Below, piece by piece: positions 1 to 57,216 of a stretch of 57,216 bases of DNA. The notes under the pieces were generated by a model that was not told where the DNA came from, ran no database searches, and saw only the letters and a list, made by a program, of their open reading frames with translations. A program made the position numbers and the translations under genes. The DNA lies in the IMG/VR virus record IMGVR_UViG_3300017917_000305, positions 1 to 57,216 of that record; one strand, written 5' to 3'. How positions within the stretch are numbered: position 1 is the stretch's first letter; every line of letters starts with the position of its first letter. Source of the DNA: a virus.

Positions 1-446
1 ACTAATGGTAAGCTGTTAAATGCTGAAGCAGCGCCGGTAAAGCTGTTGCCCATACCAGCCAACGAGCTCATCATACCAGTCATCTTACCAATGGTGTTTT
101 CAACTGCTGCTGTGAAATTTCTAACGCCTGCTATAGATTTTTCTGTAATAGCTGCTGCACGTTTGCGTTTTTCTTCTTCGTCTTCAATAGCATCAGCAAG
201 AGCTTTACGCTTTTTGATTTCTTCTTCTTGTGCTTTGTTTAATTTGCCAAGATTTTTTCCAGCTTTGTCTAGGCTGTTATAGAATTTTTTAAGTTCAGCT
301 TCTAGTTGTTTTTGATTTTTAATGTCTTTGCCAGACTTGGCAGCTAGGATTCCAATAGCCGTGACTAGTTGCTTGAGAGTTGCCTCTGTGGCTGCATTGT
401 TTAACTTTATTGGCGTGCCGCCAAAATCACCGGTTACTTCGGCCAT
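1..446 (-). CDS. N-terminal part of a coiled-coil tail protein, probable tape measure (runs off left edge)
   Basis: An open frame on the minus strand starts with ATG at 446 and is still open at position 1, giving about 148 residues. It begins MAEVTGDFGG and continues with a strongly charged Lys/Glu/Ala helix (about residues 45-95, runs of EEE and KKRKR), then a Gly/Ser/Met-rich hydrophobic stretch near residues 110-148. That pattern of long helix followed by small-residue hydrophobic segments is typical of tail tape measure proteins. The divergent neighbour is the gp26-type hub/chaperone gene, the kind of gene normally found next to a tape measure. A GATAAATA late box at 495-502 points toward it. 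The frame is real; the tape-measure assignment is inference because the rest of the gene is outside the window. Confidence 0.6.
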   Translation of the reverse strand, partial: MAEVTGDFGGTPIKLNNAATEATLKQLVTAIGILAAKSGKDIKNQKQLEAELKKFYNSLDKAGKNLGKLNKAQEEEIKKRKALADAIEDEEEKRKRAAAITEKSIAGVRNFTAAVENTIGKMTGMMSSLAGMGNSFTGAASAFNSLPL

Positions 447-471
447 TTAATAAATCCCAGAAAAATGCGCA

Positions 472-479
472 TATAAATA
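472..479 (+). promoter_or_regulatory. Late promoter TATAAATA for the gp26 unit
   Basis: A perfect T4-type late box lies 33 bases before the gp26 start. The expected start of transcription is about 485. The box sits in the loop of an imperfect inverted repeat (ATGCGC 465-470 and GCGTAT 483-488, one G-T pair). Confidence 0.75.
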
Positions 480-494
480 CTAGCGTATGATAAT

Positions 495-502
495 TATTTA
501 TC
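495..502 (-). promoter_or_regulatory. Late promoter GATAAATA for the leftward tail gene
   Basis: On the minus strand the box reads GATAAATA and lies 49 bases before the ATG at 446. Together with 472-479 it makes a divergent pair of late promoters, with the two starts overlapping in one 66-base gap. Confidence 0.55.
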
Positions 503-512
503 GGAGATTAAA

Positions 513-1382
513 ATGGCAGAAATAGCACAGACAGTAATAGAAAAACCAGCAGGAAACCCTCTTGCGAACTACTTTAGACAACCCAAAATTTATATCAGGC
601 TTCCGTCTGAAGGACAGTTCTATCCACAGGGAGCATTGGACCTTAGCGCCACTGGTGAGTACGCTGTGTTTGCAATGACTGCCAAAGATGAGCTGTTGTT
701 TAAAACACCAGATGCTCTAATGAACGGACAAGCTACTGTAGAAGTAATTAAAAGCTGCGTACCAGCAATCAAAGATCCTTGGAAGATGCCCAGCATCGAC
801 GTGGATGCTGTGTTAGTTGCTATTCGAATTGCCACCTACGATAAAAATATGGACGTTAGTGCTAAATGTCCAGAGTGCGGCACACTTAATGACTATGAAT
901 TTAATCTGCTAAACTATCTAGAACAGATGGGCAGTTTTAAATTTAATGCTAGAATTGAAGCTGATCCTTTGGTAGTTAACATTCGCCCTTACAACTATCA
1001 AGAAACTACTAGAGCAGCTATCAAAGCCATTGAGCAACAGAAGATTTTTCAAATTGTCAATGACGATTCTCTCAGCGAAGAAGAAAAAATCAACAAGTTT
1101 GGTTCAAGTTTCTTAAAGCTAACAGAGCTAACAGTCGAAGTTATCTGTGGATGCATTGCCAGTATTGAAACTCCAGAAGGAGTTGTCAGCGATCAAGCAC
1201 AGATCAAAGACTTTATCAACAATGCGCCTAGCGATATTTTTAACAAGATCAATGATCACGTTAATGCTATGCGCAACGACATTGAAATGAAAACTCAAAC
1301 CGTAGGATGTTCTGATTGTAATCATCAATATCAAATCAGCATCACTATGGACCAATCAAATTTTTTCGCAGTAAGATCTTAA
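513..1382 (+). CDS. 26: Baseplate hub / tail assembly protein, gp26-like (T4_baseplate family)
   Basis: A protein of 289 residues matching the T4 gp26 type by the conserved stretch around residues 54-82 (TAKDELLFKTPDALMNGQAT) and the following PSIDVDAVLVAIRIATY region. Two Cys pairs, C119xxC122 and C266xxC269, look like one zinc site that brings together the middle and the C terminus; T4 gp26 (about 208 residues) is shorter. In T4, gp26 acts in building the baseplate hub. The start has a good site (CGGAG, 501-505) and a late promoter. The last codons carry a slippery heptamer, so a share of ribosomes may read into the next frame (see 1358-1406). The gene is divergent from the probable tape measure gene, which suits a tail assembly chaperone. 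Confidence 0.85.
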   Translation: MAEIAQTVIEKPAGNPLANYFRQPKIYIRLPSEGQFYPQGALDLSATGEYAVFAMTAKDELLFKTPDALMNGQATVEVIKSCVPAIKDPWKMPSIDVDAVLVAIRIATYDKNMDVSAKCPECGTLNDYEFNLLNYLEQMGSFKFNARIEADPLVVNIRPYNYQETTRAAIKAIEQQKIFQIVNDDSLSEEEKINKFGSSFLKLTELTVEVICGCIASIETPEGVVSDQAQIKDFINNAPSDIFNKINDHVNAMRNDIEMKTQTVGCSDCNHQYQISITMDQSNFFAVRS

Positions 1383-1406
1383 AACTCTCGTTGCCGGAGA
1401 TCTTAC
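1358..1406 (+). promoter_or_regulatory. Putative -1 ribosomal frameshift signal (slippery heptamer plus hairpin)
   Basis: In the gp26 frame the bases at 1358-1364 read A AAT TTT, a canonical X XXY YYZ heptamer. After a 6-base spacer comes a perfect 9-bp stem, GTAAGATCT (1371-1379) with AGATCTTAC (1398-1406), loop 18 bases, extendable by a T-G pair (1380/1397). Heptamer, spacer length and hairpin are all as expected for -1 frameshifting. The -1 frame is exactly the frame of 1391-1594, giving a 360-residue fusion. The gp26 stop codon (1380-1382) lies in the loop. Confidence 0.7.
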
Positions 1407-1594
1407 AGGAAGCCAAAAAACTTGACAAAGAGGCTCGAGACATTAAGAAAGACGTTATGAAGTTGTGTTGGTATATGCGGGGTCTTTCTTACAGTGAAGG
1501 TATGAATTTAAGTTTTGAAGAACGAGAGATTATCGGAGAGATAATAAAAGAAAACTTAGAAACTACAAAGAAAACTGGATTGAACTTCTTCTAA
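1391..1594 (+). CDS. Tail/baseplate-hub assembly protein frame, gp51-like; probably made as a -1 frameshift extension of gp26
   Basis: A short frame of 67 codons if begun at TTG 1391, ending TAA at 1592-1594. It is helical and charged, with the signature WYMRG followed by LSFEEREIIGEIIKENLETT and a C-terminal aromatic end (NFF). I recognise this as the small conserved domain that follows gp26 in T4-like aquatic phages and is often labelled gp51-like. There is no Shine-Dalgarno sequence and no ATG, and the frame is open upstream through the gp26 3' end, in the -1 register. Independent initiation therefore looks poor, and translation by frameshift from gp26 is the better reading. As a fusion it contributes the last 76 residues. 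The exact gp51 relationship is uncertain. Confidence 0.65.
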   Translation: MPEILQEAKKLDKEARDIKKDVMKLCWYMRGLSYSEGMNLSFEEREIIGEIIKENLETTKKTGLNFF

Positions 1595-1595
1595 T

Positions 1596-1621
1596 AAAAA
1601 AGGGCTCTAAGAGCCCTTTTT
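1596..1621. terminator. Bidirectional intrinsic terminator
   Basis: A-rich left flank, stem GGGCTC (1602-1607) / GAGCCC (1611-1616) with a TAA loop, then a T run. The A and T flanks pair as well, so it works on both strands. It separates the convergent genes ending at 1594 (+) and 1624 (-). Confidence 0.9.
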
Positions 1622-1623
1622 GT

Positions 1624-2493
1624 TTATGCTTGTTTTCTAAACAAACTAAATCCTTCTGCTACTACTTTACCTTTTTTCACAGCCGATTCACTGTTAGGGC
1701 CCATCAGTCGCTCACGATCAGCATCAATCTCTGCCTGTGTTGGAGCTACCTTTTTAGCACGAGTCTTTTTAACTGGCTCTTTGGCAGGAGCTGCTGCAGG
1801 AGTTTCAGGCGCTGGAGTAGCTGCTGGTGCTGCTGTTGTAGCAGGAGCCGCTGCCGGCGCAGCCGGTTGCGCAAGACTTTTTTGTAGCAGTTGTAGAATA
1901 CGCTGCTTGCCCTTTTTATCTAATTGATTAACCTGTGCTTTGACCTGTGCGTACAGTGTTTGTCCTACTTTCTCTGAACTTTGTCCAGCTGTGGCCTGTG
2001 CAGTTTTATCTAGTGCTGCGGCTGCTGCGCCAGTTTGTGCTTTAGCAGGAGCAGTTCCAGCGGGACCTTGTGCATTAATATCTTTAGCAGTTTTTGGTGC
2101 TGCTGTTTTTTCTGGCTCAGCAAATGCTTTGGCTTTAAATGCTCTATTCAATCCTTGTTTGATGCCCTGTGCTGTGGCATTTGGTTTTGCAGCCTTTTTG
2201 TCTAGAGGTATTAGATCTCCAGTTTCTCCATCAAACTTGCCTCCAGCGGCCTGATGTGCTGCACGTTCAGGTTCAGTTAAAGGTTTGCCCGTTGTTGGAT
2301 TCATAGGTACATCAGGATCACGAGGAGAAGCAGCAGGTTGTTCTCCACTATAACCAGTTTTAAAGCCAGCTTTAACGTCTTTGCCAATATTAGCTACGCC
2401 TCTAGCAACTTTGCCCACACCACGGCCTAATGCTTGTGCAATAGGACCTTCATCTAGCTGTTGTGATTCTATTAATAGTTCAGTGATTTTCAT
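1624..2493 (-). CDS. Ala/Pro/Lys-rich protein with capsid-targeting-like N terminus; candidate internal head protein
   Basis: A protein of 289 residues, mostly low complexity: Ala, Pro, Lys, Thr and Gln rich, with near-repeats of the PAAAPA and TAAPAA kind at about 210-240 and a basic KKTRAKK segment after that. One helical patch (about 180-205, QLDKKGKQRILQLLQKSL) may be folded. The N terminus MKITELLIES resembles the T4 capsid-targeting sequence of internal proteins (MKTYQEFIAE type) and contains three I/L-x-E tripeptides (I3-T-E5, L7-I-E9, L13-D-E15), the cleavage motif of T4-type prohead protease. I infer a protein packaged in the head and perhaps injected with DNA, but only the N-terminal motif supports this. 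It has its own late box (2520-2527) and is bounded by terminators on both sides. Confidence 0.55.
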   Translation of the reverse strand: MKITELLIESQQLDEGPIAQALGRGVGKVARGVANIGKDVKAGFKTGYSGEQPAASPRDPDVPMNPTTGKPLTEPERAAHQAAGGKFDGETGDLIPLDKKAAKPNATAQGIKQGLNRAFKAKAFAEPEKTAAPKTAKDINAQGPAGTAPAKAQTGAAAAALDKTAQATAGQSSEKVGQTLYAQVKAQVNQLDKKGKQRILQLLQKSLAQPAAPAAAPATTAAPAATPAPETPAAAPAKEPVKKTRAKKVAPTQAEIDADRERLMGPNSESAVKKGKVVAEGFSLFRKQA

Positions 2494-2519
2494 AATTAGG
2501 GTAATTCCGATATATCATT

Positions 2520-2527
2520 TATTTATT
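2520..2527 (-). promoter_or_regulatory. Late promoter AATAAATA (minus strand)
   Basis: The minus strand reads AATAAATAAATG 27 bases before the ATG at 2493. The expected transcript start is near 2514. Confidence 0.6.
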
Positions 2528-2533
2528 GTAAAG

Positions 2534-2551
2534 AAAGAGCTAAAGCTCTTT
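2534..2551. terminator. Hairpin AAAGAGC/GCTCTTT, likely intrinsic terminator
   Basis: A 7-bp perfect stem with a TAAA loop. On the minus strand it is followed by TTTCTTT-rich sequence and would stop transcripts coming from 3009 onward just before the late promoter at 2520-2527. On the plus strand a TTTT follows. Confidence 0.55.
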
Positions 2552-2583
2552 TGCGTTTTCGCTTACGCTCAACGCATTTTTTT
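2552..2583 (+). terminator. Plus-strand hairpin with T tract
   Basis: TGCGTT (2552-2557) pairs with AACGCA (2570-2575) and is followed by seven or more T. The 12-base loop contains a further short GCG/CGC pairing option. There is no plus-strand gene before it, so it may instead bound the structured region that follows. Confidence 0.4.
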
Positions 2584-2841
2584 CTTTCTTGAATAATATC
2601 GAAGTTGTGAAGGTATTATTAACTGCGAAGCAGTTTAAGTATTATGCAGATTGTTCAGTCACACTTAACCCAGAACCGGGTTAAGAATGTAGCATTATGC
2701 GAGTTGCACAGTACACATTAGCGTTACAACAATTACAGAGGCGGTCAGCCGGTACCTCGAGTTGCGTCTTAATTCTGACGGTGGACTAATACACATACGC
2801 TAACATATGTACTAATCTAAGGGTTTTTCTCCCTTCTTTTT
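2584..2841 (+). ncRNA. Candidate structured non-coding RNA ending in an intrinsic terminator
   Basis: No convincing gene is seen on either strand. Successive helices are AATAATA/TATTATT (2592-2598/2614-2620), AACTGC/GCAGTT with a GAA loop (2621-2635), CTTAACCC/GGGTTAAG (2664-2671/2678-2685), and a longer two-part helix (2711-2715 with 2808-2812, and TTAGCGT 2718-2724 with ACGCTAA 2797-2803). The last encloses a hairpin GAGG-CGG-TCAG-CCG-gta-CCTC (2738-2758). A terminator follows directly (2819-2841). The density of pairing, GC content above the neighbouring genes and the correctly oriented terminator favour a plus-strand RNA. I do not recognise the family, and no good promoter is visible; TTGAAT 2589 with TATTAT 2614 has a 19-base spacer. 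Confidence 0.4.
2819..2841 (+). terminator. Intrinsic terminator, plus strand
   Basis: AAGGG (2819-2823), a 7-base loop, CCCTT (2831-2835), then CTTTTT. The opposite strand has no T tract after the stem, so it is directional. Confidence 0.6.
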
Positions 2842-3008
2842 GCCTTTTATATTCTTTTCAAACAGCAAAATCGCAGGTCTTAGATAGCGATCGACATCCA
2901 AATGGGTAGTTGCTGAGTACTTTTAGCGGCAAAAGATTTCCGTCCCTGCGTAATTAAACCAGGTATAAGGGCGCACGATATAAGCCTGCGCTTAGCCAAA
3001 AACCGCTT
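2842..3008. other. Gene-free stretch with further hairpins
   Basis: No open frame of note. CGCAGG (2872-2877) can pair with CCTGCG (2945-2950), enclosing small hairpins, and GCGCA (2971-2975) pairs with TGCGC (2987-2991). It lies just downstream of the minus-strand GIY-YIG gene, so it could be that gene's 3' region or a second RNA domain. Confidence 0.35.
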
Positions 3009-3443
3009 TTATTTTGCCTTTGATTGTTCTAAAAGACGCTGCCTAAGTATGTTTGAGCCGCCTACTCTGACATTTATAATACCATTATAATAGTCATCTG
3101 TTTCTAAAACTCTGCGTTCAAACTGCTCTCTAGCCTCTAAATAACTTAGTTCTGCCTTAGATTTACAAAGATAAAGTATTTCTCTTGTGAATTTTTCCGG
3201 ACCTAATGCTTGGACGTCTGCGTTTAACCTATCAGATGAACCCCAGTAGTCGCGCCAATCGCTTTCTACTACAGATCTTCTTTTAAGTTTTTTGCCTTTG
3301 AGTGGTGGTTTAGTACGTTTAAATTGTGCTAGTTTCTTGCCTATGTACTTTTGCCCGGTAGTTGTGTTCGTGATGAGGTAAACAAAGCCAATGTAGCCTT
3401 CAGGTATTTCGTTTACTGGTTGATTTTGATACGTCCATTGCAC
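3009..3443 (-). CDS. GIY-YIG-type endonuclease-like protein
   Basis: A protein of 144 residues. The N-terminal half carries a GIY-YIG-like core: GFVYLITN at about residues 19-26 and YIGKK at about 34-38, followed by a basic segment (KPPLKGKKLKRR) and ESDWRDYWGSSDRL. A conserved Arg and Glu lie in the helix and strand after it, as expected for this nuclease fold. In T4-like phages such stand-alone proteins include homing endonucleases (Seg type) and uncharacterised nucleases; this one has no obvious extra DNA-binding domain. The start is GTG, placed directly after the TGA of the preceding small gene, so translation is probably coupled. It is the last gene of the gp55-gp47-gp46 minus unit. Confidence 0.65.
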   Translation of the reverse strand: MQWTYQNQPVNEIPEGYIGFVYLITNTTTGQKYIGKKLAQFKRTKPPLKGKKLKRRSVVESDWRDYWGSSDRLNADVQALGPEKFTREILYLCKSKAELSYLEAREQFERRVLETDDYYNGIINVRVGGSNILRQRLLEQSKAK

Positions 3444-3674
3444 TCACTTAATTACCTTAGGCGGTCTGCCTAACTTGCCTTTTCTGGCTGCTTTTCTTTC
3501 TTCTCGTTTATCTTGTATTTCTACTCGCCTTTTACTTGCCTCGTTGCGTATTTCTGAAAGCCAATAGCGTGCCTTAATGCCTGCTTCGTCTGAGCCTTTA
3601 TATTCAAATCTATCCTGCCACTTAAAATATTCCTGAAAAGCAGCAATCATTTTATCGTGACTATCGGTACTCAT
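3444..3674 (-). CDS. Small basic conserved protein, unknown function
   Basis: A protein of 76 residues with a helical centre (ARYWLSEIRNEASKRRVEIQ) and a strongly basic tail ending in GRPPK, a short AT-hook-like motif that might touch the DNA minor groove. Its start overlaps the gp46 stop by 4 bases (ATGA). The position right after the recombination nuclease subunits is common for this small gene in related phages, and suggests, without proving, a DNA-related role. Confidence 0.6.
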   Translation of the reverse strand: MSTDSHDKMIAAFQEYFKWQDRFEYKGSDEAGIKARYWLSEIRNEASKRRVEIQDKREERKAARKGKLGRPPKVIK

Positions 3675-5449
3675 TGTACAATTTCGATATCATTACTGTA
3701 ACTAGTAAACCCGTTTTCTTTAATAACTTTCAGCACGTGGTTTACACGACTAGTTAAATCGTCTCTGTGAGAAATTAAGAATACATTCTTATCACGCTCA
3801 CGAGTCATACGTTTTAGTACTGCAATACTTGATTCAACACCGCTGGAATCCATACCTGAGTCAACTAGTTCGTCAATGAATAACAGGTTAATACTGTGAT
3901 ATAAGTTTTCCCACACATCACGGAATGCCCACGACATACTTAAAATAAGTCTATTGCGTTCGCCTCGACTTAGATTATCAAAGTCTAGGTCTTGACCCAG
4001 TTGTGTAATTAACACAGATAGATCATTTTGAAACTCAACAATGTGCGGCAAGCCAATTTTGTCAAGATAATATGTTAGACGTTGATTTAAGAATGCTAAG
4101 TTTTGATCAATAATACGTTTACGTACAAACGAATCTTTGTTTGTCAGCAGTTTGTACAAGAACTCTTGATGTTCTTTAACTCGAACTAGAGCATTAACCG
4201 CTTCCCAGTCAATTTCTTGCACCGCAGTTTTCTTTAGTTCTTCAATCTGTTCCAAGTACGGATTGATTTCAGCAACCTTTACAGTTAATTCTTTTTCTAA
4301 ACTGCTAACTGTGTTTTTATGATTCAATGCTTCTTCTAAAGTGTCATACTGAACCTTAGGACAGTCGCCTAACTCGCCTAGTTCTTTTAAGGCTAGCTCA
4401 GTTTCCATAATAACTTCGCCTAGATCTTCAAAAGCCACACTAGCATCACCAAGTTCTTTTCTAGCCGCTGCTAACACTGCTTCGTGTTTAGCATCGTGAA
4501 ACTCTTGACCACAAGTATGACATTGATGTTTTTCTAAACTAGCAATTTCTTTTTCTAATCTTTCACATCTCTTGCGCTCTTTGTCTTGTTCAAGTTTAGA
4601 TCTCTGCAGAGCAGATGTTAAATCGTTAATGTCTTTACGTTTTTGATTGTATAAATTTAACGCTTTGTGTGCTTCTACTTCAGCCTCTGCATCTATATGA
4701 CTTAGTAGGTCAATGCTCTTTAAAATATTTTCAATATTTTTTTCTTGAGTATCATCCCAAAGACGCTGTTTGCGCTCTAAGGCATCGATGCTCTGTTGAA
4801 TGCGTTCGTTACTGGCCTTGACTGTTTCAATTCTAGTGTTTTCAGTAGCAATAGCATCTTTACTTAATCGAATCTGTTCTTTGAGATTCTCCGCTTTTTC
4901 AGAAAGCAGAGTAATACCCAATAACTGTTCGATAATGTTGCGCTGATCCGCTGCCTTCATAGACAGGAACGGTTCAGTGTAGGTGTTTAATGCCACAAGA
5001 TGTTTAAACATTTCGTGACTCATTGAGATCATTTCTTCGATAGCTTTTTGTGTTTCGCGACTATCGCCCTGACTTTCATCTAAATCTTCTAGATCTTGTT
5101 CTTGACCGTTAATGCTAAATCGCAAGATATTAGGCTTACGACCACGTTCGATGTGATATTCTTGTCCATCTTTTTCAAACGTAACTGTACACAGCATACC
5201 TTTGCCGTTGATCTTGTTAATAAGATTATCACGTTTGATATTTGTTAGGGCTTGCCCATAGATAGCATAGCTAAGACCGTTAATAATAGTAGTCTTACCA
5301 GTACCATTACGAGCACCGCTGTCATCTCCGCCCAGATCCATATTCTCGCCTAGAACTAAAGTAAGTTGACCTTTGTCAAAATCAATAGCTTGGGTTTGAT
5401 TACCCACACTCATAAAGTTTCTAACAGTTAAATTCTTAATTTTTATCAT
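3671..5449 (-). CDS. 46: Recombination nuclease ATPase subunit gp46 (Rad50/SbcC-like)
   Basis: A protein of 592 residues, close to T4 gp46 (560). Walker A GARNGTGKTT is at residues 45-54, a long coiled coil spans about 180-430 with a zinc-hook C310-H-T-C313 in its middle, ABC signature LSRGERNR is at 493-500, Walker B NLLFIDE at 521-527, and the H-loop ISHRDD at 559-564. All catalytic elements are intact. With gp47 it forms the Mre11/Rad50-type complex that resects DNA ends for recombination-dependent replication and host DNA breakdown. It follows gp47 after a 6-base gap and overlaps the next small gene by 4 bases. Confidence 0.96.
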   Translation of the reverse strand: MIKIKNLTVRNFMSVGNQTQAIDFDKGQLTLVLGENMDLGGDDSGARNGTGKTTIINGLSYAIYGQALTNIKRDNLINKINGKGMLCTVTFEKDGQEYHIERGRKPNILRFSINGQEQDLEDLDESQGDSRETQKAIEEMISMSHEMFKHLVALNTYTEPFLSMKAADQRNIIEQLLGITLLSEKAENLKEQIRLSKDAIATENTRIETVKASNERIQQSIDALERKQRLWDDTQEKNIENILKSIDLLSHIDAEAEVEAHKALNLYNQKRKDINDLTSALQRSKLEQDKERKRCERLEKEIASLEKHQCHTCGQEFHDAKHEAVLAAARKELGDASVAFEDLGEVIMETELALKELGELGDCPKVQYDTLEEALNHKNTVSSLEKELTVKVAEINPYLEQIEELKKTAVQEIDWEAVNALVRVKEHQEFLYKLLTNKDSFVRKRIIDQNLAFLNQRLTYYLDKIGLPHIVEFQNDLSVLITQLGQDLDFDNLSRGERNRLILSMSWAFRDVWENLYHSINLLFIDELVDSGMDSSGVESSIAVLKRMTRERDKNVFLISHRDDLTSRVNHVLKVIKENGFTSYSNDIEIVQ

Positions 5450-5455
5450 TATGTT

Positions 5456-6466
5456 TTATAGATCCTGATAGATGTTTAATAACAGGCCTTTGTCATAGCT
5501 GTCGCTTTCAATAGCATTAATTTGATTCATAACAATAGTGTCAACGGATTCAAAATTAATATCAATAGGCACAGCATTAGATTCTACTTCTACTTTTTCT
5601 GGAATTAGCATTAACTCTCGCAGATTGTACTGCGGCATAAACTGTTCTTTAATAAAGTTAGCTTCTTCAAAAGTAATTGGTAGGTCAATAGTAACACGAC
5701 AATGCATTTTATCACGCAATAATGCATCGGGTGTATCAATAATTTGACTTAATTTATATGTTCTATAAACTGGCTGGCCCGGCCAAGTTTTATATTCTGG
5801 CTTGCCACCCCACTCTAGAATCATCATACCGCGATCGTCATCACCTGCGTCTGCATAGTTATGAGGAAACGCATTACCAATGTATGTAACATTGCCTTTG
5901 CTTTGACGTTTATGGAAGTGCCCACTAAACACATACTCTTGATGACCAAAGTGATCGGCCTGTAACTGTCCGTGGTCGGGCATCTGAACCATTGCATTCA
6001 TATAGAATAGCGGAAGTTCTAAGTGGCCAAACAAATATCTACTTTTTAATTTAGGAATTTCTTTCCATTCATCGCCTACTAACCAAGGCATAATAGTTAC
6101 ATCGCCCTGTGTTAGTGTTTCTCTAATAGGTACAATGTTAGGAAACAGTCGCATAAACTCAACAGAGTTAATTTCACGTTTGTCTTTATAGAACAAATCG
6201 TGATTGCCTAAAATAAAATAGACTTTTTCAAAACTTTGACTCAGTCTTTCTAAGTTGCTGACAGTATAGTTCATTGTACTTACGTCAGTAGTTGAACGAT
6301 TGTGATGCCAGTCGCCTAGAAAGATTGCAGTTTCGCAACCTTCTGCCTTGGCAGTTTCACAGAACCAAGTAACAAATTCTTCGCAGTCTTGATTGTGTGT
6401 ACGGCTACCGCTTTTAAGTCCAAAGTGTATGTCAGTAAAACAAGCTACTTTTTTAAATAGATTCAT
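5456..6466 (-). CDS. 47: Recombination nuclease subunit gp47 (Mre11/SbcD-like)
   Basis: A protein of 336 residues, matching T4 gp47 (339). Metal-binding phosphoesterase motifs are complete: D12-I-H14, G50-D-W-H53, G86-N-H-D89, GH147, and G181-H-F-H184. It is the nuclease partner of gp46, encoded just upstream of it. It starts 31 bases after the gp55 stop, so gp55, gp47 and gp46 are probably on one transcript. Confidence 0.96.
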   Translation of the reverse strand: MNLFKKVACFTDIHFGLKSGSRTHNQDCEEFVTWFCETAKAEGCETAIFLGDWHHNRSTTDVSTMNYTVSNLERLSQSFEKVYFILGNHDLFYKDKREINSVEFMRLFPNIVPIRETLTQGDVTIMPWLVGDEWKEIPKLKSRYLFGHLELPLFYMNAMVQMPDHGQLQADHFGHQEYVFSGHFHKRQSKGNVTYIGNAFPHNYADAGDDDRGMMILEWGGKPEYKTWPGQPVYRTYKLSQIIDTPDALLRDKMHCRVTIDLPITFEEANFIKEQFMPQYNLRELMLIPEKVEVESNAVPIDINFESVDTIVMNQINAIESDSYDKGLLLNIYQDL

Positions 6467-6497
6467 AGATAAATTATACTACCTTAAATTGGAAAGA

Positions 6498-7358
6498 TCA
6501 ATCGAAGTCACTGCCGCCGTCAACCGTTCCGCCGGTAACTGGACCAGCAGCGGTATTAACACTGCCACCGGCATTTTGACGAGTCCAACTTGGATTCATA
6601 CCGTTCATTTCCAAGATATCATCTCTAATGTTCTGGTTACGTTTTTCGATGTTGATGATGCGTACAAAACTATTTGTGACAGCAGCAGTATAATAAGCAA
6701 AAGGGTTATCACTCTTAGATTCGTCAAATTGTAAACCAATCTGAGTAAGCTGTAAAATGGCTTGGCCACGCATTTCATCATTGTAAGTATATCCACGAAC
6801 GTTTCCTCTAGTTGCATATCGCTCACATAATTTTAAAAACATACGGGCTAAGTTGTTGGTCATTTGCCCGTGCTCTTTACAAAACTCGCCTTTTACTAAA
6901 TCGCCTTTCCAGTGACTTTTACCTACTAAGATTAGATTGTTTTTTTCATCGAACTTCCAATGTTGGAAAGGAGGAAAATTAACTTTCTCGTGACTATCTG
7001 CAGTATTTTTTAATGTTTTCTTGCGACCAGGAGCAAGCGGGATATGCTCAAAAGTCATAACACGAAACACTACATCTTCTTTTTTAATAGTTTTATAATC
7101 AATTTCAAATTCTTTAGCTGGCAATTTTTTTCCGCCTGCAAGTACAGCAGCCTCGTGAGCTAATTTAGCTAATCGACTAGCACGATTTCTTTTGGCTTCT
7201 GCAATAGTACGAATATTAATTTTTTCTAACGTTGGTACAATTAAATCGTAATCCTCATATGCTTTATCTGTGTAGTAACAGTAGGTATTTTTGCTGCGAT
7301 GTATCTCTTTTAATAAATCTTTGTTAGTTAAGTACTTGATTTTAGGTACGGTAGTCAT
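6498..7358 (-). CDS. 55: Late-transcription sigma factor gp55
   Basis: A protein of 286 residues. The part recognised as gp55 is about 160-250: MTNNLARMFLKLCERYATRG, then DNPFAYYTAAVTNSFVRIINIEKR, the sigma-region-2-like segment that contacts core RNA polymerase and late promoters. T4 gp55 has 185 residues, so about 100 residues at the N terminus are extra here; they begin with YLTNKDLLKEIHRSKNTYCYY and are rich in Lys. The C terminus is a Gly-rich linker ending in an acidic-hydrophobic SDFD, where T4 gp55 has its clamp-binding tail. It fits the many TATAAATA-type boxes in this window. The start has a good site (AGGAG, 10 bases before ATG). Confidence 0.88.
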   Translation of the reverse strand: MTTVPKIKYLTNKDLLKEIHRSKNTYCYYTDKAYEDYDLIVPTLEKINIRTIAEAKRNRASRLAKLAHEAAVLAGGKKLPAKEFEIDYKTIKKEDVVFRVMTFEHIPLAPGRKKTLKNTADSHEKVNFPPFQHWKFDEKNNLILVGKSHWKGDLVKGEFCKEHGQMTNNLARMFLKLCERYATRGNVRGYTYNDEMRGQAILQLTQIGLQFDESKSDNPFAYYTAAVTNSFVRIINIEKRNQNIRDDILEMNGMNPSWTRQNAGGSVNTAAGPVTGGTVDGGSDFD

Positions 7359-7374
7359 TAGTTATAATTCTCCT

Positions 7375-7403
7375 ATTAGTAATATAATAGCACATTTTGT
7401 CAA
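7375..7403 (-). promoter_or_regulatory. Possible host-type promoter for the gp55 unit
   Basis: On the minus strand a perfect TTGACA (7398-7403) is followed at 16-17 bases only by weak -10 candidates (TACTAA or ACTAAT). gp55 must be made before late transcription, so an early or middle promoter is expected here; the weak -10 leaves it unsure. Confidence 0.3.
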
Positions 7404-7404
7404 T

Positions 7405-7412
7405 AATAAATA
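7405..7412 (+). promoter_or_regulatory. Late promoter AATAAATA for the baseplate block
   Basis: The box lies 28 bases before the gp48 start, with transcription expected from about 7418. It is flanked by TTGTCA (7397-7402) and TGACAA (7420-7425), an inverted repeat whose right arm touches the AAGGAAA ribosome site. Confidence 0.7.
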
Positions 7413-7440
7413 GACTATATGACAAGGAAATCTGCTCAAA

Positions 7441-8589
7441 ATGGCTTTAGAAATTAATCCAATCGCACAGTTAGTAGCTTCTGTTTCTGATAACTTAACC
7501 AAAGCAAGCAACGAAGCACAGGCTAAGCTGTCTGGATCTGGAACTGACCTATTAGGAAAAATTGGTCTTGATGGCAAGATAAATGCGCTGTCTGGCGGGA
7601 TTGGATCTGGATTAAACGGATTATCGGGTCTTGCAGGCCAAGCAAGCGGCCTTGCAGGCCAAGCTTCAAGCCAAATAAGTGCATTAGGTAATAGTCTTCC
7701 TGGTGTAACAGCATTAGGTGGCATAGGCAATCAAATTCAAAGTACCATAAGTGGCGGCATCAGTTCTTTACAGTCGGCAGTTGGATCGACTAGTAATATT
7801 GCAGCAGATATTTCGGGTGGTTTAAACAAACTTACCGGCGGTAATCTTGCCGGCGGGCTGATGAGTTTAGCAGGTTCAATCTCTTCAGCAGCGGGTATGC
7901 TTAACAACATACTTAGTTTAAAACGAGGAGCCAACCTTCCATCGGGAGCAGAAGCATTTATTAAACAAGGCACTGCAATTAAATTGTCGCCGGGCGCAAA
8001 AAATGATTGGCGTGTTAGAATTAACTGTCAGTGGAGTATTTTTAAAAGCCCATTGTTTTCGTTATTAGAAAACACCGGAGGTGTAGTTTGGCCATACCTT
8101 CCAAATATAACAGTATCGACGAAAGCAAACTACACAACTATTGATCCATCACACGGCAATTATAGTTTCCACGCTTATAAAAGTAGCGTAGTTGATGACA
8201 TTACTATTGCCGGTGAGTTTAGTTGCGAAACAGAAACAGATGCTGCGTATTGGATTGCGGCAACAACATTCTTTAAGACAGCAACTAAAATGTTCTTTGG
8301 TCAAGGAGAGTTTGCAGGTAATCCTCCGTTAATCTGTAACCTAACAGGTTATGGCGCAAGTATTTTTGACAAAGTTCCTGTGATTGTTAAAAGTTTTTCT
8401 GTAGATTTAAAAGACGATGTTAACTATGTTCGTTGTAATACCTTTGGAACAAATACCTGGGTACCAAGAATGAGTACCATCACAGTTGTAGTATCTCCTG
8501 TTTACAATAGACAGAGATTACGTAAATTTAATTTACAGGATTATGCTCGTGGCAAAACAGCTGATCCAAACGGAGTAGGATACATTTAA
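7441..8589 (+). CDS. 48: Baseplate tail-tube cap / initiator, gp48-like
   Basis: A protein of 382 residues (T4 gp48: 364). The N-terminal 150 residues are Gly/Ser/Ala/Leu rich, with a heptad-like GLAGQAS repeated at about 64-77. The C-terminal half has the gp48-type fold signature: DWRVRIN near 197, GGVVWPYLPNITVS, then the SFHAYKSS stretch, TDAAYWIAATTFFKTATKMF, and SFSVDLKDDVNYVR. In T4, gp48 caps the hub and starts tail-tube polymerisation with gp54. It is first in the baseplate block, behind a late promoter, and overlaps the next gene by one base (TAATG). Confidence 0.85.
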   Translation: MALEINPIAQLVASVSDNLTKASNEAQAKLSGSGTDLLGKIGLDGKINALSGGIGSGLNGLSGLAGQASGLAGQASSQISALGNSLPGVTALGGIGNQIQSTISGGISSLQSAVGSTSNIAADISGGLNKLTGGNLAGGLMSLAGSISSAAGMLNNILSLKRGANLPSGAEAFIKQGTAIKLSPGAKNDWRVRINCQWSIFKSPLFSLLENTGGVVWPYLPNITVSTKANYTTIDPSHGNYSFHAYKSSVVDDITIAGEFSCETETDAAYWIAATTFFKTATKMFFGQGEFAGNPPLICNLTGYGASIFDKVPVIVKSFSVDLKDDVNYVRCNTFGTNTWVPRMSTITVVVSPVYNRQRLRKFNLQDYARGKTADPNGVGYI

Positions 8590-8888
8590 TGGCAACTTAT
8601 AGTTATACATCGCCGTGGAGCGATACTCCCCAAAATTCTTTGTATCTCGAGTTACTTGAGATTAGGCCAGTGCCGGCAGAGGATGACGATTATAGATATG
8701 TGATCGAGAATCAATATAAACATAGACCAGATTTGTTGGCCTATGACCTGTACGGTAATGCTAAACTATGGTGGGTATTTGTTCAACGAAATATGAGTGT
8801 AATCAAAGATCCTATCTACGACTTTACTCCAGGTACAACAATTTATCTTCCTAAGAAATCAAATCTTGAACGTTTTTTAGGAGTTTAA
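8589..8888 (+). CDS. 53: Baseplate wedge protein gp53 (short form)
   Basis: A protein of 99 residues with the gp53 core: YVIENQYKHRPDLLAYDLYG (38-57), then LWWVFVQRN and a final PGTTIYLPKKS strand of LysM-like type. T4 gp53 is about twice as long (196), so this is a minimal version. gp53 joins wedge subunits around the hub. The start overlaps the gp48 stop, and the next gene begins one base after its stop. Confidence 0.82.
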   Translation: MATYSYTSPWSDTPQNSLYLELLEIRPVPAEDDDYRYVIENQYKHRPDLLAYDLYGNAKLWWVFVQRNMSVIKDPIYDFTPGTTIYLPKKSNLERFLGV

Positions 8889-8889
8889 G

Positions 8890-11685
8890 ATGGCTACTTT
8901 TGCAGAGCTTACAAAACAATATATAGCTGTAAATACCGATACAAATAAATTAAGAGAAGCACTTGCTGCCGGCACTTATAGGCAAGATGCCACAAGAAGA
9001 ACTATAGTTTTTTATAAAGGAGTTTCTTATCCGTATGATAATTTGCTTTCTCGCATACAAGCTGGAGCAAAAAAAGAACAAGAATTACAAACTTTATTAA
9101 ATTCTCAAGCTATAAAAGAAAGTAATGCTTCTTCTTTGTATAAACCTGTAGTTAAAAATACAACAACTTCTAAACCTTCTAACTCGTCAAGTCTATTAAA
9201 AAATTTAGGAGTTGCTGCAATAGCCGGTACTGGTTTAGTTGGAGTTGCAAATTTATTAAAAAAACCAGACGGCACACCAGCAGAAAAAACAGCTACTAAT
9301 TCAATACTATCGATAGGTACAGTACAAAATATTACTAATTTGTCTGTGTCTAAAGCTACCGATTTTATAAAATTTGGCCAATCAACGGTATTACCAAATC
9401 CTACAAAAGCGGCAATAGCTACAGTAAAAAATTTGCCAAGTGTTGTGGCCAATCCTATGGAGCAGTTTGCTTCGTATTCAGTGTTATGGACATTGGCGTG
9501 TCTAACACCTCAACAGTTTAACAATCCGTCGAGCTATAGAAAAAATACCGGAGATTTAAAAAATATTGTATTTTCATCAGGCGGACGATTTGACAGCCAA
9601 CGAGCAAATACATTTTTTGGAAAACCAGAATACTACATAAACAATTTTCAAATGAATTCTGTTATTGCTGCTACAGAAAAAACTGGAAACAGTAATGCTA
9701 TCAAATTTACATTTGATATCTATGAACCGTATAGTATGGGATTGCTTTTGCAGAGTATGCAGAACGCCGCAGTTCAAGCAGGGTACATTAGCTACCTAGA
9801 TAATACTCCATATGTGTTAAGAATGGACATACAAGGTTATGACGAAACTGGTATAGTAATCAAGTCAATTAAATCAAAGTTTTTTACTTTAAAATTGACC
9901 AATATGTCATTTAGCGTCAATGAAGGCGGAAGTGTTTATAAAGTTGAAGGAGTTCCCTATAATCATCAAGGTTTCAGTGATGTTATTAATACTGCATACA
10001 ACGATCTAAAAATCTTTGGAGATAAAAAAGGAACAGTTGGAGAAATTTTATCTACTGGTAAAAACAGTTTAGTTGCTGTGTTAAATCGCAACGAAGAAAA
10101 ATTAAAAAATGAAGGCAAGATAGGAATCCCTGATCAGTATTCTATTCAGTTTCCTAAAAACTCAAGCGAGTGGTATTCGAGTGCAAGCGATCCTCCAAAA
10201 AATAATACCGCTACTGTAAAACCTGAAACTGCAGGAACAGCTGAAAAAATAAGAATTTCGGGTGGCGCCACAGCCGATACTGAAACTGCCGATTTACCGC
10301 AAAACGAAATAGGCGGAGCAAGTCTAGGCTTTGATCAGTTAAGCGGCGGTAATGTGTTGTTTAAGAGAGCAAACGATCAGTACGACGCTGCAACTGGACA
10401 GGTTAAACGTGATGGTATGACCATTGATCCTAAACTAAGAGCCTTTCAGTTTAGTCAAGGTCAATCTCTAACGTCAATGATTAATCAAGTTATTCTTAGT
10501 TCTGACTTTGCTAAAAAGACAATACAAAAATTAACTCCAGAAGGATACATTAAGTGGTTTAAATTAGATGTTCAAGTAGAACTATTACAACCAGATCCTA
10601 TTACTGGCGACTATGCTAAAAAGATTACATATCGAGTAGTTCCGTATTTGGTCCACCATACAATTTTTGCTAATCCAAATGCTGCGCCTGTTGGCTATCC
10701 AAACTTAATGAAAAATATTGCTAAAGAATACAATTATATCTACACAGGACAGAATGTTGATATTTTAAGATTTGATATTCAAATTAAGAATTTATTTTAT
10801 ACGGGAATACAGCCAAGCCCAGAAAGCGAAGGTGCAAAAACTAACAATCAGGATCAAAAAGGTACAGGCGAAAAAACTATTAATTCTGCACAAACTGGTC
10901 AAGGACAAGCACCTGCTGCCCAAGCAGCACAACAAGGGCGTGCTAGACCAAAAAGAGATCCTAAGTTACTAGCAGCAGTAAAAGGTGGCTCAGGAGATAA
11001 AACTACCGAGCAGGTAATTGCTGAAGGATTCCAGAATGCCTTTGTAGAAAACGTTGGCACCGGTATGGTGAGCATAGAATTAGAAATTTTAGGAGATCCG
11101 TACTGGTTAGTAGACAGCGGTATTGCTAATTATTTTTCTCCCATTGCATCTGACACTGCTGCAATAACAGCAGACGGTACAATGAATTATGAAAGTGGAA
11201 ACATTTACATTTACATAACATTTAAAACTCCGGCCGATATTAACGAAACAACAGGACTGTATGATTTTTCTAATGCAGGAAAAGAAAGTCCGTTTGGCGG
11301 AATATACAGAGTTACACAATGTGAAAATATTTTCAATGACGGTATGTGGAAACAGAAATTAAAATGTGTTAGAATGCCTGGACCTCAAGGTCCTGAAGTT
11401 GACAAAGGAGCACAAGCCAAAGAACAACTTACAGTTTCTAAACAAAATAATAATGTTACAGAAATTGACAAGGCAGAACCTCCTAAAACTTCCCCAATAC
11501 AAGACACTAATAAAACTACGCCAACCGCTGCTTCTCAAACAGTAACAGGTGGTGGCACAACTACTACAACTACAAACAGTGGTCCTGCTACGGCAACAAG
11601 AAATAACAGCACAGCATCAAACAGTAGATTTACAAGAAGAACTCCATCTGGGATACTTCAATATTATAAAGACACGGGCGAATAA
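8890..11685 (+). CDS. Large baseplate hub structural protein (gp27 position)
   Basis: A protein of 931 residues, one gene upstream of gp5, the place of the gp27-type hub protein, but far longer than T4 gp27 (391). Visible parts: helical N terminus (1-80), a hydrophobic segment at about 101-123 (LLKNLGVAAIAGTGLVGVANLL, alanine/glycine rich), a beta-rich domain at 215-370 (IKFTFDIYEPYSMGLLLQSM, then VLRMDIQGY), a second at 500-630, and a third at 700-840 with VSIELEILGDPYWLVDSG and GGIYRVTQCENIFNDG, the latter typical of hub proteins. The tail (860-931) is Thr/Asn/Ser-rich and probably disordered. I infer a hub protein that trimerises with gp5; the exact homology is not certain. Confidence 0.7.
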   Translation: MATFAELTKQYIAVNTDTNKLREALAAGTYRQDATRRTIVFYKGVSYPYDNLLSRIQAGAKKEQELQTLLNSQAIKESNASSLYKPVVKNTTTSKPSNSSSLLKNLGVAAIAGTGLVGVANLLKKPDGTPAEKTATNSILSIGTVQNITNLSVSKATDFIKFGQSTVLPNPTKAAIATVKNLPSVVANPMEQFASYSVLWTLACLTPQQFNNPSSYRKNTGDLKNIVFSSGGRFDSQRANTFFGKPEYYINNFQMNSVIAATEKTGNSNAIKFTFDIYEPYSMGLLLQSMQNAAVQAGYISYLDNTPYVLRMDIQGYDETGIVIKSIKSKFFTLKLTNMSFSVNEGGSVYKVEGVPYNHQGFSDVINTAYNDLKIFGDKKGTVGEILSTGKNSLVAVLNRNEEKLKNEGKIGIPDQYSIQFPKNSSEWYSSASDPPKNNTATVKPETAGTAEKIRISGGATADTETADLPQNEIGGASLGFDQLSGGNVLFKRANDQYDAATGQVKRDGMTIDPKLRAFQFSQGQSLTSMINQVILSSDFAKKTIQKLTPEGYIKWFKLDVQVELLQPDPITGDYAKKITYRVVPYLVHHTIFANPNAAPVGYPNLMKNIAKEYNYIYTGQNVDILRFDIQIKNLFYTGIQPSPESEGAKTNNQDQKGTGEKTINSAQTGQGQAPAAQAAQQGRARPKRDPKLLAAVKGGSGDKTTEQVIAEGFQNAFVENVGTGMVSIELEILGDPYWLVDSGIANYFSPIASDTAAITADGTMNYESGNIYIYITFKTPADINETTGLYDFSNAGKESPFGGIYRVTQCENIFNDGMWKQKLKCVRMPGPQGPEVDKGAQAKEQLTVSKQNNNVTEIDKAEPPKTSPIQDTNKTTPTAASQTVTGGGTTTTTTNSGPATATRNNSTASNSRFTRRTPSGILQYYKDTGE

Positions 11686-11698
11686 CTAGGAATAATAA

Positions 11699-13312
11699 AT
11701 GGCAGAATTATCAAGACCGTCAGCACAGAGAGAAACCGGCGCCGGATTAGGCAACGGAGTATTTTTAGCAAGAGTTATAAGTCACTTAGACCCAACATTT
11801 ATGGGCGGATTAGAAGTCACTCTTCTTAAAGAACAAGGAAATACCCCCGGGGATGATGCACAAACTTATATTGTAAGATATGCAAGTCCGTTCTTTGGAT
11901 ACACTCCTTTTGAATTTATGGGAAAGAACGGTGCAGACAAATCAACATTAGAAGGATTTAACGATACACAAAAAAGTTACGGTATGTGGATGGTGCCGCC
12001 CGACGTAGGTGTAAACGTATTGGTAATGTTTGTTGACGGTGACCCAAGCCAAGGATATTGGTTTGCCTGTGTGCCAGGCAGATTTGCTAATCATATGGTA
12101 CCGGCAATTGCTGGTTCAACACAAAACGAATTAAGTGCCGAAGATAAAATTAGATACGGAAATACAAAATTGCCGTTACCTGTTGCAGAAATTAACAAAC
12201 GTATTAACGGCGAAAGACAAGAAATTGATCCTGAAAAAATTAAAAAAGCAGTACATCCTATTGCTGATAGATTTTTAGAACAGGGACTGCTTGAAGATGA
12301 TATTCGCGGAGTTACTACTACAACTAGTCGTAGAGAAGCACCAAGTGCGGTGTTTGGCATTAGTACACCCGGACCGCTTGATCGTAGACAAAATGCTAAA
12401 AAAGCAACAGTTGGTAAAAAAGAATCAACAACCCCCGAACCAGTACCAGTTAGCAGACTAGGTGGCACACAATTAGTGTTTGACGACGGAGATGATAGAT
12501 ACCATCGAGAAAAGCCGGCTGCAGATGGTCCTGTAAAATATATTGACACATTAGAAAACACAGTAGTCGGTACAGGAGAAAAAACAAATAGTAAAGGTGA
12601 ACCAACTATTCCGTATAACGAATATTTTCGTGTAAGAACACGAACTGGCCATCAGCTATTAATGCACAACAGCGAAGACCTAATTTATATTGGTAACGCT
12701 AGAGGAACAGCTTGGATTGAATTAACTAGTAATGGTAAAATTGATATATATTCTCAAGACAGTATTAGTATTCATACAGAAAATGATTTAAACATTCGAG
12801 CTGATCGAGATATTAACTTTGAAGCAACTCGTAATATTAATTTTAGAACCGAGACTGGAAAATGGCACGCTGAAATCGCCACAGATATGGATTTTTTAAT
12901 TAACAATGATGCTAGATTAACTGTTGGAAAAAATCTTGACATTTTAGTTGGTGCAGAAACTAAAATATCAACAAATACAGATATGAACATTGCAGCCGGA
13001 GCAGATGCAAAAATTAGTTCTCAAGGAGATTTAAATCTTGGCGCAGGAAGTCCGGTAAAGATAACAGGAACTACAGTGTTTATTAACGGAGAACAAAATG
13101 CTGAACCGGCAGCAATTGCAAATTATGTTCGACCATACGATTTAAGATTAAATCCGGTAACTAGCGATAAAAAAGATTGGGCAACAACTCGTTATCAATC
13201 AGGAACAATTAAGAGTTTAATGAAACGTATACCAATGCACGAACCGTGGCCGCTACACGAAAATCAAGCGCCTGATCAGCTAAAACCTGAAAACACCGAT
13301 AGGGATGTATAA
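11699..13312 (+). CDS. 5: Baseplate hub / central spike protein gp5, without lysozyme domain
   Basis: A protein of 537 residues. The N-terminal OB-fold domain (about 15-150) has FLARVISHLDPTFMGGLEVT and PPDVGVNVLVMFVDGDPSQG. A linker of about 170 residues follows. The C-terminal part (about 310-475) is a run of short strands of the type DINFEATRNINF, DLNIRAD, DMNIAAGADA, the triple-stranded beta-helix spike shared with VgrG. T4 gp5 (575 residues) has a lysozyme domain between these two parts; no such domain, and no E-x8-D-x5-T lysozyme signature, is seen here. Thus it is a puncturing spike with no built-in muramidase. It follows the hub gene after 13 bases. Confidence 0.9.
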   Translation: MAELSRPSAQRETGAGLGNGVFLARVISHLDPTFMGGLEVTLLKEQGNTPGDDAQTYIVRYASPFFGYTPFEFMGKNGADKSTLEGFNDTQKSYGMWMVPPDVGVNVLVMFVDGDPSQGYWFACVPGRFANHMVPAIAGSTQNELSAEDKIRYGNTKLPLPVAEINKRINGERQEIDPEKIKKAVHPIADRFLEQGLLEDDIRGVTTTTSRREAPSAVFGISTPGPLDRRQNAKKATVGKKESTTPEPVPVSRLGGTQLVFDDGDDRYHREKPAADGPVKYIDTLENTVVGTGEKTNSKGEPTIPYNEYFRVRTRTGHQLLMHNSEDLIYIGNARGTAWIELTSNGKIDIYSQDSISIHTENDLNIRADRDINFEATRNINFRTETGKWHAEIATDMDFLINNDARLTVGKNLDILVGAETKISTNTDMNIAAGADAKISSQGDLNLGAGSPVKITGTTVFINGEQNAEPAAIANYVRPYDLRLNPVTSDKKDWATTRYQSGTIKSLMKRIPMHEPWPLHENQAPDQLKPENTDRDV

Positions 13313-13314
13313 TT

Positions 13315-13755
13315 ATGGCAACTAAACTTTATAATCAACAGGCCGTTGCAACTAACAAGGCATCTGTTGGAGATCAGAATCAAGGAATTTTTACATATAA
13401 AGGGTTTAACTCTAAAGAATCTTCTAAGAATTTTAAACTCTACGACATTGATCTTGTTAAGCAAGATTTAATTAATCACTTTTATATTCGTAAAGGCGAA
13501 AAATTAGAAAATCCCGAGTTTGGCACAATTATTTGGGATATATTATTTGAGCCTTTTACAGAAGATGTAAAAAATATGATTGCTAAAGACGTTGAAGATA
13601 TCATTAACTACGATCCTAGAATTGCAGTAAATGAGGTACAGATAGACAGTACTGATCAAGGTATACGAGTACAAGCAGACATAGTGTATATTCCGTTTAA
13701 TATTAACGAAAGAATGACGTTTGAATTTGATAAAAATAATTCTGTGATAAACTGA
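13315..13755 (+). CDS. 25: Baseplate wedge protein gp25 (GPW/gp25 family)
   Basis: A protein of 146 residues (T4: 132). The family core is clear: DLINHFYIRKGEKLENPEFG, then TIIWDILFEPFTED with the FEP turn, and the following DVEDIINYDPRI and EVQIDS strands. gp25 is the lysozyme-like-fold wedge protein that starts sheath assembly with gp6. The spacing to gp5 is two bases. Confidence 0.93.
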   Translation: MATKLYNQQAVATNKASVGDQNQGIFTYKGFNSKESSKNFKLYDIDLVKQDLINHFYIRKGEKLENPEFGTIIWDILFEPFTEDVKNMIAKDVEDIINYDPRIAVNEVQIDSTDQGIRVQADIVYIPFNINERMTFEFDKNNSVIN

Positions 13756-13796
13756 CCGGTTTATTTTATATGGTAAATATGGTATAGGGATAGAAA

Positions 13797-16700
13797 ATGA
13801 CCACAACTAGTAGACAAAATAATATAATTCTTAACCAAGACTGGACAAGAATCTATCAGACATTTAAAAATGCTGATTTTAAATCGTACGACTTTGAAAA
13901 CTTACGCAGAGTTATTATTACCTATCTACGTGAAAATTACCCAGAAGATTTTAACGATTATATCGAAAGTTCTGAATATCTAGCACTAATTGATGCTGTG
14001 GCATTTTTAGGACAAAGTCTTGCTTTTCGTATTGATCTTGCTAGTCGTGAAAATTTTATTGAACTAGCAGAAACTAAAGAAAGTGTATTACGTTTAGGAC
14101 GTATGTTGAGTTATAATGCTAAACGTAATATTGCTTCTAACGGATTATTAAAATTTACCAGCGTATCGACTACAGAAGAAATAATCGATAGCAACGGAAA
14201 AAACCTAGCAAATCAAATTATTTCTTGGAATGATCCTACAAATACTAACTGGCTAGAACAATTTATTTCTGTGTTAAATTCTGCAATGGCAGATAACACA
14301 GAGTTTGGCCGCAGTCAAGGTTCTGGAAATATCTTTGGAATCCCAACTGAACAGTATCGATTTAGAACTAATAGTACTGACATTCCGTTATACACATTTA
14401 ACAAAACTGTTGCTAGTCGAGGTATGACGTTTGAAGTTGTTTCCACTGCGTTCAAAGGCAGCGAAACAATTTACGAAGAACCGCCAACCCCAGGCAATCA
14501 ATTAGGATTTATCTATCGCAATGACGGCACAGGTCCTGGCAGTCCAAACACAGGGTTTTATCTGATGTTTAAGCAAGGAAGTTTAGAACTTGCTGACTTT
14601 AATGTTACTGTGCCAACAACAAACGAACGAATAGCAGTTGATGCCAATAATATTAACAACGACGATGTTTGGTTATTCTCTCTAGCTTCAAATGGAGCTC
14701 AGCTTAATCAGTGGACACAGGTATCAAGTCTTGTAGGAACCAACATTGCTTACAATAGCGTAAGTCAAGATATTAGAAATATCTATGCAGTAGCCACTAA
14801 AGAAAACGACAACGTAGATTTAGTATTTGCCGATGGAGTGTACGGTAATTTGCCACAAGGTGCATTTAGAGTTTACTATCGTGTCAGCAACGGATTAAGT
14901 TATACAATTTATCCTAACGAACTCCGCGGCATCAACATTGGTATCACATACCTAAATAAATCTGGAGTCGAACACACACTAACTGTTGGATTAGCATTGC
15001 AGTCAACAGTTGCTAATTCTGCTGCGTCTGAAAGTATTGAAAGTATTAGAACAAACGCCCCTGCAACATACTACACACAAAATAGAATGATCACAGGAGA
15101 AGATTATAATCTTGCTCCGTTGGCCAGTTCGCAGAATATTATTAAGATTAAATCAATCAACAGAACATCAAGCGGAATATCTAGAAATTTTGATATTATT
15201 GATGCTAGCGGAAAATATTCTAGTATCAATACTTTCTCTGATGACGGGTATGTTTACAAAGAAGAAAATGAAAAAGTTCTAACTTTTAAATTTGATAATA
15301 GAATTGATATTATTAATTTTATTAGAAGAAGTGTTGAGCCAGTGTTTACTGAATCAGACGTTTACAATTTCTATTTTACTAAATTTGATAGAATTTTATT
15401 TACGGATGTAAACACTATTTGGCAATCTGTAACAACCTCTGTATCAACAGGCTATTTTAAAAACGTTGTTGACAATGCATTACTTAAGGTTGGTACATAT
15501 TCCACAAACAGTTTGAAATATCTTTCTCCTGGCGCCTTAATAAAATTTATTCCGCCAGCAGGACAGGCTTTTAAGAAAGGCTTGCTAGTTACGGCCGATC
15601 CTGCTGATCCAGATCAAACTGATCGTCTATGGACAAAAATTGTTAAAATTACAGGTGACGGTACTAATGCAGGCCGAGGAGTGCTGTCCAACGGTCAAGG
15701 TCCTATTGTGTTTAGCGATGTAGTTCCTACGGGTGCTATTGCTGCTAGAATTGTTCCTCGATTTGTAAACAATTTACCAACAGCATTAGAAACTGAAATT
15801 GTTAATCAGGCGTTCCAAAGTTTAAACTTTGGTCTACGCTATGACGCTGTTACTGCTGAATGGAAGATCATTACTTCTACAAATATCGATTTAACTAATG
15901 ATTTTAATCTAGGTAAAGCAGGAGACACAACAAACTCTAACTTGGATGCTTCTTGGATAATTGCTTTTGTAAAGGAAGCAGATCAATATGTGGTTAGAGT
16001 TCGCTATCTAAGTTATATCTTTGGTAGTGTTGAACAAAATAGATTCTATTTTGATTCTAACGAAAAACGATACAACGATCAGCTAGGTAATGTAGTTAAA
16101 GATCAAGTTAAAATTCTAGGCATTAATACTTCTAGTAATTTTATTTCTCCTCTTAAACAAGATGTGCCTTTTGAAATTTCTGATTCAATCAAATTTGACG
16201 ATGGATATGAAAGCACCAGCGAAATTAAATTAGCATTTAGTGATTCAGATGACGACGGTGTAATTGATAATCCTGAATCTTTTGAACAGGTTGTTGGATT
16301 AGATCAAGAATTAAATTTCTTATTCTTCCAAGAAACTGTTGACCAATATGGTACAAAGGTATATGTGCTAATTGATAATTCAAATGATTTAATTTTAATT
16401 AGAGAAAAAGAAACATTAATTGACTTTACTGATACAGTAACTTATCCTGACGGACAATTAATATATTTCTACGATGTTGATGAAAATCAAGTAAAACAAG
16501 TAAACAGAACAACTAATACATTGGATCTAAACACATCCTACAAAGCAGTAGTTGGTAGAAGAAATTTAAAATTCCAGTATATTCATAATGCCAGCGTTGA
16601 TCGCAGAATTGATCCAAGTGCAAGCAATATTATTGATCTATATCTATTAACACGATCATATGATGAAGCATATCGAATTTTCCTAGCAGGTGGCACAGAT

Positions 16701-17201
16701 GTTGCCCCAGAAGCACCAAGCAGCGACAGCTTAAGAATAAGTTTTGGCGGAAATCTTTCTGCAATTAAATCGATCAGTGACGAGATCATTTACCATCCGG
16801 TGCAATACAAAGTATTGTTTGGTGCGCAGGCAGATGAAAAATTACAGGCTACTTTTAAAGTTGTAAAAAATCCTACACAGGCAGTAAATGACAACGACTT
16901 AAAAGTAAGAGTGGTTACAGCTATAAACGAATTTTTTGATATTAACAACTGGGACTTCGGTGACAGATTTTATATGAGCGAACTAACCACATATATCTTA
17001 AATTCAGTAGTTCCAGATTTAAGTAATATAGTGATCGTTCCAAAGCAAACTACTCAAGTATTTGGTAGTCTTTTTGAAATACAAAGCAGACCAGACGAAA
17101 TTTTAATTAGCGGTGCAACAGTTGATGATATTGAAATTGTAACAGCAATCACAGCTTCCGAAGTTAGAGCCAGTACTGGCAGCGTAATTACAGCGACATA
17201 A
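13797..17201 (+). CDS. 6: Baseplate wedge protein gp6, enlarged
   Basis: A protein of 1,134 residues against 660 in T4. The N-terminal 200 residues carry the gp6 signature (YDFENLRRVIITYLRENYP, YLALIDAVAFLGQSLAFRID, RLGRMLSYNAKRNIASNG). The middle has VDLVFADGVYGNLPQGAFRV, with NAPATYYTQNRMITGEDYNL near residue 423, the baseplate J-like part common to contractile tails. The extra length is in the second half, between about 500 and 960, beta-rich and without a family I know; the end (about 1,010-1,134) has LQATFKVVKNPTQ and the VTAINEFFDINNWDFG helix typical of gp6 C termini. gp6 forms the ring of the baseplate. A 41-base gap precedes it, with GGTAAATATGGTAT and the site AGGGA. Confidence 0.92.
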   Translation: MTTTSRQNNIILNQDWTRIYQTFKNADFKSYDFENLRRVIITYLRENYPEDFNDYIESSEYLALIDAVAFLGQSLAFRIDLASRENFIELAETKESVLRLGRMLSYNAKRNIASNGLLKFTSVSTTEEIIDSNGKNLANQIISWNDPTNTNWLEQFISVLNSAMADNTEFGRSQGSGNIFGIPTEQYRFRTNSTDIPLYTFNKTVASRGMTFEVVSTAFKGSETIYEEPPTPGNQLGFIYRNDGTGPGSPNTGFYLMFKQGSLELADFNVTVPTTNERIAVDANNINNDDVWLFSLASNGAQLNQWTQVSSLVGTNIAYNSVSQDIRNIYAVATKENDNVDLVFADGVYGNLPQGAFRVYYRVSNGLSYTIYPNELRGINIGITYLNKSGVEHTLTVGLALQSTVANSAASESIESIRTNAPATYYTQNRMITGEDYNLAPLASSQNIIKIKSINRTSSGISRNFDIIDASGKYSSINTFSDDGYVYKEENEKVLTFKFDNRIDIINFIRRSVEPVFTESDVYNFYFTKFDRILFTDVNTIWQSVTTSVSTGYFKNVVDNALLKVGTYSTNSLKYLSPGALIKFIPPAGQAFKKGLLVTADPADPDQTDRLWTKIVKITGDGTNAGRGVLSNGQGPIVFSDVVPTGAIAARIVPRFVNNLPTALETEIVNQAFQSLNFGLRYDAVTAEWKIITSTNIDLTNDFNLGKAGDTTNSNLDASWIIAFVKEADQYVVRVRYLSYIFGSVEQNRFYFDSNEKRYNDQLGNVVKDQVKILGINTSSNFISPLKQDVPFEISDSIKFDDGYESTSEIKLAFSDSDDDGVIDNPESFEQVVGLDQELNFLFFQETVDQYGTKVYVLIDNSNDLILIREKETLIDFTDTVTYPDGQLIYFYDVDENQVKQVNRTTNTLDLNTSYKAVVGRRNLKFQYIHNASVDRRIDPSASNIIDLYLLTRSYDEAYRIFLAGGTDVAPEAPSSDSLRISFGGNLSAIKSISDEIIYHPVQYKVLFGAQADEKLQATFKVVKNPTQAVNDNDLKVRVVTAINEFFDINNWDFGDRFYMSELTTYILNSVVPDLSNIVIVPKQTTQVFGSLFEIQSRPDEILISGATVDDIEIVTAITASEVRASTGSVITAT

Positions 17202-17204
17202 AAA

Positions 17205-20200
17205 ATGGCAGATAAAAATTATCCTAAAAGTGGTTTACCAATTAGAAGATCGGTTGAGCTTCTACCAACAATTTTTCAAACTGATACAAACGACAAGTTT
17301 TTATCAGGTGTTGTTGATCCGTTAATACAGCCCGGCCTATTAGATAAGGTTGTAGGATACGCTGGAAGAAGATATGGAAAAACTTACAACGGGTCCGATG
17401 TTTACATTGATTCTGATCAAACACTAAGAAGTAGATATCAATTAGAACCTGGTGTGATCTACAAAAATCACGATAAGATAGAAAATTTTTACGACTACCT
17501 TGATTTTAAAAATCAATTAAAATTCTTTGGTAACACAGACGATCGCGATGACAAAGTTACTAGTCAAGAACATTACACTTGGAATCCTCCGATTGAATGG
17601 GATAAGTTTATTAACTATCGCGAGTACTATTGGGAACCAAGCGGACCTCCTTCAGTTGATATTTACGGACAGAGTGCTACAATTGTCAGCACCTACAAGG
17701 TTGGATTAAGTGCTACTGCAAACTCGTTTATTTTTACACCCGATGCGTTTACTAATAATCCAACATTGACGTTATATAGAGGTCAAACATACAAATTTAA
17801 AGTAGACGTACCAGGCGAAAAACTTTTTATTAGAACAAATTACGACACCGGTTCTTTGATATACAGACCATTTCAAGCATATGCTGCCGGTCAGCAAGCC
17901 GTGTCTGATAATAAGTTATGGAAAGCCAAACAAGACATTCCTGCAAGCGATGGCAGTTCTATTACCATTGATTCTCAAGATTGGGAATTCATCGAAGCTA
18001 TTTCAACCGGCACTGCGTTAGATTATAACAAAGGTGTAACAAACAACGGAGTTGAAACAGGAACCTTAACATTTACTGTGCCGTATGATGCACCAGATAT
18101 TTTATTTTATCAAGGAGCTATTGATCCTGATAGATTTGGCCGACTAGTTATTGCTGATATTGAATCAAGTACATATATTAATATTGATAAAGATATCATT
18201 GGTAAAGTAACTTTTAAATCTAGCAATGGTGTTGAATTTACAAACGGACTAGTAGTTGAGTTTAAAGGTAATGTTGTACCGTCACAGTATTCTTCAGACA
18301 CTTGGTTAGTTGAAGGAGTTGGTAAAGCAATAACTCTAACACGATTCTCTGATCTAGTTGTGCCGGTACTAACATCTGATGTTCCAGAAGTTCTATTTGA
18401 CAATGAAGGATTTGATACTCAGCCGTTTGATGATGCTGCTGCGTATCCTACCTATAAAGATTACATCACAATTGCTAGAGACAGTCGAGATAACAATCCT
18501 TGGTCAAGATATAATCGATGGTTCCATCGAAGCGTATTAGAATATTCATATTCTGCTAGAGGACAAGAATTCACCGCATCCGAAACTTCTAGAGCTAAAA
18601 GACCAATCATTGAATTTAATTCTAATTTGCAATTGTTCAATCACGGAGCAACGGCTAAAAATACTGTTGACTATATAGACACATTTACTACAGATGTGTT
18701 TTCGAAGATCGAAGGATCTACAGGATACAACGTTGACGGCGAATTCTTGTTTGAAGGAGCAAGATTGCTAGTAGTGGCTGACACAGATAATCTAGCAAAC
18801 AATAAAATTTATCAAGTACAATTTATTACCCATAACGGTGTTCGTCAACTTCATCTAGCTGAAGTATCAGATTCCGAATCAATTATTGGTCAAGGTGTAT
18901 TAGTTCGCCGTGGATTAATCAATGGCGGAAAAATGTTCCACTTTAATGGAATAGCCTGGGTGCAAAGTCAACAAAAAACTACAGTAAATCAGGCACCTTT
19001 GTTTGATATCTATGACAGCAGTGGAGTAAGTTTTTCTGATACAGAAACCTATCCAGTAAGTACTTTTGTTGGTTCTAAACTGATTAGCTACAAAGTTGGC
19101 AACGGTAGAGTAGATACTGAACTAGGATTTCCTTTAAGTTATCTAAACATAGATAACGTTGGTGATATACAATTCAATTGGGATTGGGATATTGAATCGT
19201 TCAATTACACTATCGATAGAAATATTCAAACTAAAAAAATAGCTACTGGATATTATAAATTTAATCCCTCCGATACTTATGGCAACGGCTGGCTAACAGC
19301 AAGCCGAGAATTTATACAGCCAATTATTGACAGTGTGATAATTTCCGAAGCTACTAATCAAGTGACATTCAACACAGTCGATTGGACTGCGATAACAAGC
19401 ACCACACCGTTGACAATTAACTTTTATTTGAACGGCAAAAAAATAACAGGATCATATACTAGAAATCTTGGAGTTTTTACTTTTAATCAAACGTTTGCTG
19501 TAAATGATGCAATAACAATTAAAGTAGTTACTGACCTAGAACCAGATCAAGGATATTATGAAATTCCAACCGGATTAGAAAAAAATCCGTTTAATGATTC
19601 ATTGACATCGTTTACTCTAGGACAAGCAATTGATCACATTAGCACAGCATTAGAATTTAACACTGAGATTTCTGGCGATGTTCCAGGAACATCTAATTTA
19701 CGAGATATCTCCGGTTATCAGTCTTATGCAAAACGTTTCTTAAAACATTCTGGATTAGCACCTTTAGCAATTACTTTGTTATGCGACAAGACTCATAATA
19801 TTGTTAAGTCTATTCAATATTCTAAGAAAGCCTATACTGATTTTAAAAATAACTTTTTACTAAGAGCGGTTGAAATTGAATATAATGATAATGTTGTAAA
19901 TTTTGTTGACGACATTATTTCTGACCTTACTAAAACAAAAACATTTGAAAGCCCGTTTTCAGATTCTGATATGATTGGCTGTGGTGCTTATACATCTATA
20001 ATTTACAATGTGGAAGACACAGGCATTACAACTTTTTCTTTAACAGAAAAATTTAGTTTAACTGAATTAAGCAGAAAAGCAGTTTACGTATATCTTAATA
20101 ATCAACAACTTTTAAATTCTAGAGATTATCAGTTCGATGCAACATTTGGATTCGTAAGATTATCAGTTAGTTTAACCGAAGGCGACGTGGTTGAAATTAG

Positions 20201-23200
20201 AGAATATGTATCAACATCATTCTGTCATATTCCTCCAACACCAACTTCGATGGGTCTTTACAAAAAATACACTCCTAGTAAATTCATCGATGACACTTAT
20301 GTTGAGCCAAGAGAAGTAATTCAAGGGCACGACGGTAGCATTACAGCTGCCTACGGAGATTTCCGAGATGATCTATTATTGGAATTAGAATTAAGAATTT
20401 ATAACAATATCAAGAACGAATACGATCCTTCAATTTTTGATATTGATGCAATTGTTGGCGGATATTATGGTGTTGGGCTTTATAAAAAATCTCAATTAGA
20501 TGTTATTGTAGCACAAGAATTTTTAAAATGGGTACAAAATACCAATATTAATTATACACTAAACACTTATCTAGACACAGAGAATAGTTTTACATATACC
20601 TATTCTAATATGACTGATCCTACAAACACTATTAGTTTGCCTGGATACTGGAGAGGAGTGTATCAGTGGTTCTACGACACTGACCGTCCTCATCGCTGTC
20701 CTTGGGAAATGTTAGGTTTCAGTGAACAGCCAACTTGGTGGGAAGCACAATACGGTGCTGCTCCTTATACAAGTAACAACCTATTACTTTGGGAAGATCT
20801 TCGTGATGGTATAATTCGTCAAGGGAGTCGTGCTGGTCAATACGATCGTTATGCTCGTTCATCTTTAATGAGTCATATTCCTGTGGACGGTGACGGCAAT
20901 TTATTGAGCCCACTAGATTCGGGACTTGCACAAAACTTTTCATTGATTAACAACAAAGGACCGTTTGCGTTAGGCGACATTGGCCCAGTTGAGTATGCTT
21001 GGAGATCAAGCAGCGAGTGGCCATTTGCTATGGTATTAGCTATGTGTCTAATGAAACCGTTTGAGTTTATCACAGACAGTTTCGATTTGTCAAAGACAAA
21101 TTTAAACATTCTTGGTCAAACAGTTCATACAAACACCGGTCTGTTTACAGCACTAACTGATATTGTAGTTCCTCAAGAAACAACTGAATTGTCTACTGGA
21201 TTAACAAAGTATTTGGTAAGCTATACTAAATCAAGAGGTATTAGTGTTGATACTTTACAAACAAAAATTTCAAATCTTGATGTTGCATTATCGTCAAGAT
21301 TAAACGGATTTGTTGATCAAACTCAGCAGAAATATCTGTTAGATTCAAAGAGCCCAAGCGCAACAAGCAGTAGTATATTTGTTCCGCCAGAAAACTACGA
21401 TATTATTTTTAATATAAGCAGCCCTATTTCTAGCGTAGCATACAGCGGAGTTATTTTAGAAAAAACAGATAAAGGTTGGGTAGCCACTGGATATGATGAC
21501 ATTCAGCCGTACTTTAATTACTTCTCTGCAATGCCAAATCAACGAGATCCATTATTGTCTGTTGGCGGAGTATCTGAAAATTTCTTAGACTGGACTGAAG
21601 ATAAACTTTACAGTAACGGTACACTAGTCAGATATTCAAATAATTTTTACCGAGCTATCAAGACACATAATAGCGGCGCATCGTTTGATAAAACTGCTTG
21701 GCAACAATTATTAAATGTTCCTAAGATTGGTGCGGTTGAAGCATTTAAGAGAAGAAACTTTAATACTATTGCTGTTAAGCGTTTAAGTTATGGAACAGAA
21801 CTAACCACAGTACAAGCAGTGGTTGATTTCTTGTTAGGCTATGAAGCATACTTAAAATCTCAAGGTTTTAAATTTGATAGATATGATCCAGAAAATCAAG
21901 TAAGTCAAGACTGGACTTCATCATCAAAAGAATTTATGTTTTGGACCAAACACAACTGGGCACCGGGCTCGTTAATCACATTGAGTCCGTGTGCTTCAAA
22001 AATAGATGTTTCAGTTCCAGTTGGAGTTTCTGACAATATTTTAGATGGCTTTTATGACTACCAGGTTTTAAAAAGCGACGGAAAACCACTAGCTCCAAGA
22101 TTTATTAACGTTAACAGAAATTTCCAAAATATCACAGTTGAAACTGTTGACACTGTTGAAGGTTTATTTTACTTAAAACTTTACTATGTTCTAAAAGAAC
22201 ACGTAACTGTATTTTCTGATCGAACAGTGTTTAACGATATTATCTATGATAAAACAACTGGATATCGTCAAGAGCGTATCAAGACACAGGGATTCCGTAC
22301 AGTAGATTGGGACGGAGATTATACCAGCCCTGGATTCTTGTTTGATAATGTAACTATTGCAGTATGGCAACCATTTACTGATTACAAGCTAGGAGATATT
22401 GTTAGTTACAAATCTTACAACTGGACAAGTTTAACTAATCAGTTAGGCACAGAAACCTTTGACGACACATACTGGAGTAAACTTGATTCTACTCCTAAGA
22501 AACAATTAGTGGCTAACTTTGATTATAAGATCAAAGAGTTTTCTGATTACTACGAAGTTTCGTCAGAGGGTATTGGAGAAAGTCAGCGCGAACTAGCAAG
22601 ACACGCTATTGGATATCAAACAAGAGATTATTTACAGAACCTTTCTGAAGATCCAGTTACACAATTTCAATTGTATCAAGGATTTATCAGAGAAAAGGGA
22701 ACAGCAAACGCTATTACCAAGGTGTTTGGTAAGTTAAGTCGTTCTGGTTCAGACAGTATAATTTTAGATGAAGAATGGGCGTTTAGAACAGGTAGATTTG
22801 GTGGTGTTGACCAGCTAACTGAAGTTGAATTAGAATTAGAGAGAAACAATTTTAAATTAAATCCTCAGCCAATTTTAATAGAACAAGCACCATCTACATT
22901 AGATACTGATCAATATTATCGAGTATCGGGATCTAATTTTACAATATCCCCAATACCATATACTACTGATATTAACCCAGTATCGTTAGACGTTGACTTT
23001 ACTAATACTGCTGGTTATGTTAATGCAGAACAAATTCAACATTCTGTGTCAACAATGGCCGATCTATCAACTCTTGATATATCAACAGTTAACGAGAACG
23101 ATCATATATGGATCACATTTGATGCTACAGAGTGGTCTGTGTTACGACTAAACGAATCCCCACTGTTATTAATTGTAAGTGCTGAAAGATTTAATGACAC

Positions 23201-26200
23201 TACGGTAGTTGTTACTTTAAATCGTCCGCATTCTTTAGAAGTTGATCAATATATTGGTATTAGAGAAGCATTAAATTTAACAGGGTTTTTTAAGATAGTT
23301 GCTGTAACAAATACAACTATCAGCTTAGAAGTGGCTACTACTGCATTAGATCCACAGGTAGATCAAAGTAGTTTTATTAATTTACAACTATTAACTCAGT
23401 GCAGATTTAATAACTACCAGTCAGTAGATGACGGTCACGCTGCATTATTAAAAAATAATTCTAAAATATTTGTTGACAACAACGGCGACGGTCTTTGGGA
23501 AGTTGTAGAAAAGAAAAAACAATATCTACCAGTAAACCTAAGTGACTACGGTATTGCAAATCCGCTCGATGCTGGAACAAAAGTTATCTATGATAATAAC
23601 TTAAAACAAACTATTACAAGTATGCCTGGTGCAGGATATGTGATGTGTTATGCAGAATCTAGTGCCGGTTTAATACTTAAACAAATTATTTCTCCTCCGT
23701 CTGGATTAGAATCAAGAGTTGCCGGATCATTTGGTCAAAAAATGGCATTAAGTGTTGACAGCAGATTCTTAATTATTGGTTCTCCTTTGGCCAGCGATAT
23801 TGGTAGTAACTATCGAGGCGAGTGGGATGCTAACGGCTTATACGGCACAAACGATATCGTATTGTATGCTGGCAGACTATGGAGAGCTAAAAATCAGTCA
23901 ATTGGAGATGGTAGCACAGATGTTGCAATCAATAGCGACGATTGGGAATTAGCTAATAATATTCCAGCGTTGTCAACATCGACGGGTTCTACATTTGGTC
24001 AACAGGGAATGATTTCTATCTATGAATACATAGATGGCCGATATCAGATTTCTGCGTCCTTTGTGAGCCCCCGTCCAATCGACAACGAGCAGTTTGGTTC
24101 TGAGATTTGCATAGGTTCCGATGGTGCTACTTATTATCTAGCAGTATCCGCTACCGGAGCATACAACGGTACTGGACGAGTTTACCTATATAGTTTCAAT
24201 GGCACTGAATGGACACATTTAGAAAATTCTAATTACAAAGGAATATACAATCCATTAGAAACATATTTTGCAGGAGATATTGTTTGGCAAGCCGCACAAG
24301 ATCCAATTGCAGAAGGTGTTCGTGGAAACTTATGGCAGGCGTTAGACGGGTCATCTAACGACGGTAGTACTATTACTGTTGATTCGTCTAACTGGTTAAA
24401 GGTTAGTGATGTTTCAACACACTGTTCTTTACCAACTAACGTTGCTTTAGAAGACGATGGATCGACATTAGAATTTGCATATACCGGTTTATTATCACCA
24501 TTGCAAATGGCTGAATTAATAAAACAAGGTGACGGATTCGGAACCAGTATGACTATGAGTAAAGATGCCAGCATATTAGTTGTTGGCGCTCCTTACAGCG
24601 ATGGACAATATTTTGCAAACTATAGAGGTGTGTGGAGACCTGATGTTGAGTATTCAGAGGGCGAAGTTGTAAAATACAAAGATTCGTTCACAGCAGATGC
24701 ATACCAGTATTATCGATTAGAAGATACAGTATTTGGTATCGACTCAACAATAAGAAGTTATAACGAGCGTCCAGACAGCAGTAGTAATTGGCAAACAGTT
24801 GGAGATAGCACAGTTACAGCATCTGGAAAAATATTTGTTTACAAGAAAACATCTTACGGATCTTATGAACTTACTCAAATGATCAATTCAGGATCCCTTG
24901 CTGGATTTAGTGATGCTGAATCGGGTATTACTATTACCACAGGTGACGAATTTGGATTTGCGATGGATATGGATCTAACTGGTAACTTGCTGGTTGTATC
25001 GAGTCCAAAAGCAGATATTAATTTACAAGACCAAGGCTCTGTCTATGTCTTTAACAGAGATACATCTGTTGATTTAGAATATAGATTAGTACAAAAACTT
25101 GAAAGTTTTGAAAGTTATCCAGACGAATACTTTGGATACAGTGTTTCTGTAAGTCCAGATTCATCTAAAATTGCCGTTGGTGCTAGAAATTCAGAAACAA
25201 CAATTCCAACATACTTTGATACATTTGTAGGAACTACATTTGATAACGCTAGAACTACATTCTTTGAAAATCAAGGATACACTGGCGGTGTGTATGTATT
25301 TGACAAAAAAGATCAAACCTTCTTCCTAACTGAAAAATTAGAATCTGTGTTATCACCAAATGAGTCATTTGGTTACAGTGTAGATTGTTTTGGACCAACA
25401 ATTGCTGTTGGATCTCCAACATATCGACCAGCACCATACACTGGTGTTTATAAGGGCAATGTTCGACTATTTAAGAAAGATGAAAACTTATCATCTTGGG
25501 AAGTAATAGCACAACAGCAGCCTGTGGTCGACATTAGAAAAATTAGAAGCATTGAATTATATGACAATGTAGCTAACGTTAAAATACAAGATCTTGATTA
25601 TGTTGATCCTGCAAAAGGAAAAGTTTTAAATTTAGCTGAAAGAGAAATTAAATTTAAGACACCATATGATCCTGCCGTTTACAGTATCGGTACAGCAGAT
25701 CAAGTAGTTGATCAAAATGTTTCTTGGTTAGAAAAGAATGTAGGCGCACTATGGTGGGACCTAAGCAAAGCCAAGTGGTTGTATTACGAACAAGACGATT
25801 TAGCTTATAGAACTGGTAACTGGAGTCAACTTGCTCCGGGAGCAAGCATTGATGTATATGAGTGGGTAGAATCAGTATTGTTACCTAGCGAATGGGCTGC
25901 TATTGCTGACACCAACGAGGGGATCGCTGAAGGAATTTCTGGTCAACCGTTATATCCTAATGACAATGTTTATTCTATCAAAGAATTTTTCAACGACACA
26001 ACAGGACAGCTAACAGATGTTCTTTACTATTATTGGGTCAAAGGAAAAACTATTATTCCTCCTAATATGCCAAGTAGAACTATTCCTGCAACTGAAGTTG
26101 CAAATTTAATAGCGAATCCGTCTAGCACTGGACTAGCATTTGTAGCACTAATTGATGCTGACCGATTCATAGCATACAATTTTGAATCAATATTGTCAAC

Positions 26201-29200
26201 TGATACAGCACTTTTAAATATTCAGTACTTGAAGAATTTAGACAAATTAGTTCCAGTTCACAACGAATATCAACTGTTAACTGAAGGTGTGGCTGATAGT
26301 TTGCCTACTGAAAAGTTAGAAAATAAATGGATTGACAGCCTAGTTGGATCTGATAAACAGGGCAATCGTGTACCTGATACAAAATTACCAGCAAAACAAA
26401 AATATGGAATTGAGTATCGACCAAGACAAAGTATGTTTGTTAACAGACTACCAATACTAAAAACTGTTATAGAAAATATCAATACTATTTTTATGAAAGA
26501 AGCATTTGCCGACACAATTGATTTTGGCAATTTAAATTTAGTTGATGTTGCTCCGAGCGCAGTTTTAAACTTATATGATGTAACAGTTGACACTTATGCT
26601 GATCTTGCAACTGTAGGTACTGTTAGAACTAAACAGGCAAAACTTCGTGCAAATATTGTTAACGGTGAATTAGACACCATTGACATTATAGATCCTGGAT
26701 TCGGGTATCGAGTGGTACCAGCAGTTGATTTAATTGGAGACGGTACCGGCGCTAAAGCCACGGTTGTTCTTGATAATCAAGGAAGAATTGCATCAGTAAC
26801 GGTTACAGCTCGAGGTAAAAAATACAGCACATTAACTGCTACAGTTAGATACTTCTCAGTATTAGTTCTTAACGACACAACAACTAATAACTTCTGGAGC
26901 ATATATGCTTGGGACAATGTAAGAAAAGTATTCTTTAGAAGCCAGTCACAGGCGTTTGATACTACACGCTATTGGACATTAGTAGACTGGTGGAAAGAAG
27001 GATACAGTAATACATCAAGAGTTGTTAAAGAATATCTATCATTAGTTGAAGCTCAAACAGCCACAGTATTAGTTGGAGACCTAATTAGAATTAAAGAATA
27101 TTCTAATGGCGGTTGGGCTGTATTTGAAAGAATTGCAACTACCGGTACAACATTCTCAGAAAACTATACTATGGTAGGTAGAGAGAAAGGGACAGTTCAA
27201 CTGTCTAGTTCTTTATACGATACTACAGTATATGGTATTGGTTTTGATAATACTCAAACGTTTGATACAACATCGTATGATATTGAAAATGCTAAAGAAC
27301 TTAGAAATATTTTCACAGCAGTTAAAGAAGACCTGTGTCAAGGGGATTATGCTGTTGAATGGAATAAGTTATTCTTTAGTTCTGTGAGATATGTGTTTGC
27401 TGAACAAGAATATGTCGATTGGGCATTTAAAACTAGTTTCTTAAATGCAACTCATAATGTTGGTTCTTTTGAACAAAAACTTAATTATAAAAATGATAAC
27501 CTTGAAAGTTATCAATCTTATATTGACGAAGTTAAACCATATAGAACAACAGTGCGTGAATACATTAGTCGCTATGACACTGTAGAACCGTACGGTGCAC
27601 AAACTACTGACTTTGACTTGCCAGCAACATATTCAGCAGTCGATGGTAAAGTAGTTCCAATCAAAACTGGTAGATCAGAATTAACACAATATCCTTGGAA
27701 ATCTTGGGCAGACAACAATGGCTATTCGATAGTTTCTATTGAAGTCTATGCCGCCGGAGAGCAATATACAACTCCTCCTAAAGTTTTAATTGAAGGAAAC
27801 GGTACTGGGGCAACTGCTCAAGCGTACATTTCAAATGGAAGAGTTTCTGGAATTAAAGTATTAACTCAAGGAACTGGTTACACAACCGCTCCAGTAGTTA
27901 CTCTAGTTGGAGGAAATCCTGCCGGAGCAGTCACTGCCAAAGCAGTGGCAATACTAGGAGATTCAAAAGTTAGAACATTTGATCTAACTGTGAAGTTTGA
28001 TCGAATTAACAAGGACGGAATTTATCAATCGTTTAATCAAACTCAGACATTTACAGCAACTGGTTTAACTTCAGTGTTTGATTTAAATTATGCTCCAACT
28101 AGAGATAAAAATAAAATTTCTATATTGAAAAACAACCAGGTTGTTCTAAGCAGCGATTATTCAATTAGTCTATATTATTCATCTACAGATAGTTATAAAC
28201 TATTAAGAGGAAAAATTATTTTTAATGTTGCTCCTCTAGCAGGTGATGTCATTGACGTAACTTATGAAAAGAATGACGAATTACTAGATGCTGTTGATAG
28301 AATTAAAAAGTTTTATGCCCCAACATCGGGAATGAAAGGCAGCGATTTAAATCAACTAATGACAGGTATTGACTTTGGCGGAGTACAAATTCAAGGAACA
28401 ACATTTGATGTTACTGGCGGATGGGACGCACTTCCTTGGTTTACAGATAACTGGGACAGCGTTGAATCATCGTCAGACTACTATGTTGTTTGCGATGTTC
28501 CTGTGGTCGACGGAAGCACACAGCCTCAAGACTTTACAGTTACATTACCGTTTACACCGGCAGTGGGTCAGCAAATTACTGTCTATCTAAAACGTATTGG
28601 TACCCCAACTCCAAGAGATATTAACACTATTGGTCCGGATACTGCGCCGGTTGTAGAATTTACAGAATCAAATTTTGCAGTAGTTACTGTGAGAATTGAT
28701 GATCCGTTCTTTGGAGATGGTAACGATTCTTCATCAGCAATTAATCCAAATGCTCAAATGCCAACAATTATTGGCGACGGAGTTACTAATGTTATTAACA
28801 TTGGACAATATTTTGAAGTTAACACTGGTGATATTTTAATATTCCGCCCTATTGAAAGCGACGGCTCAGTATCGATAACTGATCCTAATTTATTAGATAC
28901 TAATCTAAGCGGTGGTACATTGAGTGCAATGAGCGGTGCATATGTTACTGCTACAGGAACAACTGCGGAAGAAATTGTAATAGACGGTAGTGGCTTTATA
29001 AATCCTGATCAAGTGCCAGCACCAGAAGAAAACATACCTGGACAGGTTTTAGACAGTGTTAGCATCAAGGTTTACAATAACTCAATTTCTGGAGCCGCAC
29101 CACTTCAAGCTAAAGTTAGTATTTCTAACGGAACAACCAAAGAATATGCAATTGGTCAATCTGTGCTTGAATCTACATCAGTTATTGTTTATGTAGATAA

Positions 29201-31064
29201 AGTAAAGAAAGTATTAGGTACAGACTTTACTTTAGATTTAATAAATTACACAGTTAATTTTAATACTGCGCCTGCATTAAACAGCGTAATAGAAATATTA
29301 TCAGTTGGTCTTGGTGGATTAGAATTATTAGATTATCAAGAGTTTGTTGCTGACGGCACAACTAAATTATTTTTAACAGCAGCAAACTATGACGACACCT
29401 CGGCTATTTTTGTTACAGTTAACGGTGTAGTAACCGACACTGGATTTAAAAATAGTACTGAAGTTGTTGACGCAGTAGGTAAAACATTAGTTGAGTTTGC
29501 CTTTACTCCAACAGCCGGCGATGCTATTAAAATAGTTTGTCTAAAAGCCAGCAGCGACGTTGATTCTTCTGGTCTTGCTATTGTCAGCGTTAACAAGCAA
29601 ACAATTGAATTTGAGGGAAGTACTCGAAGTTTTGACCTTGATACCTTTGTTGATTTATCAAGAGCATCTGCAATATCATCAATGATTGTTGAAGTTAATG
29701 GAGTAGCATTACAAGGAGTTGATACTACATATTTTGAATATGACGGAATTACAAATCAATTCACATTGGGTTTAGATCCAGAAGAATCTGCGGGTAGTAT
29801 TCTTCCAGAAAATATCAAGGTATTTGTAAACGATATTCTTAAAACCTTTATTCAAGATTATGTATATGATGGTACTACTAAGGTATTGACCATTGAATCT
29901 TCACAGTTAACTGTTGGCGACATTATTAAAATTGAAACTGATTCTAGAGCACAATATACAATTGTTGGTAACAACATTGTAATAAGTTCAGATGTTACAT
30001 TAAATTATGTCAATGAAACAAACAGTAGCAAAATTGATGTTACCTGGTTCAGCGAATATCCTTCAATGGGAATTATTTCAGATGAATATACTGGAGGAAA
30101 AGTTAATTACCAACTTTCAAGTGTTCCGCTATCTTTAAGTTATGTTTGGGTTTACAAAAATGGAGTTAGATTAACTCAAGATAAGGACTATTACATTTCG
30201 TTACCTCGAAGTGTAATATATCTCACAGAAGATACATTGTCAACTGACAAAATAAAAATTGTTCAATTTGGTTCAAATATCTTTAGATTGCCTAGTGCAT
30301 TTGAAATTCACAAAGATATGTTAAATTTCTATCACTTTAAACGTTTTGCTAAAGGTGATATTAAATTAACAAAAGCATTAAATTATTACGATACACAAAT
30401 TGAAGTATCTGACGCTACTGATTTAACTGAGCCTATTAGGTCTCGTAACATTCCGGGCGTTGTACACATCAATGGTGAGCGTATTGAATTTATGACAAAA
30501 ACCGGAAATGTTTTAAGTCAGCTACGTCGAGGATGTTTTGGAACAGCTATCGGAGAAGTATATGCAGTGGGATCATATGTTGTGGATATTGGAGCAAATG
30601 AAACTATTCCGTATAATGAAACACAAGATCGTGTAGATTTTGTCAGCGATGGCAGTACATTATTAGTAGGTCCGTTAGACTTTATTCCAGCACAAGGAAC
30701 AAGAAGCTCTTGGTATAGATCATCTATACCTAACACTTATGGCCCTTGCGATCAGCTTGAAGTATTTGCAGCAGGCCGTAGATTGCGAAAAGATCCTATT
30801 GATGTGTATCAGGAAGCTAACGGAGCATCCAGTCCCGGTGCAGACATACAATTAGAAGCAGAATTTTCAGTAGACGGTACCAATAATTACATACGCCTAA
30901 CTGAACCAATTCCTGCAGGAACACGAATAACTATTATTAAACGAACCGGTAAAACTTGGTACGAACGTGGTGCAACTACAGCTAGTGCAGGCATAACATT
31001 GCTTGAAAACGACACTGCAATAGCTACTTTCATTGCGCAAAAGTCAACCCGTTTGCCTGAATAA
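17205..31064 (+). CDS. Giant baseplate/tail structural protein (4,619 residues), gp7 position
   Basis: One uninterrupted frame of 13.9 kb directly after gp6, so in the place of T4 gp7 (1,032 residues). The first 150 residues (RRSVELLPTIFQTDTNDKFL, then DYLDFKNQLKFFGNTDDRDD) and the region near 3,400-3,470 (EYVDWAFKTSFLNATHNVGS, IDEVKPYRTTVREYISRYD) are of the type found in large wedge proteins of aquatic T4-like phages. Within it are an FG-GAP-like propeller (about 2,176-2,770), at least six short modules like chitin-binding CBM5/12, two GxGY repeats (about 3,150-3,210 and 3,510-3,585), and beta-rich C-terminal domains ending with a YQEANGASSPGA loop. No Shine-Dalgarno sequence is visible before the ATG, so translation may be coupled to gp6 four bases upstream. 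Function as structural and possibly host-binding is inferred from position and modules. Confidence 0.8.
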   Translation: MADKNYPKSGLPIRRSVELLPTIFQTDTNDKFLSGVVDPLIQPGLLDKVVGYAGRRYGKTYNGSDVYIDSDQTLRSRYQLEPGVIYKNHDKIENFYDYLDFKNQLKFFGNTDDRDDKVTSQEHYTWNPPIEWDKFINYREYYWEPSGPPSVDIYGQSATIVSTYKVGLSATANSFIFTPDAFTNNPTLTLYRGQTYKFKVDVPGEKLFIRTNYDTGSLIYRPFQAYAAGQQAVSDNKLWKAKQDIPASDGSSITIDSQDWEFIEAISTGTALDYNKGVTNNGVETGTLTFTVPYDAPDILFYQGAIDPDRFGRLVIADIESSTYINIDKDIIGKVTFKSSNGVEFTNGLVVEFKGNVVPSQYSSDTWLVEGVGKAITLTRFSDLVVPVLTSDVPEVLFDNEGFDTQPFDDAAAYPTYKDYITIARDSRDNNPWSRYNRWFHRSVLEYSYSARGQEFTASETSRAKRPIIEFNSNLQLFNHGATAKNTVDYIDTFTTDVFSKIEGSTGYNVDGEFLFEGARLLVVADTDNLANNKIYQVQFITHNGVRQLHLAEVSDSESIIGQGVLVRRGLINGGKMFHFNGIAWVQSQQKTTVNQAPLFDIYDSSGVSFSDTETYPVSTFVGSKLISYKVGNGRVDTELGFPLSYLNIDNVGDIQFNWDWDIESFNYTIDRNIQTKKIATGYYKFNPSDTYGNGWLTASREFIQPIIDSVIISEATNQVTFNTVDWTAITSTTPLTINFYLNGKKITGSYTRNLGVFTFNQTFAVNDAITIKVVTDLEPDQGYYEIPTGLEKNPFNDSLTSFTLGQAIDHISTALEFNTEISGDVPGTSNLRDISGYQSYAKRFLKHSGLAPLAITLLCDKTHNIVKSIQYSKKAYTDFKNNFLLRAVEIEYNDNVVNFVDDIISDLTKTKTFESPFSDSDMIGCGAYTSIIYNVEDTGITTFSLTEKFSLTELSRKAVYVYLNNQQLLNSRDYQFDATFGFVRLSVSLTEGDVVEIREYVSTSFCHIPPTPTSMGLYKKYTPSKFIDDTYVEPREVIQGHDGSITAAYGDFRDDLLLELELRIYNNIKNEYDPSIFDIDAIVGGYYGVGLYKKSQLDVIVAQEFLKWVQNTNINYTLNTYLDTENSFTYTYSNMTDPTNTISLPGYWRGVYQWFYDTDRPHRCPWEMLGFSEQPTWWEAQYGAAPYTSNNLLLWEDLRDGIIRQGSRAGQYDRYARSSLMSHIPVDGDGNLLSPLDSGLAQNFSLINNKGPFALGDIGPVEYAWRSSSEWPFAMVLAMCLMKPFEFITDSFDLSKTNLNILGQTVHTNTGLFTALTDIVVPQETTELSTGLTKYLVSYTKSRGISVDTLQTKISNLDVALSSRLNGFVDQTQQKYLLDSKSPSATSSSIFVPPENYDIIFNISSPISSVAYSGVILEKTDKGWVATGYDDIQPYFNYFSAMPNQRDPLLSVGGVSENFLDWTEDKLYSNGTLVRYSNNFYRAIKTHNSGASFDKTAWQQLLNVPKIGAVEAFKRRNFNTIAVKRLSYGTELTTVQAVVDFLLGYEAYLKSQGFKFDRYDPENQVSQDWTSSSKEFMFWTKHNWAPGSLITLSPCASKIDVSVPVGVSDNILDGFYDYQVLKSDGKPLAPRFINVNRNFQNITVETVDTVEGLFYLKLYYVLKEHVTVFSDRTVFNDIIYDKTTGYRQERIKTQGFRTVDWDGDYTSPGFLFDNVTIAVWQPFTDYKLGDIVSYKSYNWTSLTNQLGTETFDDTYWSKLDSTPKKQLVANFDYKIKEFSDYYEVSSEGIGESQRELARHAIGYQTRDYLQNLSEDPVTQFQLYQGFIREKGTANAITKVFGKLSRSGSDSIILDEEWAFRTGRFGGVDQLTEVELELERNNFKLNPQPILIEQAPSTLDTDQYYRVSGSNFTISPIPYTTDINPVSLDVDFTNTAGYVNAEQIQHSVSTMADLSTLDISTVNENDHIWITFDATEWSVLRLNESPLLLIVSAERFNDTTVVVTLNRPHSLEVDQYIGIREALNLTGFFKIVAVTNTTISLEVATTALDPQVDQSSFINLQLLTQCRFNNYQSVDDGHAALLKNNSKIFVDNNGDGLWEVVEKKKQYLPVNLSDYGIANPLDAGTKVIYDNNLKQTITSMPGAGYVMCYAESSAGLILKQIISPPSGLESRVAGSFGQKMALSVDSRFLIIGSPLASDIGSNYRGEWDANGLYGTNDIVLYAGRLWRAKNQSIGDGSTDVAINSDDWELANNIPALSTSTGSTFGQQGMISIYEYIDGRYQISASFVSPRPIDNEQFGSEICIGSDGATYYLAVSATGAYNGTGRVYLYSFNGTEWTHLENSNYKGIYNPLETYFAGDIVWQAAQDPIAEGVRGNLWQALDGSSNDGSTITVDSSNWLKVSDVSTHCSLPTNVALEDDGSTLEFAYTGLLSPLQMAELIKQGDGFGTSMTMSKDASILVVGAPYSDGQYFANYRGVWRPDVEYSEGEVVKYKDSFTADAYQYYRLEDTVFGIDSTIRSYNERPDSSSNWQTVGDSTVTASGKIFVYKKTSYGSYELTQMINSGSLAGFSDAESGITITTGDEFGFAMDMDLTGNLLVVSSPKADINLQDQGSVYVFNRDTSVDLEYRLVQKLESFESYPDEYFGYSVSVSPDSSKIAVGARNSETTIPTYFDTFVGTTFDNARTTFFENQGYTGGVYVFDKKDQTFFLTEKLESVLSPNESFGYSVDCFGPTIAVGSPTYRPAPYTGVYKGNVRLFKKDENLSSWEVIAQQQPVVDIRKIRSIELYDNVANVKIQDLDYVDPAKGKVLNLAEREIKFKTPYDPAVYSIGTADQVVDQNVSWLEKNVGALWWDLSKAKWLYYEQDDLAYRTGNWSQLAPGASIDVYEWVESVLLPSEWAAIADTNEGIAEGISGQPLYPNDNVYSIKEFFNDTTGQLTDVLYYYWVKGKTIIPPNMPSRTIPATEVANLIANPSSTGLAFVALIDADRFIAYNFESILSTDTALLNIQYLKNLDKLVPVHNEYQLLTEGVADSLPTEKLENKWIDSLVGSDKQGNRVPDTKLPAKQKYGIEYRPRQSMFVNRLPILKTVIENINTIFMKEAFADTIDFGNLNLVDVAPSAVLNLYDVTVDTYADLATVGTVRTKQAKLRANIVNGELDTIDIIDPGFGYRVVPAVDLIGDGTGAKATVVLDNQGRIASVTVTARGKKYSTLTATVRYFSVLVLNDTTTNNFWSIYAWDNVRKVFFRSQSQAFDTTRYWTLVDWWKEGYSNTSRVVKEYLSLVEAQTATVLVGDLIRIKEYSNGGWAVFERIATTGTTFSENYTMVGREKGTVQLSSSLYDTTVYGIGFDNTQTFDTTSYDIENAKELRNIFTAVKEDLCQGDYAVEWNKLFFSSVRYVFAEQEYVDWAFKTSFLNATHNVGSFEQKLNYKNDNLESYQSYIDEVKPYRTTVREYISRYDTVEPYGAQTTDFDLPATYSAVDGKVVPIKTGRSELTQYPWKSWADNNGYSIVSIEVYAAGEQYTTPPKVLIEGNGTGATAQAYISNGRVSGIKVLTQGTGYTTAPVVTLVGGNPAGAVTAKAVAILGDSKVRTFDLTVKFDRINKDGIYQSFNQTQTFTATGLTSVFDLNYAPTRDKNKISILKNNQVVLSSDYSISLYYSSTDSYKLLRGKIIFNVAPLAGDVIDVTYEKNDELLDAVDRIKKFYAPTSGMKGSDLNQLMTGIDFGGVQIQGTTFDVTGGWDALPWFTDNWDSVESSSDYYVVCDVPVVDGSTQPQDFTVTLPFTPAVGQQITVYLKRIGTPTPRDINTIGPDTAPVVEFTESNFAVVTVRIDDPFFGDGNDSSSAINPNAQMPTIIGDGVTNVINIGQYFEVNTGDILIFRPIESDGSVSITDPNLLDTNLSGGTLSAMSGAYVTATGTTAEEIVIDGSGFINPDQVPAPEENIPGQVLDSVSIKVYNNSISGAAPLQAKVSISNGTTKEYAIGQSVLESTSVIVYVDKVKKVLGTDFTLDLINYTVNFNTAPALNSVIEILSVGLGGLELLDYQEFVADGTTKLFLTAANYDDTSAIFVTVNGVVTDTGFKNSTEVVDAVGKTLVEFAFTPTAGDAIKIVCLKASSDVDSSGLAIVSVNKQTIEFEGSTRSFDLDTFVDLSRASAISSMIVEVNGVALQGVDTTYFEYDGITNQFTLGLDPEESAGSILPENIKVFVNDILKTFIQDYVYDGTTKVLTIESSQLTVGDIIKIETDSRAQYTIVGNNIVISSDVTLNYVNETNSSKIDVTWFSEYPSMGIISDEYTGGKVNYQLSSVPLSLSYVWVYKNGVRLTQDKDYYISLPRSVIYLTEDTLSTDKIKIVQFGSNIFRLPSAFEIHKDMLNFYHFKRFAKGDIKLTKALNYYDTQIEVSDATDLTEPIRSRNIPGVVHINGERIEFMTKTGNVLSQLRRGCFGTAIGEVYAVGSYVVDIGANETIPYNETQDRVDFVSDGSTLLVGPLDFIPAQGTRSSWYRSSIPNTYGPCDQLEVFAAGRRLRKDPIDVYQEANGASSPGADIQLEAEFSVDGTNNYIRLTEPIPAGTRITIIKRTGKTWYERGATTASAGITLLENDTAIATFIAQKSTRLPE
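17862..17993 (+). repeat. CBM5/12-like module 1 in the giant protein
   Basis: Residues about 220-263: aromatic, Y-A-A-G-Q, V-x-D-N-K-L-W-K-A-K, then a DGSS spacer and a closing D-W. This is the pattern of small chitin-binding modules (Y-x-x-G-D-x-V-x-x-x-G-x-x-Y/W-x-A). Confidence 0.5.
21591..21717 (+). repeat. CBM5/12-like module 2 in the giant protein
   Basis: Residues about 1,463-1,504: W, L-Y-S-N-G-T-L-V-R-Y-S-N-N-F-Y-R-A-I, then T-A-W. The glycine-valine-aromatic spacing matches the other copies. Confidence 0.5.
22362..22490 (+). repeat. CBM5/12-like module 3 in the giant protein
   Basis: Residues about 1,720-1,762: VWQPFTDYKLGDIVSYKSYN, then W-T-S and a closing Y-W. The Y-K-L-G-D-I-V element is the clearest match to the family. 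Confidence 0.55.
23806..23958 (+). repeat. CBM5/12-like module 4 in the giant protein
   Basis: Residues about 2,201-2,251: NYRGEWDANGLYGTNDIVLY, then A-G-R-L-W-R-A-K, a DGST spacer and closing D-W. It lies after the first FG-GAP strand pair. Confidence 0.55.
24228..24410 (+). repeat. CBM5/12-like module 5 in the giant protein
   Basis: Residues about 2,342-2,402: NYKGIYNPLETYFAGDIVWQ, then N-L-W-Q-A-L, DGST and closing N-W. It is located between propeller blades. Confidence 0.55.
24616..24806 (+). repeat. CBM5/12-like module 6 in the giant protein
   Basis: Residues about 2,471-2,534: NYRGVWRPDVEYSEGEVVKY, then Y-Y-R-L-E and closing N-W. The longer insert before the last Trp sets it apart from the other copies. 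Confidence 0.5.
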
Positions 31065-31067
31065 ATA
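31060..31067 (+). promoter_or_regulatory. Late promoter AATAAATA
   Basis: It overlaps the stop codon of the giant gene. Transcription is expected from about 31073, which fits a start of the next gene at 31096 rather than further upstream. Confidence 0.65.
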
Positions 31068-31095
31068 TATGATGATGGAGTCAACAGAGAATAAA

Positions 31096-31743
31096 ATGCC
31101 AGAAAATCAAGAGAATAACACACAAAAAGTCGCTTCTCGCCCTAACGAAACGGGCGGGTTCCATTTCGAAGGGCATATCAAAATCTTCGATCCTGTATCT
31201 AAAGAAGTCTATATTGATAAACGTAATGCTATCCATTACGAAAATATGTCAGTAGCTATGGTAAATTCTTTATCAAACCAAGGACAGGGTACAATTTATC
31301 AAATGGTATTTGGTACTGGCGGCACTATTGTAGATCCTACTGGTTTGATTACCTATCTAACTCCAAACACCATTGGCGTTAATTCAAGTTTATATAATCA
31401 AACTTATTCCAAAGTTGTAGATCAAAACGCTACAGAAAACGTTGACCCGGTCCGTAATAAAATGGAAATTCGACATATCAGCGGAGCAACATACAGCGAT
31501 ATCTTAATTAGTTGTTTGCTTGATTACGGTGAAATTCCAGATCAAGAAGCATTTGATAACTCAGTGGATTTAAGCGGTAACTTTGTATTTGACGAGTTGG
31601 GTCTTAAATCTTACAATCCAGACGGCGATGGCAAGTTGCTAACACACGTTATTTTTCACCCTGTGCAAAAATCTTTAAACAGGTTGTTGCAGATTGATTA
31701 TACAATCCGTGTACAGAGCTTAACTGGTTTCACGGAGGTTTAA
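31096..31743 (+). CDS. Conserved virion structural protein before the tail fibres
   Basis: A protein of 215 residues from ATG 31096 (MPENQENN). The frame is open further upstream, with in-frame ATGs at 31069-31077, but the late promoter at 31060-31067 would start the message at about 31073, so those ATGs would be lost or nearly leaderless. Sequence features: an Asn/Gln-rich N terminus, then FHFEGHIKIFDPVSKEVYID and AIHYENMSVAMVNSLSNQ, a mostly beta middle, and LTHVIFHPVQKSLNRLLQID near the end. I recognise the type from T4-like aquatic phages as an unnamed structural protein between the large wedge protein and the fibres. It might connect fibres to the baseplate; that is a guess from position. 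Confidence 0.65.
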   Translation: MPENQENNTQKVASRPNETGGFHFEGHIKIFDPVSKEVYIDKRNAIHYENMSVAMVNSLSNQGQGTIYQMVFGTGGTIVDPTGLITYLTPNTIGVNSSLYNQTYSKVVDQNATENVDPVRNKMEIRHISGATYSDILISCLLDYGEIPDQEAFDNSVDLSGNFVFDELGLKSYNPDGDGKLLTHVIFHPVQKSLNRLLQIDYTIRVQSLTGFTEV

Positions 31744-31747
31744 TTAG

Positions 31748-33859
31748 ATGCCATATCAAGTCAATTTTACAGATAGTGAAAATAAAACCCCAATTACGGT
31801 TTTTGATAATACATCTAGTACAGATACTAGTTTAGTTTTTCCTGGACGAAATGTCACAGGTTACGGTCAAATTATTGCTGAAAACTTTTTAGCACTGCTA
31901 GAAAATTTCGCCAGCGCATCTGAACCAATTAACCCTGTAGAGGGACAACTATGGTATGACAGTACCAACGGAGTCCTTAACATATGGGACAACACAGCGT
32001 GGAAAGCAGCGTCAGGAATCCAAAAAGGCCCATCTGAACCTTCAGTGCCAACTAGTAAAGTTGGTGAGCTTTGGGTTGATACAACTAATCAACAGTTACG
32101 TATTTTTACAGGAAGTCGATGGATTCTAGTTGGTCCTAGTGAAAGTTCAGTTGACGGACTAAGATACGGCCCGTCAGTGGAAAAGATTTCCGACAGTGAC
32201 AATATTGATAGATTTATTTTAACCTTTTACATTGCTGACGTTCCGGTAATTGTATTCAGTAAAGATAGTTTTACACCAAAGGTTATTATATCTGGTTTCC
32301 CTACAATTAGATCTGGAATTAACATTGCTGATCCAGCAACTGCTCCTGAGATTGCGCAGTTCGTTGGCGGGTTTCTTCCTAAATTAATTGGTACAGCTAG
32401 TAATGCTGATGCATTGAACGTTGCAGGAGTTGAAGTTGCTGCTGGTAAATTCCTACGATCAGATACTATTAATACCACAGAGTTTGGAATTAACGTAAGA
32501 AACAACACTGGTATTACATTAGGTGTAGACGGAACTTTTAATATTTCAAATACAAGTACCGCAGCTAAAATTTATAACAGTGCTGCTGGTAGTAGCTTAG
32601 ATTTACAAACAAACAGAAACGGTATTCCGGCAACTATTCTACGAGTTATTGATAATAGAGTTGGTATTAATAAAGCAAGCCCAGACCAAGCATTAGACGT
32701 TGACGGTAACATTGCATTAACTGGATCTTTGATTGTTTCAAACACCACAGCTAGTACAAACTTAAACAACGGTAGTATTAGAACTGCCGGCGGTGTTGCT
32801 ATTACAAAAAATTTATTAGTTGGCGATGGTATTGACGTTACAGGTACTTTACAAACTAATATAGTTCAGCCTAAAACAACTGATACTTACGACAGCGGAA
32901 CAGTTTTAAAGCGTTGGAATACTGTTAGAGCAAAGACAGTTATTGCTGACACTATTCAAGGGGTATTAGAAGGAAACATTAGTGGTATTTCTAATCAATC
33001 TAGATCTCTTACTAATATCACAACGTTTCAATTAGCAGGCGACGTTGTAAGTCCAGCAGTTCAATTTGACGGCCAGACAGGTAGTTATACCAAAGTTTTT
33101 TCAACAACACTAACTGCTAATATTATTTCTGGAAAAGACGAACCATTTCCTAACGTATCTAAAAAGACTGATTTTGTTTTAACTTATAGATCTAGTGAAG
33201 CATCTTCTGCATCATCGGGTTTGTTAAAACAAACAAGAGATACGTTTGTTGGTGACCTCGGAGTACCGATCGGAGCAATTCTTCCTTATGCTGGAGTTAA
33301 TGCACCGTATGGTTATTTGTTATGTGATGGATCAGAAGTTGAAAGAACAAAATATTCTGATTTGTACGATGTGATCAGCACAACCTATAATGGAACAGCA
33401 CCGCTAGTTGGTGTTGGAACATTTAGATTACCAGATCTACGTGGTAGATTTGGATTAGGTAAAGACAATATGGATAACGGCGGAACTGTTCCAGTTTCTA
33501 CTGGAGGTTACGTTGACTCGGGTGGCGGCACTGCTAATCGTGTTCCAGACATTAAAGCAACAATTTTAGGCGGTGATGCCGGCCAAAGTTCTGTAACATT
33601 AACATTAGCAAACCTACCAGAACATAGTCATACGTTAAGCTCGTCTAGACAAGACTATTCTGCAATAGCAGTAACAACAACAATTGATCCAGATGCAACA
33701 ACTGGACTTGGTCCAACCGCACCAGGGCAAGCACAGTATCTAAAAGATTCAGGAGGTATTAAAAAACCAACTGGTCTTACATTAGGTACTGCTGTTGGTA
33801 CAATGAACCCATATCTAACAGTGAATTACATTATTAGATCTGGCCCACCAGCATTTTAA
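31748..33859 (+). CDS. Short tail fibre-like protein with collar domain (fibre 1)
   Basis: A protein of 703 residues. Residues 1-130 are the module shared with three later genes (YGQIIAENFLALLENFAS, EGQLWYDS, GELWVDTT), presumably the attachment end. The middle (about 200-480) is a repetitive beta shaft with phage-fibre motifs such as DQALDVDGNIALTGSLIV and TDTYDSGTVLKRWNTV. The C-terminal part (about 506-703) is a phage tail collar domain: GAILPYAGVNAPYGYLLCDG, FRLPDLRGRFGLG and the His-rich LPEHSHTLS, as in T4 gp12, the short tail fibre that binds the cell surface irreversibly. It has a strong ribosome site (GGAGG). Confidence 0.85.
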   Translation: MPYQVNFTDSENKTPITVFDNTSSTDTSLVFPGRNVTGYGQIIAENFLALLENFASASEPINPVEGQLWYDSTNGVLNIWDNTAWKAASGIQKGPSEPSVPTSKVGELWVDTTNQQLRIFTGSRWILVGPSESSVDGLRYGPSVEKISDSDNIDRFILTFYIADVPVIVFSKDSFTPKVIISGFPTIRSGINIADPATAPEIAQFVGGFLPKLIGTASNADALNVAGVEVAAGKFLRSDTINTTEFGINVRNNTGITLGVDGTFNISNTSTAAKIYNSAAGSSLDLQTNRNGIPATILRVIDNRVGINKASPDQALDVDGNIALTGSLIVSNTTASTNLNNGSIRTAGGVAITKNLLVGDGIDVTGTLQTNIVQPKTTDTYDSGTVLKRWNTVRAKTVIADTIQGVLEGNISGISNQSRSLTNITTFQLAGDVVSPAVQFDGQTGSYTKVFSTTLTANIISGKDEPFPNVSKKTDFVLTYRSSEASSASSGLLKQTRDTFVGDLGVPIGAILPYAGVNAPYGYLLCDGSEVERTKYSDLYDVISTTYNGTAPLVGVGTFRLPDLRGRFGLGKDNMDNGGTVPVSTGGYVDSGGGTANRVPDIKATILGGDAGQSSVTLTLANLPEHSHTLSSSRQDYSAIAVTTTIDPDATTGLGPTAPGQAQYLKDSGGIKKPTGLTLGTAVGTMNPYLTVNYIIRSGPPAF

Positions 33860-33872
33860 TTAGAGACAAACA

Positions 33873-35744
33873 ATGGCATATCAGATTAATAAAACAGACG
33901 GTACAATTGTAGCAACAGTCGCAGACGGTCAAATAGATAACTTATCTACAGACATAACTCTTATTGGAAAAAATTATAGTGGCTTCGGCGAATCATTAAA
34001 TGAAAATTTTGTTAAGCTATTAGAAAATTTTGCCAGCACTGCTCGACCAACAAAGCCTATTAGGGGTCAGGTGTGGTACGATGTATCGGAATTAAAACTT
34101 AAAGTTTATAACGGTTCAGAATTCTTACCAGTAAGCTCTGCCACAGTATCTAATACACAACCGGCGACTTTAGCAATCGGCGACTTGTGGTTTGATGACG
34201 TTGACGGACAGTTATATTTCTTTGATGGTACTAATCCAATTCTATTAGCACCAGCATATTCAATTACTCAAGGATTAAGTGGTTTAAAAGTTGAAAGTAT
34301 TTTAGATACATTAAACCAAACACGAGTTATAACAAGTTTATATAATAACGGAATACTGTTGGGTATTTTTGCCAAAGACAGTTTTACTCCAAAAAATACC
34401 ATTACTGGATTTTCTGGAAGTGTTCAGCCTGGATTTAATGCAGGAACCCTAGCAGGATTTAAATTTAATGTTACCTGTACTAATGCTGAGCAATTAGGTG
34501 GAGCAGATGCTACAACCTATGTTCGCAAAGATACATCAAATATTATTGACGGTCAGCTACGTATTACAGCTGATTTAGCTAGCGGTGGTTTGGTAGTTGG
34601 TTCAGCGGGTCAAGCAAACTTGTACGTGACCAACGGCGACGTATTTTTGTCCAATGCTGCTACTGATAAAAATTTAACATTTAGTGTTAAGAAAGGTGTT
34701 GCTCAAGAAGAAGCTATTGTTATAAATTCAAGCACCAGAACCCTTAATCTGTATTCAACATTCTTAGACAGCCAAACTAACATTGGCGGTTCGTTAACAG
34801 TTGCAGGGAACCTTACAGTTGAAGGTACAACTACAACTCTTAACACTTCGGACTTAACGGTTGAAGATAAAAATATAGTTATAGCAAACGTGGCATCGCC
34901 GTCAAATTCTACAGCCGACGGTGCTGGAATTACTATTAAAGGCACCACAGATAAGACCATTGCATATTCTCAAGCTGATAATTGGTTAAGTGTTTCTGAA
35001 ACACTAAACTTAGCGTCTGGCAAAGCAGTATATATTGGCGGAGTTAAAGTTATTGATGGAACTTCTTTAGGTTCTGCAATTACAAGTATTCCTGGTGTAA
35101 CTAGTTTTGGTAAACAAAACGTTGTTAACGTTGGTCCAGGATCGTCTTTAGATCCTGCCTATCTAAGACTTGAAGATAATACTATTTCTACATTGTCTAG
35201 TAATCTTGATATTGAACTAGCACCTGACGGAACAGGTAACGTTGCACTTATTGGTAGTCCAAAAATTACTGGACTTGCAGATCCTACACTACCTCAAGAT
35301 GCAGCTACCAAAGAGTATGTTGACGGTGTAGTAGAAAGCAGACCAATCATACTTAGTATGGACTTGTCTGATGGTAAATCAAACGGTTATATCATATCAA
35401 ATATTTTAAATGGTGTTTTACCTAACACCGGATTAGCACCAGATCCCACAACAGCCGCTGCAAGAAGTCAGACGGCGTTGTATAGAAATGGAACACTAGC
35501 AAAAATATTGTGTACAATTATTAGTAATTCTACAACATCTTTAGATATTAATCCATTGAGATCTCCATCTCAATCGCCATTCCTAACAGACCTGTCTGGT
35601 AGTACTGCTAATGCACTAACAAACTTATCATTTACCACTGCAACGATTCCATCGCCAACAGTGGCTACAACTAGAATTATTAAAACATTTACTATTGTTG
35701 CTGGTTCCTGGACTTGGACTTCAGACACAATATTGCCACCATAA
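33873..35744 (+). CDS. Tail fibre protein (fibre 2)
   Basis: A protein of 623 residues. The N-terminal 130 residues belong to the shared module (NYSGFGESLNENFVKLLENF, RGQVWYDV, GDLWFDD). A shaft with GGSLTVAGNLTVEGTTTTLN and a segment with KITGLADPTLPQDAATKEYV, the trimer-forming motif of many fibres, follow. The last 120 residues are distinct from the other fibres and would be the tip. There is no collar domain. Thirteen bases separate it from fibre 1. Confidence 0.8.
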   Translation: MAYQINKTDGTIVATVADGQIDNLSTDITLIGKNYSGFGESLNENFVKLLENFASTARPTKPIRGQVWYDVSELKLKVYNGSEFLPVSSATVSNTQPATLAIGDLWFDDVDGQLYFFDGTNPILLAPAYSITQGLSGLKVESILDTLNQTRVITSLYNNGILLGIFAKDSFTPKNTITGFSGSVQPGFNAGTLAGFKFNVTCTNAEQLGGADATTYVRKDTSNIIDGQLRITADLASGGLVVGSAGQANLYVTNGDVFLSNAATDKNLTFSVKKGVAQEEAIVINSSTRTLNLYSTFLDSQTNIGGSLTVAGNLTVEGTTTTLNTSDLTVEDKNIVIANVASPSNSTADGAGITIKGTTDKTIAYSQADNWLSVSETLNLASGKAVYIGGVKVIDGTSLGSAITSIPGVTSFGKQNVVNVGPGSSLDPAYLRLEDNTISTLSSNLDIELAPDGTGNVALIGSPKITGLADPTLPQDAATKEYVDGVVESRPIILSMDLSDGKSNGYIISNILNGVLPNTGLAPDPTTAAARSQTALYRNGTLAKILCTIISNSTTSLDINPLRSPSQSPFLTDLSGSTANALTNLSFTTATIPSPTVATTRIIKTFTIVAGSWTWTSDTILPP

Positions 35745-35764
35745 TGAGATCAGGAGCGGTTTAA

Positions 35765-38047
35765 ATGGCCTATACAATTAACAAATACAGCGGAGAACAA
35801 TTAATAGTTCTGGAAGACGGAACTATTGATACTTCTACTAGCCTTGGCCTAGTAGGCAGAAACTACGTTGGATACGGTGAGACACAAAATGAAAATTTTG
35901 TTTATCTCTTAGAAAATTTTGCTAACGATGCTGCCCCATCTCGCCCACTTGCTGGACAAATATGGTTTAATACTACAAATAATTTAGCCTATGTGTACAA
36001 CGGTACACAATGGGTAGTAATCGGAGCAGCACTATTAAGTGCAACTGCGCCAGCTGATCCAAGTATAGGTTCACTATGGTTGAGAACACCAGACACTACA
36101 TTGTTTATTTGGACTGGTTCGGCTTGGACATTTATTGGTCCTGAAGGAGTACCTGGGTTTGGAACTACTAGAGCTCGTTCAGCAGCATTACAGGATGTAG
36201 ACGGCAACGATCGCCCAGTGATATATTTAGAAACTAACGGAATTGTATTTGCGGTCTGTACTTCGTCAGCATTTGTAATCAACCCAGCAAATACGATCTC
36301 TGGATTTTCAAATACATTAATTGCCGGTATTAATCTTTCAAACGCAACTAAAATTGGTGGCGATGTTACTGGTAATGCAGGTAGTGCAACTAGATTAGAA
36401 ACTCCAAGATTAATTAACGGAATTCCGTTTGACGGTCAAGGTAACATCACAGTTAAATCCTCTACTACTAATAAACTAGTCAAAGGCACATACTTAACTG
36501 GTAGTGATTTTGATGGCAGCAGTGAAGTTACACTTTCAGTGGATGCTACATCTGCTAATGTTATCGGTAAAGTAGTTGCAAGAAATAGTGCTGGTGGATT
36601 TGCTGCTGGTACAATTACAGCAGATTTAGTTGGTAACGTAACAGGCGATGTAACTGGATCAGGAACTAGTTCTTTTAATATTGTTACAGCAAATCAATTT
36701 GTTGGCGCAACACTTACAGGTAATGCATTTTCAGCTAGTCAATTACAGGTTGCTCGCAGAATCAACGGTGTATTATTTGACGGAACACAAGATATCACAG
36801 TACCATCTAATGCAGAAACACTAACTGGAACGTTTATTAATTCAACAGTTACTGGATCATCATTAACAACTGTAGGTACATTAACTGGTTTATCGATTGC
36901 AGATGCTGGAGCTACTATTGGCAGTGGCGGTCAACTAAAGTTATTTGTTGATGCCGGAACCCCTACATTGAGATCTACAACGGGCCAATTAAATTTTGAT
37001 ATTGGTGCTAGCGGTCCTGATGTTTCCTTTGTTAATGCATCGCAGTCAGTGTTATTAGGCGGTCCAAATGCTCCAGCTATTATCGGTGACAATTCAACAA
37101 ACATTGGTATTGTTGGATATAAATTTAATAACATTTATGCTAACAATTTAGTTGGAAATGCTGATACATCAACACTAGCAACAACAGCAACAAATATCGC
37201 AGGTGGCGGCGCAGGATCAATACCATATCAAACAGCAGCTGGCACCACAGCCTTTTTAAATATTGGCGCCAATGGTTATGTATTGAGAGCAAGAACTGGC
37301 AATACATTACAGTGGGAAGCATTAAATTTTGAACAATTAAACAAAGGAAGTTATTTAAATTTTGTTAACACTACTACAAGTGCCACAGTAAATTTCTTTA
37401 ATTCAAATGACCCTGTAACTATTTCTGTAGATGCTTCTACAACTAATACAGCCAGCAAAATTGTTGCTAGAGATGCCAGCGGTAATTTTAGTGCTGGTAC
37501 AATTACAGCTAATCTAAGCGGAAATGTTACAGGAAGTGTTACTGGTAATGCTTCAACCGCTACAGCATTGCAGACTGCAAGACTGATTAATGGTGTATCA
37601 TTTAACGGCACTGCCGATATTACAGTAACAGCATTAGATCCTACAAAAGTTGCCAAAGCTGGCGACACAATGACCGGTTACTTAACACTAAACGGTAATC
37701 CAGTTAATCCTTTACACGCTACACCAAAGCAGTATGTTGATAGTCGATTACCGCAATACACAATTATTTCTGGTGTAGGTTCTAGTATAGCAGGATTTAC
37801 AAATATTGTAGGTAGTTTCTCTGATAGTGCAAACTACTTTTATGTATTTCCGCCAGCAGGTAAAACAATGGCAAACCTTGTAGCATTTATTCCTTCAATT
37901 AATGTTGTACATTATAATGGCGGCGTAGATAATAACGATTCAATACGTTGTACATATTCATATCTATCAGATAGAATACAAGTTTGGGTACAAAATACAG
38001 AACAACGTAACACCCCTGCAGCAAACTACCTAGTGATTTGGAGTTAA
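35765..38047 (+). CDS. Tail fibre protein (fibre 3)
   Basis: A protein of 760 residues with the shared N-terminal module (NYVGYGETQNENFVYLLENF, AGQIWFNT), then a long shaft in which GxVTGxVTGxA and LINGVxFxGxxDITV repeats recur at about 195-310 and 570-625, and the motif KVAKAGDTMTGYLTLNGNPV followed by ATPKQYVDSRL near 640-670. The C-terminal 90 residues form a small beta domain similar in style to receptor-binding tips. The gene after it is a fibre-assembly-like chaperone, which suggests this fibre needs a helper for its tip. Confidence 0.8.
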   Translation: MAYTINKYSGEQLIVLEDGTIDTSTSLGLVGRNYVGYGETQNENFVYLLENFANDAAPSRPLAGQIWFNTTNNLAYVYNGTQWVVIGAALLSATAPADPSIGSLWLRTPDTTLFIWTGSAWTFIGPEGVPGFGTTRARSAALQDVDGNDRPVIYLETNGIVFAVCTSSAFVINPANTISGFSNTLIAGINLSNATKIGGDVTGNAGSATRLETPRLINGIPFDGQGNITVKSSTTNKLVKGTYLTGSDFDGSSEVTLSVDATSANVIGKVVARNSAGGFAAGTITADLVGNVTGDVTGSGTSSFNIVTANQFVGATLTGNAFSASQLQVARRINGVLFDGTQDITVPSNAETLTGTFINSTVTGSSLTTVGTLTGLSIADAGATIGSGGQLKLFVDAGTPTLRSTTGQLNFDIGASGPDVSFVNASQSVLLGGPNAPAIIGDNSTNIGIVGYKFNNIYANNLVGNADTSTLATTATNIAGGGAGSIPYQTAAGTTAFLNIGANGYVLRARTGNTLQWEALNFEQLNKGSYLNFVNTTTSATVNFFNSNDPVTISVDASTTNTASKIVARDASGNFSAGTITANLSGNVTGSVTGNASTATALQTARLINGVSFNGTADITVTALDPTKVAKAGDTMTGYLTLNGNPVNPLHATPKQYVDSRLPQYTIISGVGSSIAGFTNIVGSFSDSANYFYVFPPAGKTMANLVAFIPSINVVHYNGGVDNNDSIRCTYSYLSDRIQVWVQNTEQRNTPAANYLVIWS

Positions 38048-38051
38048 TAAT

Positions 38052-38408
38052 ATGTATTACGTATGTATAGAAAACGGTGCAGTAGTAAGTATAATGTCTT
38101 ATGAACCTGCAGTACCAGCGGGTGTAACGGTGGTTACAATCACAGACGAGCAACAAGCACAAATACTGGCTCAAACACATAGATTTGATGTTGTTACAAA
38201 AACAGTAACACCTGTTGAATCTTCAGAGTTAGCACAGAAAGAACAAGAAAAGAAAAACGGTTTAGAGCTTGAATTTTTAAAAAGCACAGACTGGAAAGTT
38301 TTGCGTCATCTAAGACAAAAAGCATTAGGTATTACAACAAGTTTAACAGAAGCAGAATATCTAGCATTAGAAACACAAAGAGATGCGGCTGCAAGTCGCA
38401 TAGTTTAG
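38052..38408 (+). CDS. Tail fibre assembly chaperone-like protein
   Basis: A protein of 118 residues. The N-terminal 60 residues form a small beta part (MYYVCIENGAVVSIMSYEPA, then TDEQQAQILAQ), and the C-terminal 50 residues are a helical domain of the tail assembly chaperone type with LKSTDWKVLRHLRQKALGIT and LTEAEYLALETQRDAA. Such proteins sit next to the fibre gene whose tip they help to fold. Here it directly follows fibre 3 (4-base gap) and precedes fibre 4. Family membership is inferred from the TDW and YLALETQRD pattern, not from a search. Confidence 0.65.
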   Translation: MYYVCIENGAVVSIMSYEPAVPAGVTVVTITDEQQAQILAQTHRFDVVTKTVTPVESSELAQKEQEKKNGLELEFLKSTDWKVLRHLRQKALGITTSLTEAEYLALETQRDAAASRIV

Positions 38409-38412
38409 GACT

Positions 38413-38420
38413 AATAAATA
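38413..38420 (+). promoter_or_regulatory. Late promoter AATAAATA before fibre 4
   Basis: The box lies 22 bases before the ATG. The ribosome site GGAG follows at 38433-38436. This lets fibre 4 and later genes be transcribed apart from fibres 1-3. Confidence 0.6.
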
Positions 38421-38442
38421 CAAGCATTGGGCGGAGCTAAAA

Positions 38443-40239
38443 ATGGCATATCAAGTAGATAAATTTAACGGAACATTCCTAGTATCGGTAGAAGATGGAA
38501 CTATCGATACAACCACAGATCTTCGATTTGTAGGTAAAAATTACGCTGGTTACGGCGAAGTACAAAATGAAAACTTTCTACATTTGTTAGAAAATTTTTC
38601 TAACAGTACATCGCCACCTAAAGTAATTAGAGGTCAAATATGGTTTGACAGCGCAAATAACAAACTTAAATTCTATGATGGTAGTAGATACAAAGTTGCC
38701 GGCGGCGCCGAAGCAAGTGCTAGTGCACCTTCTGGATTAACTACTGGTGATTTTTGGTGGAACACGTCATCAAAACAATTATATGCTTGGACTGGTACAG
38801 ACTTTGCCCTAGTTGGTCCAGAAACAAGTCCAGATTTGGGATCCTCAACTGTTGCTGCTTCGGTAGTACAGGACAGTAGTCTTAATTCTCACACTATATT
38901 AAAAATGTTCTCTGACAACAAGGTTGTTGGAATATTCAGTAAAGATGCATTTACTCTAGCAGCCGGTAGTGCAATTGAAGACTTTACAGTAATTAAAAAG
39001 GGACTTACACTAGCTAAGTCACAGTCAGGCGTAGGCACCGATGATTATGTAATGTGGGGAACTGCTAACAACGCAAATTTCCTAGGCGGATTTGCCGCTA
39101 ACCAATATTTAAAAATTGGTGAAAACGAATTTACCGAAGAAGTATCATTTAAAGATCCAGGATTTTCAGTTGGCGACGGTAACGATTTACGAATTCGTGT
39201 TGAAAACGGCGACGAAGTTATTGTTGAAAACAGATTAGGCAATGATATTACATTTAGAATTACAGTTACAGAAACATCAGACGAACGCGATGTTGCTATT
39301 ATAAGACCTACAGGAGTAATTCCAGGAAACGACAATGTATACACATTGGGTGTAGTAGGTTCTCGTTGGAACAACATATACTCTACTACAGTTACTGGAA
39401 ATCTAGTAGGTAATGTAACTGGAAATAGTACTGGAAATCATACAGGTAATGTGTTAGCTACCGACACAACTGTAATGATCAATGCTACAACTAAACAAAT
39501 TGGTTACACAGGCGCAACACTAGTTGGTACCTTAACCGGTTCTGTAACTGGTTCAGCAGCATCTGCAACTAATTCAAGTAAACTAAATGACCTAAGTCCT
39601 TCGATTACAGTGCCTGGAGGCGGACTAGCAAGTATTCCTGTTCGTGATACTAGCGGAAATATTACAGCGGTGCAATTTGTTGGTACATCTGATAAGTCAG
39701 ATAGAATCAGAATCAACAATTCTGCAACAGATCCTACTATAACTGGAAATATATCTGCTGCACCAACTGCTGATCAATATAGAACAGCAATGACAACACA
39801 AACCGCTTGGACAATTGCTGCTAGAGATGGTAATGCCGATTTAACAGCTAGAGTATTCAACGGTACTGCAACTTCAGCAAGATACGCTGACTTGGCAGAA
39901 AAGTATCTAGCAGATCAAGAATATGAAGTAGGCACAGTGGTAATGGTAGGCGGCGAAGCTGAAGTTACTGCTAGTGTTCAAGGTGCTCGAGCAATTGGCG
40001 TTGTAAGTCAAAATCCAGCATTTATGATGAACAGCGAATTAGAAGGTGGTACATATATTGCTCTTAAAGGCCGTGTTCCTGTTAAAGTATTTGGTCCTGT
40101 AACTAAAGGTGACAGACTGATTGCTGATAATAACGGATGTGCAATGGCATTAAAAGCAGTCCATCCAGAAACATTTGCAATTGCACTAGAAACTAATTTA
40201 GACAATGGCGAAAAAACAATAGAGGCATTGGTATTATAA
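38443..40239 (+). CDS. Tail fibre protein (fibre 4)
   Basis: A protein of 598 residues with the shared N-terminal module (NYAGYGEVQNENFLHLLENF, RGQIWFDS, GDFWWNTS). The middle has a shaft with TLGVVGSRWNNIYSTTVTGN, a common fibre motif. The C-terminal 120 residues contain SARYADLAEKYLADQEYEVG followed by TVVMVGG and a small beta domain with RAIGVVSQNPAFMMN; this C-terminal type is frequent in fibres of T4-like cyanophages and relatives. The next gene starts two bases after its stop, so they are translated together. Confidence 0.8.
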   Translation: MAYQVDKFNGTFLVSVEDGTIDTTTDLRFVGKNYAGYGEVQNENFLHLLENFSNSTSPPKVIRGQIWFDSANNKLKFYDGSRYKVAGGAEASASAPSGLTTGDFWWNTSSKQLYAWTGTDFALVGPETSPDLGSSTVAASVVQDSSLNSHTILKMFSDNKVVGIFSKDAFTLAAGSAIEDFTVIKKGLTLAKSQSGVGTDDYVMWGTANNANFLGGFAANQYLKIGENEFTEEVSFKDPGFSVGDGNDLRIRVENGDEVIVENRLGNDITFRITVTETSDERDVAIIRPTGVIPGNDNVYTLGVVGSRWNNIYSTTVTGNLVGNVTGNSTGNHTGNVLATDTTVMINATTKQIGYTGATLVGTLTGSVTGSAASATNSSKLNDLSPSITVPGGGLASIPVRDTSGNITAVQFVGTSDKSDRIRINNSATDPTITGNISAAPTADQYRTAMTTQTAWTIAARDGNADLTARVFNGTATSARYADLAEKYLADQEYEVGTVVMVGGEAEVTASVQGARAIGVVSQNPAFMMNSELEGGTYIALKGRVPVKVFGPVTKGDRLIADNNGCAMALKAVHPETFAIALETNLDNGEKTIEALVL

Positions 40240-40240
40240 A

Positions 40241-41149
40241 ATGACTACCGGATCAGACATCACAGCAGTTGGATTTAAAACAATTCAAGACAAGGCCGAC
40301 TCGCTTTTAGGTACTGGTGCTGGATCAAGAGGATATAATCTACCGATATTGTCAACAGATTACAGTCCTGGTACTAGGATTGAACAGGAACAATGGAATC
40401 GATTAAAATACGATATCATTAATCTTAAGTTTCATCAAGACGGTGTACCGCCTCCGATTGTATCAGTTAATGCTGGAGATTTAATATCTTTTGGTGCTGC
40501 TTCTCCAAACAGTAATTATAATACATTGTTAGAATCTGCGATTGCTAACAGATTTAATATTGGAGCTGCACACGCTTCAGTATCAGCTATTTCTACAAAA
40601 AGTTATTCTTCTGCTTGGTCGTCGCAAGCAACGTGTATAATTGATGCCACATTCTCATCTTATGATCAAGCTAGATATTTTTTTAATCGTGGCGGAAAAA
40701 TAAGAATTACTTCGGAACTAGTAGGCGGCAGTGCAACTCAACAGGTTAACGCCTGGAGAAACTTTTTAAGTTCTGTTGGAATGATTGAGTTTGGTGGCGG
40801 CACAAATTATAATGATTTAAATATAAATTTTTATACATTAACTACATCGTATCAAACGTTTTATCAATCTTCTTTAAGTACTCCTTATTCAGCAAACAAT
40901 TTTAGATTAAGAGCAAAATATAATACCAGCACTAATATACTTTCTATAGAAGTATCATTAAACGACTCTTATGTTGATAGCGGTCCGACTCCGCCAGGTG
41001 ATACAGTTGATGGTACTCTTAATATCTATTTTGAACAATTAACAGCAGCCGGAGCACTTTATCTTTTGGGAGATGAAATAAATAGCCCGTCAAGTACATT
41101 TAGCGGAATTACTCCTAGCTATTCTGTTTCAAATATTACTGCTTCGTAA
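40241..41149 (+). CDS. Virion-associated protein of unknown function (paralogue A)
   Basis: A protein of 302 residues, paralogous to the next gene. Both share W-x-x-L-K/R-Y-D-I-I-N followed by H-x-x-G-x-x-P near residues 67-85, a segment with ANRF/TNRFTV, and beta-rich repeats (EAARKFFNAGGEIRFSS in the paralogue, QARYFFNRGGKIRITSEL here). Position between fibres and the glycan island, under late promoters, suggests a virion or fibre-associated protein. I do not know the family. Confidence 0.6.
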   Translation: MTTGSDITAVGFKTIQDKADSLLGTGAGSRGYNLPILSTDYSPGTRIEQEQWNRLKYDIINLKFHQDGVPPPIVSVNAGDLISFGAASPNSNYNTLLESAIANRFNIGAAHASVSAISTKSYSSAWSSQATCIIDATFSSYDQARYFFNRGGKIRITSELVGGSATQQVNAWRNFLSSVGMIEFGGGTNYNDLNINFYTLTTSYQTFYQSSLSTPYSANNFRLRAKYNTSTNILSIEVSLNDSYVDSGPTPPGDTVDGTLNIYFEQLTAAGALYLLGDEINSPSSTFSGITPSYSVSNITAS

Positions 41150-41152
41150 TAG

Positions 41153-41160
41153 TGTAAATA
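41153..41160 (+). promoter_or_regulatory. Weak late promoter candidate TGTAAATA
   Basis: Seven of eight bases match TATAAATA, 25 bases before the ATG of paralogue B. It is listed with low confidence because the second base is off. Confidence 0.3.
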
Positions 41161-41185
41161 AACAATGAATTTGTTAGGGTAAATT

Positions 41186-42163
41186 ATGGCAGTTAATGAT
41201 ACAATTAGAGAATCCGATTACAACAATATTAGAAATAAAATTGTTAACGTAATTGGCACAGGTGCCGCCGAATCTGGTTGGGGACAAACTTTAGTTAGTT
41301 CTGCTGTAGCAACAGGAAATCCTGTAACCATAAACGAATGGGGCAAGCTTCGTTATGATATTATTAATGCCTACAAACATATTTACGGAACAACTCCAAC
41401 AACAGTACAACCTGCAGAAGGAAACACTGTAAGATACAGTAATACTTTTGTACCAAATACTACAACAGATGCACCAGTAACACAATATAATACCTATGTT
41501 GATACAATAGTAACAAATAGATTTACAGTTCATTCGAGCCAGGCATCTACGTTTTCGTATCCAGCAACATCAGCTACTTGGCCAGGAGCTCTTGGTTCGT
41601 ACTGGACTAGTAAAATTCAAGCTACGGTAACTGCTAGTTGGCCAACTGCCGAAGCTGCTAGAAAGTTTTTTAATGCAGGCGGTGAAATAAGATTTTCGTC
41701 TGCAAGAACTGGCGGTTCATCAACATCGCAGTGTGTGGCGTGGACTAATTTATTAACCGCAGCCGGCACTAGAGCGTTTGGCGGAAATAAACCAAATGCA
41801 TCTTTTGGAGTAATGGACGGCCAGAATTATTTTAGACTTACTAGCACACATCAAGTATGGTCATCTAATTTTTCTTCTTCCCCGTACGGAACTAATAATT
41901 TTAGAATATCGGCTAGATCACCAGGCGTTGCTAATAATAGTTTAGGAACTTCGGCCTCAGTTGAATTTTTAATTGAGTGGATTGATGCTTATACGGATCC
42001 AGGCAATTATCCATTAGATACTCCAAATACCATTGATGCAGTTGACGGTACATTCTCTTTATCAGTGTCGTATCTATATGCTTCTGGAGTATTAGAGCCT
42101 CCAGGTACAGGCAATTTTACAGTTAGTCAACCAACTGTAACTATTGGAGCAATTACTCTTTAA
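41186..42163 (+). CDS. Virion-associated protein of unknown function (paralogue B)
   Basis: A protein of 325 residues, a divergent duplicate of 40241-41149. Shared marks are GTGAAESGWG/GTGAGSRGYN, WGKLRYDIINAYKHIYGTTP, and EAARKFFNAGGEIRFSSART. The rest is Ser/Thr-rich and predicted beta. It may be a late virion protein exposed on fibres or baseplate. Function not known. Confidence 0.6.
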   Translation: MAVNDTIRESDYNNIRNKIVNVIGTGAAESGWGQTLVSSAVATGNPVTINEWGKLRYDIINAYKHIYGTTPTTVQPAEGNTVRYSNTFVPNTTTDAPVTQYNTYVDTIVTNRFTVHSSQASTFSYPATSATWPGALGSYWTSKIQATVTASWPTAEAARKFFNAGGEIRFSSARTGGSSTSQCVAWTNLLTAAGTRAFGGNKPNASFGVMDGQNYFRLTSTHQVWSSNFSSSPYGTNNFRISARSPGVANNSLGTSASVEFLIEWIDAYTDPGNYPLDTPNTIDAVDGTFSLSVSYLYASGVLEPPGTGNFTVSQPTVTIGAITL

Positions 42164-42178
42164 AATTTTTCTCTCTAC

Positions 42179-42209
42179 TAACATAGCCTATAAATAAACT
42201 GCTATGTTA
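42179..42209 (+). promoter_or_regulatory. Late promoter TATAAATA in the loop of a 9-bp inverted repeat
   Basis: TAACATAGC (42179-42187) is the exact reverse complement of GCTATGTTA (42201-42209); the perfect late box TATAAATA is at 42189-42196 in the loop. Transcription from it would start at about 42202, so late transcripts lose the left arm while read-through transcripts from the fibre genes keep the whole hairpin. The ribosome site AAGGAG (42213-42218) follows at once. It serves the nine-gene operon up to 49886. Confidence 0.75.
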
Positions 42210-42223
42210 ATCAAGGAGAAACA

Positions 42224-42574
42224 ATGCAAGAGCAACTCAAAAAAGCTCTAGAGTTTTCACAATACAAGCAAACTCTATCAATCCAACGAAAACTTCTTAA
42301 AGAAAAAATTGAAGCCAAATTAACTTTTGGGTTTGGCGGTGGCATCTTTAAAATTGATAGAACACTTATTACCTTTGTGCAGATGCTAGTAGATCAAGGA
42401 AGGACTGCGGGCGTAATACTATTAGATCAAAATGAAAATCCAATTCTAGTTGAAGATTTAGAATCTTTTAAGGATGAAATTTTGGATAGATATTTTACTT
42501 CTACTAACGAATACTTTGAACAGTACCAGGCACTTAAAAAAAGTCGATCTGTTGAGAAATTATTAGAAGTATGA
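42224..42574 (+). CDS. Conserved small protein of unknown function, first in glycan operon
   Basis: A protein of 116 residues: helical N terminus (KALEFSQYKQTLSIQRKLLK), a short beta part with GFGGGIFKIDRTLITFVQML and ILLDQNENPILVEDLE, then a C-terminal helix ending KKSRSVEKLLEV. I recognise the type as common and uncharacterised in T4-like aquatic phages, often among structural genes. It has the best ribosome site of the operon (AAGGAG) and its stop overlaps the next start (ATGA), so it may be a late protein made in high amount. Confidence 0.6.
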   Translation: MQEQLKKALEFSQYKQTLSIQRKLLKEKIEAKLTFGFGGGIFKIDRTLITFVQMLVDQGRTAGVILLDQNENPILVEDLESFKDEILDRYFTSTNEYFEQYQALKKSRSVEKLLEV

Positions 42575-43431
42575 CACACGGTATCTTAATGTATGCTCAT
42601 AACAACCGAACAGTTGATTATGCGTTAATGGCAATTATTTCTGCAGGGCTTGCTAAAAAACATTTAAATGTTCCTGCATCGCTAATCACAGATGCATCGA
42701 CAATTAATTGGATGAAAGAATCAAACATATATTCTAAAGCTACTGAAATATTTGAGCACATTATTGAAGTAGATCGTCCTATTACAGATAACAAAAGACG
42801 CCTCAATGATGGCTTAGATAATACTACAGTTCCTTTTGTAAACTCAAATAGATGTTCTGCTTGGGAATTAACACCCTACGATAGAACATTATTAATTGAT
42901 ACAGATTTTTTAATTTTGTCAGATCGATTAAATGAGTATTGGAACGTTGAGGATGACGTTTTAATTGGCGATGCTATTAACGATATTTACAGTCAGCAAC
43001 GTGTTGGCTATCACGACAAATATGTGTCTGACACTGGAGTTAAACTATACTGGGCTACTACTGTAATGTTTACAAAAAATCAACAGAGTAAATTTTTCTT
43101 TGAGATGGTAAACTATATTCGAGACAATTATAAACACTATGCCGATCTTTTTAGATTTGATAGTCGTCAATATAGGAATGATATTTCTTTTAGTGTGGCC
43201 AAACACATTTTACAGGGGTTTGAACAAGATTCTACACAATCGTTGCCGCCAGTGCTAACAGCATTAGATAAAGATGTGTTATATGATGTAGACAACAATC
43301 AGTTAAAATTTTTAATTAACTATAATTTAGATACAAATTTTTGTGCTGCTAATATCTCCGGAGTCGATGTACACGTTATGAACAAACAGAGTATTATTAG
43401 AAACAAAGATAAGTTATTAGGAATGCTATGA
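42571..43431 (+). CDS. GT-A-type glycosyltransferase-like protein (pair 1, member 1)
   Basis: A protein of 286 residues. The N terminus (GILMYAHNNRTVDYALMAII) begins a Rossmann-like half, and SAWELTPYDRTLLIDTDFLI carries a D110-T-D112 metal-binding DxD, the mark of sugar-nucleotide transferases of GT-A fold; a TPYDxxxxxDxD arrangement recurs in the next gene. Later parts (about 140-240) include ATTVMFTKNQQSKFFFEMVN. No signal peptide or membrane segment is seen, so it acts in the cytoplasm. The sugar and acceptor cannot be told. It overlaps both neighbours by ATGA. Confidence 0.7.
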   Translation: MTHGILMYAHNNRTVDYALMAIISAGLAKKHLNVPASLITDASTINWMKESNIYSKATEIFEHIIEVDRPITDNKRRLNDGLDNTTVPFVNSNRCSAWELTPYDRTLLIDTDFLILSDRLNEYWNVEDDVLIGDAINDIYSQQRVGYHDKYVSDTGVKLYWATTVMFTKNQQSKFFFEMVNYIRDNYKHYADLFRFDSRQYRNDISFSVAKHILQGFEQDSTQSLPPVLTALDKDVLYDVDNNQLKFLINYNLDTNFCAANISGVDVHVMNKQSIIRNKDKLLGML

Positions 43432-44267
43432 AATTTGGTTACTTGTTAGTAGTAGCAGAACACGAAACAGTTGATTATCTTCAATTGGCCTATGCATTGG
43501 CATTGAGTATTAAACATACTCAAAAGCCTGGATATGATCAAGTCGCTCTAGTAATTGACGATGCAAGTAAAGTTAAAAAACTTAATTCTGCTTGGGTATT
43601 TGATCACGTAATTGAATGGAACAAAGAAACCTTTTGGGATGGACGCAGTTGGATGGACGAGCTTACACCATTTGACGCAACTGTATGCCTTGACGCAGAT
43701 ATGTTGTTTACTAGGGACTACAGTCATTGGGTTGATTATTTTTTAGAAAATTGCGAGCTGTATGTTCCAAATAAAAGTTATACATACCGAGGTGAACCAG
43801 TAACTAGTGATGAATATAGAAAAACATTTACTAAAAACAAGTTACCGAATTTATATTCAATGTATACTTTTTTTAAAAAGGATTCTGAATTAGCCAAAGA
43901 ATTCTTTAATCTAGGTAGACAGATAATTAAAAATCCTATCGAATTTACTAATTTATTTTTAACTGAATATAAACCAAAAGTAGTTGGCACGGACGAAGCA
44001 TTCGCATTAAGTGCAAAAATATTAGATGTTGCTGATATTATTTCGTACGATTTAGATTTTCCTAAATTAGTTCATATGAAACCATTGGTGCAAAACTGGC
44101 CGTGGCCTGCTGAAAAGTGGTCAGATCACACAGGCATTTATATTAACAAACAAGGTAAAATAAAAATAGGAAATTATCAACAACACAATATTGTACATTA
44201 TGTTGAAAAAGATAGAATTAATACTGAGATAGTTAATATCCTAGAGGAATTAGTATGGAAGAACTAA
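43428..44267 (+). CDS. GT-A-type glycosyltransferase-like protein (pair 1, member 2)
   Basis: A protein of 279 residues, similar in plan to the preceding gene: FGYLLVVAEHETVDYLQLAY at the N terminus, and MDELTPFDATVCLDADMLFT with D89-A-D91 as the DxD. The later GTDEAFALSAKILD near 190 may supply the acceptor-side acid. The final 70 residues have LVHMKPLVQNWPWPAEKWSD. Probably an ancient duplicate with changed specificity. It starts in an ATGA overlap; its end overlaps the next gene by 13 bases. Confidence 0.7.
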   Translation: MKFGYLLVVAEHETVDYLQLAYALALSIKHTQKPGYDQVALVIDDASKVKKLNSAWVFDHVIEWNKETFWDGRSWMDELTPFDATVCLDADMLFTRDYSHWVDYFLENCELYVPNKSYTYRGEPVTSDEYRKTFTKNKLPNLYSMYTFFKKDSELAKEFFNLGRQIIKNPIEFTNLFLTEYKPKVVGTDEAFALSAKILDVADIISYDLDFPKLVHMKPLVQNWPWPAEKWSDHTGIYINKQGKIKIGNYQQHNIVHYVEKDRINTEIVNILEELVWKN

Positions 44268-44881
44268 TGGATTTTGACGAATGGTTACGCAATTATAAAC
44301 CAGCTGATCCGGAGTATGTTGCAGTTTTTGATCCGCATACAGGTTCGGTGATTAGTGTTGGACCAGTACACGCATTTGTTGACGAAAAAAATAAAATTCC
44401 TGTTGATCGAGAAACAGCAGAATCTATAATAGAAGGTAAAATTAAAATAGGATCTTGCGTTATTGATCTAAGTGCCAATACTTTACAGATTGCAGAAATA
44501 AAAAATATTTTTAAAATTGACGATGTGTTACATCGAGTTGTCAGTAAAGAATATGCAGATTTTGATAAACCAGATCTTTTTATTACACACAATTCCAAAA
44601 AGAAAAATTTAAAAATTGAGCTATCTGAAGAATATGGCGGTACTAAAAAACTAGCCAAAAAGTTTCAACCAGTTACTGCTAAACGGATAATTTGGGATGG
44701 ACAGACTGAAATGGATTTTTTAATTACCGATTATAACGATCCAAACGTGCTTTATGAAATGATTTCTGTTAAAATTAATGATCTAGTAGGAAAGTCTAAA
44801 ATAGTTGAGGATATAGATCACATTAGTTTTAGTGTTTATACACGTAGACTTTTTAAAAATTGTGTAATTGAATATAAATGA
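44255..44881 (+). CDS. Protein of unknown function in the glycan operon
   Basis: A protein of 208 residues. The first 80 residues (DPEYVAVFDPHTGSVISVGP, then VDRETAESIIEGKIKIG) look like a small beta domain; the rest is mixed with YGGTKKLAKKFQPVTAKRII and a C-terminal VYTRRLFKNCVIEYK. No catalytic motif is clear. The ATG at 44255 has an AGAGGA site; ATG 44267, overlapping the upstream stop, is the alternative. Being fixed between two glycosyltransferase pairs with overlapping ends, it probably works with them. Confidence 0.55.
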   Translation: MEELMDFDEWLRNYKPADPEYVAVFDPHTGSVISVGPVHAFVDEKNKIPVDRETAESIIEGKIKIGSCVIDLSANTLQIAEIKNIFKIDDVLHRVVSKEYADFDKPDLFITHNSKKKNLKIELSEEYGGTKKLAKKFQPVTAKRIIWDGQTEMDFLITDYNDPNVLYEMISVKINDLVGKSKIVEDIDHISFSVYTRRLFKNCVIEYK

Positions 44882-45783
44882 AAACAGTTGAATTTGATAT
44901 CGTATTTCTAAGTTACGACGAACCTAATGCAGATCTGCACTATGCAGATTTGTGCAACAAGGCTCCTTGGGCAAAACGTATACACGGAGTCAAAGGTAGC
45001 GATGCCGCACACAAAGCCGCAGCAGAATTATCAGAAACAGAATGGTTTATTACAGTGGATGCAGACAACATTGTAGATCCTAGATTTTTTGATTTAGATC
45101 TAGATATGACAGATCCTAAAATTCAAGTCTACGGCTGGTGCGGCCGTAACAGCATTAATGGTCTACGTTACGGTAACGGCGGATTAAAAATCTGGAAGAA
45201 AGACTTTGTACTTAATATGAAAACCCACGAAGCTAGTAACAGCGATCGGGGCCAGGTTGATTTTTGTTGGGAAGAAGGTTACCGTAATTTTCCTAGAGTG
45301 TACAGTGATAGCATTATTACAGGATCACCATTTCAAGCCTGGCGAGCAGGATTCCGCGAAGGCGTTAAGATGACACTACTCGATGGAGTTAAAGTTCCTC
45401 CGCAAGAAATCAAAGAACGTATTTGGTGGCATAACATTCATAGACTGCGTATGTGGTCAACTGTTGGCGCACACGAGGAAAATGGATTGTTTGCAGTATT
45501 AGGTGCTCGCCAAGGAACATTTATGGCCAACTGTACAGAATGGGACTATGTACAAGTTAGAGATTTTGAAGAGCTGCGTCGACTCTATAATGAAACAATT
45601 AAGGATATAGAAAGCAGTCCATTAAAAATAATTGAAATGATTACAGACCTAGGTGAATTGCTTAAAACACAACTAGGATTAGATTGGCCTAACTTTGATG
45701 CACAGCAGAGCAAATATGTTTTAGATTTGTACGACGAAACTATTAATTTAAACAATACCTATTATCAGCAATGTACGATATAA
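44878..45783 (+). CDS. GT-A-type glycosyltransferase-like protein (pair 2, member 1)
   Basis: A protein of 301 residues. It begins FDIVFLSYDEPNADLHYADL, then HGVKGSDAAHKAAAELSETE and WFITVDADNIVDPRFF with D61-A-D63 as metal site, the order typical of family-2-like transferases. NGLRYGNGGLKIWKKDFVLN is shared with the next gene. The C-terminal 100 residues are helical. Strong similarity of the first 70 residues to the next protein marks a tandem duplication. Substrate unknown. Confidence 0.72.
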   Translation: MKTVEFDIVFLSYDEPNADLHYADLCNKAPWAKRIHGVKGSDAAHKAAAELSETEWFITVDADNIVDPRFFDLDLDMTDPKIQVYGWCGRNSINGLRYGNGGLKIWKKDFVLNMKTHEASNSDRGQVDFCWEEGYRNFPRVYSDSIITGSPFQAWRAGFREGVKMTLLDGVKVPPQEIKERIWWHNIHRLRMWSTVGAHEENGLFAVLGARQGTFMANCTEWDYVQVRDFEELRRLYNETIKDIESSPLKIIEMITDLGELLKTQLGLDWPNFDAQQSKYVLDLYDETINLNNTYYQQCTI

Positions 45784-46448
45784 TTTTTATCAGCTATCAA
45801 GAACCAAATGCAGATATAAACTTTGCTAAACTTAAAGCACGGTTTCCTCGTGCCCAACGAGTACACGGAGTTAAGGGTATACATCAGGCACATATAGCAG
45901 CCGCAAAGAAATCCTTTACTAAAATGTTCTGGGTAGTTGACGGTGATGCAGAAATTGTAGATACATTTAATTTTGATTATGTAGCAGATGATTGGAGTCA
46001 AGAATGTGTACACGTTTGGCGCAGTATAAATCCAGTTAATGGATTAGAGTACGGCTACGGTGGAGTTAAACTACTGCCAAAAGCATTAACGGTAAAAATG
46101 GATATAACAAAACCAGATATGACTACAAGTATTAGTCCTTTGTTTAAAGCCATTGATGAAGTAAGCAATGTTACAGCGTTTAACACAGATCCCTTTAATA
46201 GTTGGAAATCAGCATTTAGAGAATGTTGTAAACTTGCCAGCAAGCTAATTGACAGACAGGATAATGCAGAAACAGAATTACGATTGGATCGCTGGTGTGT
46301 AGTTGGCAGTGACCTTGACGCAATCGCTGGTGCTCGCGATGGCCGCGCCTACGGCACGACTCATAAAGATGACCTTGAAGCATTGAAAAAAATTAATGAC
46401 TTTGATTGGTTAAAGGAACAGTTCGATGCAAGACGTATCAAGGATTAA
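45771..46448 (+). CDS. GT-A-type glycosyltransferase-like protein (pair 2, member 2)
   Basis: A protein of 225 residues, a shorter paralogue of the preceding one: IIFISYQEPNADINFAKL, HGVKGIHQAHIAAAKK, VVDGDAEIVDTF with D57-G-D59, and NGLEYGYGGVKLLPKAL. It lacks the helical C-terminal extension. Both keep the glycine-rich YGxGG loop. The start lies 13 bases inside the upstream gene, and its end overlaps the radical SAM gene by 23 bases, an unusually long overlap that suggests coupling. Confidence 0.7.
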   Translation: MYDIIFISYQEPNADINFAKLKARFPRAQRVHGVKGIHQAHIAAAKKSFTKMFWVVDGDAEIVDTFNFDYVADDWSQECVHVWRSINPVNGLEYGYGGVKLLPKALTVKMDITKPDMTTSISPLFKAIDEVSNVTAFNTDPFNSWKSAFRECCKLASKLIDRQDNAETELRLDRWCVVGSDLDAIAGARDGRAYGTTHKDDLEALKKINDFDWLKEQFDARRIKD

Positions 46449-47796
46449 AAAGTTTATTCCTATTATGAATGAAATTAGCCCAACGTTTTGTTTGGCTAAG
46501 TGGCATCACACAACTATCTATTTAGGTACTGGAGAAACGCACAGTTGCTATCATCCTGCTCCACACAAGATCCCCTTAGATGAAATTATCATCGATGCCA
46601 GTGCTTTACACAATACAGAACAAAAAAAGCACGAACGATTAGAAATGCTCAATGGCGGTAAACCCAGCGGCTGTAACTATTGTTGGAATATTGAGGCAAT
46701 GGGAGATGACTATATTAGCGATCGCAAAGAGCGCAACGCTAGTATCTATACCCCAGAACGATATCAACAAATTAAAGACGGTGATTGGGATCAAAACATT
46801 AATCCGCAATATATTGAAGTTAGCTTTGGTAACGAATGTAATTTCAAATGCGGATACTGCCATCCTAAACATAGTAGTGCATATTACAAAGAAATTAAAG
46901 ATTATGGTCCCTACACCGCAGTTAAAAATCACAGAAACGATATCGACTGGTTTCAAATTTACGAAGAGGAAACTAATCCGTATGTAGAAGCTTGGTGGAG
47001 ATGGTGGCCCGAAGCACGTAAGACATTAACAATTTTACGCATCACCGGCGGTGAACCGTTATTACAACAAAGCACTTGGCGACTATTAGATGATCTTGAA
47101 GTTAATCCCTTGCCTAATTTAGAATTAAACATTAACAGTAATTTTGGTGTCAAACCTGTATTAATCGACAGACTTGCAGAAAAAATAAACAAGTTATTAG
47201 CTAAAGGTGCTATAAAAGATTTTAAGATTTTTACCAGTATTGATACTTGGGGTGCTCCTGCGGAATACATTCGTACAGGTTTAGATTTAACTGTATGGGA
47301 AAGAAACTTAGACACATATCTTACTAAAACATTTTTGCCTGTTACTTTTATGATAACTTTTAATATCTTAACAGTACCAAATTTTCAAAGTCTATTAGAA
47401 AAGATCCTAGAATGGCGTGTTAAGTATAATGGGTTTGAGCAAGACAAGTGGCAGCGTATTCGCTTTGATACTCCGTTTTTGAAGGAACCATTACAATATG
47501 ATATGAATTTATTGCCTAAAGATAAATTTATGCCGTATATGAAAAACCACCTAGACTTCATTCTAGCCAATTTAGACGATAAAAACCGTAGTAAATTCAG
47601 TGAGTTAGAGTACGAAAAATTCCTAAGAGTTGTAAAATATATGGAAACGACCATATACACCCAGGAACGCCTGTTAGAAGGCAAAAGAGACTTCTTTAAT
47701 TGGTTTACTGAATATGACCGTAGACGCGGTACTAATTTTAAAACTACCTTTCCAGAATTAGTTGAATTTATGGAGCAATGTAGTGCAGTGGAATAA
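46426..47796 (+). CDS. Radical SAM protein with N-terminal auxiliary Cys region (1)
   Basis: A protein of 456 residues. The radical SAM triad is C138-x3-C142-x2-C145 (CNFKCGYC), followed by ITGGEPLL at about 205-212, which binds S-adenosylmethionine. N-terminal to it, C22, C41, C83 and C86 (GCNYC) look like ligands of an auxiliary iron-sulphur cluster of the SPASM/twitch kind, normally found C-terminal to the core. IFTSIDTWGAPAEYIRTGLD is the conserved part of the barrel near 272-291. The substrate is unknown; neighbours point to sugars or to a protein modified together with sugars. AAGGA is the ribosome site. Confidence 0.82.
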   Translation: MQDVSRIKKFIPIMNEISPTFCLAKWHHTTIYLGTGETHSCYHPAPHKIPLDEIIIDASALHNTEQKKHERLEMLNGGKPSGCNYCWNIEAMGDDYISDRKERNASIYTPERYQQIKDGDWDQNINPQYIEVSFGNECNFKCGYCHPKHSSAYYKEIKDYGPYTAVKNHRNDIDWFQIYEEETNPYVEAWWRWWPEARKTLTILRITGGEPLLQQSTWRLLDDLEVNPLPNLELNINSNFGVKPVLIDRLAEKINKLLAKGAIKDFKIFTSIDTWGAPAEYIRTGLDLTVWERNLDTYLTKTFLPVTFMITFNILTVPNFQSLLEKILEWRVKYNGFEQDKWQRIRFDTPFLKEPLQYDMNLLPKDKFMPYMKNHLDFILANLDDKNRSKFSELEYEKFLRVVKYMETTIYTQERLLEGKRDFFNWFTEYDRRRGTNFKTTFPELVEFMEQCSAVE

Positions 47797-48715
47797 ACCA
47801 GTTCTAAGTACCGAAGAGCAGCAGCGTATTTGGTTTGGTGACGTTGAAGTGTTTGTCAACGACGAAAATTTAAAACCCGACTGGGTGCAAAATCCAGCAT
47901 TGAATTCTGAATTTATTGTTAAACGAAATAAACCTAATCTATTAATTGTAATAGGTGAAAGTTGGGCATATGGTGAATCTTTAAAAGATGTAGCTACCGG
48001 TTTAGGACGATATAGCCTATCGTCGCAACTTGCTGGTTGTTTTGGACCTAGAATGGCACTGATGAAGGACTGTGATTATTATCAATATGCTGTTCCGGGT
48101 AATTGTAACTTTTATATGTTTCAAGAATTACCAAGAATTTTAGAATATGTAAGTACACTTGGATATAACAAAGTATATGTGTGTATGCAAATGACAGAAC
48201 CTGCTAGGGAAATGTCTATTGCACAAAAATTAATTGATACTCCTTTAAATGTTTTTTATCAAAGTTCTGAAAAGATTTCTTTTAAGAATTGGTTAAAGCA
48301 ATATGACGAAGTATTTTTTAAATGGTTTGATCAAATAATTAGTTCTTATAAAACTAAATGTAACATTGTTGATTCTATTATTTGGAAAAATTTTTGTTGT
48401 ACAAATACAGATGTTAGATACAATTCGTTTAAAGTAGTAGAACAGAGCTGGATACAATATTCGGCAAGAATAATGGGACAGCATTTAGATATGCCGGAGT
48501 TTTATTCAATTGGTTGGTTATCATCAATGCAAGAATGTTTTAGTAAGCGAATAACATTTGATATTCCGTATCTAAATCGTCAGGTTGATATCATAGAAAA
48601 ATCAAATAAATTCCTTACAGGCAATGTGTATCATTTCCCTCACCCGAATGAAATTGCTCATATGCTTTGGGCGCAGTATCTAGTTAAAGAAGCAGGGTGG
48701 ATTAATGGAATCTAA
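47783..48715 (+). CDS. SGNH/GDSL-like hydrolase or acyltransferase (1)
   Basis: A protein of 310 residues from GTG 47783, chosen because GGAG lies 7 bases before it; TTG 47762 would add seven residues. LLIVIGESWAYGES places a Ser (S60) in a GDS-like block, and HPNEIAH near the C terminus (H287, H293) supplies the catalytic His in the usual last block. The Gly block II may be YAVPGNCNFYMF. SGNH proteins remove or add acyl (often acetyl) groups on glycans, among other substrates. It overlaps the radical SAM gene before (14 bases) and the one after (11 bases). Confidence 0.65.
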   Translation: MQWNKPVLSTEEQQRIWFGDVEVFVNDENLKPDWVQNPALNSEFIVKRNKPNLLIVIGESWAYGESLKDVATGLGRYSLSSQLAGCFGPRMALMKDCDYYQYAVPGNCNFYMFQELPRILEYVSTLGYNKVYVCMQMTEPAREMSIAQKLIDTPLNVFYQSSEKISFKNWLKQYDEVFFKWFDQIISSYKTKCNIVDSIIWKNFCCTNTDVRYNSFKVVEQSWIQYSARIMGQHLDMPEFYSIGWLSSMQECFSKRITFDIPYLNRQVDIIEKSNKFLTGNVYHFPHPNEIAHMLWAQYLVKEAGWINGI

Positions 48716-49886
48716 AACTATCTGCATTTATCCCTGGATACACATTTATGCTAATCCAAACGGATCAGTATTGCCCTGTTGTGTGGCCGATCCGCACAAA
48801 CATATGGGCAATGTTCGAGATAACACAATAGAAGAAATCTGGAACGGCGATCAATATAAAACAATGCGTCAAAAAATGTTAGCCGGCGAACGTTGCGAAG
48901 AATGTAGTGGTTGCTATCGACAAGAAGATAGCGGAATTGAAAGTATACGGCAGGGTAAAAATAAAACATATAGTGAGCATATGCATCTAATCAATGATAC
49001 AAATCCAGACGGATCATTGAATGCAATGACTCTTAAACATTTTGATATTCGTTGGAGTAACATCTGTAATTTTAAATGTCGCAGTTGTAGCAGCACTTAT
49101 TCGTCAACCTGGGCGCAAGAAGATAATGCCAACGGACATAATAAACCTGTTTACATAATTGCTGGTGGCGATAATAACGATACACTCTACGATCAATTTG
49201 TTCCGCACTTTGCTGATATTGAAACTTTTTACTTTGCAGGTGGAGAACCACTAGTAACTGACAAACATTATGATATTTTAGAACACCTAATATCTATTGG
49301 TCGAACAGATGTTAAAATAGAATATAACACAAATTTAAGTATTTTAAAGTATAAACAAAAATCAGTAATTGACCTTTGGAAACATTTCTCTAATGTGCTT
49401 GTTCGAGCTAGTATTGACAGCTGGGGAGAACGTGCAGAATTTATACGAGAAGGAACTGAATGGGCAGTAATTGAAAACAACATACGTACAATACAAAAAG
49501 AAGTTCCACACGTTAAATTAGAAACTGGATCTGTAATTTCAGTTTTTAATATGTACACTATTCCAGAATTTTTAGATTATTTGTTTAAGAATAAGTTGTT
49601 TAATCAGCAGACATATTCTCCATATTTTTATAATATTATTACTCCAGAAATCTTTAGTGCAGATATTTTAGATAACAATATTAAAAATCTAATTATTAAT
49701 AAACTGTCGTCGGTTGATTACGGAGAAAAAATAAATCGGCAGATACAGAAGGTAATTACCTATGTTAAAAATTCTACGTATAATCCAGAATTAAAAGAAC
49801 AATTTTTAAATAGTACTTTCTATTTTGATAACATTAGGAATAGAAACTTTTTAGAAACTTTTCCTGAATTAAATTATCTCTATTGA
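48705..49886 (+). CDS. Radical SAM protein with N-terminal SPASM-like region (2)
   Basis: A protein of 393 residues. The N terminus reads like a SPASM motif: C7, PWIHIYANPNGSVLPCC (C25, C26), GNVRDNTIEEIWNG, then C64-x2-C67-x2-C70. The radical SAM triad CNFKCRSC (C121, C125, C128) comes after it, and FAGGEPLV at 177-184 is the SAM-binding motif. So the auxiliary cluster region precedes the core, reversed from peptide-modifying SPASM enzymes. It is the last gene of the operon and converges on the SGNH gene with an 18-base overlap. Substrate unknown. Confidence 0.84.
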   Translation: MESKTICIYPWIHIYANPNGSVLPCCVADPHKHMGNVRDNTIEEIWNGDQYKTMRQKMLAGERCEECSGCYRQEDSGIESIRQGKNKTYSEHMHLINDTNPDGSLNAMTLKHFDIRWSNICNFKCRSCSSTYSSTWAQEDNANGHNKPVYIIAGGDNNDTLYDQFVPHFADIETFYFAGGEPLVTDKHYDILEHLISIGRTDVKIEYNTNLSILKYKQKSVIDLWKHFSNVLVRASIDSWGERAEFIREGTEWAVIENNIRTIQKEVPHVKLETGSVISVFNMYTIPEFLDYLFKNKLFNQQTYSPYFYNIITPEIFSADILDNNIKNLIINKLSSVDYGEKINRQIQKVITYVKNSTYNPELKEQFLNSTFYFDNIRNRNFLETFPELNYLY

Positions 49887-50735
49887 TTGCGATTCTTTAA
49901 ATGTTACAGCTTTCTTTAATAGCTGCATTTCTTCAAATGACAAATTCCAAATAGCAAACTCTTTTTTTGTATTTTCTATTTTGTCTAAGATAAACTTAAC
50001 AAAGTTTTCTTGTACTTCTTTAACACGCTGATCTGTTTCTCTTTTAAATTGATGATCTGTAAATGTTTTTGTTAAGAATAGATAATGTTCTGCCGGATTC
50101 GGATGCCCATCGGAAAATTTATTTTTAAACAAATCTGCTTCTTTTAACAATTTGTTATTATAGATATTATTGTTCCATAGTTGTTTAAAAAAACTAGGTT
50201 GTATATCAGCTAGATCATTTTTATAAAGTTTGCAAAGCTCTTGATGTTTATTAGCCTGCTGTGCTTCAATTGAAAAAGAACTTCCTTGATCTATTTGTTC
50301 AGCAATATCGCACATTGATAGCATATGATATTGACACTGTATGTTTTGTAATAATTGACGAGCTAGGTGAATTGACGCAAAATCTCTAACCATATATCCT
50401 AAAGGGTCTGCCCAATCTTTAATAAATTTTTCGTCAAAGAAATTTTGAGTGTATATATTGCCTGGAGTAACCCATCCTAATTTTCTCCATCGATCCTCAC
50501 GGCATACATTAGTCCACGATACTATTACTAGATCATCCTTAGTAATGTTATGCTTAAGATGTGCCTGCACAAGTGAATTAACAATGTACTGATTCCCAGC
50601 ACCGCACTTACCGTAGTTATAGAAAGGAATATCTAAATCGTATGCAACAATTTCTGGCCAAGTAGACCAAAAGTATTCTGTAAAACTACATCCAAATGCA
50701 AACAGTCTAGAAACTGGTCTATTAATTAATTTCAT
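49869..50735 (-). CDS. SGNH/GDSL-like hydrolase or acyltransferase (2)
   Basis: A protein of 288 residues from ATG 50735; TTG 50747 would add four. LFAFGCSFTEYFWSTWPEIV carries the nucleophile S17 in a GxSFT block, NYGKCGAGN is the Gly block, LVIVSWTN may be the third, and DGHPNPAEHYLF the final Asp-His block. All SGNH elements are thus visible. It differs clearly from the first SGNH protein, so this is not a tandem copy. It is coupled to the upstream minus-strand gene by a 14-base overlap. The likely role is acyl removal or transfer on a glycan. Confidence 0.72.
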   Translation of the reverse strand: MKLINRPVSRLFAFGCSFTEYFWSTWPEIVAYDLDIPFYNYGKCGAGNQYIVNSLVQAHLKHNITKDDLVIVSWTNVCREDRWRKLGWVTPGNIYTQNFFDEKFIKDWADPLGYMVRDFASIHLARQLLQNIQCQYHMLSMCDIAEQIDQGSSFSIEAQQANKHQELCKLYKNDLADIQPSFFKQLWNNNIYNNKLLKEADLFKNKFSDGHPNPAEHYLFLTKTFTDHQFKRETDQRVKEVQENFVKFILDKIENTKKEFAIWNLSFEEMQLLKKAVTFKESQSIEII

Positions 50736-51954
50736 ATCTCTTATCAAGATCTTTTAAAAACGATACAAGTTTATCTTTGCTGTAAGACGAATTTACCATT
50801 GTTGTAAAATTATGCATTAATATTTCTTTATTTTTAAATCTCCAAGCAATTTGTTCTTCTCTAGACATTGCTTTTAATTTGTTTACAGTGTTAGTTATTG
50901 ATTCTAGTAATTTTTTATATCTTAGCACAGGATCTTTTTCAAAATCAAAACTTAGATCAAACCACTCATCATAGAGTTTATATCCTATTTCTTTTAACTT
51001 ATGATTGCATCCGGGCTGACCGTAGATAATTACTGGTTGAAAATATGCAATGGGTCTAAAGGTTTTTTCACTATAAAACATTGTTGTTTCGTTATGATCT
51101 AATACTAGTGTTTCGTTAACAATTTGAAATAATGTACTGTCGTGAATATGTCGATAGGGAGTATTAATTGCCCAATTACTGTTAAAGTCATCTCGATCAA
51201 CTACTTTTGGTAATGTTTTAGTCCATTTAAAAAATTGTTTAGGTTCAACATCTGCAAGCCCGTAGTTAATTAACCATTGACCAATAAACTCTTTATGAAC
51301 AGCAAATTTATCGTGACTAATAAGTCCGTGTTCTGCAATCTCTGACTGGCACAGTAAAAAGGTGCCGATAGTCCTGTATATCCGATTTACTCTGCTTAAA
51401 CTTGAAAAGAATTTATCTTTAAAATGTTCTTTACATTTGTCAATGGCTGTGCGTAACTGCGACTCTGCTTCTTCTTTTCCTTTCCGATCGTCTATGGCCA
51501 GTACCTGTTCAAACGATAAAAAAGAAAATACATTAAATGGCGAGTAATTTTTTTCTTTAGCATACTGTTGTATATTTTTTTCGTCTTGAAGATTAGACGA
51601 AACATAAATGATCATTCCCGGGTCAACCTTGTATTTTTGACAATTAAAATACAACATCTCAAAAAAAGGAAATTCTGCAGTGGGACTAAATCCTTCTGTA
51701 CTAGCGTCAAATACAAAAAATGATTTTTTGTCCTGCATCTTTTTGAGATGCACAGGATCTATAAATTGAAATATATCGCTGTTAGGTGACCACTTAGGAT
51801 ACTGTAACAATCCGTGAACATATGAAAAATTTCTAAGATTGTTAAATTCATTTTGGTGTTCTATAAATGCGTGCCTAACTAACACAGTAAACACAGTACC
51901 TGCACAGCTTTGAATATAGTTGTTGGTACTAATGGAATTCACAATCATTTGCAT
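50722..51954 (-). CDS. Probable glycosyltransferase, GT-B / fucosyltransferase-like
   Basis: A protein of 410 residues from ATG 51954, placed after the late box at 51986-51993; the frame is open further up but that part lies opposite the UDP-sugar dehydrogenase start. The diagnostic stretch is TTMFYSEKTFRPIAYFQPVI followed by IYGQPGCNHKLKEIGYKLYD, resembling the nucleotide-sugar-binding EK motif of fucosyltransferase- and exostosin-like proteins. The N-terminal half has KKSFFVFDASTEGFSP and a region with SFLSFEQVLAIDD. No signal peptide. It shares a unit with SGNH protein 2 just downstream. Confidence 0.6.
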   Translation of the reverse strand: MQMIVNSISTNNYIQSCAGTVFTVLVRHAFIEHQNEFNNLRNFSYVHGLLQYPKWSPNSDIFQFIDPVHLKKMQDKKSFFVFDASTEGFSPTAEFPFFEMLYFNCQKYKVDPGMIIYVSSNLQDEKNIQQYAKEKNYSPFNVFSFLSFEQVLAIDDRKGKEEAESQLRTAIDKCKEHFKDKFFSSLSRVNRIYRTIGTFLLCQSEIAEHGLISHDKFAVHKEFIGQWLINYGLADVEPKQFFKWTKTLPKVVDRDDFNSNWAINTPYRHIHDSTLFQIVNETLVLDHNETTMFYSEKTFRPIAYFQPVIIYGQPGCNHKLKEIGYKLYDEWFDLSFDFEKDPVLRYKKLLESITNTVNKLKAMSREEQIAWRFKNKEILMHNFTTMVNSSYSKDKLVSFLKDLDKRYEIN

Positions 51955-51977
51955 ATAAAAATTATCTCGGGTAAATA

Positions 51978-51986
51978 TGGTATTAT
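51978..51986 (+). promoter_or_regulatory. Possible extended -10 promoter for the UDP-sugar dehydrogenase
   Basis: TGGTATTAT matches the TGnTATAAT extended -10 form with one mismatch. Transcription would start near 51993, leaving a short leader with GGAG at 51994-51997. It overlaps the opposite late promoter. Confidence 0.3.
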
Positions 51987-51993
51987 ATTTATT
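51986..51993 (-). promoter_or_regulatory. Late promoter AATAAATA for the leftward glycosyltransferase and SGNH genes
   Basis: On the minus strand the box lies 31 bases before ATG 51954, with the start expected near 51980. Confidence 0.6.
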
Positions 51994-52003
51994 GGAGTGG
52001 TTG

Positions 52004-53227
52004 ATGCGTATTGGTTTTATTGGGGTGGGTAAATTAGGAATGCCTTGTGCAGAAGCAATGGCACAGAAAGGACATACCATTCTAGGCTATGACATAGAAC
52101 AACGAACCAGCAATTACGTTACAGTTGTCGACTCAATTAAAGAATGTGTAACGGATCAAGACATTGTGTTTATCGCAGTCCCAACTCCACACGATCCAGC
52201 ATACGATGGCAGAGACCCCACAGCTCACCTTAAACCTAAAGATTTTAATTACGACATTGTTAAACAGTGTTTAATAGAAGCTAACAAGTATATGAATAAA
52301 AGTCAATTGTTAGTTTTAATTTCTACAGTATTACCGGGAACAACTAGAAGAGAATTCGTTCCATTAATATCTAATACTCGATTTATTTACAATCCTTATC
52401 TTATTGCAATGGGATCAGTGTCTTGGGATATGGTTAATCCCGAGATGGTTATGATTGGAACTGAAAACGGAAAATTAACAGGTGATGCTCAAGAATTAAT
52501 GAGTTTTTACGAAACCGTAATGGAAAACAATCCAAGGTACGAAGTTGGTACCTGGGACGAATGTGAATGCATCAAGGTATTTTATAATACATTTATTAGT
52601 GCAAAAATTGGTCTTGTTAATATGATACAAGATGTAGCAGTAAAACAAGGGAACATTAATGTTGATATTGTAACTAATGCATTAGCTAAGTCTACAATGC
52701 GTATTATGGGTCCACAATATATGAAAGCAGGAATGGGCGACGGCGGTGCTTGTCATCCCAGAGATAACATTGCCTTGCGATATCTAGCACAAGAACTGAA
52801 TTTAGGATATGATTTGTTTGATTCTATAATGACAGCTAGAGAAATACAGGCAAAAAATTTAGCATTAGAATTAGTCAAACACGCTAAAGAAAATCGTATG
52901 AGTATTTTTATTCACGGTAAGGCATATAAGCCTGGAGTAGAATACTGCGATGGAAGTTACAGTTTATTAATTGGTCACTATTGTAAGGAGTTAGGATATA
53001 CTCCTACCTACATTGACCCGTTAACGGGTGATAACATAGAAGGTTGTTACGGTGTAGTACTGTTAGCACACAATAGAAAAGTAACGTACGAATATCGCGG
53101 ATTTAGAGAAAATCAAAATTTATACTGCAACATAGAAAAAGGGTCGATTGTAGTCGACCCTTGGAGAACATTTGAATCAACTGATCACACAGTTGTTCAT
53201 TACGGCAATACTAGAGAATCGATTTAG
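52004..53227 (+). CDS. UDP-sugar 6-dehydrogenase (UDP-glucose / UDP-ManNAc dehydrogenase family)
   Basis: A protein of 407 residues from ATG 52004, with GGAG 7 bases upstream; the frame extends to 51977 but without a site. NAD-binding G7-V-G9-K-L-G12 starts a Rossmann fold, VAVPTP is at 57-62, CIKVFYNTFISAKIGLVN (K201, N206) forms the central helix, and GDGGACHPRD carries the catalytic Cys C250. The enzyme oxidises a UDP-hexose at C6 by two NAD-dependent steps, making a UDP-uronic acid for the glycosyltransferases nearby. The last third is the second Rossmann domain (SIFIHGKAYKPGVEYCDGSY). A minus-strand terminator is embedded near its end. Confidence 0.88.
   Translation: MRIGFIGVGKLGMPCAEAMAQKGHTILGYDIEQRTSNYVTVVDSIKECVTDQDIVFIAVPTPHDPAYDGRDPTAHLKPKDFNYDIVKQCLIEANKYMNKSQLLVLISTVLPGTTRREFVPLISNTRFIYNPYLIAMGSVSWDMVNPEMVMIGTENGKLTGDAQELMSFYETVMENNPRYEVGTWDECECIKVFYNTFISAKIGLVNMIQDVAVKQGNINVDIVTNALAKSTMRIMGPQYMKAGMGDGGACHPRDNIALRYLAQELNLGYDLFDSIMTAREIQAKNLALELVKHAKENRMSIFIHGKAYKPGVEYCDGSYSLLIGHYCKELGYTPTYIDPLTGDNIEGCYGVVLLAHNRKVTYEYRGFRENQNLYCNIEKGSIVVDPWRTFESTDHTVVHYGNTRESI
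53134..53162 (-). terminator. Intrinsic terminator of the right-hand minus genes, inside the UDP-sugar dehydrogenase gene
   Basis: AAGGGTCGA and TCGACCCTT form a perfect 9-bp stem (53139-53147 and 53154-53162) with a 6-base loop; on the minus strand a T run follows. It lies 49 bases beyond the stop at 53211, within sense codons of the convergent gene. Confidence 0.75.
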
Positions 53228-53516
53228 TCGAATCTCCAATATCTTTTTTAAGCCTTTCAATATCGATCTTAAAGTCGATTTTCTTAATTTCTTCTTTGTA
53301 CTCTGCTAGTGTGTCTAGCAGCTTATCTGCAATGGAATCAGGATCAGTTTCATTAAGCTGATCTTTGATATTAATCTGCCATACTCTGCCATCGGCAAAC
53401 TCTAGATGTACCATTTCTAGATATGCCACTGGCATAGTATTCATATAAAGATCTTCAAATACTTCTGGCCATTCCTTGACAAGATGTCTTGGTGGTCTGA
53501 ACAAAGGATTAGGCAT
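53211..53516 (-). CDS. Conserved phage protein of unknown function
   Basis: A protein of 101 residues: NPLFRPPRHLVKEWPEVFED at the start, VAYLEMVHLEFADGRVWQIN in the middle, and a Lys/Glu-rich C-terminal helix (ADKLLDTLAEYKEEIKKIDF). The type is widespread in T4-like aquatic phages without known role. It is the last gene of the minus unit; its start overlaps the upstream gene by 8 bases and its end overlaps the convergent dehydrogenase gene by 17. Confidence 0.65.
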   Translation of the reverse strand: MPNPLFRPPRHLVKEWPEVFEDLYMNTMPVAYLEMVHLEFADGRVWQINIKDQLNETDPDSIADKLLDTLAEYKEEIKKIDFKIDIERLKKDIGDSTKSIL

Positions 53517-54165
53517 CAGCAGATTCTTTTACCTTTGCTGTTTTCTTTTGTGGAGGATCAAGTTCATCTGCTTGTTTACGAAGTTGTGCAGCTTCTTTAT
53601 ATAAAGCATCTGCTTGACTTCTATAAGATTTAGCAATGTCTTTGTCTGTTAATACTTCGTTAGATGCTGCTTGTGCTCTTACCGGAGCAGGAACATCGGG
53701 ATCGACATTCGGTGCTAGGTCAGTTACTTTAGCAATATCTTCAACTACTGCATCAGATTTTTTTGGAGCTCCTGATACAAAAGTATACAAGTCATCAACT
53801 GCACAATTTTTTTGCTCTGCAATCAACGCATTGAGCTGATGTAGGTCAATCGAATCCTGTGTGTTAGGAGTCATAACTACTAAGTCCGTTGGAACTTTTT
53901 GTAATCGATTGTCTGCTTGCATTGCCTGTAACATTGGTCGACCATCTGGAAAAGTACGAGTGAACATAATTTCGCCAAACTCAAATGCATCTTGTGCTTG
54001 ATCGGTTTCAACCACAGTCATAATACTATCGTGATATGAATCTGATAAATTAGCAACCGGAAGAACCAATGCCATATTTGCTTCGCCTGGCAATGTACGG
54101 AAAACAACAAGAAGTTTAGCCCCTGTGTTTTTCATTCTGCCAATGTGTTTTAATGACCTAGACAT
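53509..54165 (-). CDS. Conserved phage protein of unknown function with coiled C terminus
   Basis: A protein of 218 residues. The N-terminal 120 residues are the conserved part (MSRSLKHIGRMKNTGAKLLV, RTLPGEANMALVLPVANLSD, FGEIMFTRTFPDGRPML). Then follows LHQLNALIAEQKNCAVDDLY, a linker rich in Asp, Pro and Ala, and a C-terminal helix with Lys/Gln/Ala (YRSQADALYKEAAQLRKQAD). It has a perfect AAGGAGG site, so it is well translated. I recognise the conserved part from related phages but know no function. Confidence 0.65.
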   Translation of the reverse strand: MSRSLKHIGRMKNTGAKLLVVFRTLPGEANMALVLPVANLSDSYHDSIMTVVETDQAQDAFEFGEIMFTRTFPDGRPMLQAMQADNRLQKVPTDLVVMTPNTQDSIDLHQLNALIAEQKNCAVDDLYTFVSGAPKKSDAVVEDIAKVTDLAPNVDPDVPAPVRAQAASNEVLTDKDIAKSYRSQADALYKEAAQLRKQADELDPPQKKTAKVKESADA

Positions 54166-54166
54166 A

Positions 54167-54406
54167 TTATGCCTCCTTTTTAGCTACAGATTCAAGGAAG
54201 GTATTTAACTTATTAAAAGTCTTACCTACTGCCTCTAGTTCTGCTGCTTTAAACGCTCCTCGCTGTGTTGCAACTTCTACAATACTTTTTAGAGCAACTA
54301 GGTCACTGATATTTAAATCAGCTGACGCTGGCTGCGGTGCTTCTGGTGCCTGAGCAGGTTGGGTTGCTTGGGCAGTTTCTTGTGTGTCTTTAATTTCGTC
54401 TGACAT
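54167..54406 (-). CDS. Small conserved protein with Pro/Ala-rich N terminus
   Basis: A protein of 79 residues from ATG 54406. The first 30 residues are Gln/Ala/Pro-rich and disordered; the rest is a helical pair (ISDLVALKSIVEVATQRGAF, then KTFNKLNTFLESVAKK). The start shares one base with the upstream stop (TGATG), with AAGGAG before it. The next gene follows after a single base. The unit 54675-53211 is thus tightly coupled. No function known. Confidence 0.65.
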   Translation of the reverse strand: MSDEIKDTQETAQATQPAQAPEAPQPASADLNISDLVALKSIVEVATQRGAFKAAELEAVGKTFNKLNTFLESVAKKEA

Positions 54407-54675
54407 CAATTTCTCCTTAAATTTGAACAGGCTAACATAAAGTATGTTAATTCTTTTTGATCTTCAAACCCTACAAATATGGTAGATTTTAAATTACCAC
54501 TTTGATCGATACTTGGACTTCTAACTAAACAATAACGGCCTTTTAATTTAGTTTTAATCCAGTCTTCAATTCCTTCAAAAATTTCAGATTCTGTAATCTT
54601 TATTTTTGAAAAATGCGGAGGCAAAGTTTTTAATTTTCTTTGCTTCAACACGTCTATAGGATTTAACTCAAACAT
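54406..54675 (-). CDS. Small conserved protein of unknown function
   Basis: A protein of 89 residues: NPIDVLKQRKLKTLPPHFSK, a helix FEGIEDWIKTKLKGRYCLVR, and a beta part GNLKSTIFVGFEDQKELTYF. No motif of a known enzyme. The late box at 54684-54691 lies so close that its transcript would start only about three bases before the ATG, so the gene would be read nearly leaderless or only from longer transcripts. Confidence 0.6.
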   Translation of the reverse strand: MFELNPIDVLKQRKLKTLPPHFSKIKITESEIFEGIEDWIKTKLKGRYCLVRSPSIDQSGNLKSTIFVGFEDQKELTYFMLACSNLRRN

Positions 54676-54683
54676 CGTAAAAA

Positions 54684-54691
54684 TATTTATA
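54684..54691 (-). promoter_or_regulatory. Late promoter TATAAATA (minus strand)
   Basis: A perfect box on the minus strand, ending 9 bases before the ATG at 54675. It would feed the three genes after it. Confidence 0.65.
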
Positions 54692-54699
54692 TGGGTATA

Positions 54700-55101
54700 T
54701 TATTCTGGTAGGGATTCTTGGCTTAATCTTTTGGCAAGAGCTTTATTATAACCTAATTTTTTAATATCGCCTGAAAACAGGTATAATTCAAAGGCTGCTT
54801 TTTCTTTTAAAACCACAATATACTTCTTTGTTATGTAAAATGGTGAATCGATAAAGTTGTCTAACCAAACTAGAACCTGCGGAGTAAATGCAAACTCTTT
54901 AGGAAATTCTATTTTGTATGTTTTTATTTTAGCATACTCTTCAATAAATTTCAAGGCTTCTTCAGTCAATCGAAGACCGCCTTGATCTTTGTGACGGAAG
55001 TTCCACCACCATATGCCTTTGTACTGTTTAATGTTTGAGTCAGTGGCTTCTAAATTTGCCGCCTGTAAGAATACCCTAGTATAGGTATCCTTGATGTCCA
55101 T
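54700..55101 (-). CDS. Conserved phage protein of unknown function
   Basis: A protein of 133 residues with an aromatic signature KGIWWWNFRHKDQGGLRLTE near 28-47, a basic-hydrophobic centre (TPQVLVWLDNFIDSPFYITK) and a beta part KKYIVVLKEKAAFELYLF. Proteins of this kind are common in T4-like aquatic phages and unnamed. Its ATG follows the TAA of the upstream gene without a gap. Confidence 0.65.
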   Translation of the reverse strand: MDIKDTYTRVFLQAANLEATDSNIKQYKGIWWWNFRHKDQGGLRLTEEALKFIEEYAKIKTYKIEFPKEFAFTPQVLVWLDNFIDSPFYITKKYIVVLKEKAAFELYLFSGDIKKLGYNKALAKRLSQESLPE

Positions 55102-55386
55102 TTATTTTACCTCTTCGCCTGTTGTCAGTTTATAAACTGCGAAGTCGTTGGTCTTGAATAATTTGTTTAATTTTTTAGCAAGGTTATGTGCGTGTCCGGG
55201 ATTACTAAAACTTACCTTCTTGTATTTAGGTCCTGGGTAGCTGGCAACCAAGCTGCCACTTTTAAGGTTAAATGGCTGCCCTTTGTAGAATACTGCCCAG
55301 ATGGCTTCACTATCAAGGATCTGTTCAACTTTAAAGTTTTCCTTGTTAGCGTATTCTAGCAATATTCTAGGTTTTGGTCTACTCAT
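55102..55386 (-). CDS. Small conserved protein, translation likely controlled by 5' hairpin
   Basis: A protein of 94 residues: SRPKPRILLEYANKENFKVE, then AIWAVFYKGQPFNLKSGS and a basic helix AHNLAKKLNKLF. Unknown function; the pattern of short strands and basic patches may suit nucleic acid or protein binding. Its ATG is in the right arm of an 11-bp hairpin, and the AGGAAA ribosome site is in the loop (see 55385-55424). Confidence 0.62.
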   Translation of the reverse strand: MSRPKPRILLEYANKENFKVEQILDSEAIWAVFYKGQPFNLKSGSLVASYPGPKYKKVSFSNPGHAHNLAKKLNKLFKTNDFAVYKLTTGEEVK

Positions 55387-55424
55387 ATATACGTGTTTCC
55401 TAATTAACCACGTATATATTTATC
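55385..55424 (-). promoter_or_regulatory. Late promoter GATAAATA plus 11-bp hairpin over a translation start
   Basis: Minus strand: GATAAATA (55424-55417), then ATATATACGTG (55419-55409), a 13-base loop holding AGGAAA, and CACGTATATAT (55395-55385), whose last two bases are the AT of the start codon. Transcripts from far upstream contain the full stem. Late transcripts, starting near 55411, would lack most of the left arm and leave the start free. This is the scheme known for T4 lysozyme e and soc. Confidence 0.7.
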
Positions 55425-55428
55425 TTTG

Positions 55429-55677
55429 TTAGAACGTCCCGCCGTCGAACTTTACGTCGATTTTAGTAGTTGATTCGCGAATATCGGCTAGCATAGCGTG
55501 TATTTCCTGCACAGTTTGACCCAATTTGGAGGTCAAAATAGCTAATTCTGTAGTTAGGTCACGTGCTTCTTGAATTGATATGCGAATATCTTTTTGTTGC
55601 GACTTTTCTGCAGCCGCTACTCGTTGAATTAACTTTTCTACACTAGGTAAGTTAGTTGGAATATTATTTTGAGACAT
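55429..55677 (-). CDS. Small helical conserved protein
   Basis: A protein of 82 residues, mostly one or two helices (NLPSVEKLIQRVAAAEKSQQ, ARDLTTELAILTSKLGQTVQ, EIHAMLADIRES), ending with KFDGGTF. It is likely a coiled-coil oligomer. Its start overlaps the upstream gene by 14 bases. Function not known. Confidence 0.62.
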   Translation of the reverse strand: MSQNNIPTNLPSVEKLIQRVAAAEKSQQKDIRISIQEARDLTTELAILTSKLGQTVQEIHAMLADIRESTTKIDVKFDGGTF

Positions 55678-56140
55678 TTGATAGTACCTGTTTCATTTCA
55701 AGTTCAGTTTTAAAAGGTCCTTGATATGTGTATCTCTGCAAGGTAATTAATTTAGGACAAAAGGACTTGACCCAACCTTTATCAAATTTAATTACATAAT
55801 ATCCTGCGCAGTAAAGACTTTTTGAATCTTCGCTTTTAGTAAACAATGGTAACTTTTTACGAATGTCAAACATTGCATTGTGCGGAGTAGTACTTGTAGT
55901 ATATCCGTGTACTTCGTTTGGCAACGCATTGTTTGATTCTTTAACAATTTTTGCAATAAAGAATCCTTTGCCAAATTTCTTAGTAAGGCTTTCTTTATTA
56001 TCGTAGATTTCAATTCCGTCTTCGTTGCTCATAACAAACCGATTATCTTCGTTCTTTCGAAGTGTTGCTACTTTCTCACCGTCTTGTTCAACAATCCAAA
56101 ATTTGTCGTTGATAATTGGTTTAGCGTGTAAGTCTGTCAT
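55664..56140 (-). CDS. Conserved phage protein of unknown function
   Basis: A protein of 158 residues from ATG 56140, preferred over the open extension to 56203 because GGGAGG lies 5 bases before it and the extension runs into the RNase H gene. KPIINDKFWIVEQDGEKVAT opens a beta domain; FGKGFFIAKIVKES and LYCAGYYVIKFDKGWVKSFC follow, and the C-terminal TYQGPFKTELEMKQVLS is helical. Common in T4-like aquatic phages; no function known. Confidence 0.65.
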   Translation of the reverse strand: MTDLHAKPIINDKFWIVEQDGEKVATLRKNEDNRFVMSNEDGIEIYDNKESLTKKFGKGFFIAKIVKESNNALPNEVHGYTTSTTPHNAMFDIRKKLPLFTKSEDSKSLYCAGYYVIKFDKGWVKSFCPKLITLQRYTYQGPFKTELEMKQVLSNVSK

Positions 56141-56183
56141 AGGACCCTCCCAGCAATTTTTAGTTTTTGATTCACAAGTTGAT

Positions 56184-57185
56184 TCATAACGACACAGTTT
56201 CATTTACATATCTCGCATTTAATGGTTCAGCATAACTAGCTGCCTGATCCGCAATTTTTTTCAAATCGTATAAGTGACAAAATTTCATAAGTCTAATGCC
56301 AACCTGTGTGACATTTTTATTAGCACTAGTTGCCGCTGCAATTGTTTCTGTGATAATATTGCGAATGTCTGCAGGCTGATGTGATAGATCAATTAGTCGA
56401 CGATTGCGTTCGTAATCTTCTAACACACGATGCTCTTTGCCTTCGTGATCAGTCCAGCGTTGTAACATTAGATTATTCCAGTTGTATCCTTTAGTAAGTC
56501 GATCTTCAAACGCTTCTGTGAGACCAACTTTTTTACTAGTGCCTTTAGTACGCACTCCGGGGTAAGCACTGAACACATTATCGCTAGTGTCGCCACGCAT
56601 ACATTTCTCAAACAGTAACCATTCTGGATCGGGTGCTACTTTAGGTAACTGTGTTTTCTTGTCAATAATTGGCTTACCTTTGTCGTCAAAGTAACCTTCG
56701 TGTGTAATTGTAGTTTCCATTACACCGTTATATTGTTTAACATTAGGAGCAATTAACTGTACAAAATCTGTATCAGTTGAAATAATAACGTGATTATCGT
56801 TTGGATGACTTTGAATCCAGCCAGCAATTAAATCATCTGCCTCTAGTTGCGGATGTTGCATAACTGTACAATTAGTTTTTTCAGCAATAAAATCTTTAAA
56901 AGTATCAAATGCTTCCCAGAATACTTTTTCTTCTTCTTGCTCTCGTTCGTTGTGTGCCGCACGGGCATCACTGCGATTACGCTTATATGGCTCGTAGTAA
57001 TCTTTGCGCCAGCTTCTACCTTCTAAACAGAAAATAACGTGACTGCCTTCAAACTGCTGCCACGCTTTTCTAATTGAGTTTAGGGTAATATGAAACGCCA
57101 TACCGAGTTTAATATCGGCATCGCCATTGATAACGTGCCTTGCACGGAAAAACGTGTTAGCAGTATCAACTAAGATATATGTCAT
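56184..57185 (-). CDS. rnh: RNase H / 5'-3' FEN-type exonuclease
   Basis: A protein of 333 residues (T4 RNase H: 305). FEN acidic residues are present: D7 in ILVDTANTFFRARH, E115-A-D117-D118 with LIAGW, STD138-T-D140FVQL, and G198-D-T-S-D202-N. A segment with KDYYEPYKRNRS near 61-72 belongs to the clamp. The enzyme removes RNA primers and short flaps from the lagging strand in phage replication. Its terminal residues VNETVSL follow a helical C domain. The start is 31 bases from the window edge, so its promoter is not seen. Confidence 0.93.
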   Translation of the reverse strand: MTYILVDTANTFFRARHVINGDADIKLGMAFHITLNSIRKAWQQFEGSHVIFCLEGRSWRKDYYEPYKRNRSDARAAHNEREQEEEKVFWEAFDTFKDFIAEKTNCTVMQHPQLEADDLIAGWIQSHPNDNHVIISTDTDFVQLIAPNVKQYNGVMETTITHEGYFDDKGKPIIDKKTQLPKVAPDPEWLLFEKCMRGDTSDNVFSAYPGVRTKGTSKKVGLTEAFEDRLTKGYNWNNLMLQRWTDHEGKEHRVLEDYERNRRLIDLSHQPADIRNIITETIAAATSANKNVTQVGIRLMKFCHLYDLKKIADQAASYAEPLNARYVNETVSL

Positions 57186-57216
57186 TGATTATTCTTCTTT
57201 ACACTCTGTATGTCTA

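Follow-up and report, generated by a model that had tools for sequence, protein, structure and literature searches.

A conserved T TTT TTC heptamer and a predicted -1 frameshift in a gp26-like, putative tail assembly chaperone gene of a T4-superfamily virus

Near the start of the viral DNA analyzed here a gp26-like gene ends beside a second open frame displaced by -1, and the question raised by this locus is whether the two frames are decoded as one protein or as two. The window, by which we mean the whole stretch of 57,216 nucleotides (~57 kb), is IMG/VR virus record IMGVR_UViG_3300017917_000305, positions 1 to 57,216. An earlier note on this DNA had proposed a -1 frameshift signal joining the two frames, and we followed this up by comparison with relatives from IMG/VR and from isolates. 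Every gp26-like open reading frame with a complete 3' end was included, giving 99 distinct sequences.

The locus and its slippery heptamer

The window opens with a divergent pair, a probable tape measure gene on the minus strand and the gp26-like gene on the plus strand (Table 1). The gp26-like protein matched PF12322 (E 8.9e-20, 71.7 bits; gathering cut-off 24.5) and the baseplate hub family phrog_150 (E 2e-24), and its BFVD fold matches were to models of T4-like gp26/baseplate hub proteins (best E 1.3e-23). The box TATAAATA ahead of the gene we take to resemble the T4 late promoter consensus. Full-length counterparts of the truncated neighbor matched tape measure PHROGs with E values of 1e-7 (L009) and 2.1e-6 (L011), and these sequence matches point with moderate strength to a tape measure gene. 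The earlier note had pointed out that in many tailed phages such chaperones are made next to the tape measure gene; here the two genes do adjoin, but they are divergent and the gp26-like gene is not upstream in one operon. Elsewhere in the window a small minus-strand open reading frame at 3009-3443 carries GIY-YIG endonuclease-like motifs (IGFVYLITNTTTGQKYIGKK), recognized by eye only.

Table 1. Features at the gp26-like locus (window coordinates).
Feature	Position	Strand	Evidence or remark
Probable tape measure protein, N-terminal part, cut by window end	3..446	-	phrog_1107 tape measure, E 5.9e-4
T4-type late-promoter-like box, TATAAATA	472..479	+	33 nt 5' of gp26-like start codon; inferred from sequence
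Shine-Dalgarno GGAG of gp26-like gene	503..506	+	sequence
gp26-like / TAC-N short form, 289 aa, C-terminus ...QSNFFAVRS then stop	513..1382	+	PF12322, phrog_150, fold matches
Overlapping heptamer A AAT TTT	1358..1364	+	in frame; kept in 72/99 relatives
Slippery heptamer T TTT TTC, -1 shift (predicted)	1361..1367	+	in phase, 99/99 distinct relatives
-1 frame extension (TAC-C), 75 codons + stop, fusion 360 aa	1367..1594	+	open in all relatives; all-helical model
5' arm of 9-bp stem, GTAAGATCT	1371..1379	+	covariation, alignment A4
Zero-frame stop TAA, opens 18-nt loop	1380..1382	+	sequence
3' arm of 9-bp stem, AGATCTTAC	1398..1406	+	covariation, alignment A4
Intrinsic-terminator-like hairpin directly 3' of fusion stop	1597..1621	+	consensus match only

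The gp26-like frame ends ...AAT TTT TTC GCA GTA AGA TCT TAA, so that two candidate heptamers overlap. T TTT TTC was found in phase in every one of the 99 distinct relatives, down to approximately 30% identity. The T-run was exactly 6 long in all 99 and the base after the heptamer was G in 98. The codon preceding TTT TTC was AAT, GAT, AGT, CAT, ACT or TAT; it always ended in T while the amino acid varied. The probability of this codon choice was calculated conditional on the amino acids and on how these genes use their codons. For xxT TTT TTC kept everywhere log10 P was -96.6 over the 99 sequences, which are not independent of each other, -31.4 over 32 clusters at 60% identity and -6.9 over 7 clusters at 40% identity.

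Because of this conservation and these codon-choice probabilities we place the slippery site at U UUU UUC, positions 1361-1367. The earlier note had chosen A AAT TTT, which is indeed present in frame at 1358-1364, but the conserved site lies 3 nt downstream of it (99/99 against 72/99). The predicted fusion protein is identical with either heptamer (...QSNFF-R...). The spacer to the stem, previously given as 6 bases, is 3 nt when counted from the conserved site. A heptamer-to-stem spacer of 3 nt is short for a classical stimulator, which weighs against the proposed signal.

The -1 frame and the downstream stem-loop

After the two Phe codons the -1 frame reads FFRSKILKLSLPEIL... for 75 codons (coding 1367-1591, stop 1592-1594), and the 360 residues of the fusion are made up of 285 from the gp26-like frame and 75 from the extension. 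The frame was open from the heptamer onwards in 99 of 99 relatives; 96 of these close after at least 70 codons and the remaining three run off the contig. Inside the same gene bodies -1 runs of at least 70 codons occur at 0.45% of positions. Mean column identity of the extension was 66% over 70 sequences, with W35 and R38 invariant. The N domain and the C extension were modeled separately, not as one fused chain, and the extension gave a confident, all-helical model (mean pLDDT 92.7).

The earlier note had described the small frame as start-less and gp51-like. No ATG or Shine-Dalgarno sequence was found near the junction in the window, where the first codon that could serve as a start is the bare TTG at 1391, and this part of the description stands; the name gp51-like applies only in the sense in which cyanophage records use it. 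It might nevertheless be argued that the small frame yields a protein by itself, made by termination-reinitiation or by independent initiation, whether from a start within it or from one that overlaps, as the annotation in cyanophages and in the jumbo phages 121Q and Phosso has it. An ATG does overlap the zero-frame stop in 10 of the 99 relatives and some ATG with a Shine-Dalgarno-like core is present in 9. Against this, 26 of the 99 lack any ATG, GTG or TTG in the stretch of -40 to +68 nt around the heptamer (57 lack an ATG). Furthermore, conservation in the -1 frame reaches back past the first possible start to the heptamer itself (FFR-x-RLL), and separate initiation would leave the invariance of the heptamer without a reason. 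We therefore regard it as improbable. No relative among the 99 combined an intact start for the small frame with loss of the heptamer, the finding that the earlier note had named as contrary to its proposal. When the 75-aa extension was used by itself as a tblastn query, as a candidate independent gene, nothing was found in the phage collection, and start codons were not conserved; this candidate was rejected.

The stem is a perfect 9 bp, and inspection of the sequence confirmed the coordinates reported earlier for stem, loop and stop. Covariation was assessed in 55 distinct sequences which share the register of the window, loci clearly folding in another register being left out. Stem pairs were kept in 89.5% of cases. 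Double-change cells in the stem numbered 51, compared with 16.4 +/- 2.9 after shuffling; slid registers gave no more than 20. The stem covaries at synonymous sites too: columns 9-36, which are both third codon positions, were paired as G-C in 42 sequences, A-U in 11 and G-U in 2, and were never unpaired. The earlier note had proposed to ask whether heptamer and stem persist while bases change; the heptamer is kept in all 99 relatives and the stem covaries in these 55.

Taken alone the window hairpin gives modest values, with z -2.28 relative to dinucleotide shuffles and p 0.055 when compared with synonymous recoding. Over 96 sequences folding was more stable than that of synonymous recodings, with a mean z of -1.58 and p <= 0.05 in 43%. 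In a sister clade (L105, L106, L108, L112, L116 and L118) GGCTTTCG pairs with the more distant CGAAAGCC, and in several jumbo phages no strong structure was found after the heptamer. Because one clade pairs differently and several jumbo phages lack a strong stem, we conclude that the stem is a real but replaceable feature.

These data also bear on transcriptional slippage, by which the T-run would give rise to mixed mRNAs, some of them encoding the fusion. The run of 6 T in all 99 relatives is what recommends such a mechanism; known transcriptional slippage, however, requires longer runs than this. Among the 99 no run exceeds 6 T, and each ends with a C in the codon phase which suits tandem tRNA slippage; a covarying downstream RNA stem suits a ribosomal signal, so that we consider slippage during transcription very unlikely. 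A further reading would take the small frame for the product of decay or of a sequencing error, and the stem for nothing more than a consequence of the resemblance between the K-I-L and E-I-L codons. It can be given almost no credence because the open frame and a conserved extension are kept across the 99 relatives. The arms do encode K/R-I-L and E-I-L, so the protein sequence yields some pairing, and the p value of the window hairpin alone leaves room for this; but in the pair that covaries most clearly both partners are third codon positions, and neither the shuffle nor the slide control reproduced the covariation.

The heptamer, the open frame and the covarying stem strongly support the proposal of the earlier note that the two frames form a -1 pair of the G/GT type (289 and 360 residues). 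From the sequence evidence we hold it highly probable that this is one chaperone gene yielding a short and a long form by a -1 shift at T TTT TTC. The virus would be a myovirus of the T4 superfamily with one gene for its tail assembly chaperones. The majority of ribosomes would terminate at 1380 and release the short form (TAC-N, gp26 type), while a minority would pause on the heptamer before the stem-loop and slip back by one base, the two Phe-tRNAs re-pairing on UUU UUU, and so bypass the stop. The product would be a long form (TAC-NC) carrying the helical extension, and both forms may jointly chaperone the tape measure protein in tail assembly. In this scheme the signal, its conservation, the covariation and the homology to T4 gp26 and gp51 are established from sequence, whereas the slippage itself, its rate and the chaperone function are inferred, the last by analogy with lambda gpG/gpGT.

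Distribution among phages and relation to T4 gp26 and gp51

Both T TTT TTC and the open -1 frame were present in the jumbo phages 121Q, CBB, XbC2, XaC1, pEa_SNUABM_19, PA5oct, Atu_ph07, Phosso and Vibrio phage 2.275, in Salicola phage SCTP-2, and in cyanophages S-RIM8, S-CAM9, S-RIM2 and Bellamy. In the cyanophages the -1 frame is annotated as the "baseplate hub assembly catalyst" gp51, with its start assigned inside the frame. The 60-158 kb of P-SSM2 that was searched contained no match to the gp26-like family.

Several loci showed variations on this arrangement. In Stenotrophomonas phage CM1 (L141) and Xanthomonas phage XacN1 (L142) T TTT TTT replaces T TTT TTC and the -1 extension is open. 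In Bacillus phage SP-15 (L140, 1477-2436) the C extension follows the gp26-like gene in the +1 (or -2) frame, with the gene order gp26-like gene, small frame, tape measure gene; the difference in frame is possibly a change of shift direction. On a 318-kb viral contig (L025, 2977-5117) two gp26-like genes lie in tandem. Their identities to the gene of the window are 54% and 34%, and both have TTTTTTC and an open -1 extension, forming a duplicated frameshift module.

T4 has 26 and 51 as two separate genes in divergent orientation. By profile comparison T4 gp26 aligned with residues 1-205 of gp51 (E 7e-25, and E 5e-19 in a second comparison), and gp51 has an extra C-terminal part beyond this region. 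The cyanophage fusion aligned with T4 gp51 from end to end (E 7e-15). When its parts were compared separately, the C extension aligned with gp51 208-249 (E 1.6e-6) and the N part (TAC-N) with T4 gp26 (E 5e-14). Almost all of the window-clade fusion could be aligned with the cyanophage fusion (E 4e-12). The direct match of the window-clade fusion to gp51 had an E value of 1.4e-5 and a probability of 58%, and that of its C extension alone was weak (E 0.006); the window-clade long form is linked to gp51 from end to end by way of the cyanophages. Reversed profile controls gave E values of at least 0.19.

On these profile alignments T4 gp26 can be equated with the short form and T4 gp51 with the fusion as a whole (N domain and C extension together), not with the small frame alone. 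T4-type gp26 genes contained no heptamer, nor is the extension encoded in the -1 frame of these genes, which is expected because a separate long gene exists. We lean, by a small degree, towards a single frameshifted gene as ancestral across the T4 superfamily (the marine clade of the window, jumbo phages of the 121Q/CBB type and cyanophages). T4 genes 26 and 51 would then have arisen by duplication and loss of frameshifting, with the tandem modules of L025 as an illustration of duplication, and cyanophage gp51 would be the C-terminus of a fusion and not a separate protein. Part of this reading may already be contained in Vladimirov et al. 2022.

For the T4 hub-assembly proteins gp26 and gp51 the frameshift scheme offers a testable account as short and long chaperone forms. 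On this scheme cyanophage and jumbo-phage genes at this place which are named "gp51" or hypothetical should be re-annotated as frameshift extensions.

Comparison with known systems

As in lambda gpG/gpGT, a short and a long form would be made from one gene by a -1 shift near the 3' end of the short form, beside the tape measure gene. The heptamer is different, U UUU UUC here and G GGA AAG in lambda, and the gene of the window is divergent from the tape measure gene instead of upstream of it. The lambda chaperones were reportedly described by Levin in 1993 and by Xu, Hendrix and Duda in 2004. Tail assembly chaperones of solved structure include 2OB9, 3KLU and 3FGX (PMC9603447). For solved tail chaperones we obtained no relevant PDB sequence match, and no Foldseek match at E <= 0.001 with either domain model. 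Because no solved chaperone was matched we do not claim membership in the HK97 gp13/lambda G fold family; the locus is placed with lambda G/GT by its predicted mode of working.

In Vandenendeviridae and Andersonviridae, a -1 frameshift in TAC-N has been described. It has an invariant T-rich GTTTTT, no genome has the -1 frame closed, and what lies downstream is annotated as a hypothetical gene (PMC12846349, in the excerpts available). These are other families with another motif, and a covarying stem is not mentioned in those excerpts. In the literature available to us, which represents Vladimirov et al. 2022 through citing papers only, we found no description of a covarying stem or of a tandem-duplicated frameshift module.

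The T4-like gp26/gp51 proteins have been identified as tail assembly chaperones by Vladimirov, Gautam and Davidson 2022 (Virology 566:9-15), as cited in the excerpts of PMC10885494 and PMC12846349, and the latter attributes to the same work the finding that T4-like phages have poly-T slippery sequences in their TAC-N genes. These T4-like chaperones are homologous to the gene of the window (PF12322/phrog_150); T4 itself has two separate genes, without heptamer or -1 frame, where the window has one gene with a predicted frameshift. The link drawn in the earlier note between T4 hub assembly proteins and the lambda-type scheme holds, but it had already been published, as far as the excerpts of these two papers (PMC10885494, PMC12846349) show. 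On the same sources, the T4-like gp26/gp51 chaperone scheme with frameshifting is known already, and the locus is a further, predicted case of it.

Follow-up and report, generated by a model that had tools for sequence, protein, structure and literature searches.

The closest described counterpart of the locus reported here is the host recognition cluster (HRC) of pelagimyophages and cyanomyophages, a hypervariable segment among the structural genes that holds tail fibers, several glycosyltransferases (GTs, mostly GT8), radical SAM cassettes, and a UDP-glucose dehydrogenase, which was described as non-syntenic and for which the authors favored a role in LPS modification (PMC7029224). Radical SAM modules had been noted earlier in T4-like phages, namely in the Campylobacter phages CP220 and CPt10 (PMC2853527) and in a T4-like TARA genome, which carries 12 radical SAM genes (PMC5332604); such genes have been on record for ~15 years without a function. 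The combination of GT and radical SAM genes, which a first, sequence-only reading of the present DNA had called little described, was itself already noted in T4-like phages, likewise without a function (PMC7029224). Virion proteins are glycosylated by virus-encoded GTs in PBCV-1 (the major capsid protein) and, according to Freeman et al. (2023, as cited in PMC12619734), in mycobacteriophages (capsid and tail tube). The operon described below resembles these two systems in its virus-encoded soluble GTs, which act there on virion proteins and have a predicted virion target here. To our knowledge, virion glycosylation in PBCV-1 and the mycobacteriophages does not involve a radical SAM enzyme.

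The locus lies in a 57,216-nt window (the whole stretch of DNA analyzed) from a T4-like phage, with baseplate and fiber genes upstream in the window and gp23 in two large relatives. It shares with the HRC the aquatic T4-like setting, the tail-fiber region, and the presence of GT, radical SAM, and UDP-sugar dehydrogenase genes; unlike the HRC, it has a seven-gene core with a fixed order, overlapping genes, and one late motif, found in ~79 clusters and in distant marine phages. Pfam searches for gp14 (PF11649), the neck gene that together with VrlC flanks the HRC, and for gp45 (PF09116) gave no match in any record or in any control genome and, because the controls were silent too, show nothing. 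With CP220, CPt10, and the TARA genome the locus has in common a T4-related phage background, many radical SAM genes, and interchangeable modules, but no glycosyltransferase core was reported there, and no homologs of the core genes A–F were detected in the examined stretch of CP220.

Organization and conservation of the operon

Nine ORFs (A–I) occupy positions 42224–49886 on the plus strand. All eight junctions overlap, as the sequence-only reading had claimed, with those of A/B, B/C, and D/E being of the ATGA type. The overlaps from A to E are also kept in the relatives: the overlap is −4 in 56/59 (A/B), 67/67 (B/C), and 76/77 (D/E) cases and −13 or −16 in 71 of 74 (C/D). The conserved unit comprises seven genes, A-B-C-D-E-F and the first radical SAM gene (G), and H, I, and the further 3′ genes vary. 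A–F are linked and in order at every locus with enough sequence (~79 clusters at roughly 90% identity; 87–190 testable loci per gene pair), a twitch-domain radical SAM gene occurs within 9 kb of the core in 87/87 testable loci (on the same strand in 84 and on the opposite strand in 3), and divergent marine phage contigs have the same gene order at 25–50% identity. By contrast, I is matched in 30/80 loci and H in 4/80 (in one locus by a separate H scan). The core is hence not scattered singly among relatives, an outcome that would have spoken against the sequence-only reading, whereas the variability of H, I, and the 3′ genes makes its "complete nine-gene pathway" too strong.

Among 50,697 phage records, no match was obtained by megablast with the region, by tblastn with A, C, E, and G, or by tblastn with the marine homologs of A, B, E, and the f-type genes; remote matches came from the second radical SAM protein (I) and a 598-aa fiber protein only. 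A search for close relatives in viral contigs with the second radical SAM protein found none.

The position directly after fiber genes, already pointed out from the sequence, is a constant feature. The window codes upstream for the 598-aa tail-fiber/virion protein (38443–40239, plus strand; PHROG tail fiber/virion matches), followed on the same strand by two small fiber-region proteins, f302 (40241–41149), without a family hit, and its companion f325 (41186–42163), with 24% Ser+Thr. All 115 loci testable for it have a homolog of the 598-aa fiber gene no more than 6 kb ahead of A, and an f302/f325 homolog lies at most 1.5 kb ahead of A in 155/155 testable loci.

A single T4-type late promoter motif, TATAAATA (42189–42196, plus strand), stands 35 nt ahead of the start of A; TATAAATA and NATAAATA are published late promoters (PMC2984593). 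The late motif has 3 copies in 57 kb against 8.5 expected by chance, each shortly upstream of an ORF. The exact motif or an NTAAATA variant precedes A at −33 to −39 in 58/58 relatives, and NTAAATA is found before B, C, D, or E in 0/296 cases; most marine relatives show no visible late motif before A. A related motif, GTAAATAA (41154–41161, plus strand), lies 32 nt ahead of f325, where NTAAATA recurs in 40 of 48 relatives, and the T4_baseplate gene of the window is also preceded by the late motif type. This conserved placement at a consistent distance suggests that A–I form a T4-type late operon with a motif type common to the fiber genes. The one late promoter proposed earlier is thereby supported at the sequence level, and, as to early transcription, named as counter-evidence, the sole promoter-like motif is conserved and of the late type.

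Predicted glycosyltransferases, radical SAM enzymes, and the variable 3′ arm

The core codes for four GT-like proteins in two homologous pairs, in agreement with the sequence-only reading; between the pairs homology was not detectable when B/C were aligned against E/F. B (42571–43431), with invariant D110/D112, is GT8/glycogenin-like: Pfam Glyco_transf_8 gives weak matches in 3/27 B-family members (best E 0.0027) and no hit for B of the window, which falls short of GT8 membership, and the matches to glycogenin are weak (best E 0.45). Its paralog C (43428–44267) has invariant D89/D91 (hhalign of B and C 95.7%, E 9e-9). E (44878–45783) is predicted to adopt a GT-A fold with an extra helical C-terminal region: its AF2 model (pLDDT 84) matches many GT-A enzymes by VIA with Z 10–11 over ~140 residues (residues 1–147). 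The four best Foldseek PDB matches of E are the capsid-glycosylating transferase of PBCV-1 (2p73/2p6w/2p72), which is only distantly similar (14–21% identity, TM-score ~0.3); VIA gives higher scores to other GT-A enzymes. The shorter paralog F (45771–46448; ~33% identity to E) has in common with E a G-GG-K motif and the metal-binding-type DxD motif, whose D61 and D63 are invariant in 36 sequences.

Of the two remaining core proteins, A (42224–42574; 116 aa), always first and directly 3′ of the fiber genes, has no recognized catalytic motif in its alignment, and D (44255–44881; 208 aa) is a beta-rich protein with an AF2 model (pLDDT 85) that matches no solved structure above Z 5 and otherwise only uncharacterized phage proteins. 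No PDB sequence was matched in profile searches with E/F, C, or D. Transmembrane-type hydrophobic segments were not found in any of A–I. All these genes, like G, H, and I, are on the plus strand.

The two radical SAM proteins recognized earlier both score well above the curated cut-off (170 bits) of NF033640 (N_Twi_rSAM): G (46426–47796) with 310.7 bits (E 1.5e-92; model positions 1–397 of 398) and I (48705–49886) with 389.4 bits (model 1–398), with a Pfam SPASM match at residues 7–70 of the latter. The "permuted" layout named in the sequence-only reading is therefore not new, since both are full-length members of this named family with its N-terminal twitch, an auxiliary-cluster domain; the family, here part of a GT operon, is without an assigned reaction. 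The radical SAM CX3CX2C motif (C138/C142/C145) and the N-terminal cysteines C22, C41, C83, and C86 are invariant in 27 proteins. Against solved structures, the twitch region, and that region only, weakly matches BtrN (E 2.5e-4), an aminocyclitol (sugar-like) dehydrogenase.

The variable component H (47762–48715; TTG start) appears from its motifs (GESW, GNxN, HxxHPN) to be the SGNH-like protein previously suggested; GESW, GNxN, and HPN are invariant in 3 sequences, block V has His in place of the Asp, and there is no Pfam hit. An associated, convergent SGNH-like protein, J (49869–50747, minus strand), shows GCSF ... DGHPN motifs and a weak match to Pfam DUF6996 (E 0.0025). The adjacent K (50722–52080, minus strand; 452 aa), with weak homologs in the variable 3′ modules of relatives, had been read as a GT-B-like protein, for which we found no profile support (no Pfam hit; best PHROG E 0.05). 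The UDP-sugar dehydrogenase nearby, in turn, was corroborated as a UDP-glucose/GDP-mannose dehydrogenase family protein (51977–53227, plus strand; PF03721, E 2.4e-17; PHROG 9148, E 5.5e-97) with a GGACHPRD catalytic-type motif and a true start probably at the Met at 52004. The 3′ arms of relatives carry NDP-sugar epimerases, a B12-radical SAM protein, and a 2OG oxygenase.

A proposed role in fiber modification and competing explanations

As the best explanation, held tentatively, we propose late glycosylation and radical SAM tailoring of the phage's own fiber proteins. The earlier suggestion that the operon makes or modifies a glycan or a glycosylated virion protein divides into two parts. Glycan or glycoprotein chemistry is well supported because of the GT-A fold, the GT8-like B, the UDP-sugar dehydrogenase, and the NDP-sugar epimerases nearby; the virion as target is suggested by gene position and context, with the fibers probably being decorated because the operon follows tail-fiber genes and stays together in every relative examined. 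We further count for this reading the linkage of A–F, the proximity of the radical SAM gene, the synteny in marine phages, the late motif, the matches of E to the PBCV-1 enzyme and of B to GT8, the radical SAM cysteines, the BtrN match, the other 3′-arm enzymes, the lack of transmembrane-type segments in A–I, and the GT4-type neighbor of bacterial E homologs. Counting against it are the low TM-scores to the PBCV-1 enzyme, a GT fold that by itself gives no acceptor, the late motif not visible in most marine relatives, and a BtrN match that is weak and confined to the twitch.

Under this proposal, host nucleotide sugars would be partly reshaped by the 3′-arm enzymes (the UDP-sugar dehydrogenase here and epimerases in relatives), and B, C, E, and F would transfer sugars stepwise to a freshly synthesized fiber protein, on Ser/Thr or on a different side chain, with f302/f325 or the 598-aa fiber as first candidate acceptors. 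A and D might be acceptor-binding or scaffold proteins, or acceptors themselves. The radical SAM enzymes, with SAM and an auxiliary iron-sulfur cluster in the twitch, may oxidize, epimerize, or alter an unreactive C–H of the sugar or acceptor, and the SGNH proteins may add or remove acyl groups. The core would then perform invariant first steps, leaving it to the variable 3′ arm to make the surface glycan differ from phage to phage. The operon ties NF033640 to a fixed GT set, a late-type promoter, and a fiber neighborhood in hundreds of uncultured phage contigs; if the proposal holds, it would add a new way of modifying virions, with a bearing on host recognition and escape, and the operon may in addition yield new C–H chemistry on carbohydrates or proteins.

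A less probable explanation is that the GTs act on the LPS, O-antigen, or capsule of the infected cell and change it such that competing phages or released progeny no longer adsorb, with the radical SAM enzymes making a rare sugar for this glycan. Published work has read in this way both the GT8-rich clusters that pelagimyophages carry at this position (PMC7029224) and the cyanophage jumbo clusters (PMC7824862), and these precedents from GT-rich aquatic T4-like phages count against fiber modification; moreover, the variable 3′ arm with its dehydrogenase and epimerases resembles O-antigen cassettes, and soluble LPS-core GTs are possible. Yet the core is invariant, in contrast to polymorphic O-antigen cassettes, and A–I include no membrane protein, polyprenol-phosphate transferase, flippase, or polymerase; a late-type motif common to the operon and the fiber genes also speaks against surface remodeling, which leaves A and D without a role.

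Peptides are common substrates of SPASM/twitch radical SAM proteins, and peptide maturases are among the closest NCBIfam side-hits here. RiPP-like side-chain chemistry as the main product, with the twitch enzymes directly modifying a fiber or small phage protein (A, D, or f302/f325) and the GTs only capping it, would accord with other isolates in which radical SAM genes lie near fiber genes without A–F homologs and with Agrobacterium phage Atu_ph07, where the product of a gene neighboring the radical SAM gene has a CHSSCHASCHNSRSRR tail. We nevertheless regard it as improbable: no Cys-rich or repeat-rich substrate tail was found in the window, its core proteins, or relatives, the twitch region looks like a dehydrogenase domain of the sugar type, and the four core GTs would be left unexplained. 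Hypermodification of DNA or tRNA as a defense against restriction or tRNA cleavage by the host is conceivable, since modified bases can be glycosylated by phage GTs, base modification involves radical SAM enzymes (QueE, for example), and weak QueE-type side-hits occur here. It is very improbable in view of the late-type motif, the position after the fibers, the lack of a thymidylate-synthase/hydroxymethylase-type protein in eight large (possibly incomplete) related contigs, and the full-length NF033640 matches of G and I far above any QueE score.

A more specific form of the fiber-modification proposal, which we consider possible though rather doubtful, is a widespread system of uncultured phages in which fixed GTs and N-terminal-twitch radical SAM enzymes build a radical-tailored fiber glycan with A and D as accessory proteins, and of which E-F-radical SAM sets also reside on Bdellovibrionia chromosomes. 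E homologs on bacterial chromosomes adjoin a GT4-type transferase.

The fibre-linked gene core and its upstream motif

The nine overlapping plus-strand ORFs, A to I (42224-49886), that a sequence-only reading had delineated are confirmed, each overlapping its successor, and the account that it gave of the 3′-side genes and of the strand switch at 49.9 kb also holds. They adjoin a T4-like flank: family annotation identifies gp46/47-like genes and a member of the T4_baseplate family at the left end of the window, and baseplate wedge and hub proteins among the flanking genes, which also code for four long fibre/virion proteins and two small fibre-region proteins, f302 (40241-41149) and f325 (41186-42163). 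A 4619-aa protein is encoded as one ORF (17205-31064), with a baseplate wedge gene on one side and the fibre genes on the other.

Scans of viral contigs recovered 270 contigs related through E (best 80 kept), 573 through B and 461 through A; because reading was confined to the best 80 per scan, very remote relatives are underrepresented. The 209 profile-annotated loci are not independent (~79 clusters by B protein at ~90% identity), and pair counts are restricted to those with enough flanking sequence. Among these testable loci, A is linked to B in 190/190, C in 180/180, D in 173/173, E in 148/148, and F in 87/87, and a same-strand radical SAM gene lies within 9 kb of A in 84 of 87, the remaining three having radical SAM genes on the opposite strand. 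Upstream of A, there is a fibre-like gene of the f302/f325 type in 155/155 and a homolog of the 598-aa fibre protein (38443-40239) in 115/115. The 3′ part is variable: in the best 80 of the 270 contigs from the E scan, H was matched in 4/80 and I in 30/80 loci, with relatives instead encoding NDP-sugar epimerases, B12-binding radical SAM proteins, a 2OG-Fe oxygenase, or other SGNH proteins. Of the nine genes, co-occurrence across relatives holds for A-F, present in all testable loci, and for a radical SAM gene (87/87), and fails for H and I. The order fibre-A-B-C-(D)-E-radical SAM is retained at 25-50% identity in contigs binned in marine MAGs of Neomarinimicrobiota, Rickettsiales, Gammaproteobacteria, Rhodobacteraceae, and Bdellovibrionales. 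A search of 50,697 phage records with A, C, E, G, and the marine versions of B and E gave no match.

A single late-promoter motif, TATAAATA at 42189, precedes the operon upstream of A, as had been proposed. The window contains three copies, rarer than expected from shuffled sequences (mean 8.5), each shortly upstream of an ORF start. In relatives, NTAAATA occurs within 60 nt upstream of A in 58/58 and of f325 in 40/48 instances; the corresponding counts are 0/296 for B, C, D, and E, 1/80 for F, and 9/51 for G. Of 38 distinct regions upstream of A, 20 contain exact TATAAATA, versus 0 of 522 other upstream regions. The motif is not evident upstream of A in most marine relatives. Given this distribution and the match to late promoters already published for T4/KVP40 and S-PM2 (TATAAATA and NATAAATA; PMC2984593), the core is most probably transcribed late as a single unit, in the class to which neighboring f325 also belongs.

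Constituent proteins

The four glycosyltransferase (GT)-like proteins do form two pairs, with B homologous to C and E ~33% identical to F. B and C are remotely GT8-like (Glyco_transf_8 matched in 3/27 members, best E 0.0027; glycogenin matches weak). E and F share an invariant DxD and a G-GG-K motif. The confidently predicted structure of E (pLDDT 84) displays the GT-A enzyme fold (VIA Z 11 over ~140 residues), and its four best PDB matches in Foldseek (E 2e-5, TM only 0.2-0.3) are to a PBCV-1 transferase described as glycosylating the major capsid protein of that virus. In four relatives, F lies inside a fused protein of 550-769 aa (L196 13491-15143; L218 13494-15494; L251 13523-15508; L058 10911-13220), whose first domain may be a non-catalytic copy, since WDD or WND replaces the DxD of F (e.g., FFWVVWDD).

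Profile searches recover both G and I as full-length members of NF033640, a radical SAM family with an N-terminal twitch; hence, both are radical SAM proteins as predicted, and their supposedly permuted architecture is one already named. Seven cysteines are invariant across 27 proteins. Among solved structures, the twitch region weakly matches the aminocyclitol dehydrogenase BtrN (E 2.5e-4), a hint of sugar chemistry. One relative, the 281-kb contig G001 (locus L058), which also has a gp23 capsid gene, shows 18 NF033640 matches in a single phage genome, nine above the cut-off, in two clusters.

Of the remaining proteins, A is small and conserved, with no catalytic motif recognised in its alignment; D is beta-rich in its predicted structure and matches only uncharacterised phage proteins; and H has SGNH-type motifs with His instead of the block V Asp. 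No transmembrane-type segment was found in A-I.

Cellular counterparts and proposed role

Bacterial chromosomes also carry homologs of E (33-40% identity). The homologs in Roseibium, Ruegeria, Labrenzia, and other Rhodobacterales come after genes for a GT4-type transferase and a 144-aa protein, and a 493-kb Bdellovibrionia contig (L122 7980-11144) with chromosomal flanks (MoxR-AAA, DUF58, and S49-peptidase genes) groups E and F with a twitch radical SAM gene. The latter shows that this set is not limited to phages, and both contexts support a glycan-related role. The Rhodobacterales three-gene set (L099-L110, e.g., L101 6465-8906) adjoins a GT28-type gene and a caspase/Sel1 gene; a VgrG gene follows in L117.

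GT and radical SAM genes near fibres, as seen here, are already known from the 'host recognition cluster' of aquatic T4-like phages (PMC7029224), and radical SAM modules from Campylobacter phages (PMC2853527) and a marine T4-like genome (PMC5332604). New here is that seven of the genes (A-G) can be defined as a strictly conserved unit, together with a promoter, accessory proteins, and counterparts in cellular genomes.

The best-supported reading is that the phage modifies its own fibres late in infection. From the observed enzyme classes, linkage, position, and motif, we infer a substrate, acceptor, and order of steps in which B, C, E, and F would transfer glycosyl groups stepwise onto the fibres, G (and I) would carry out radical tailoring of the sugar or acceptor, the SGNH proteins acyl editing, the UDP-sugar dehydrogenase L (51977-53227, plus strand) would supply sugar, and A and D might serve the acceptor. 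The main alternative is that the operon remodels the host surface, as interpreted for the GT-rich clusters of pelagimyophages and cyanophages (PMC7029224, PMC7824862). The virion is favored as target, albeit not decisively, by the late motif, by an invariant core, by the constant neighborhood of fibre genes, and by the lack of a membrane or polyprenol step.

In the cultured Agrobacterium phage Atu_ph07, gp170 (L125 16449-17339; C-terminal end SIGVDFCHSSCHASCHNSRSRR) has radical SAM genes on both sides and, upstream, a relative of the gene for the 598-aa fibre; it is a possible radical SAM substrate. The 452-aa protein K (50722-52080, minus strand) had been taken as GT-B-like, which no profile match supports. 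The listed ORFs of K and L share 104 bases (51977-52080); the homology of L beginning at 52004 and an internal Met in K suggest that both starts were set too early.
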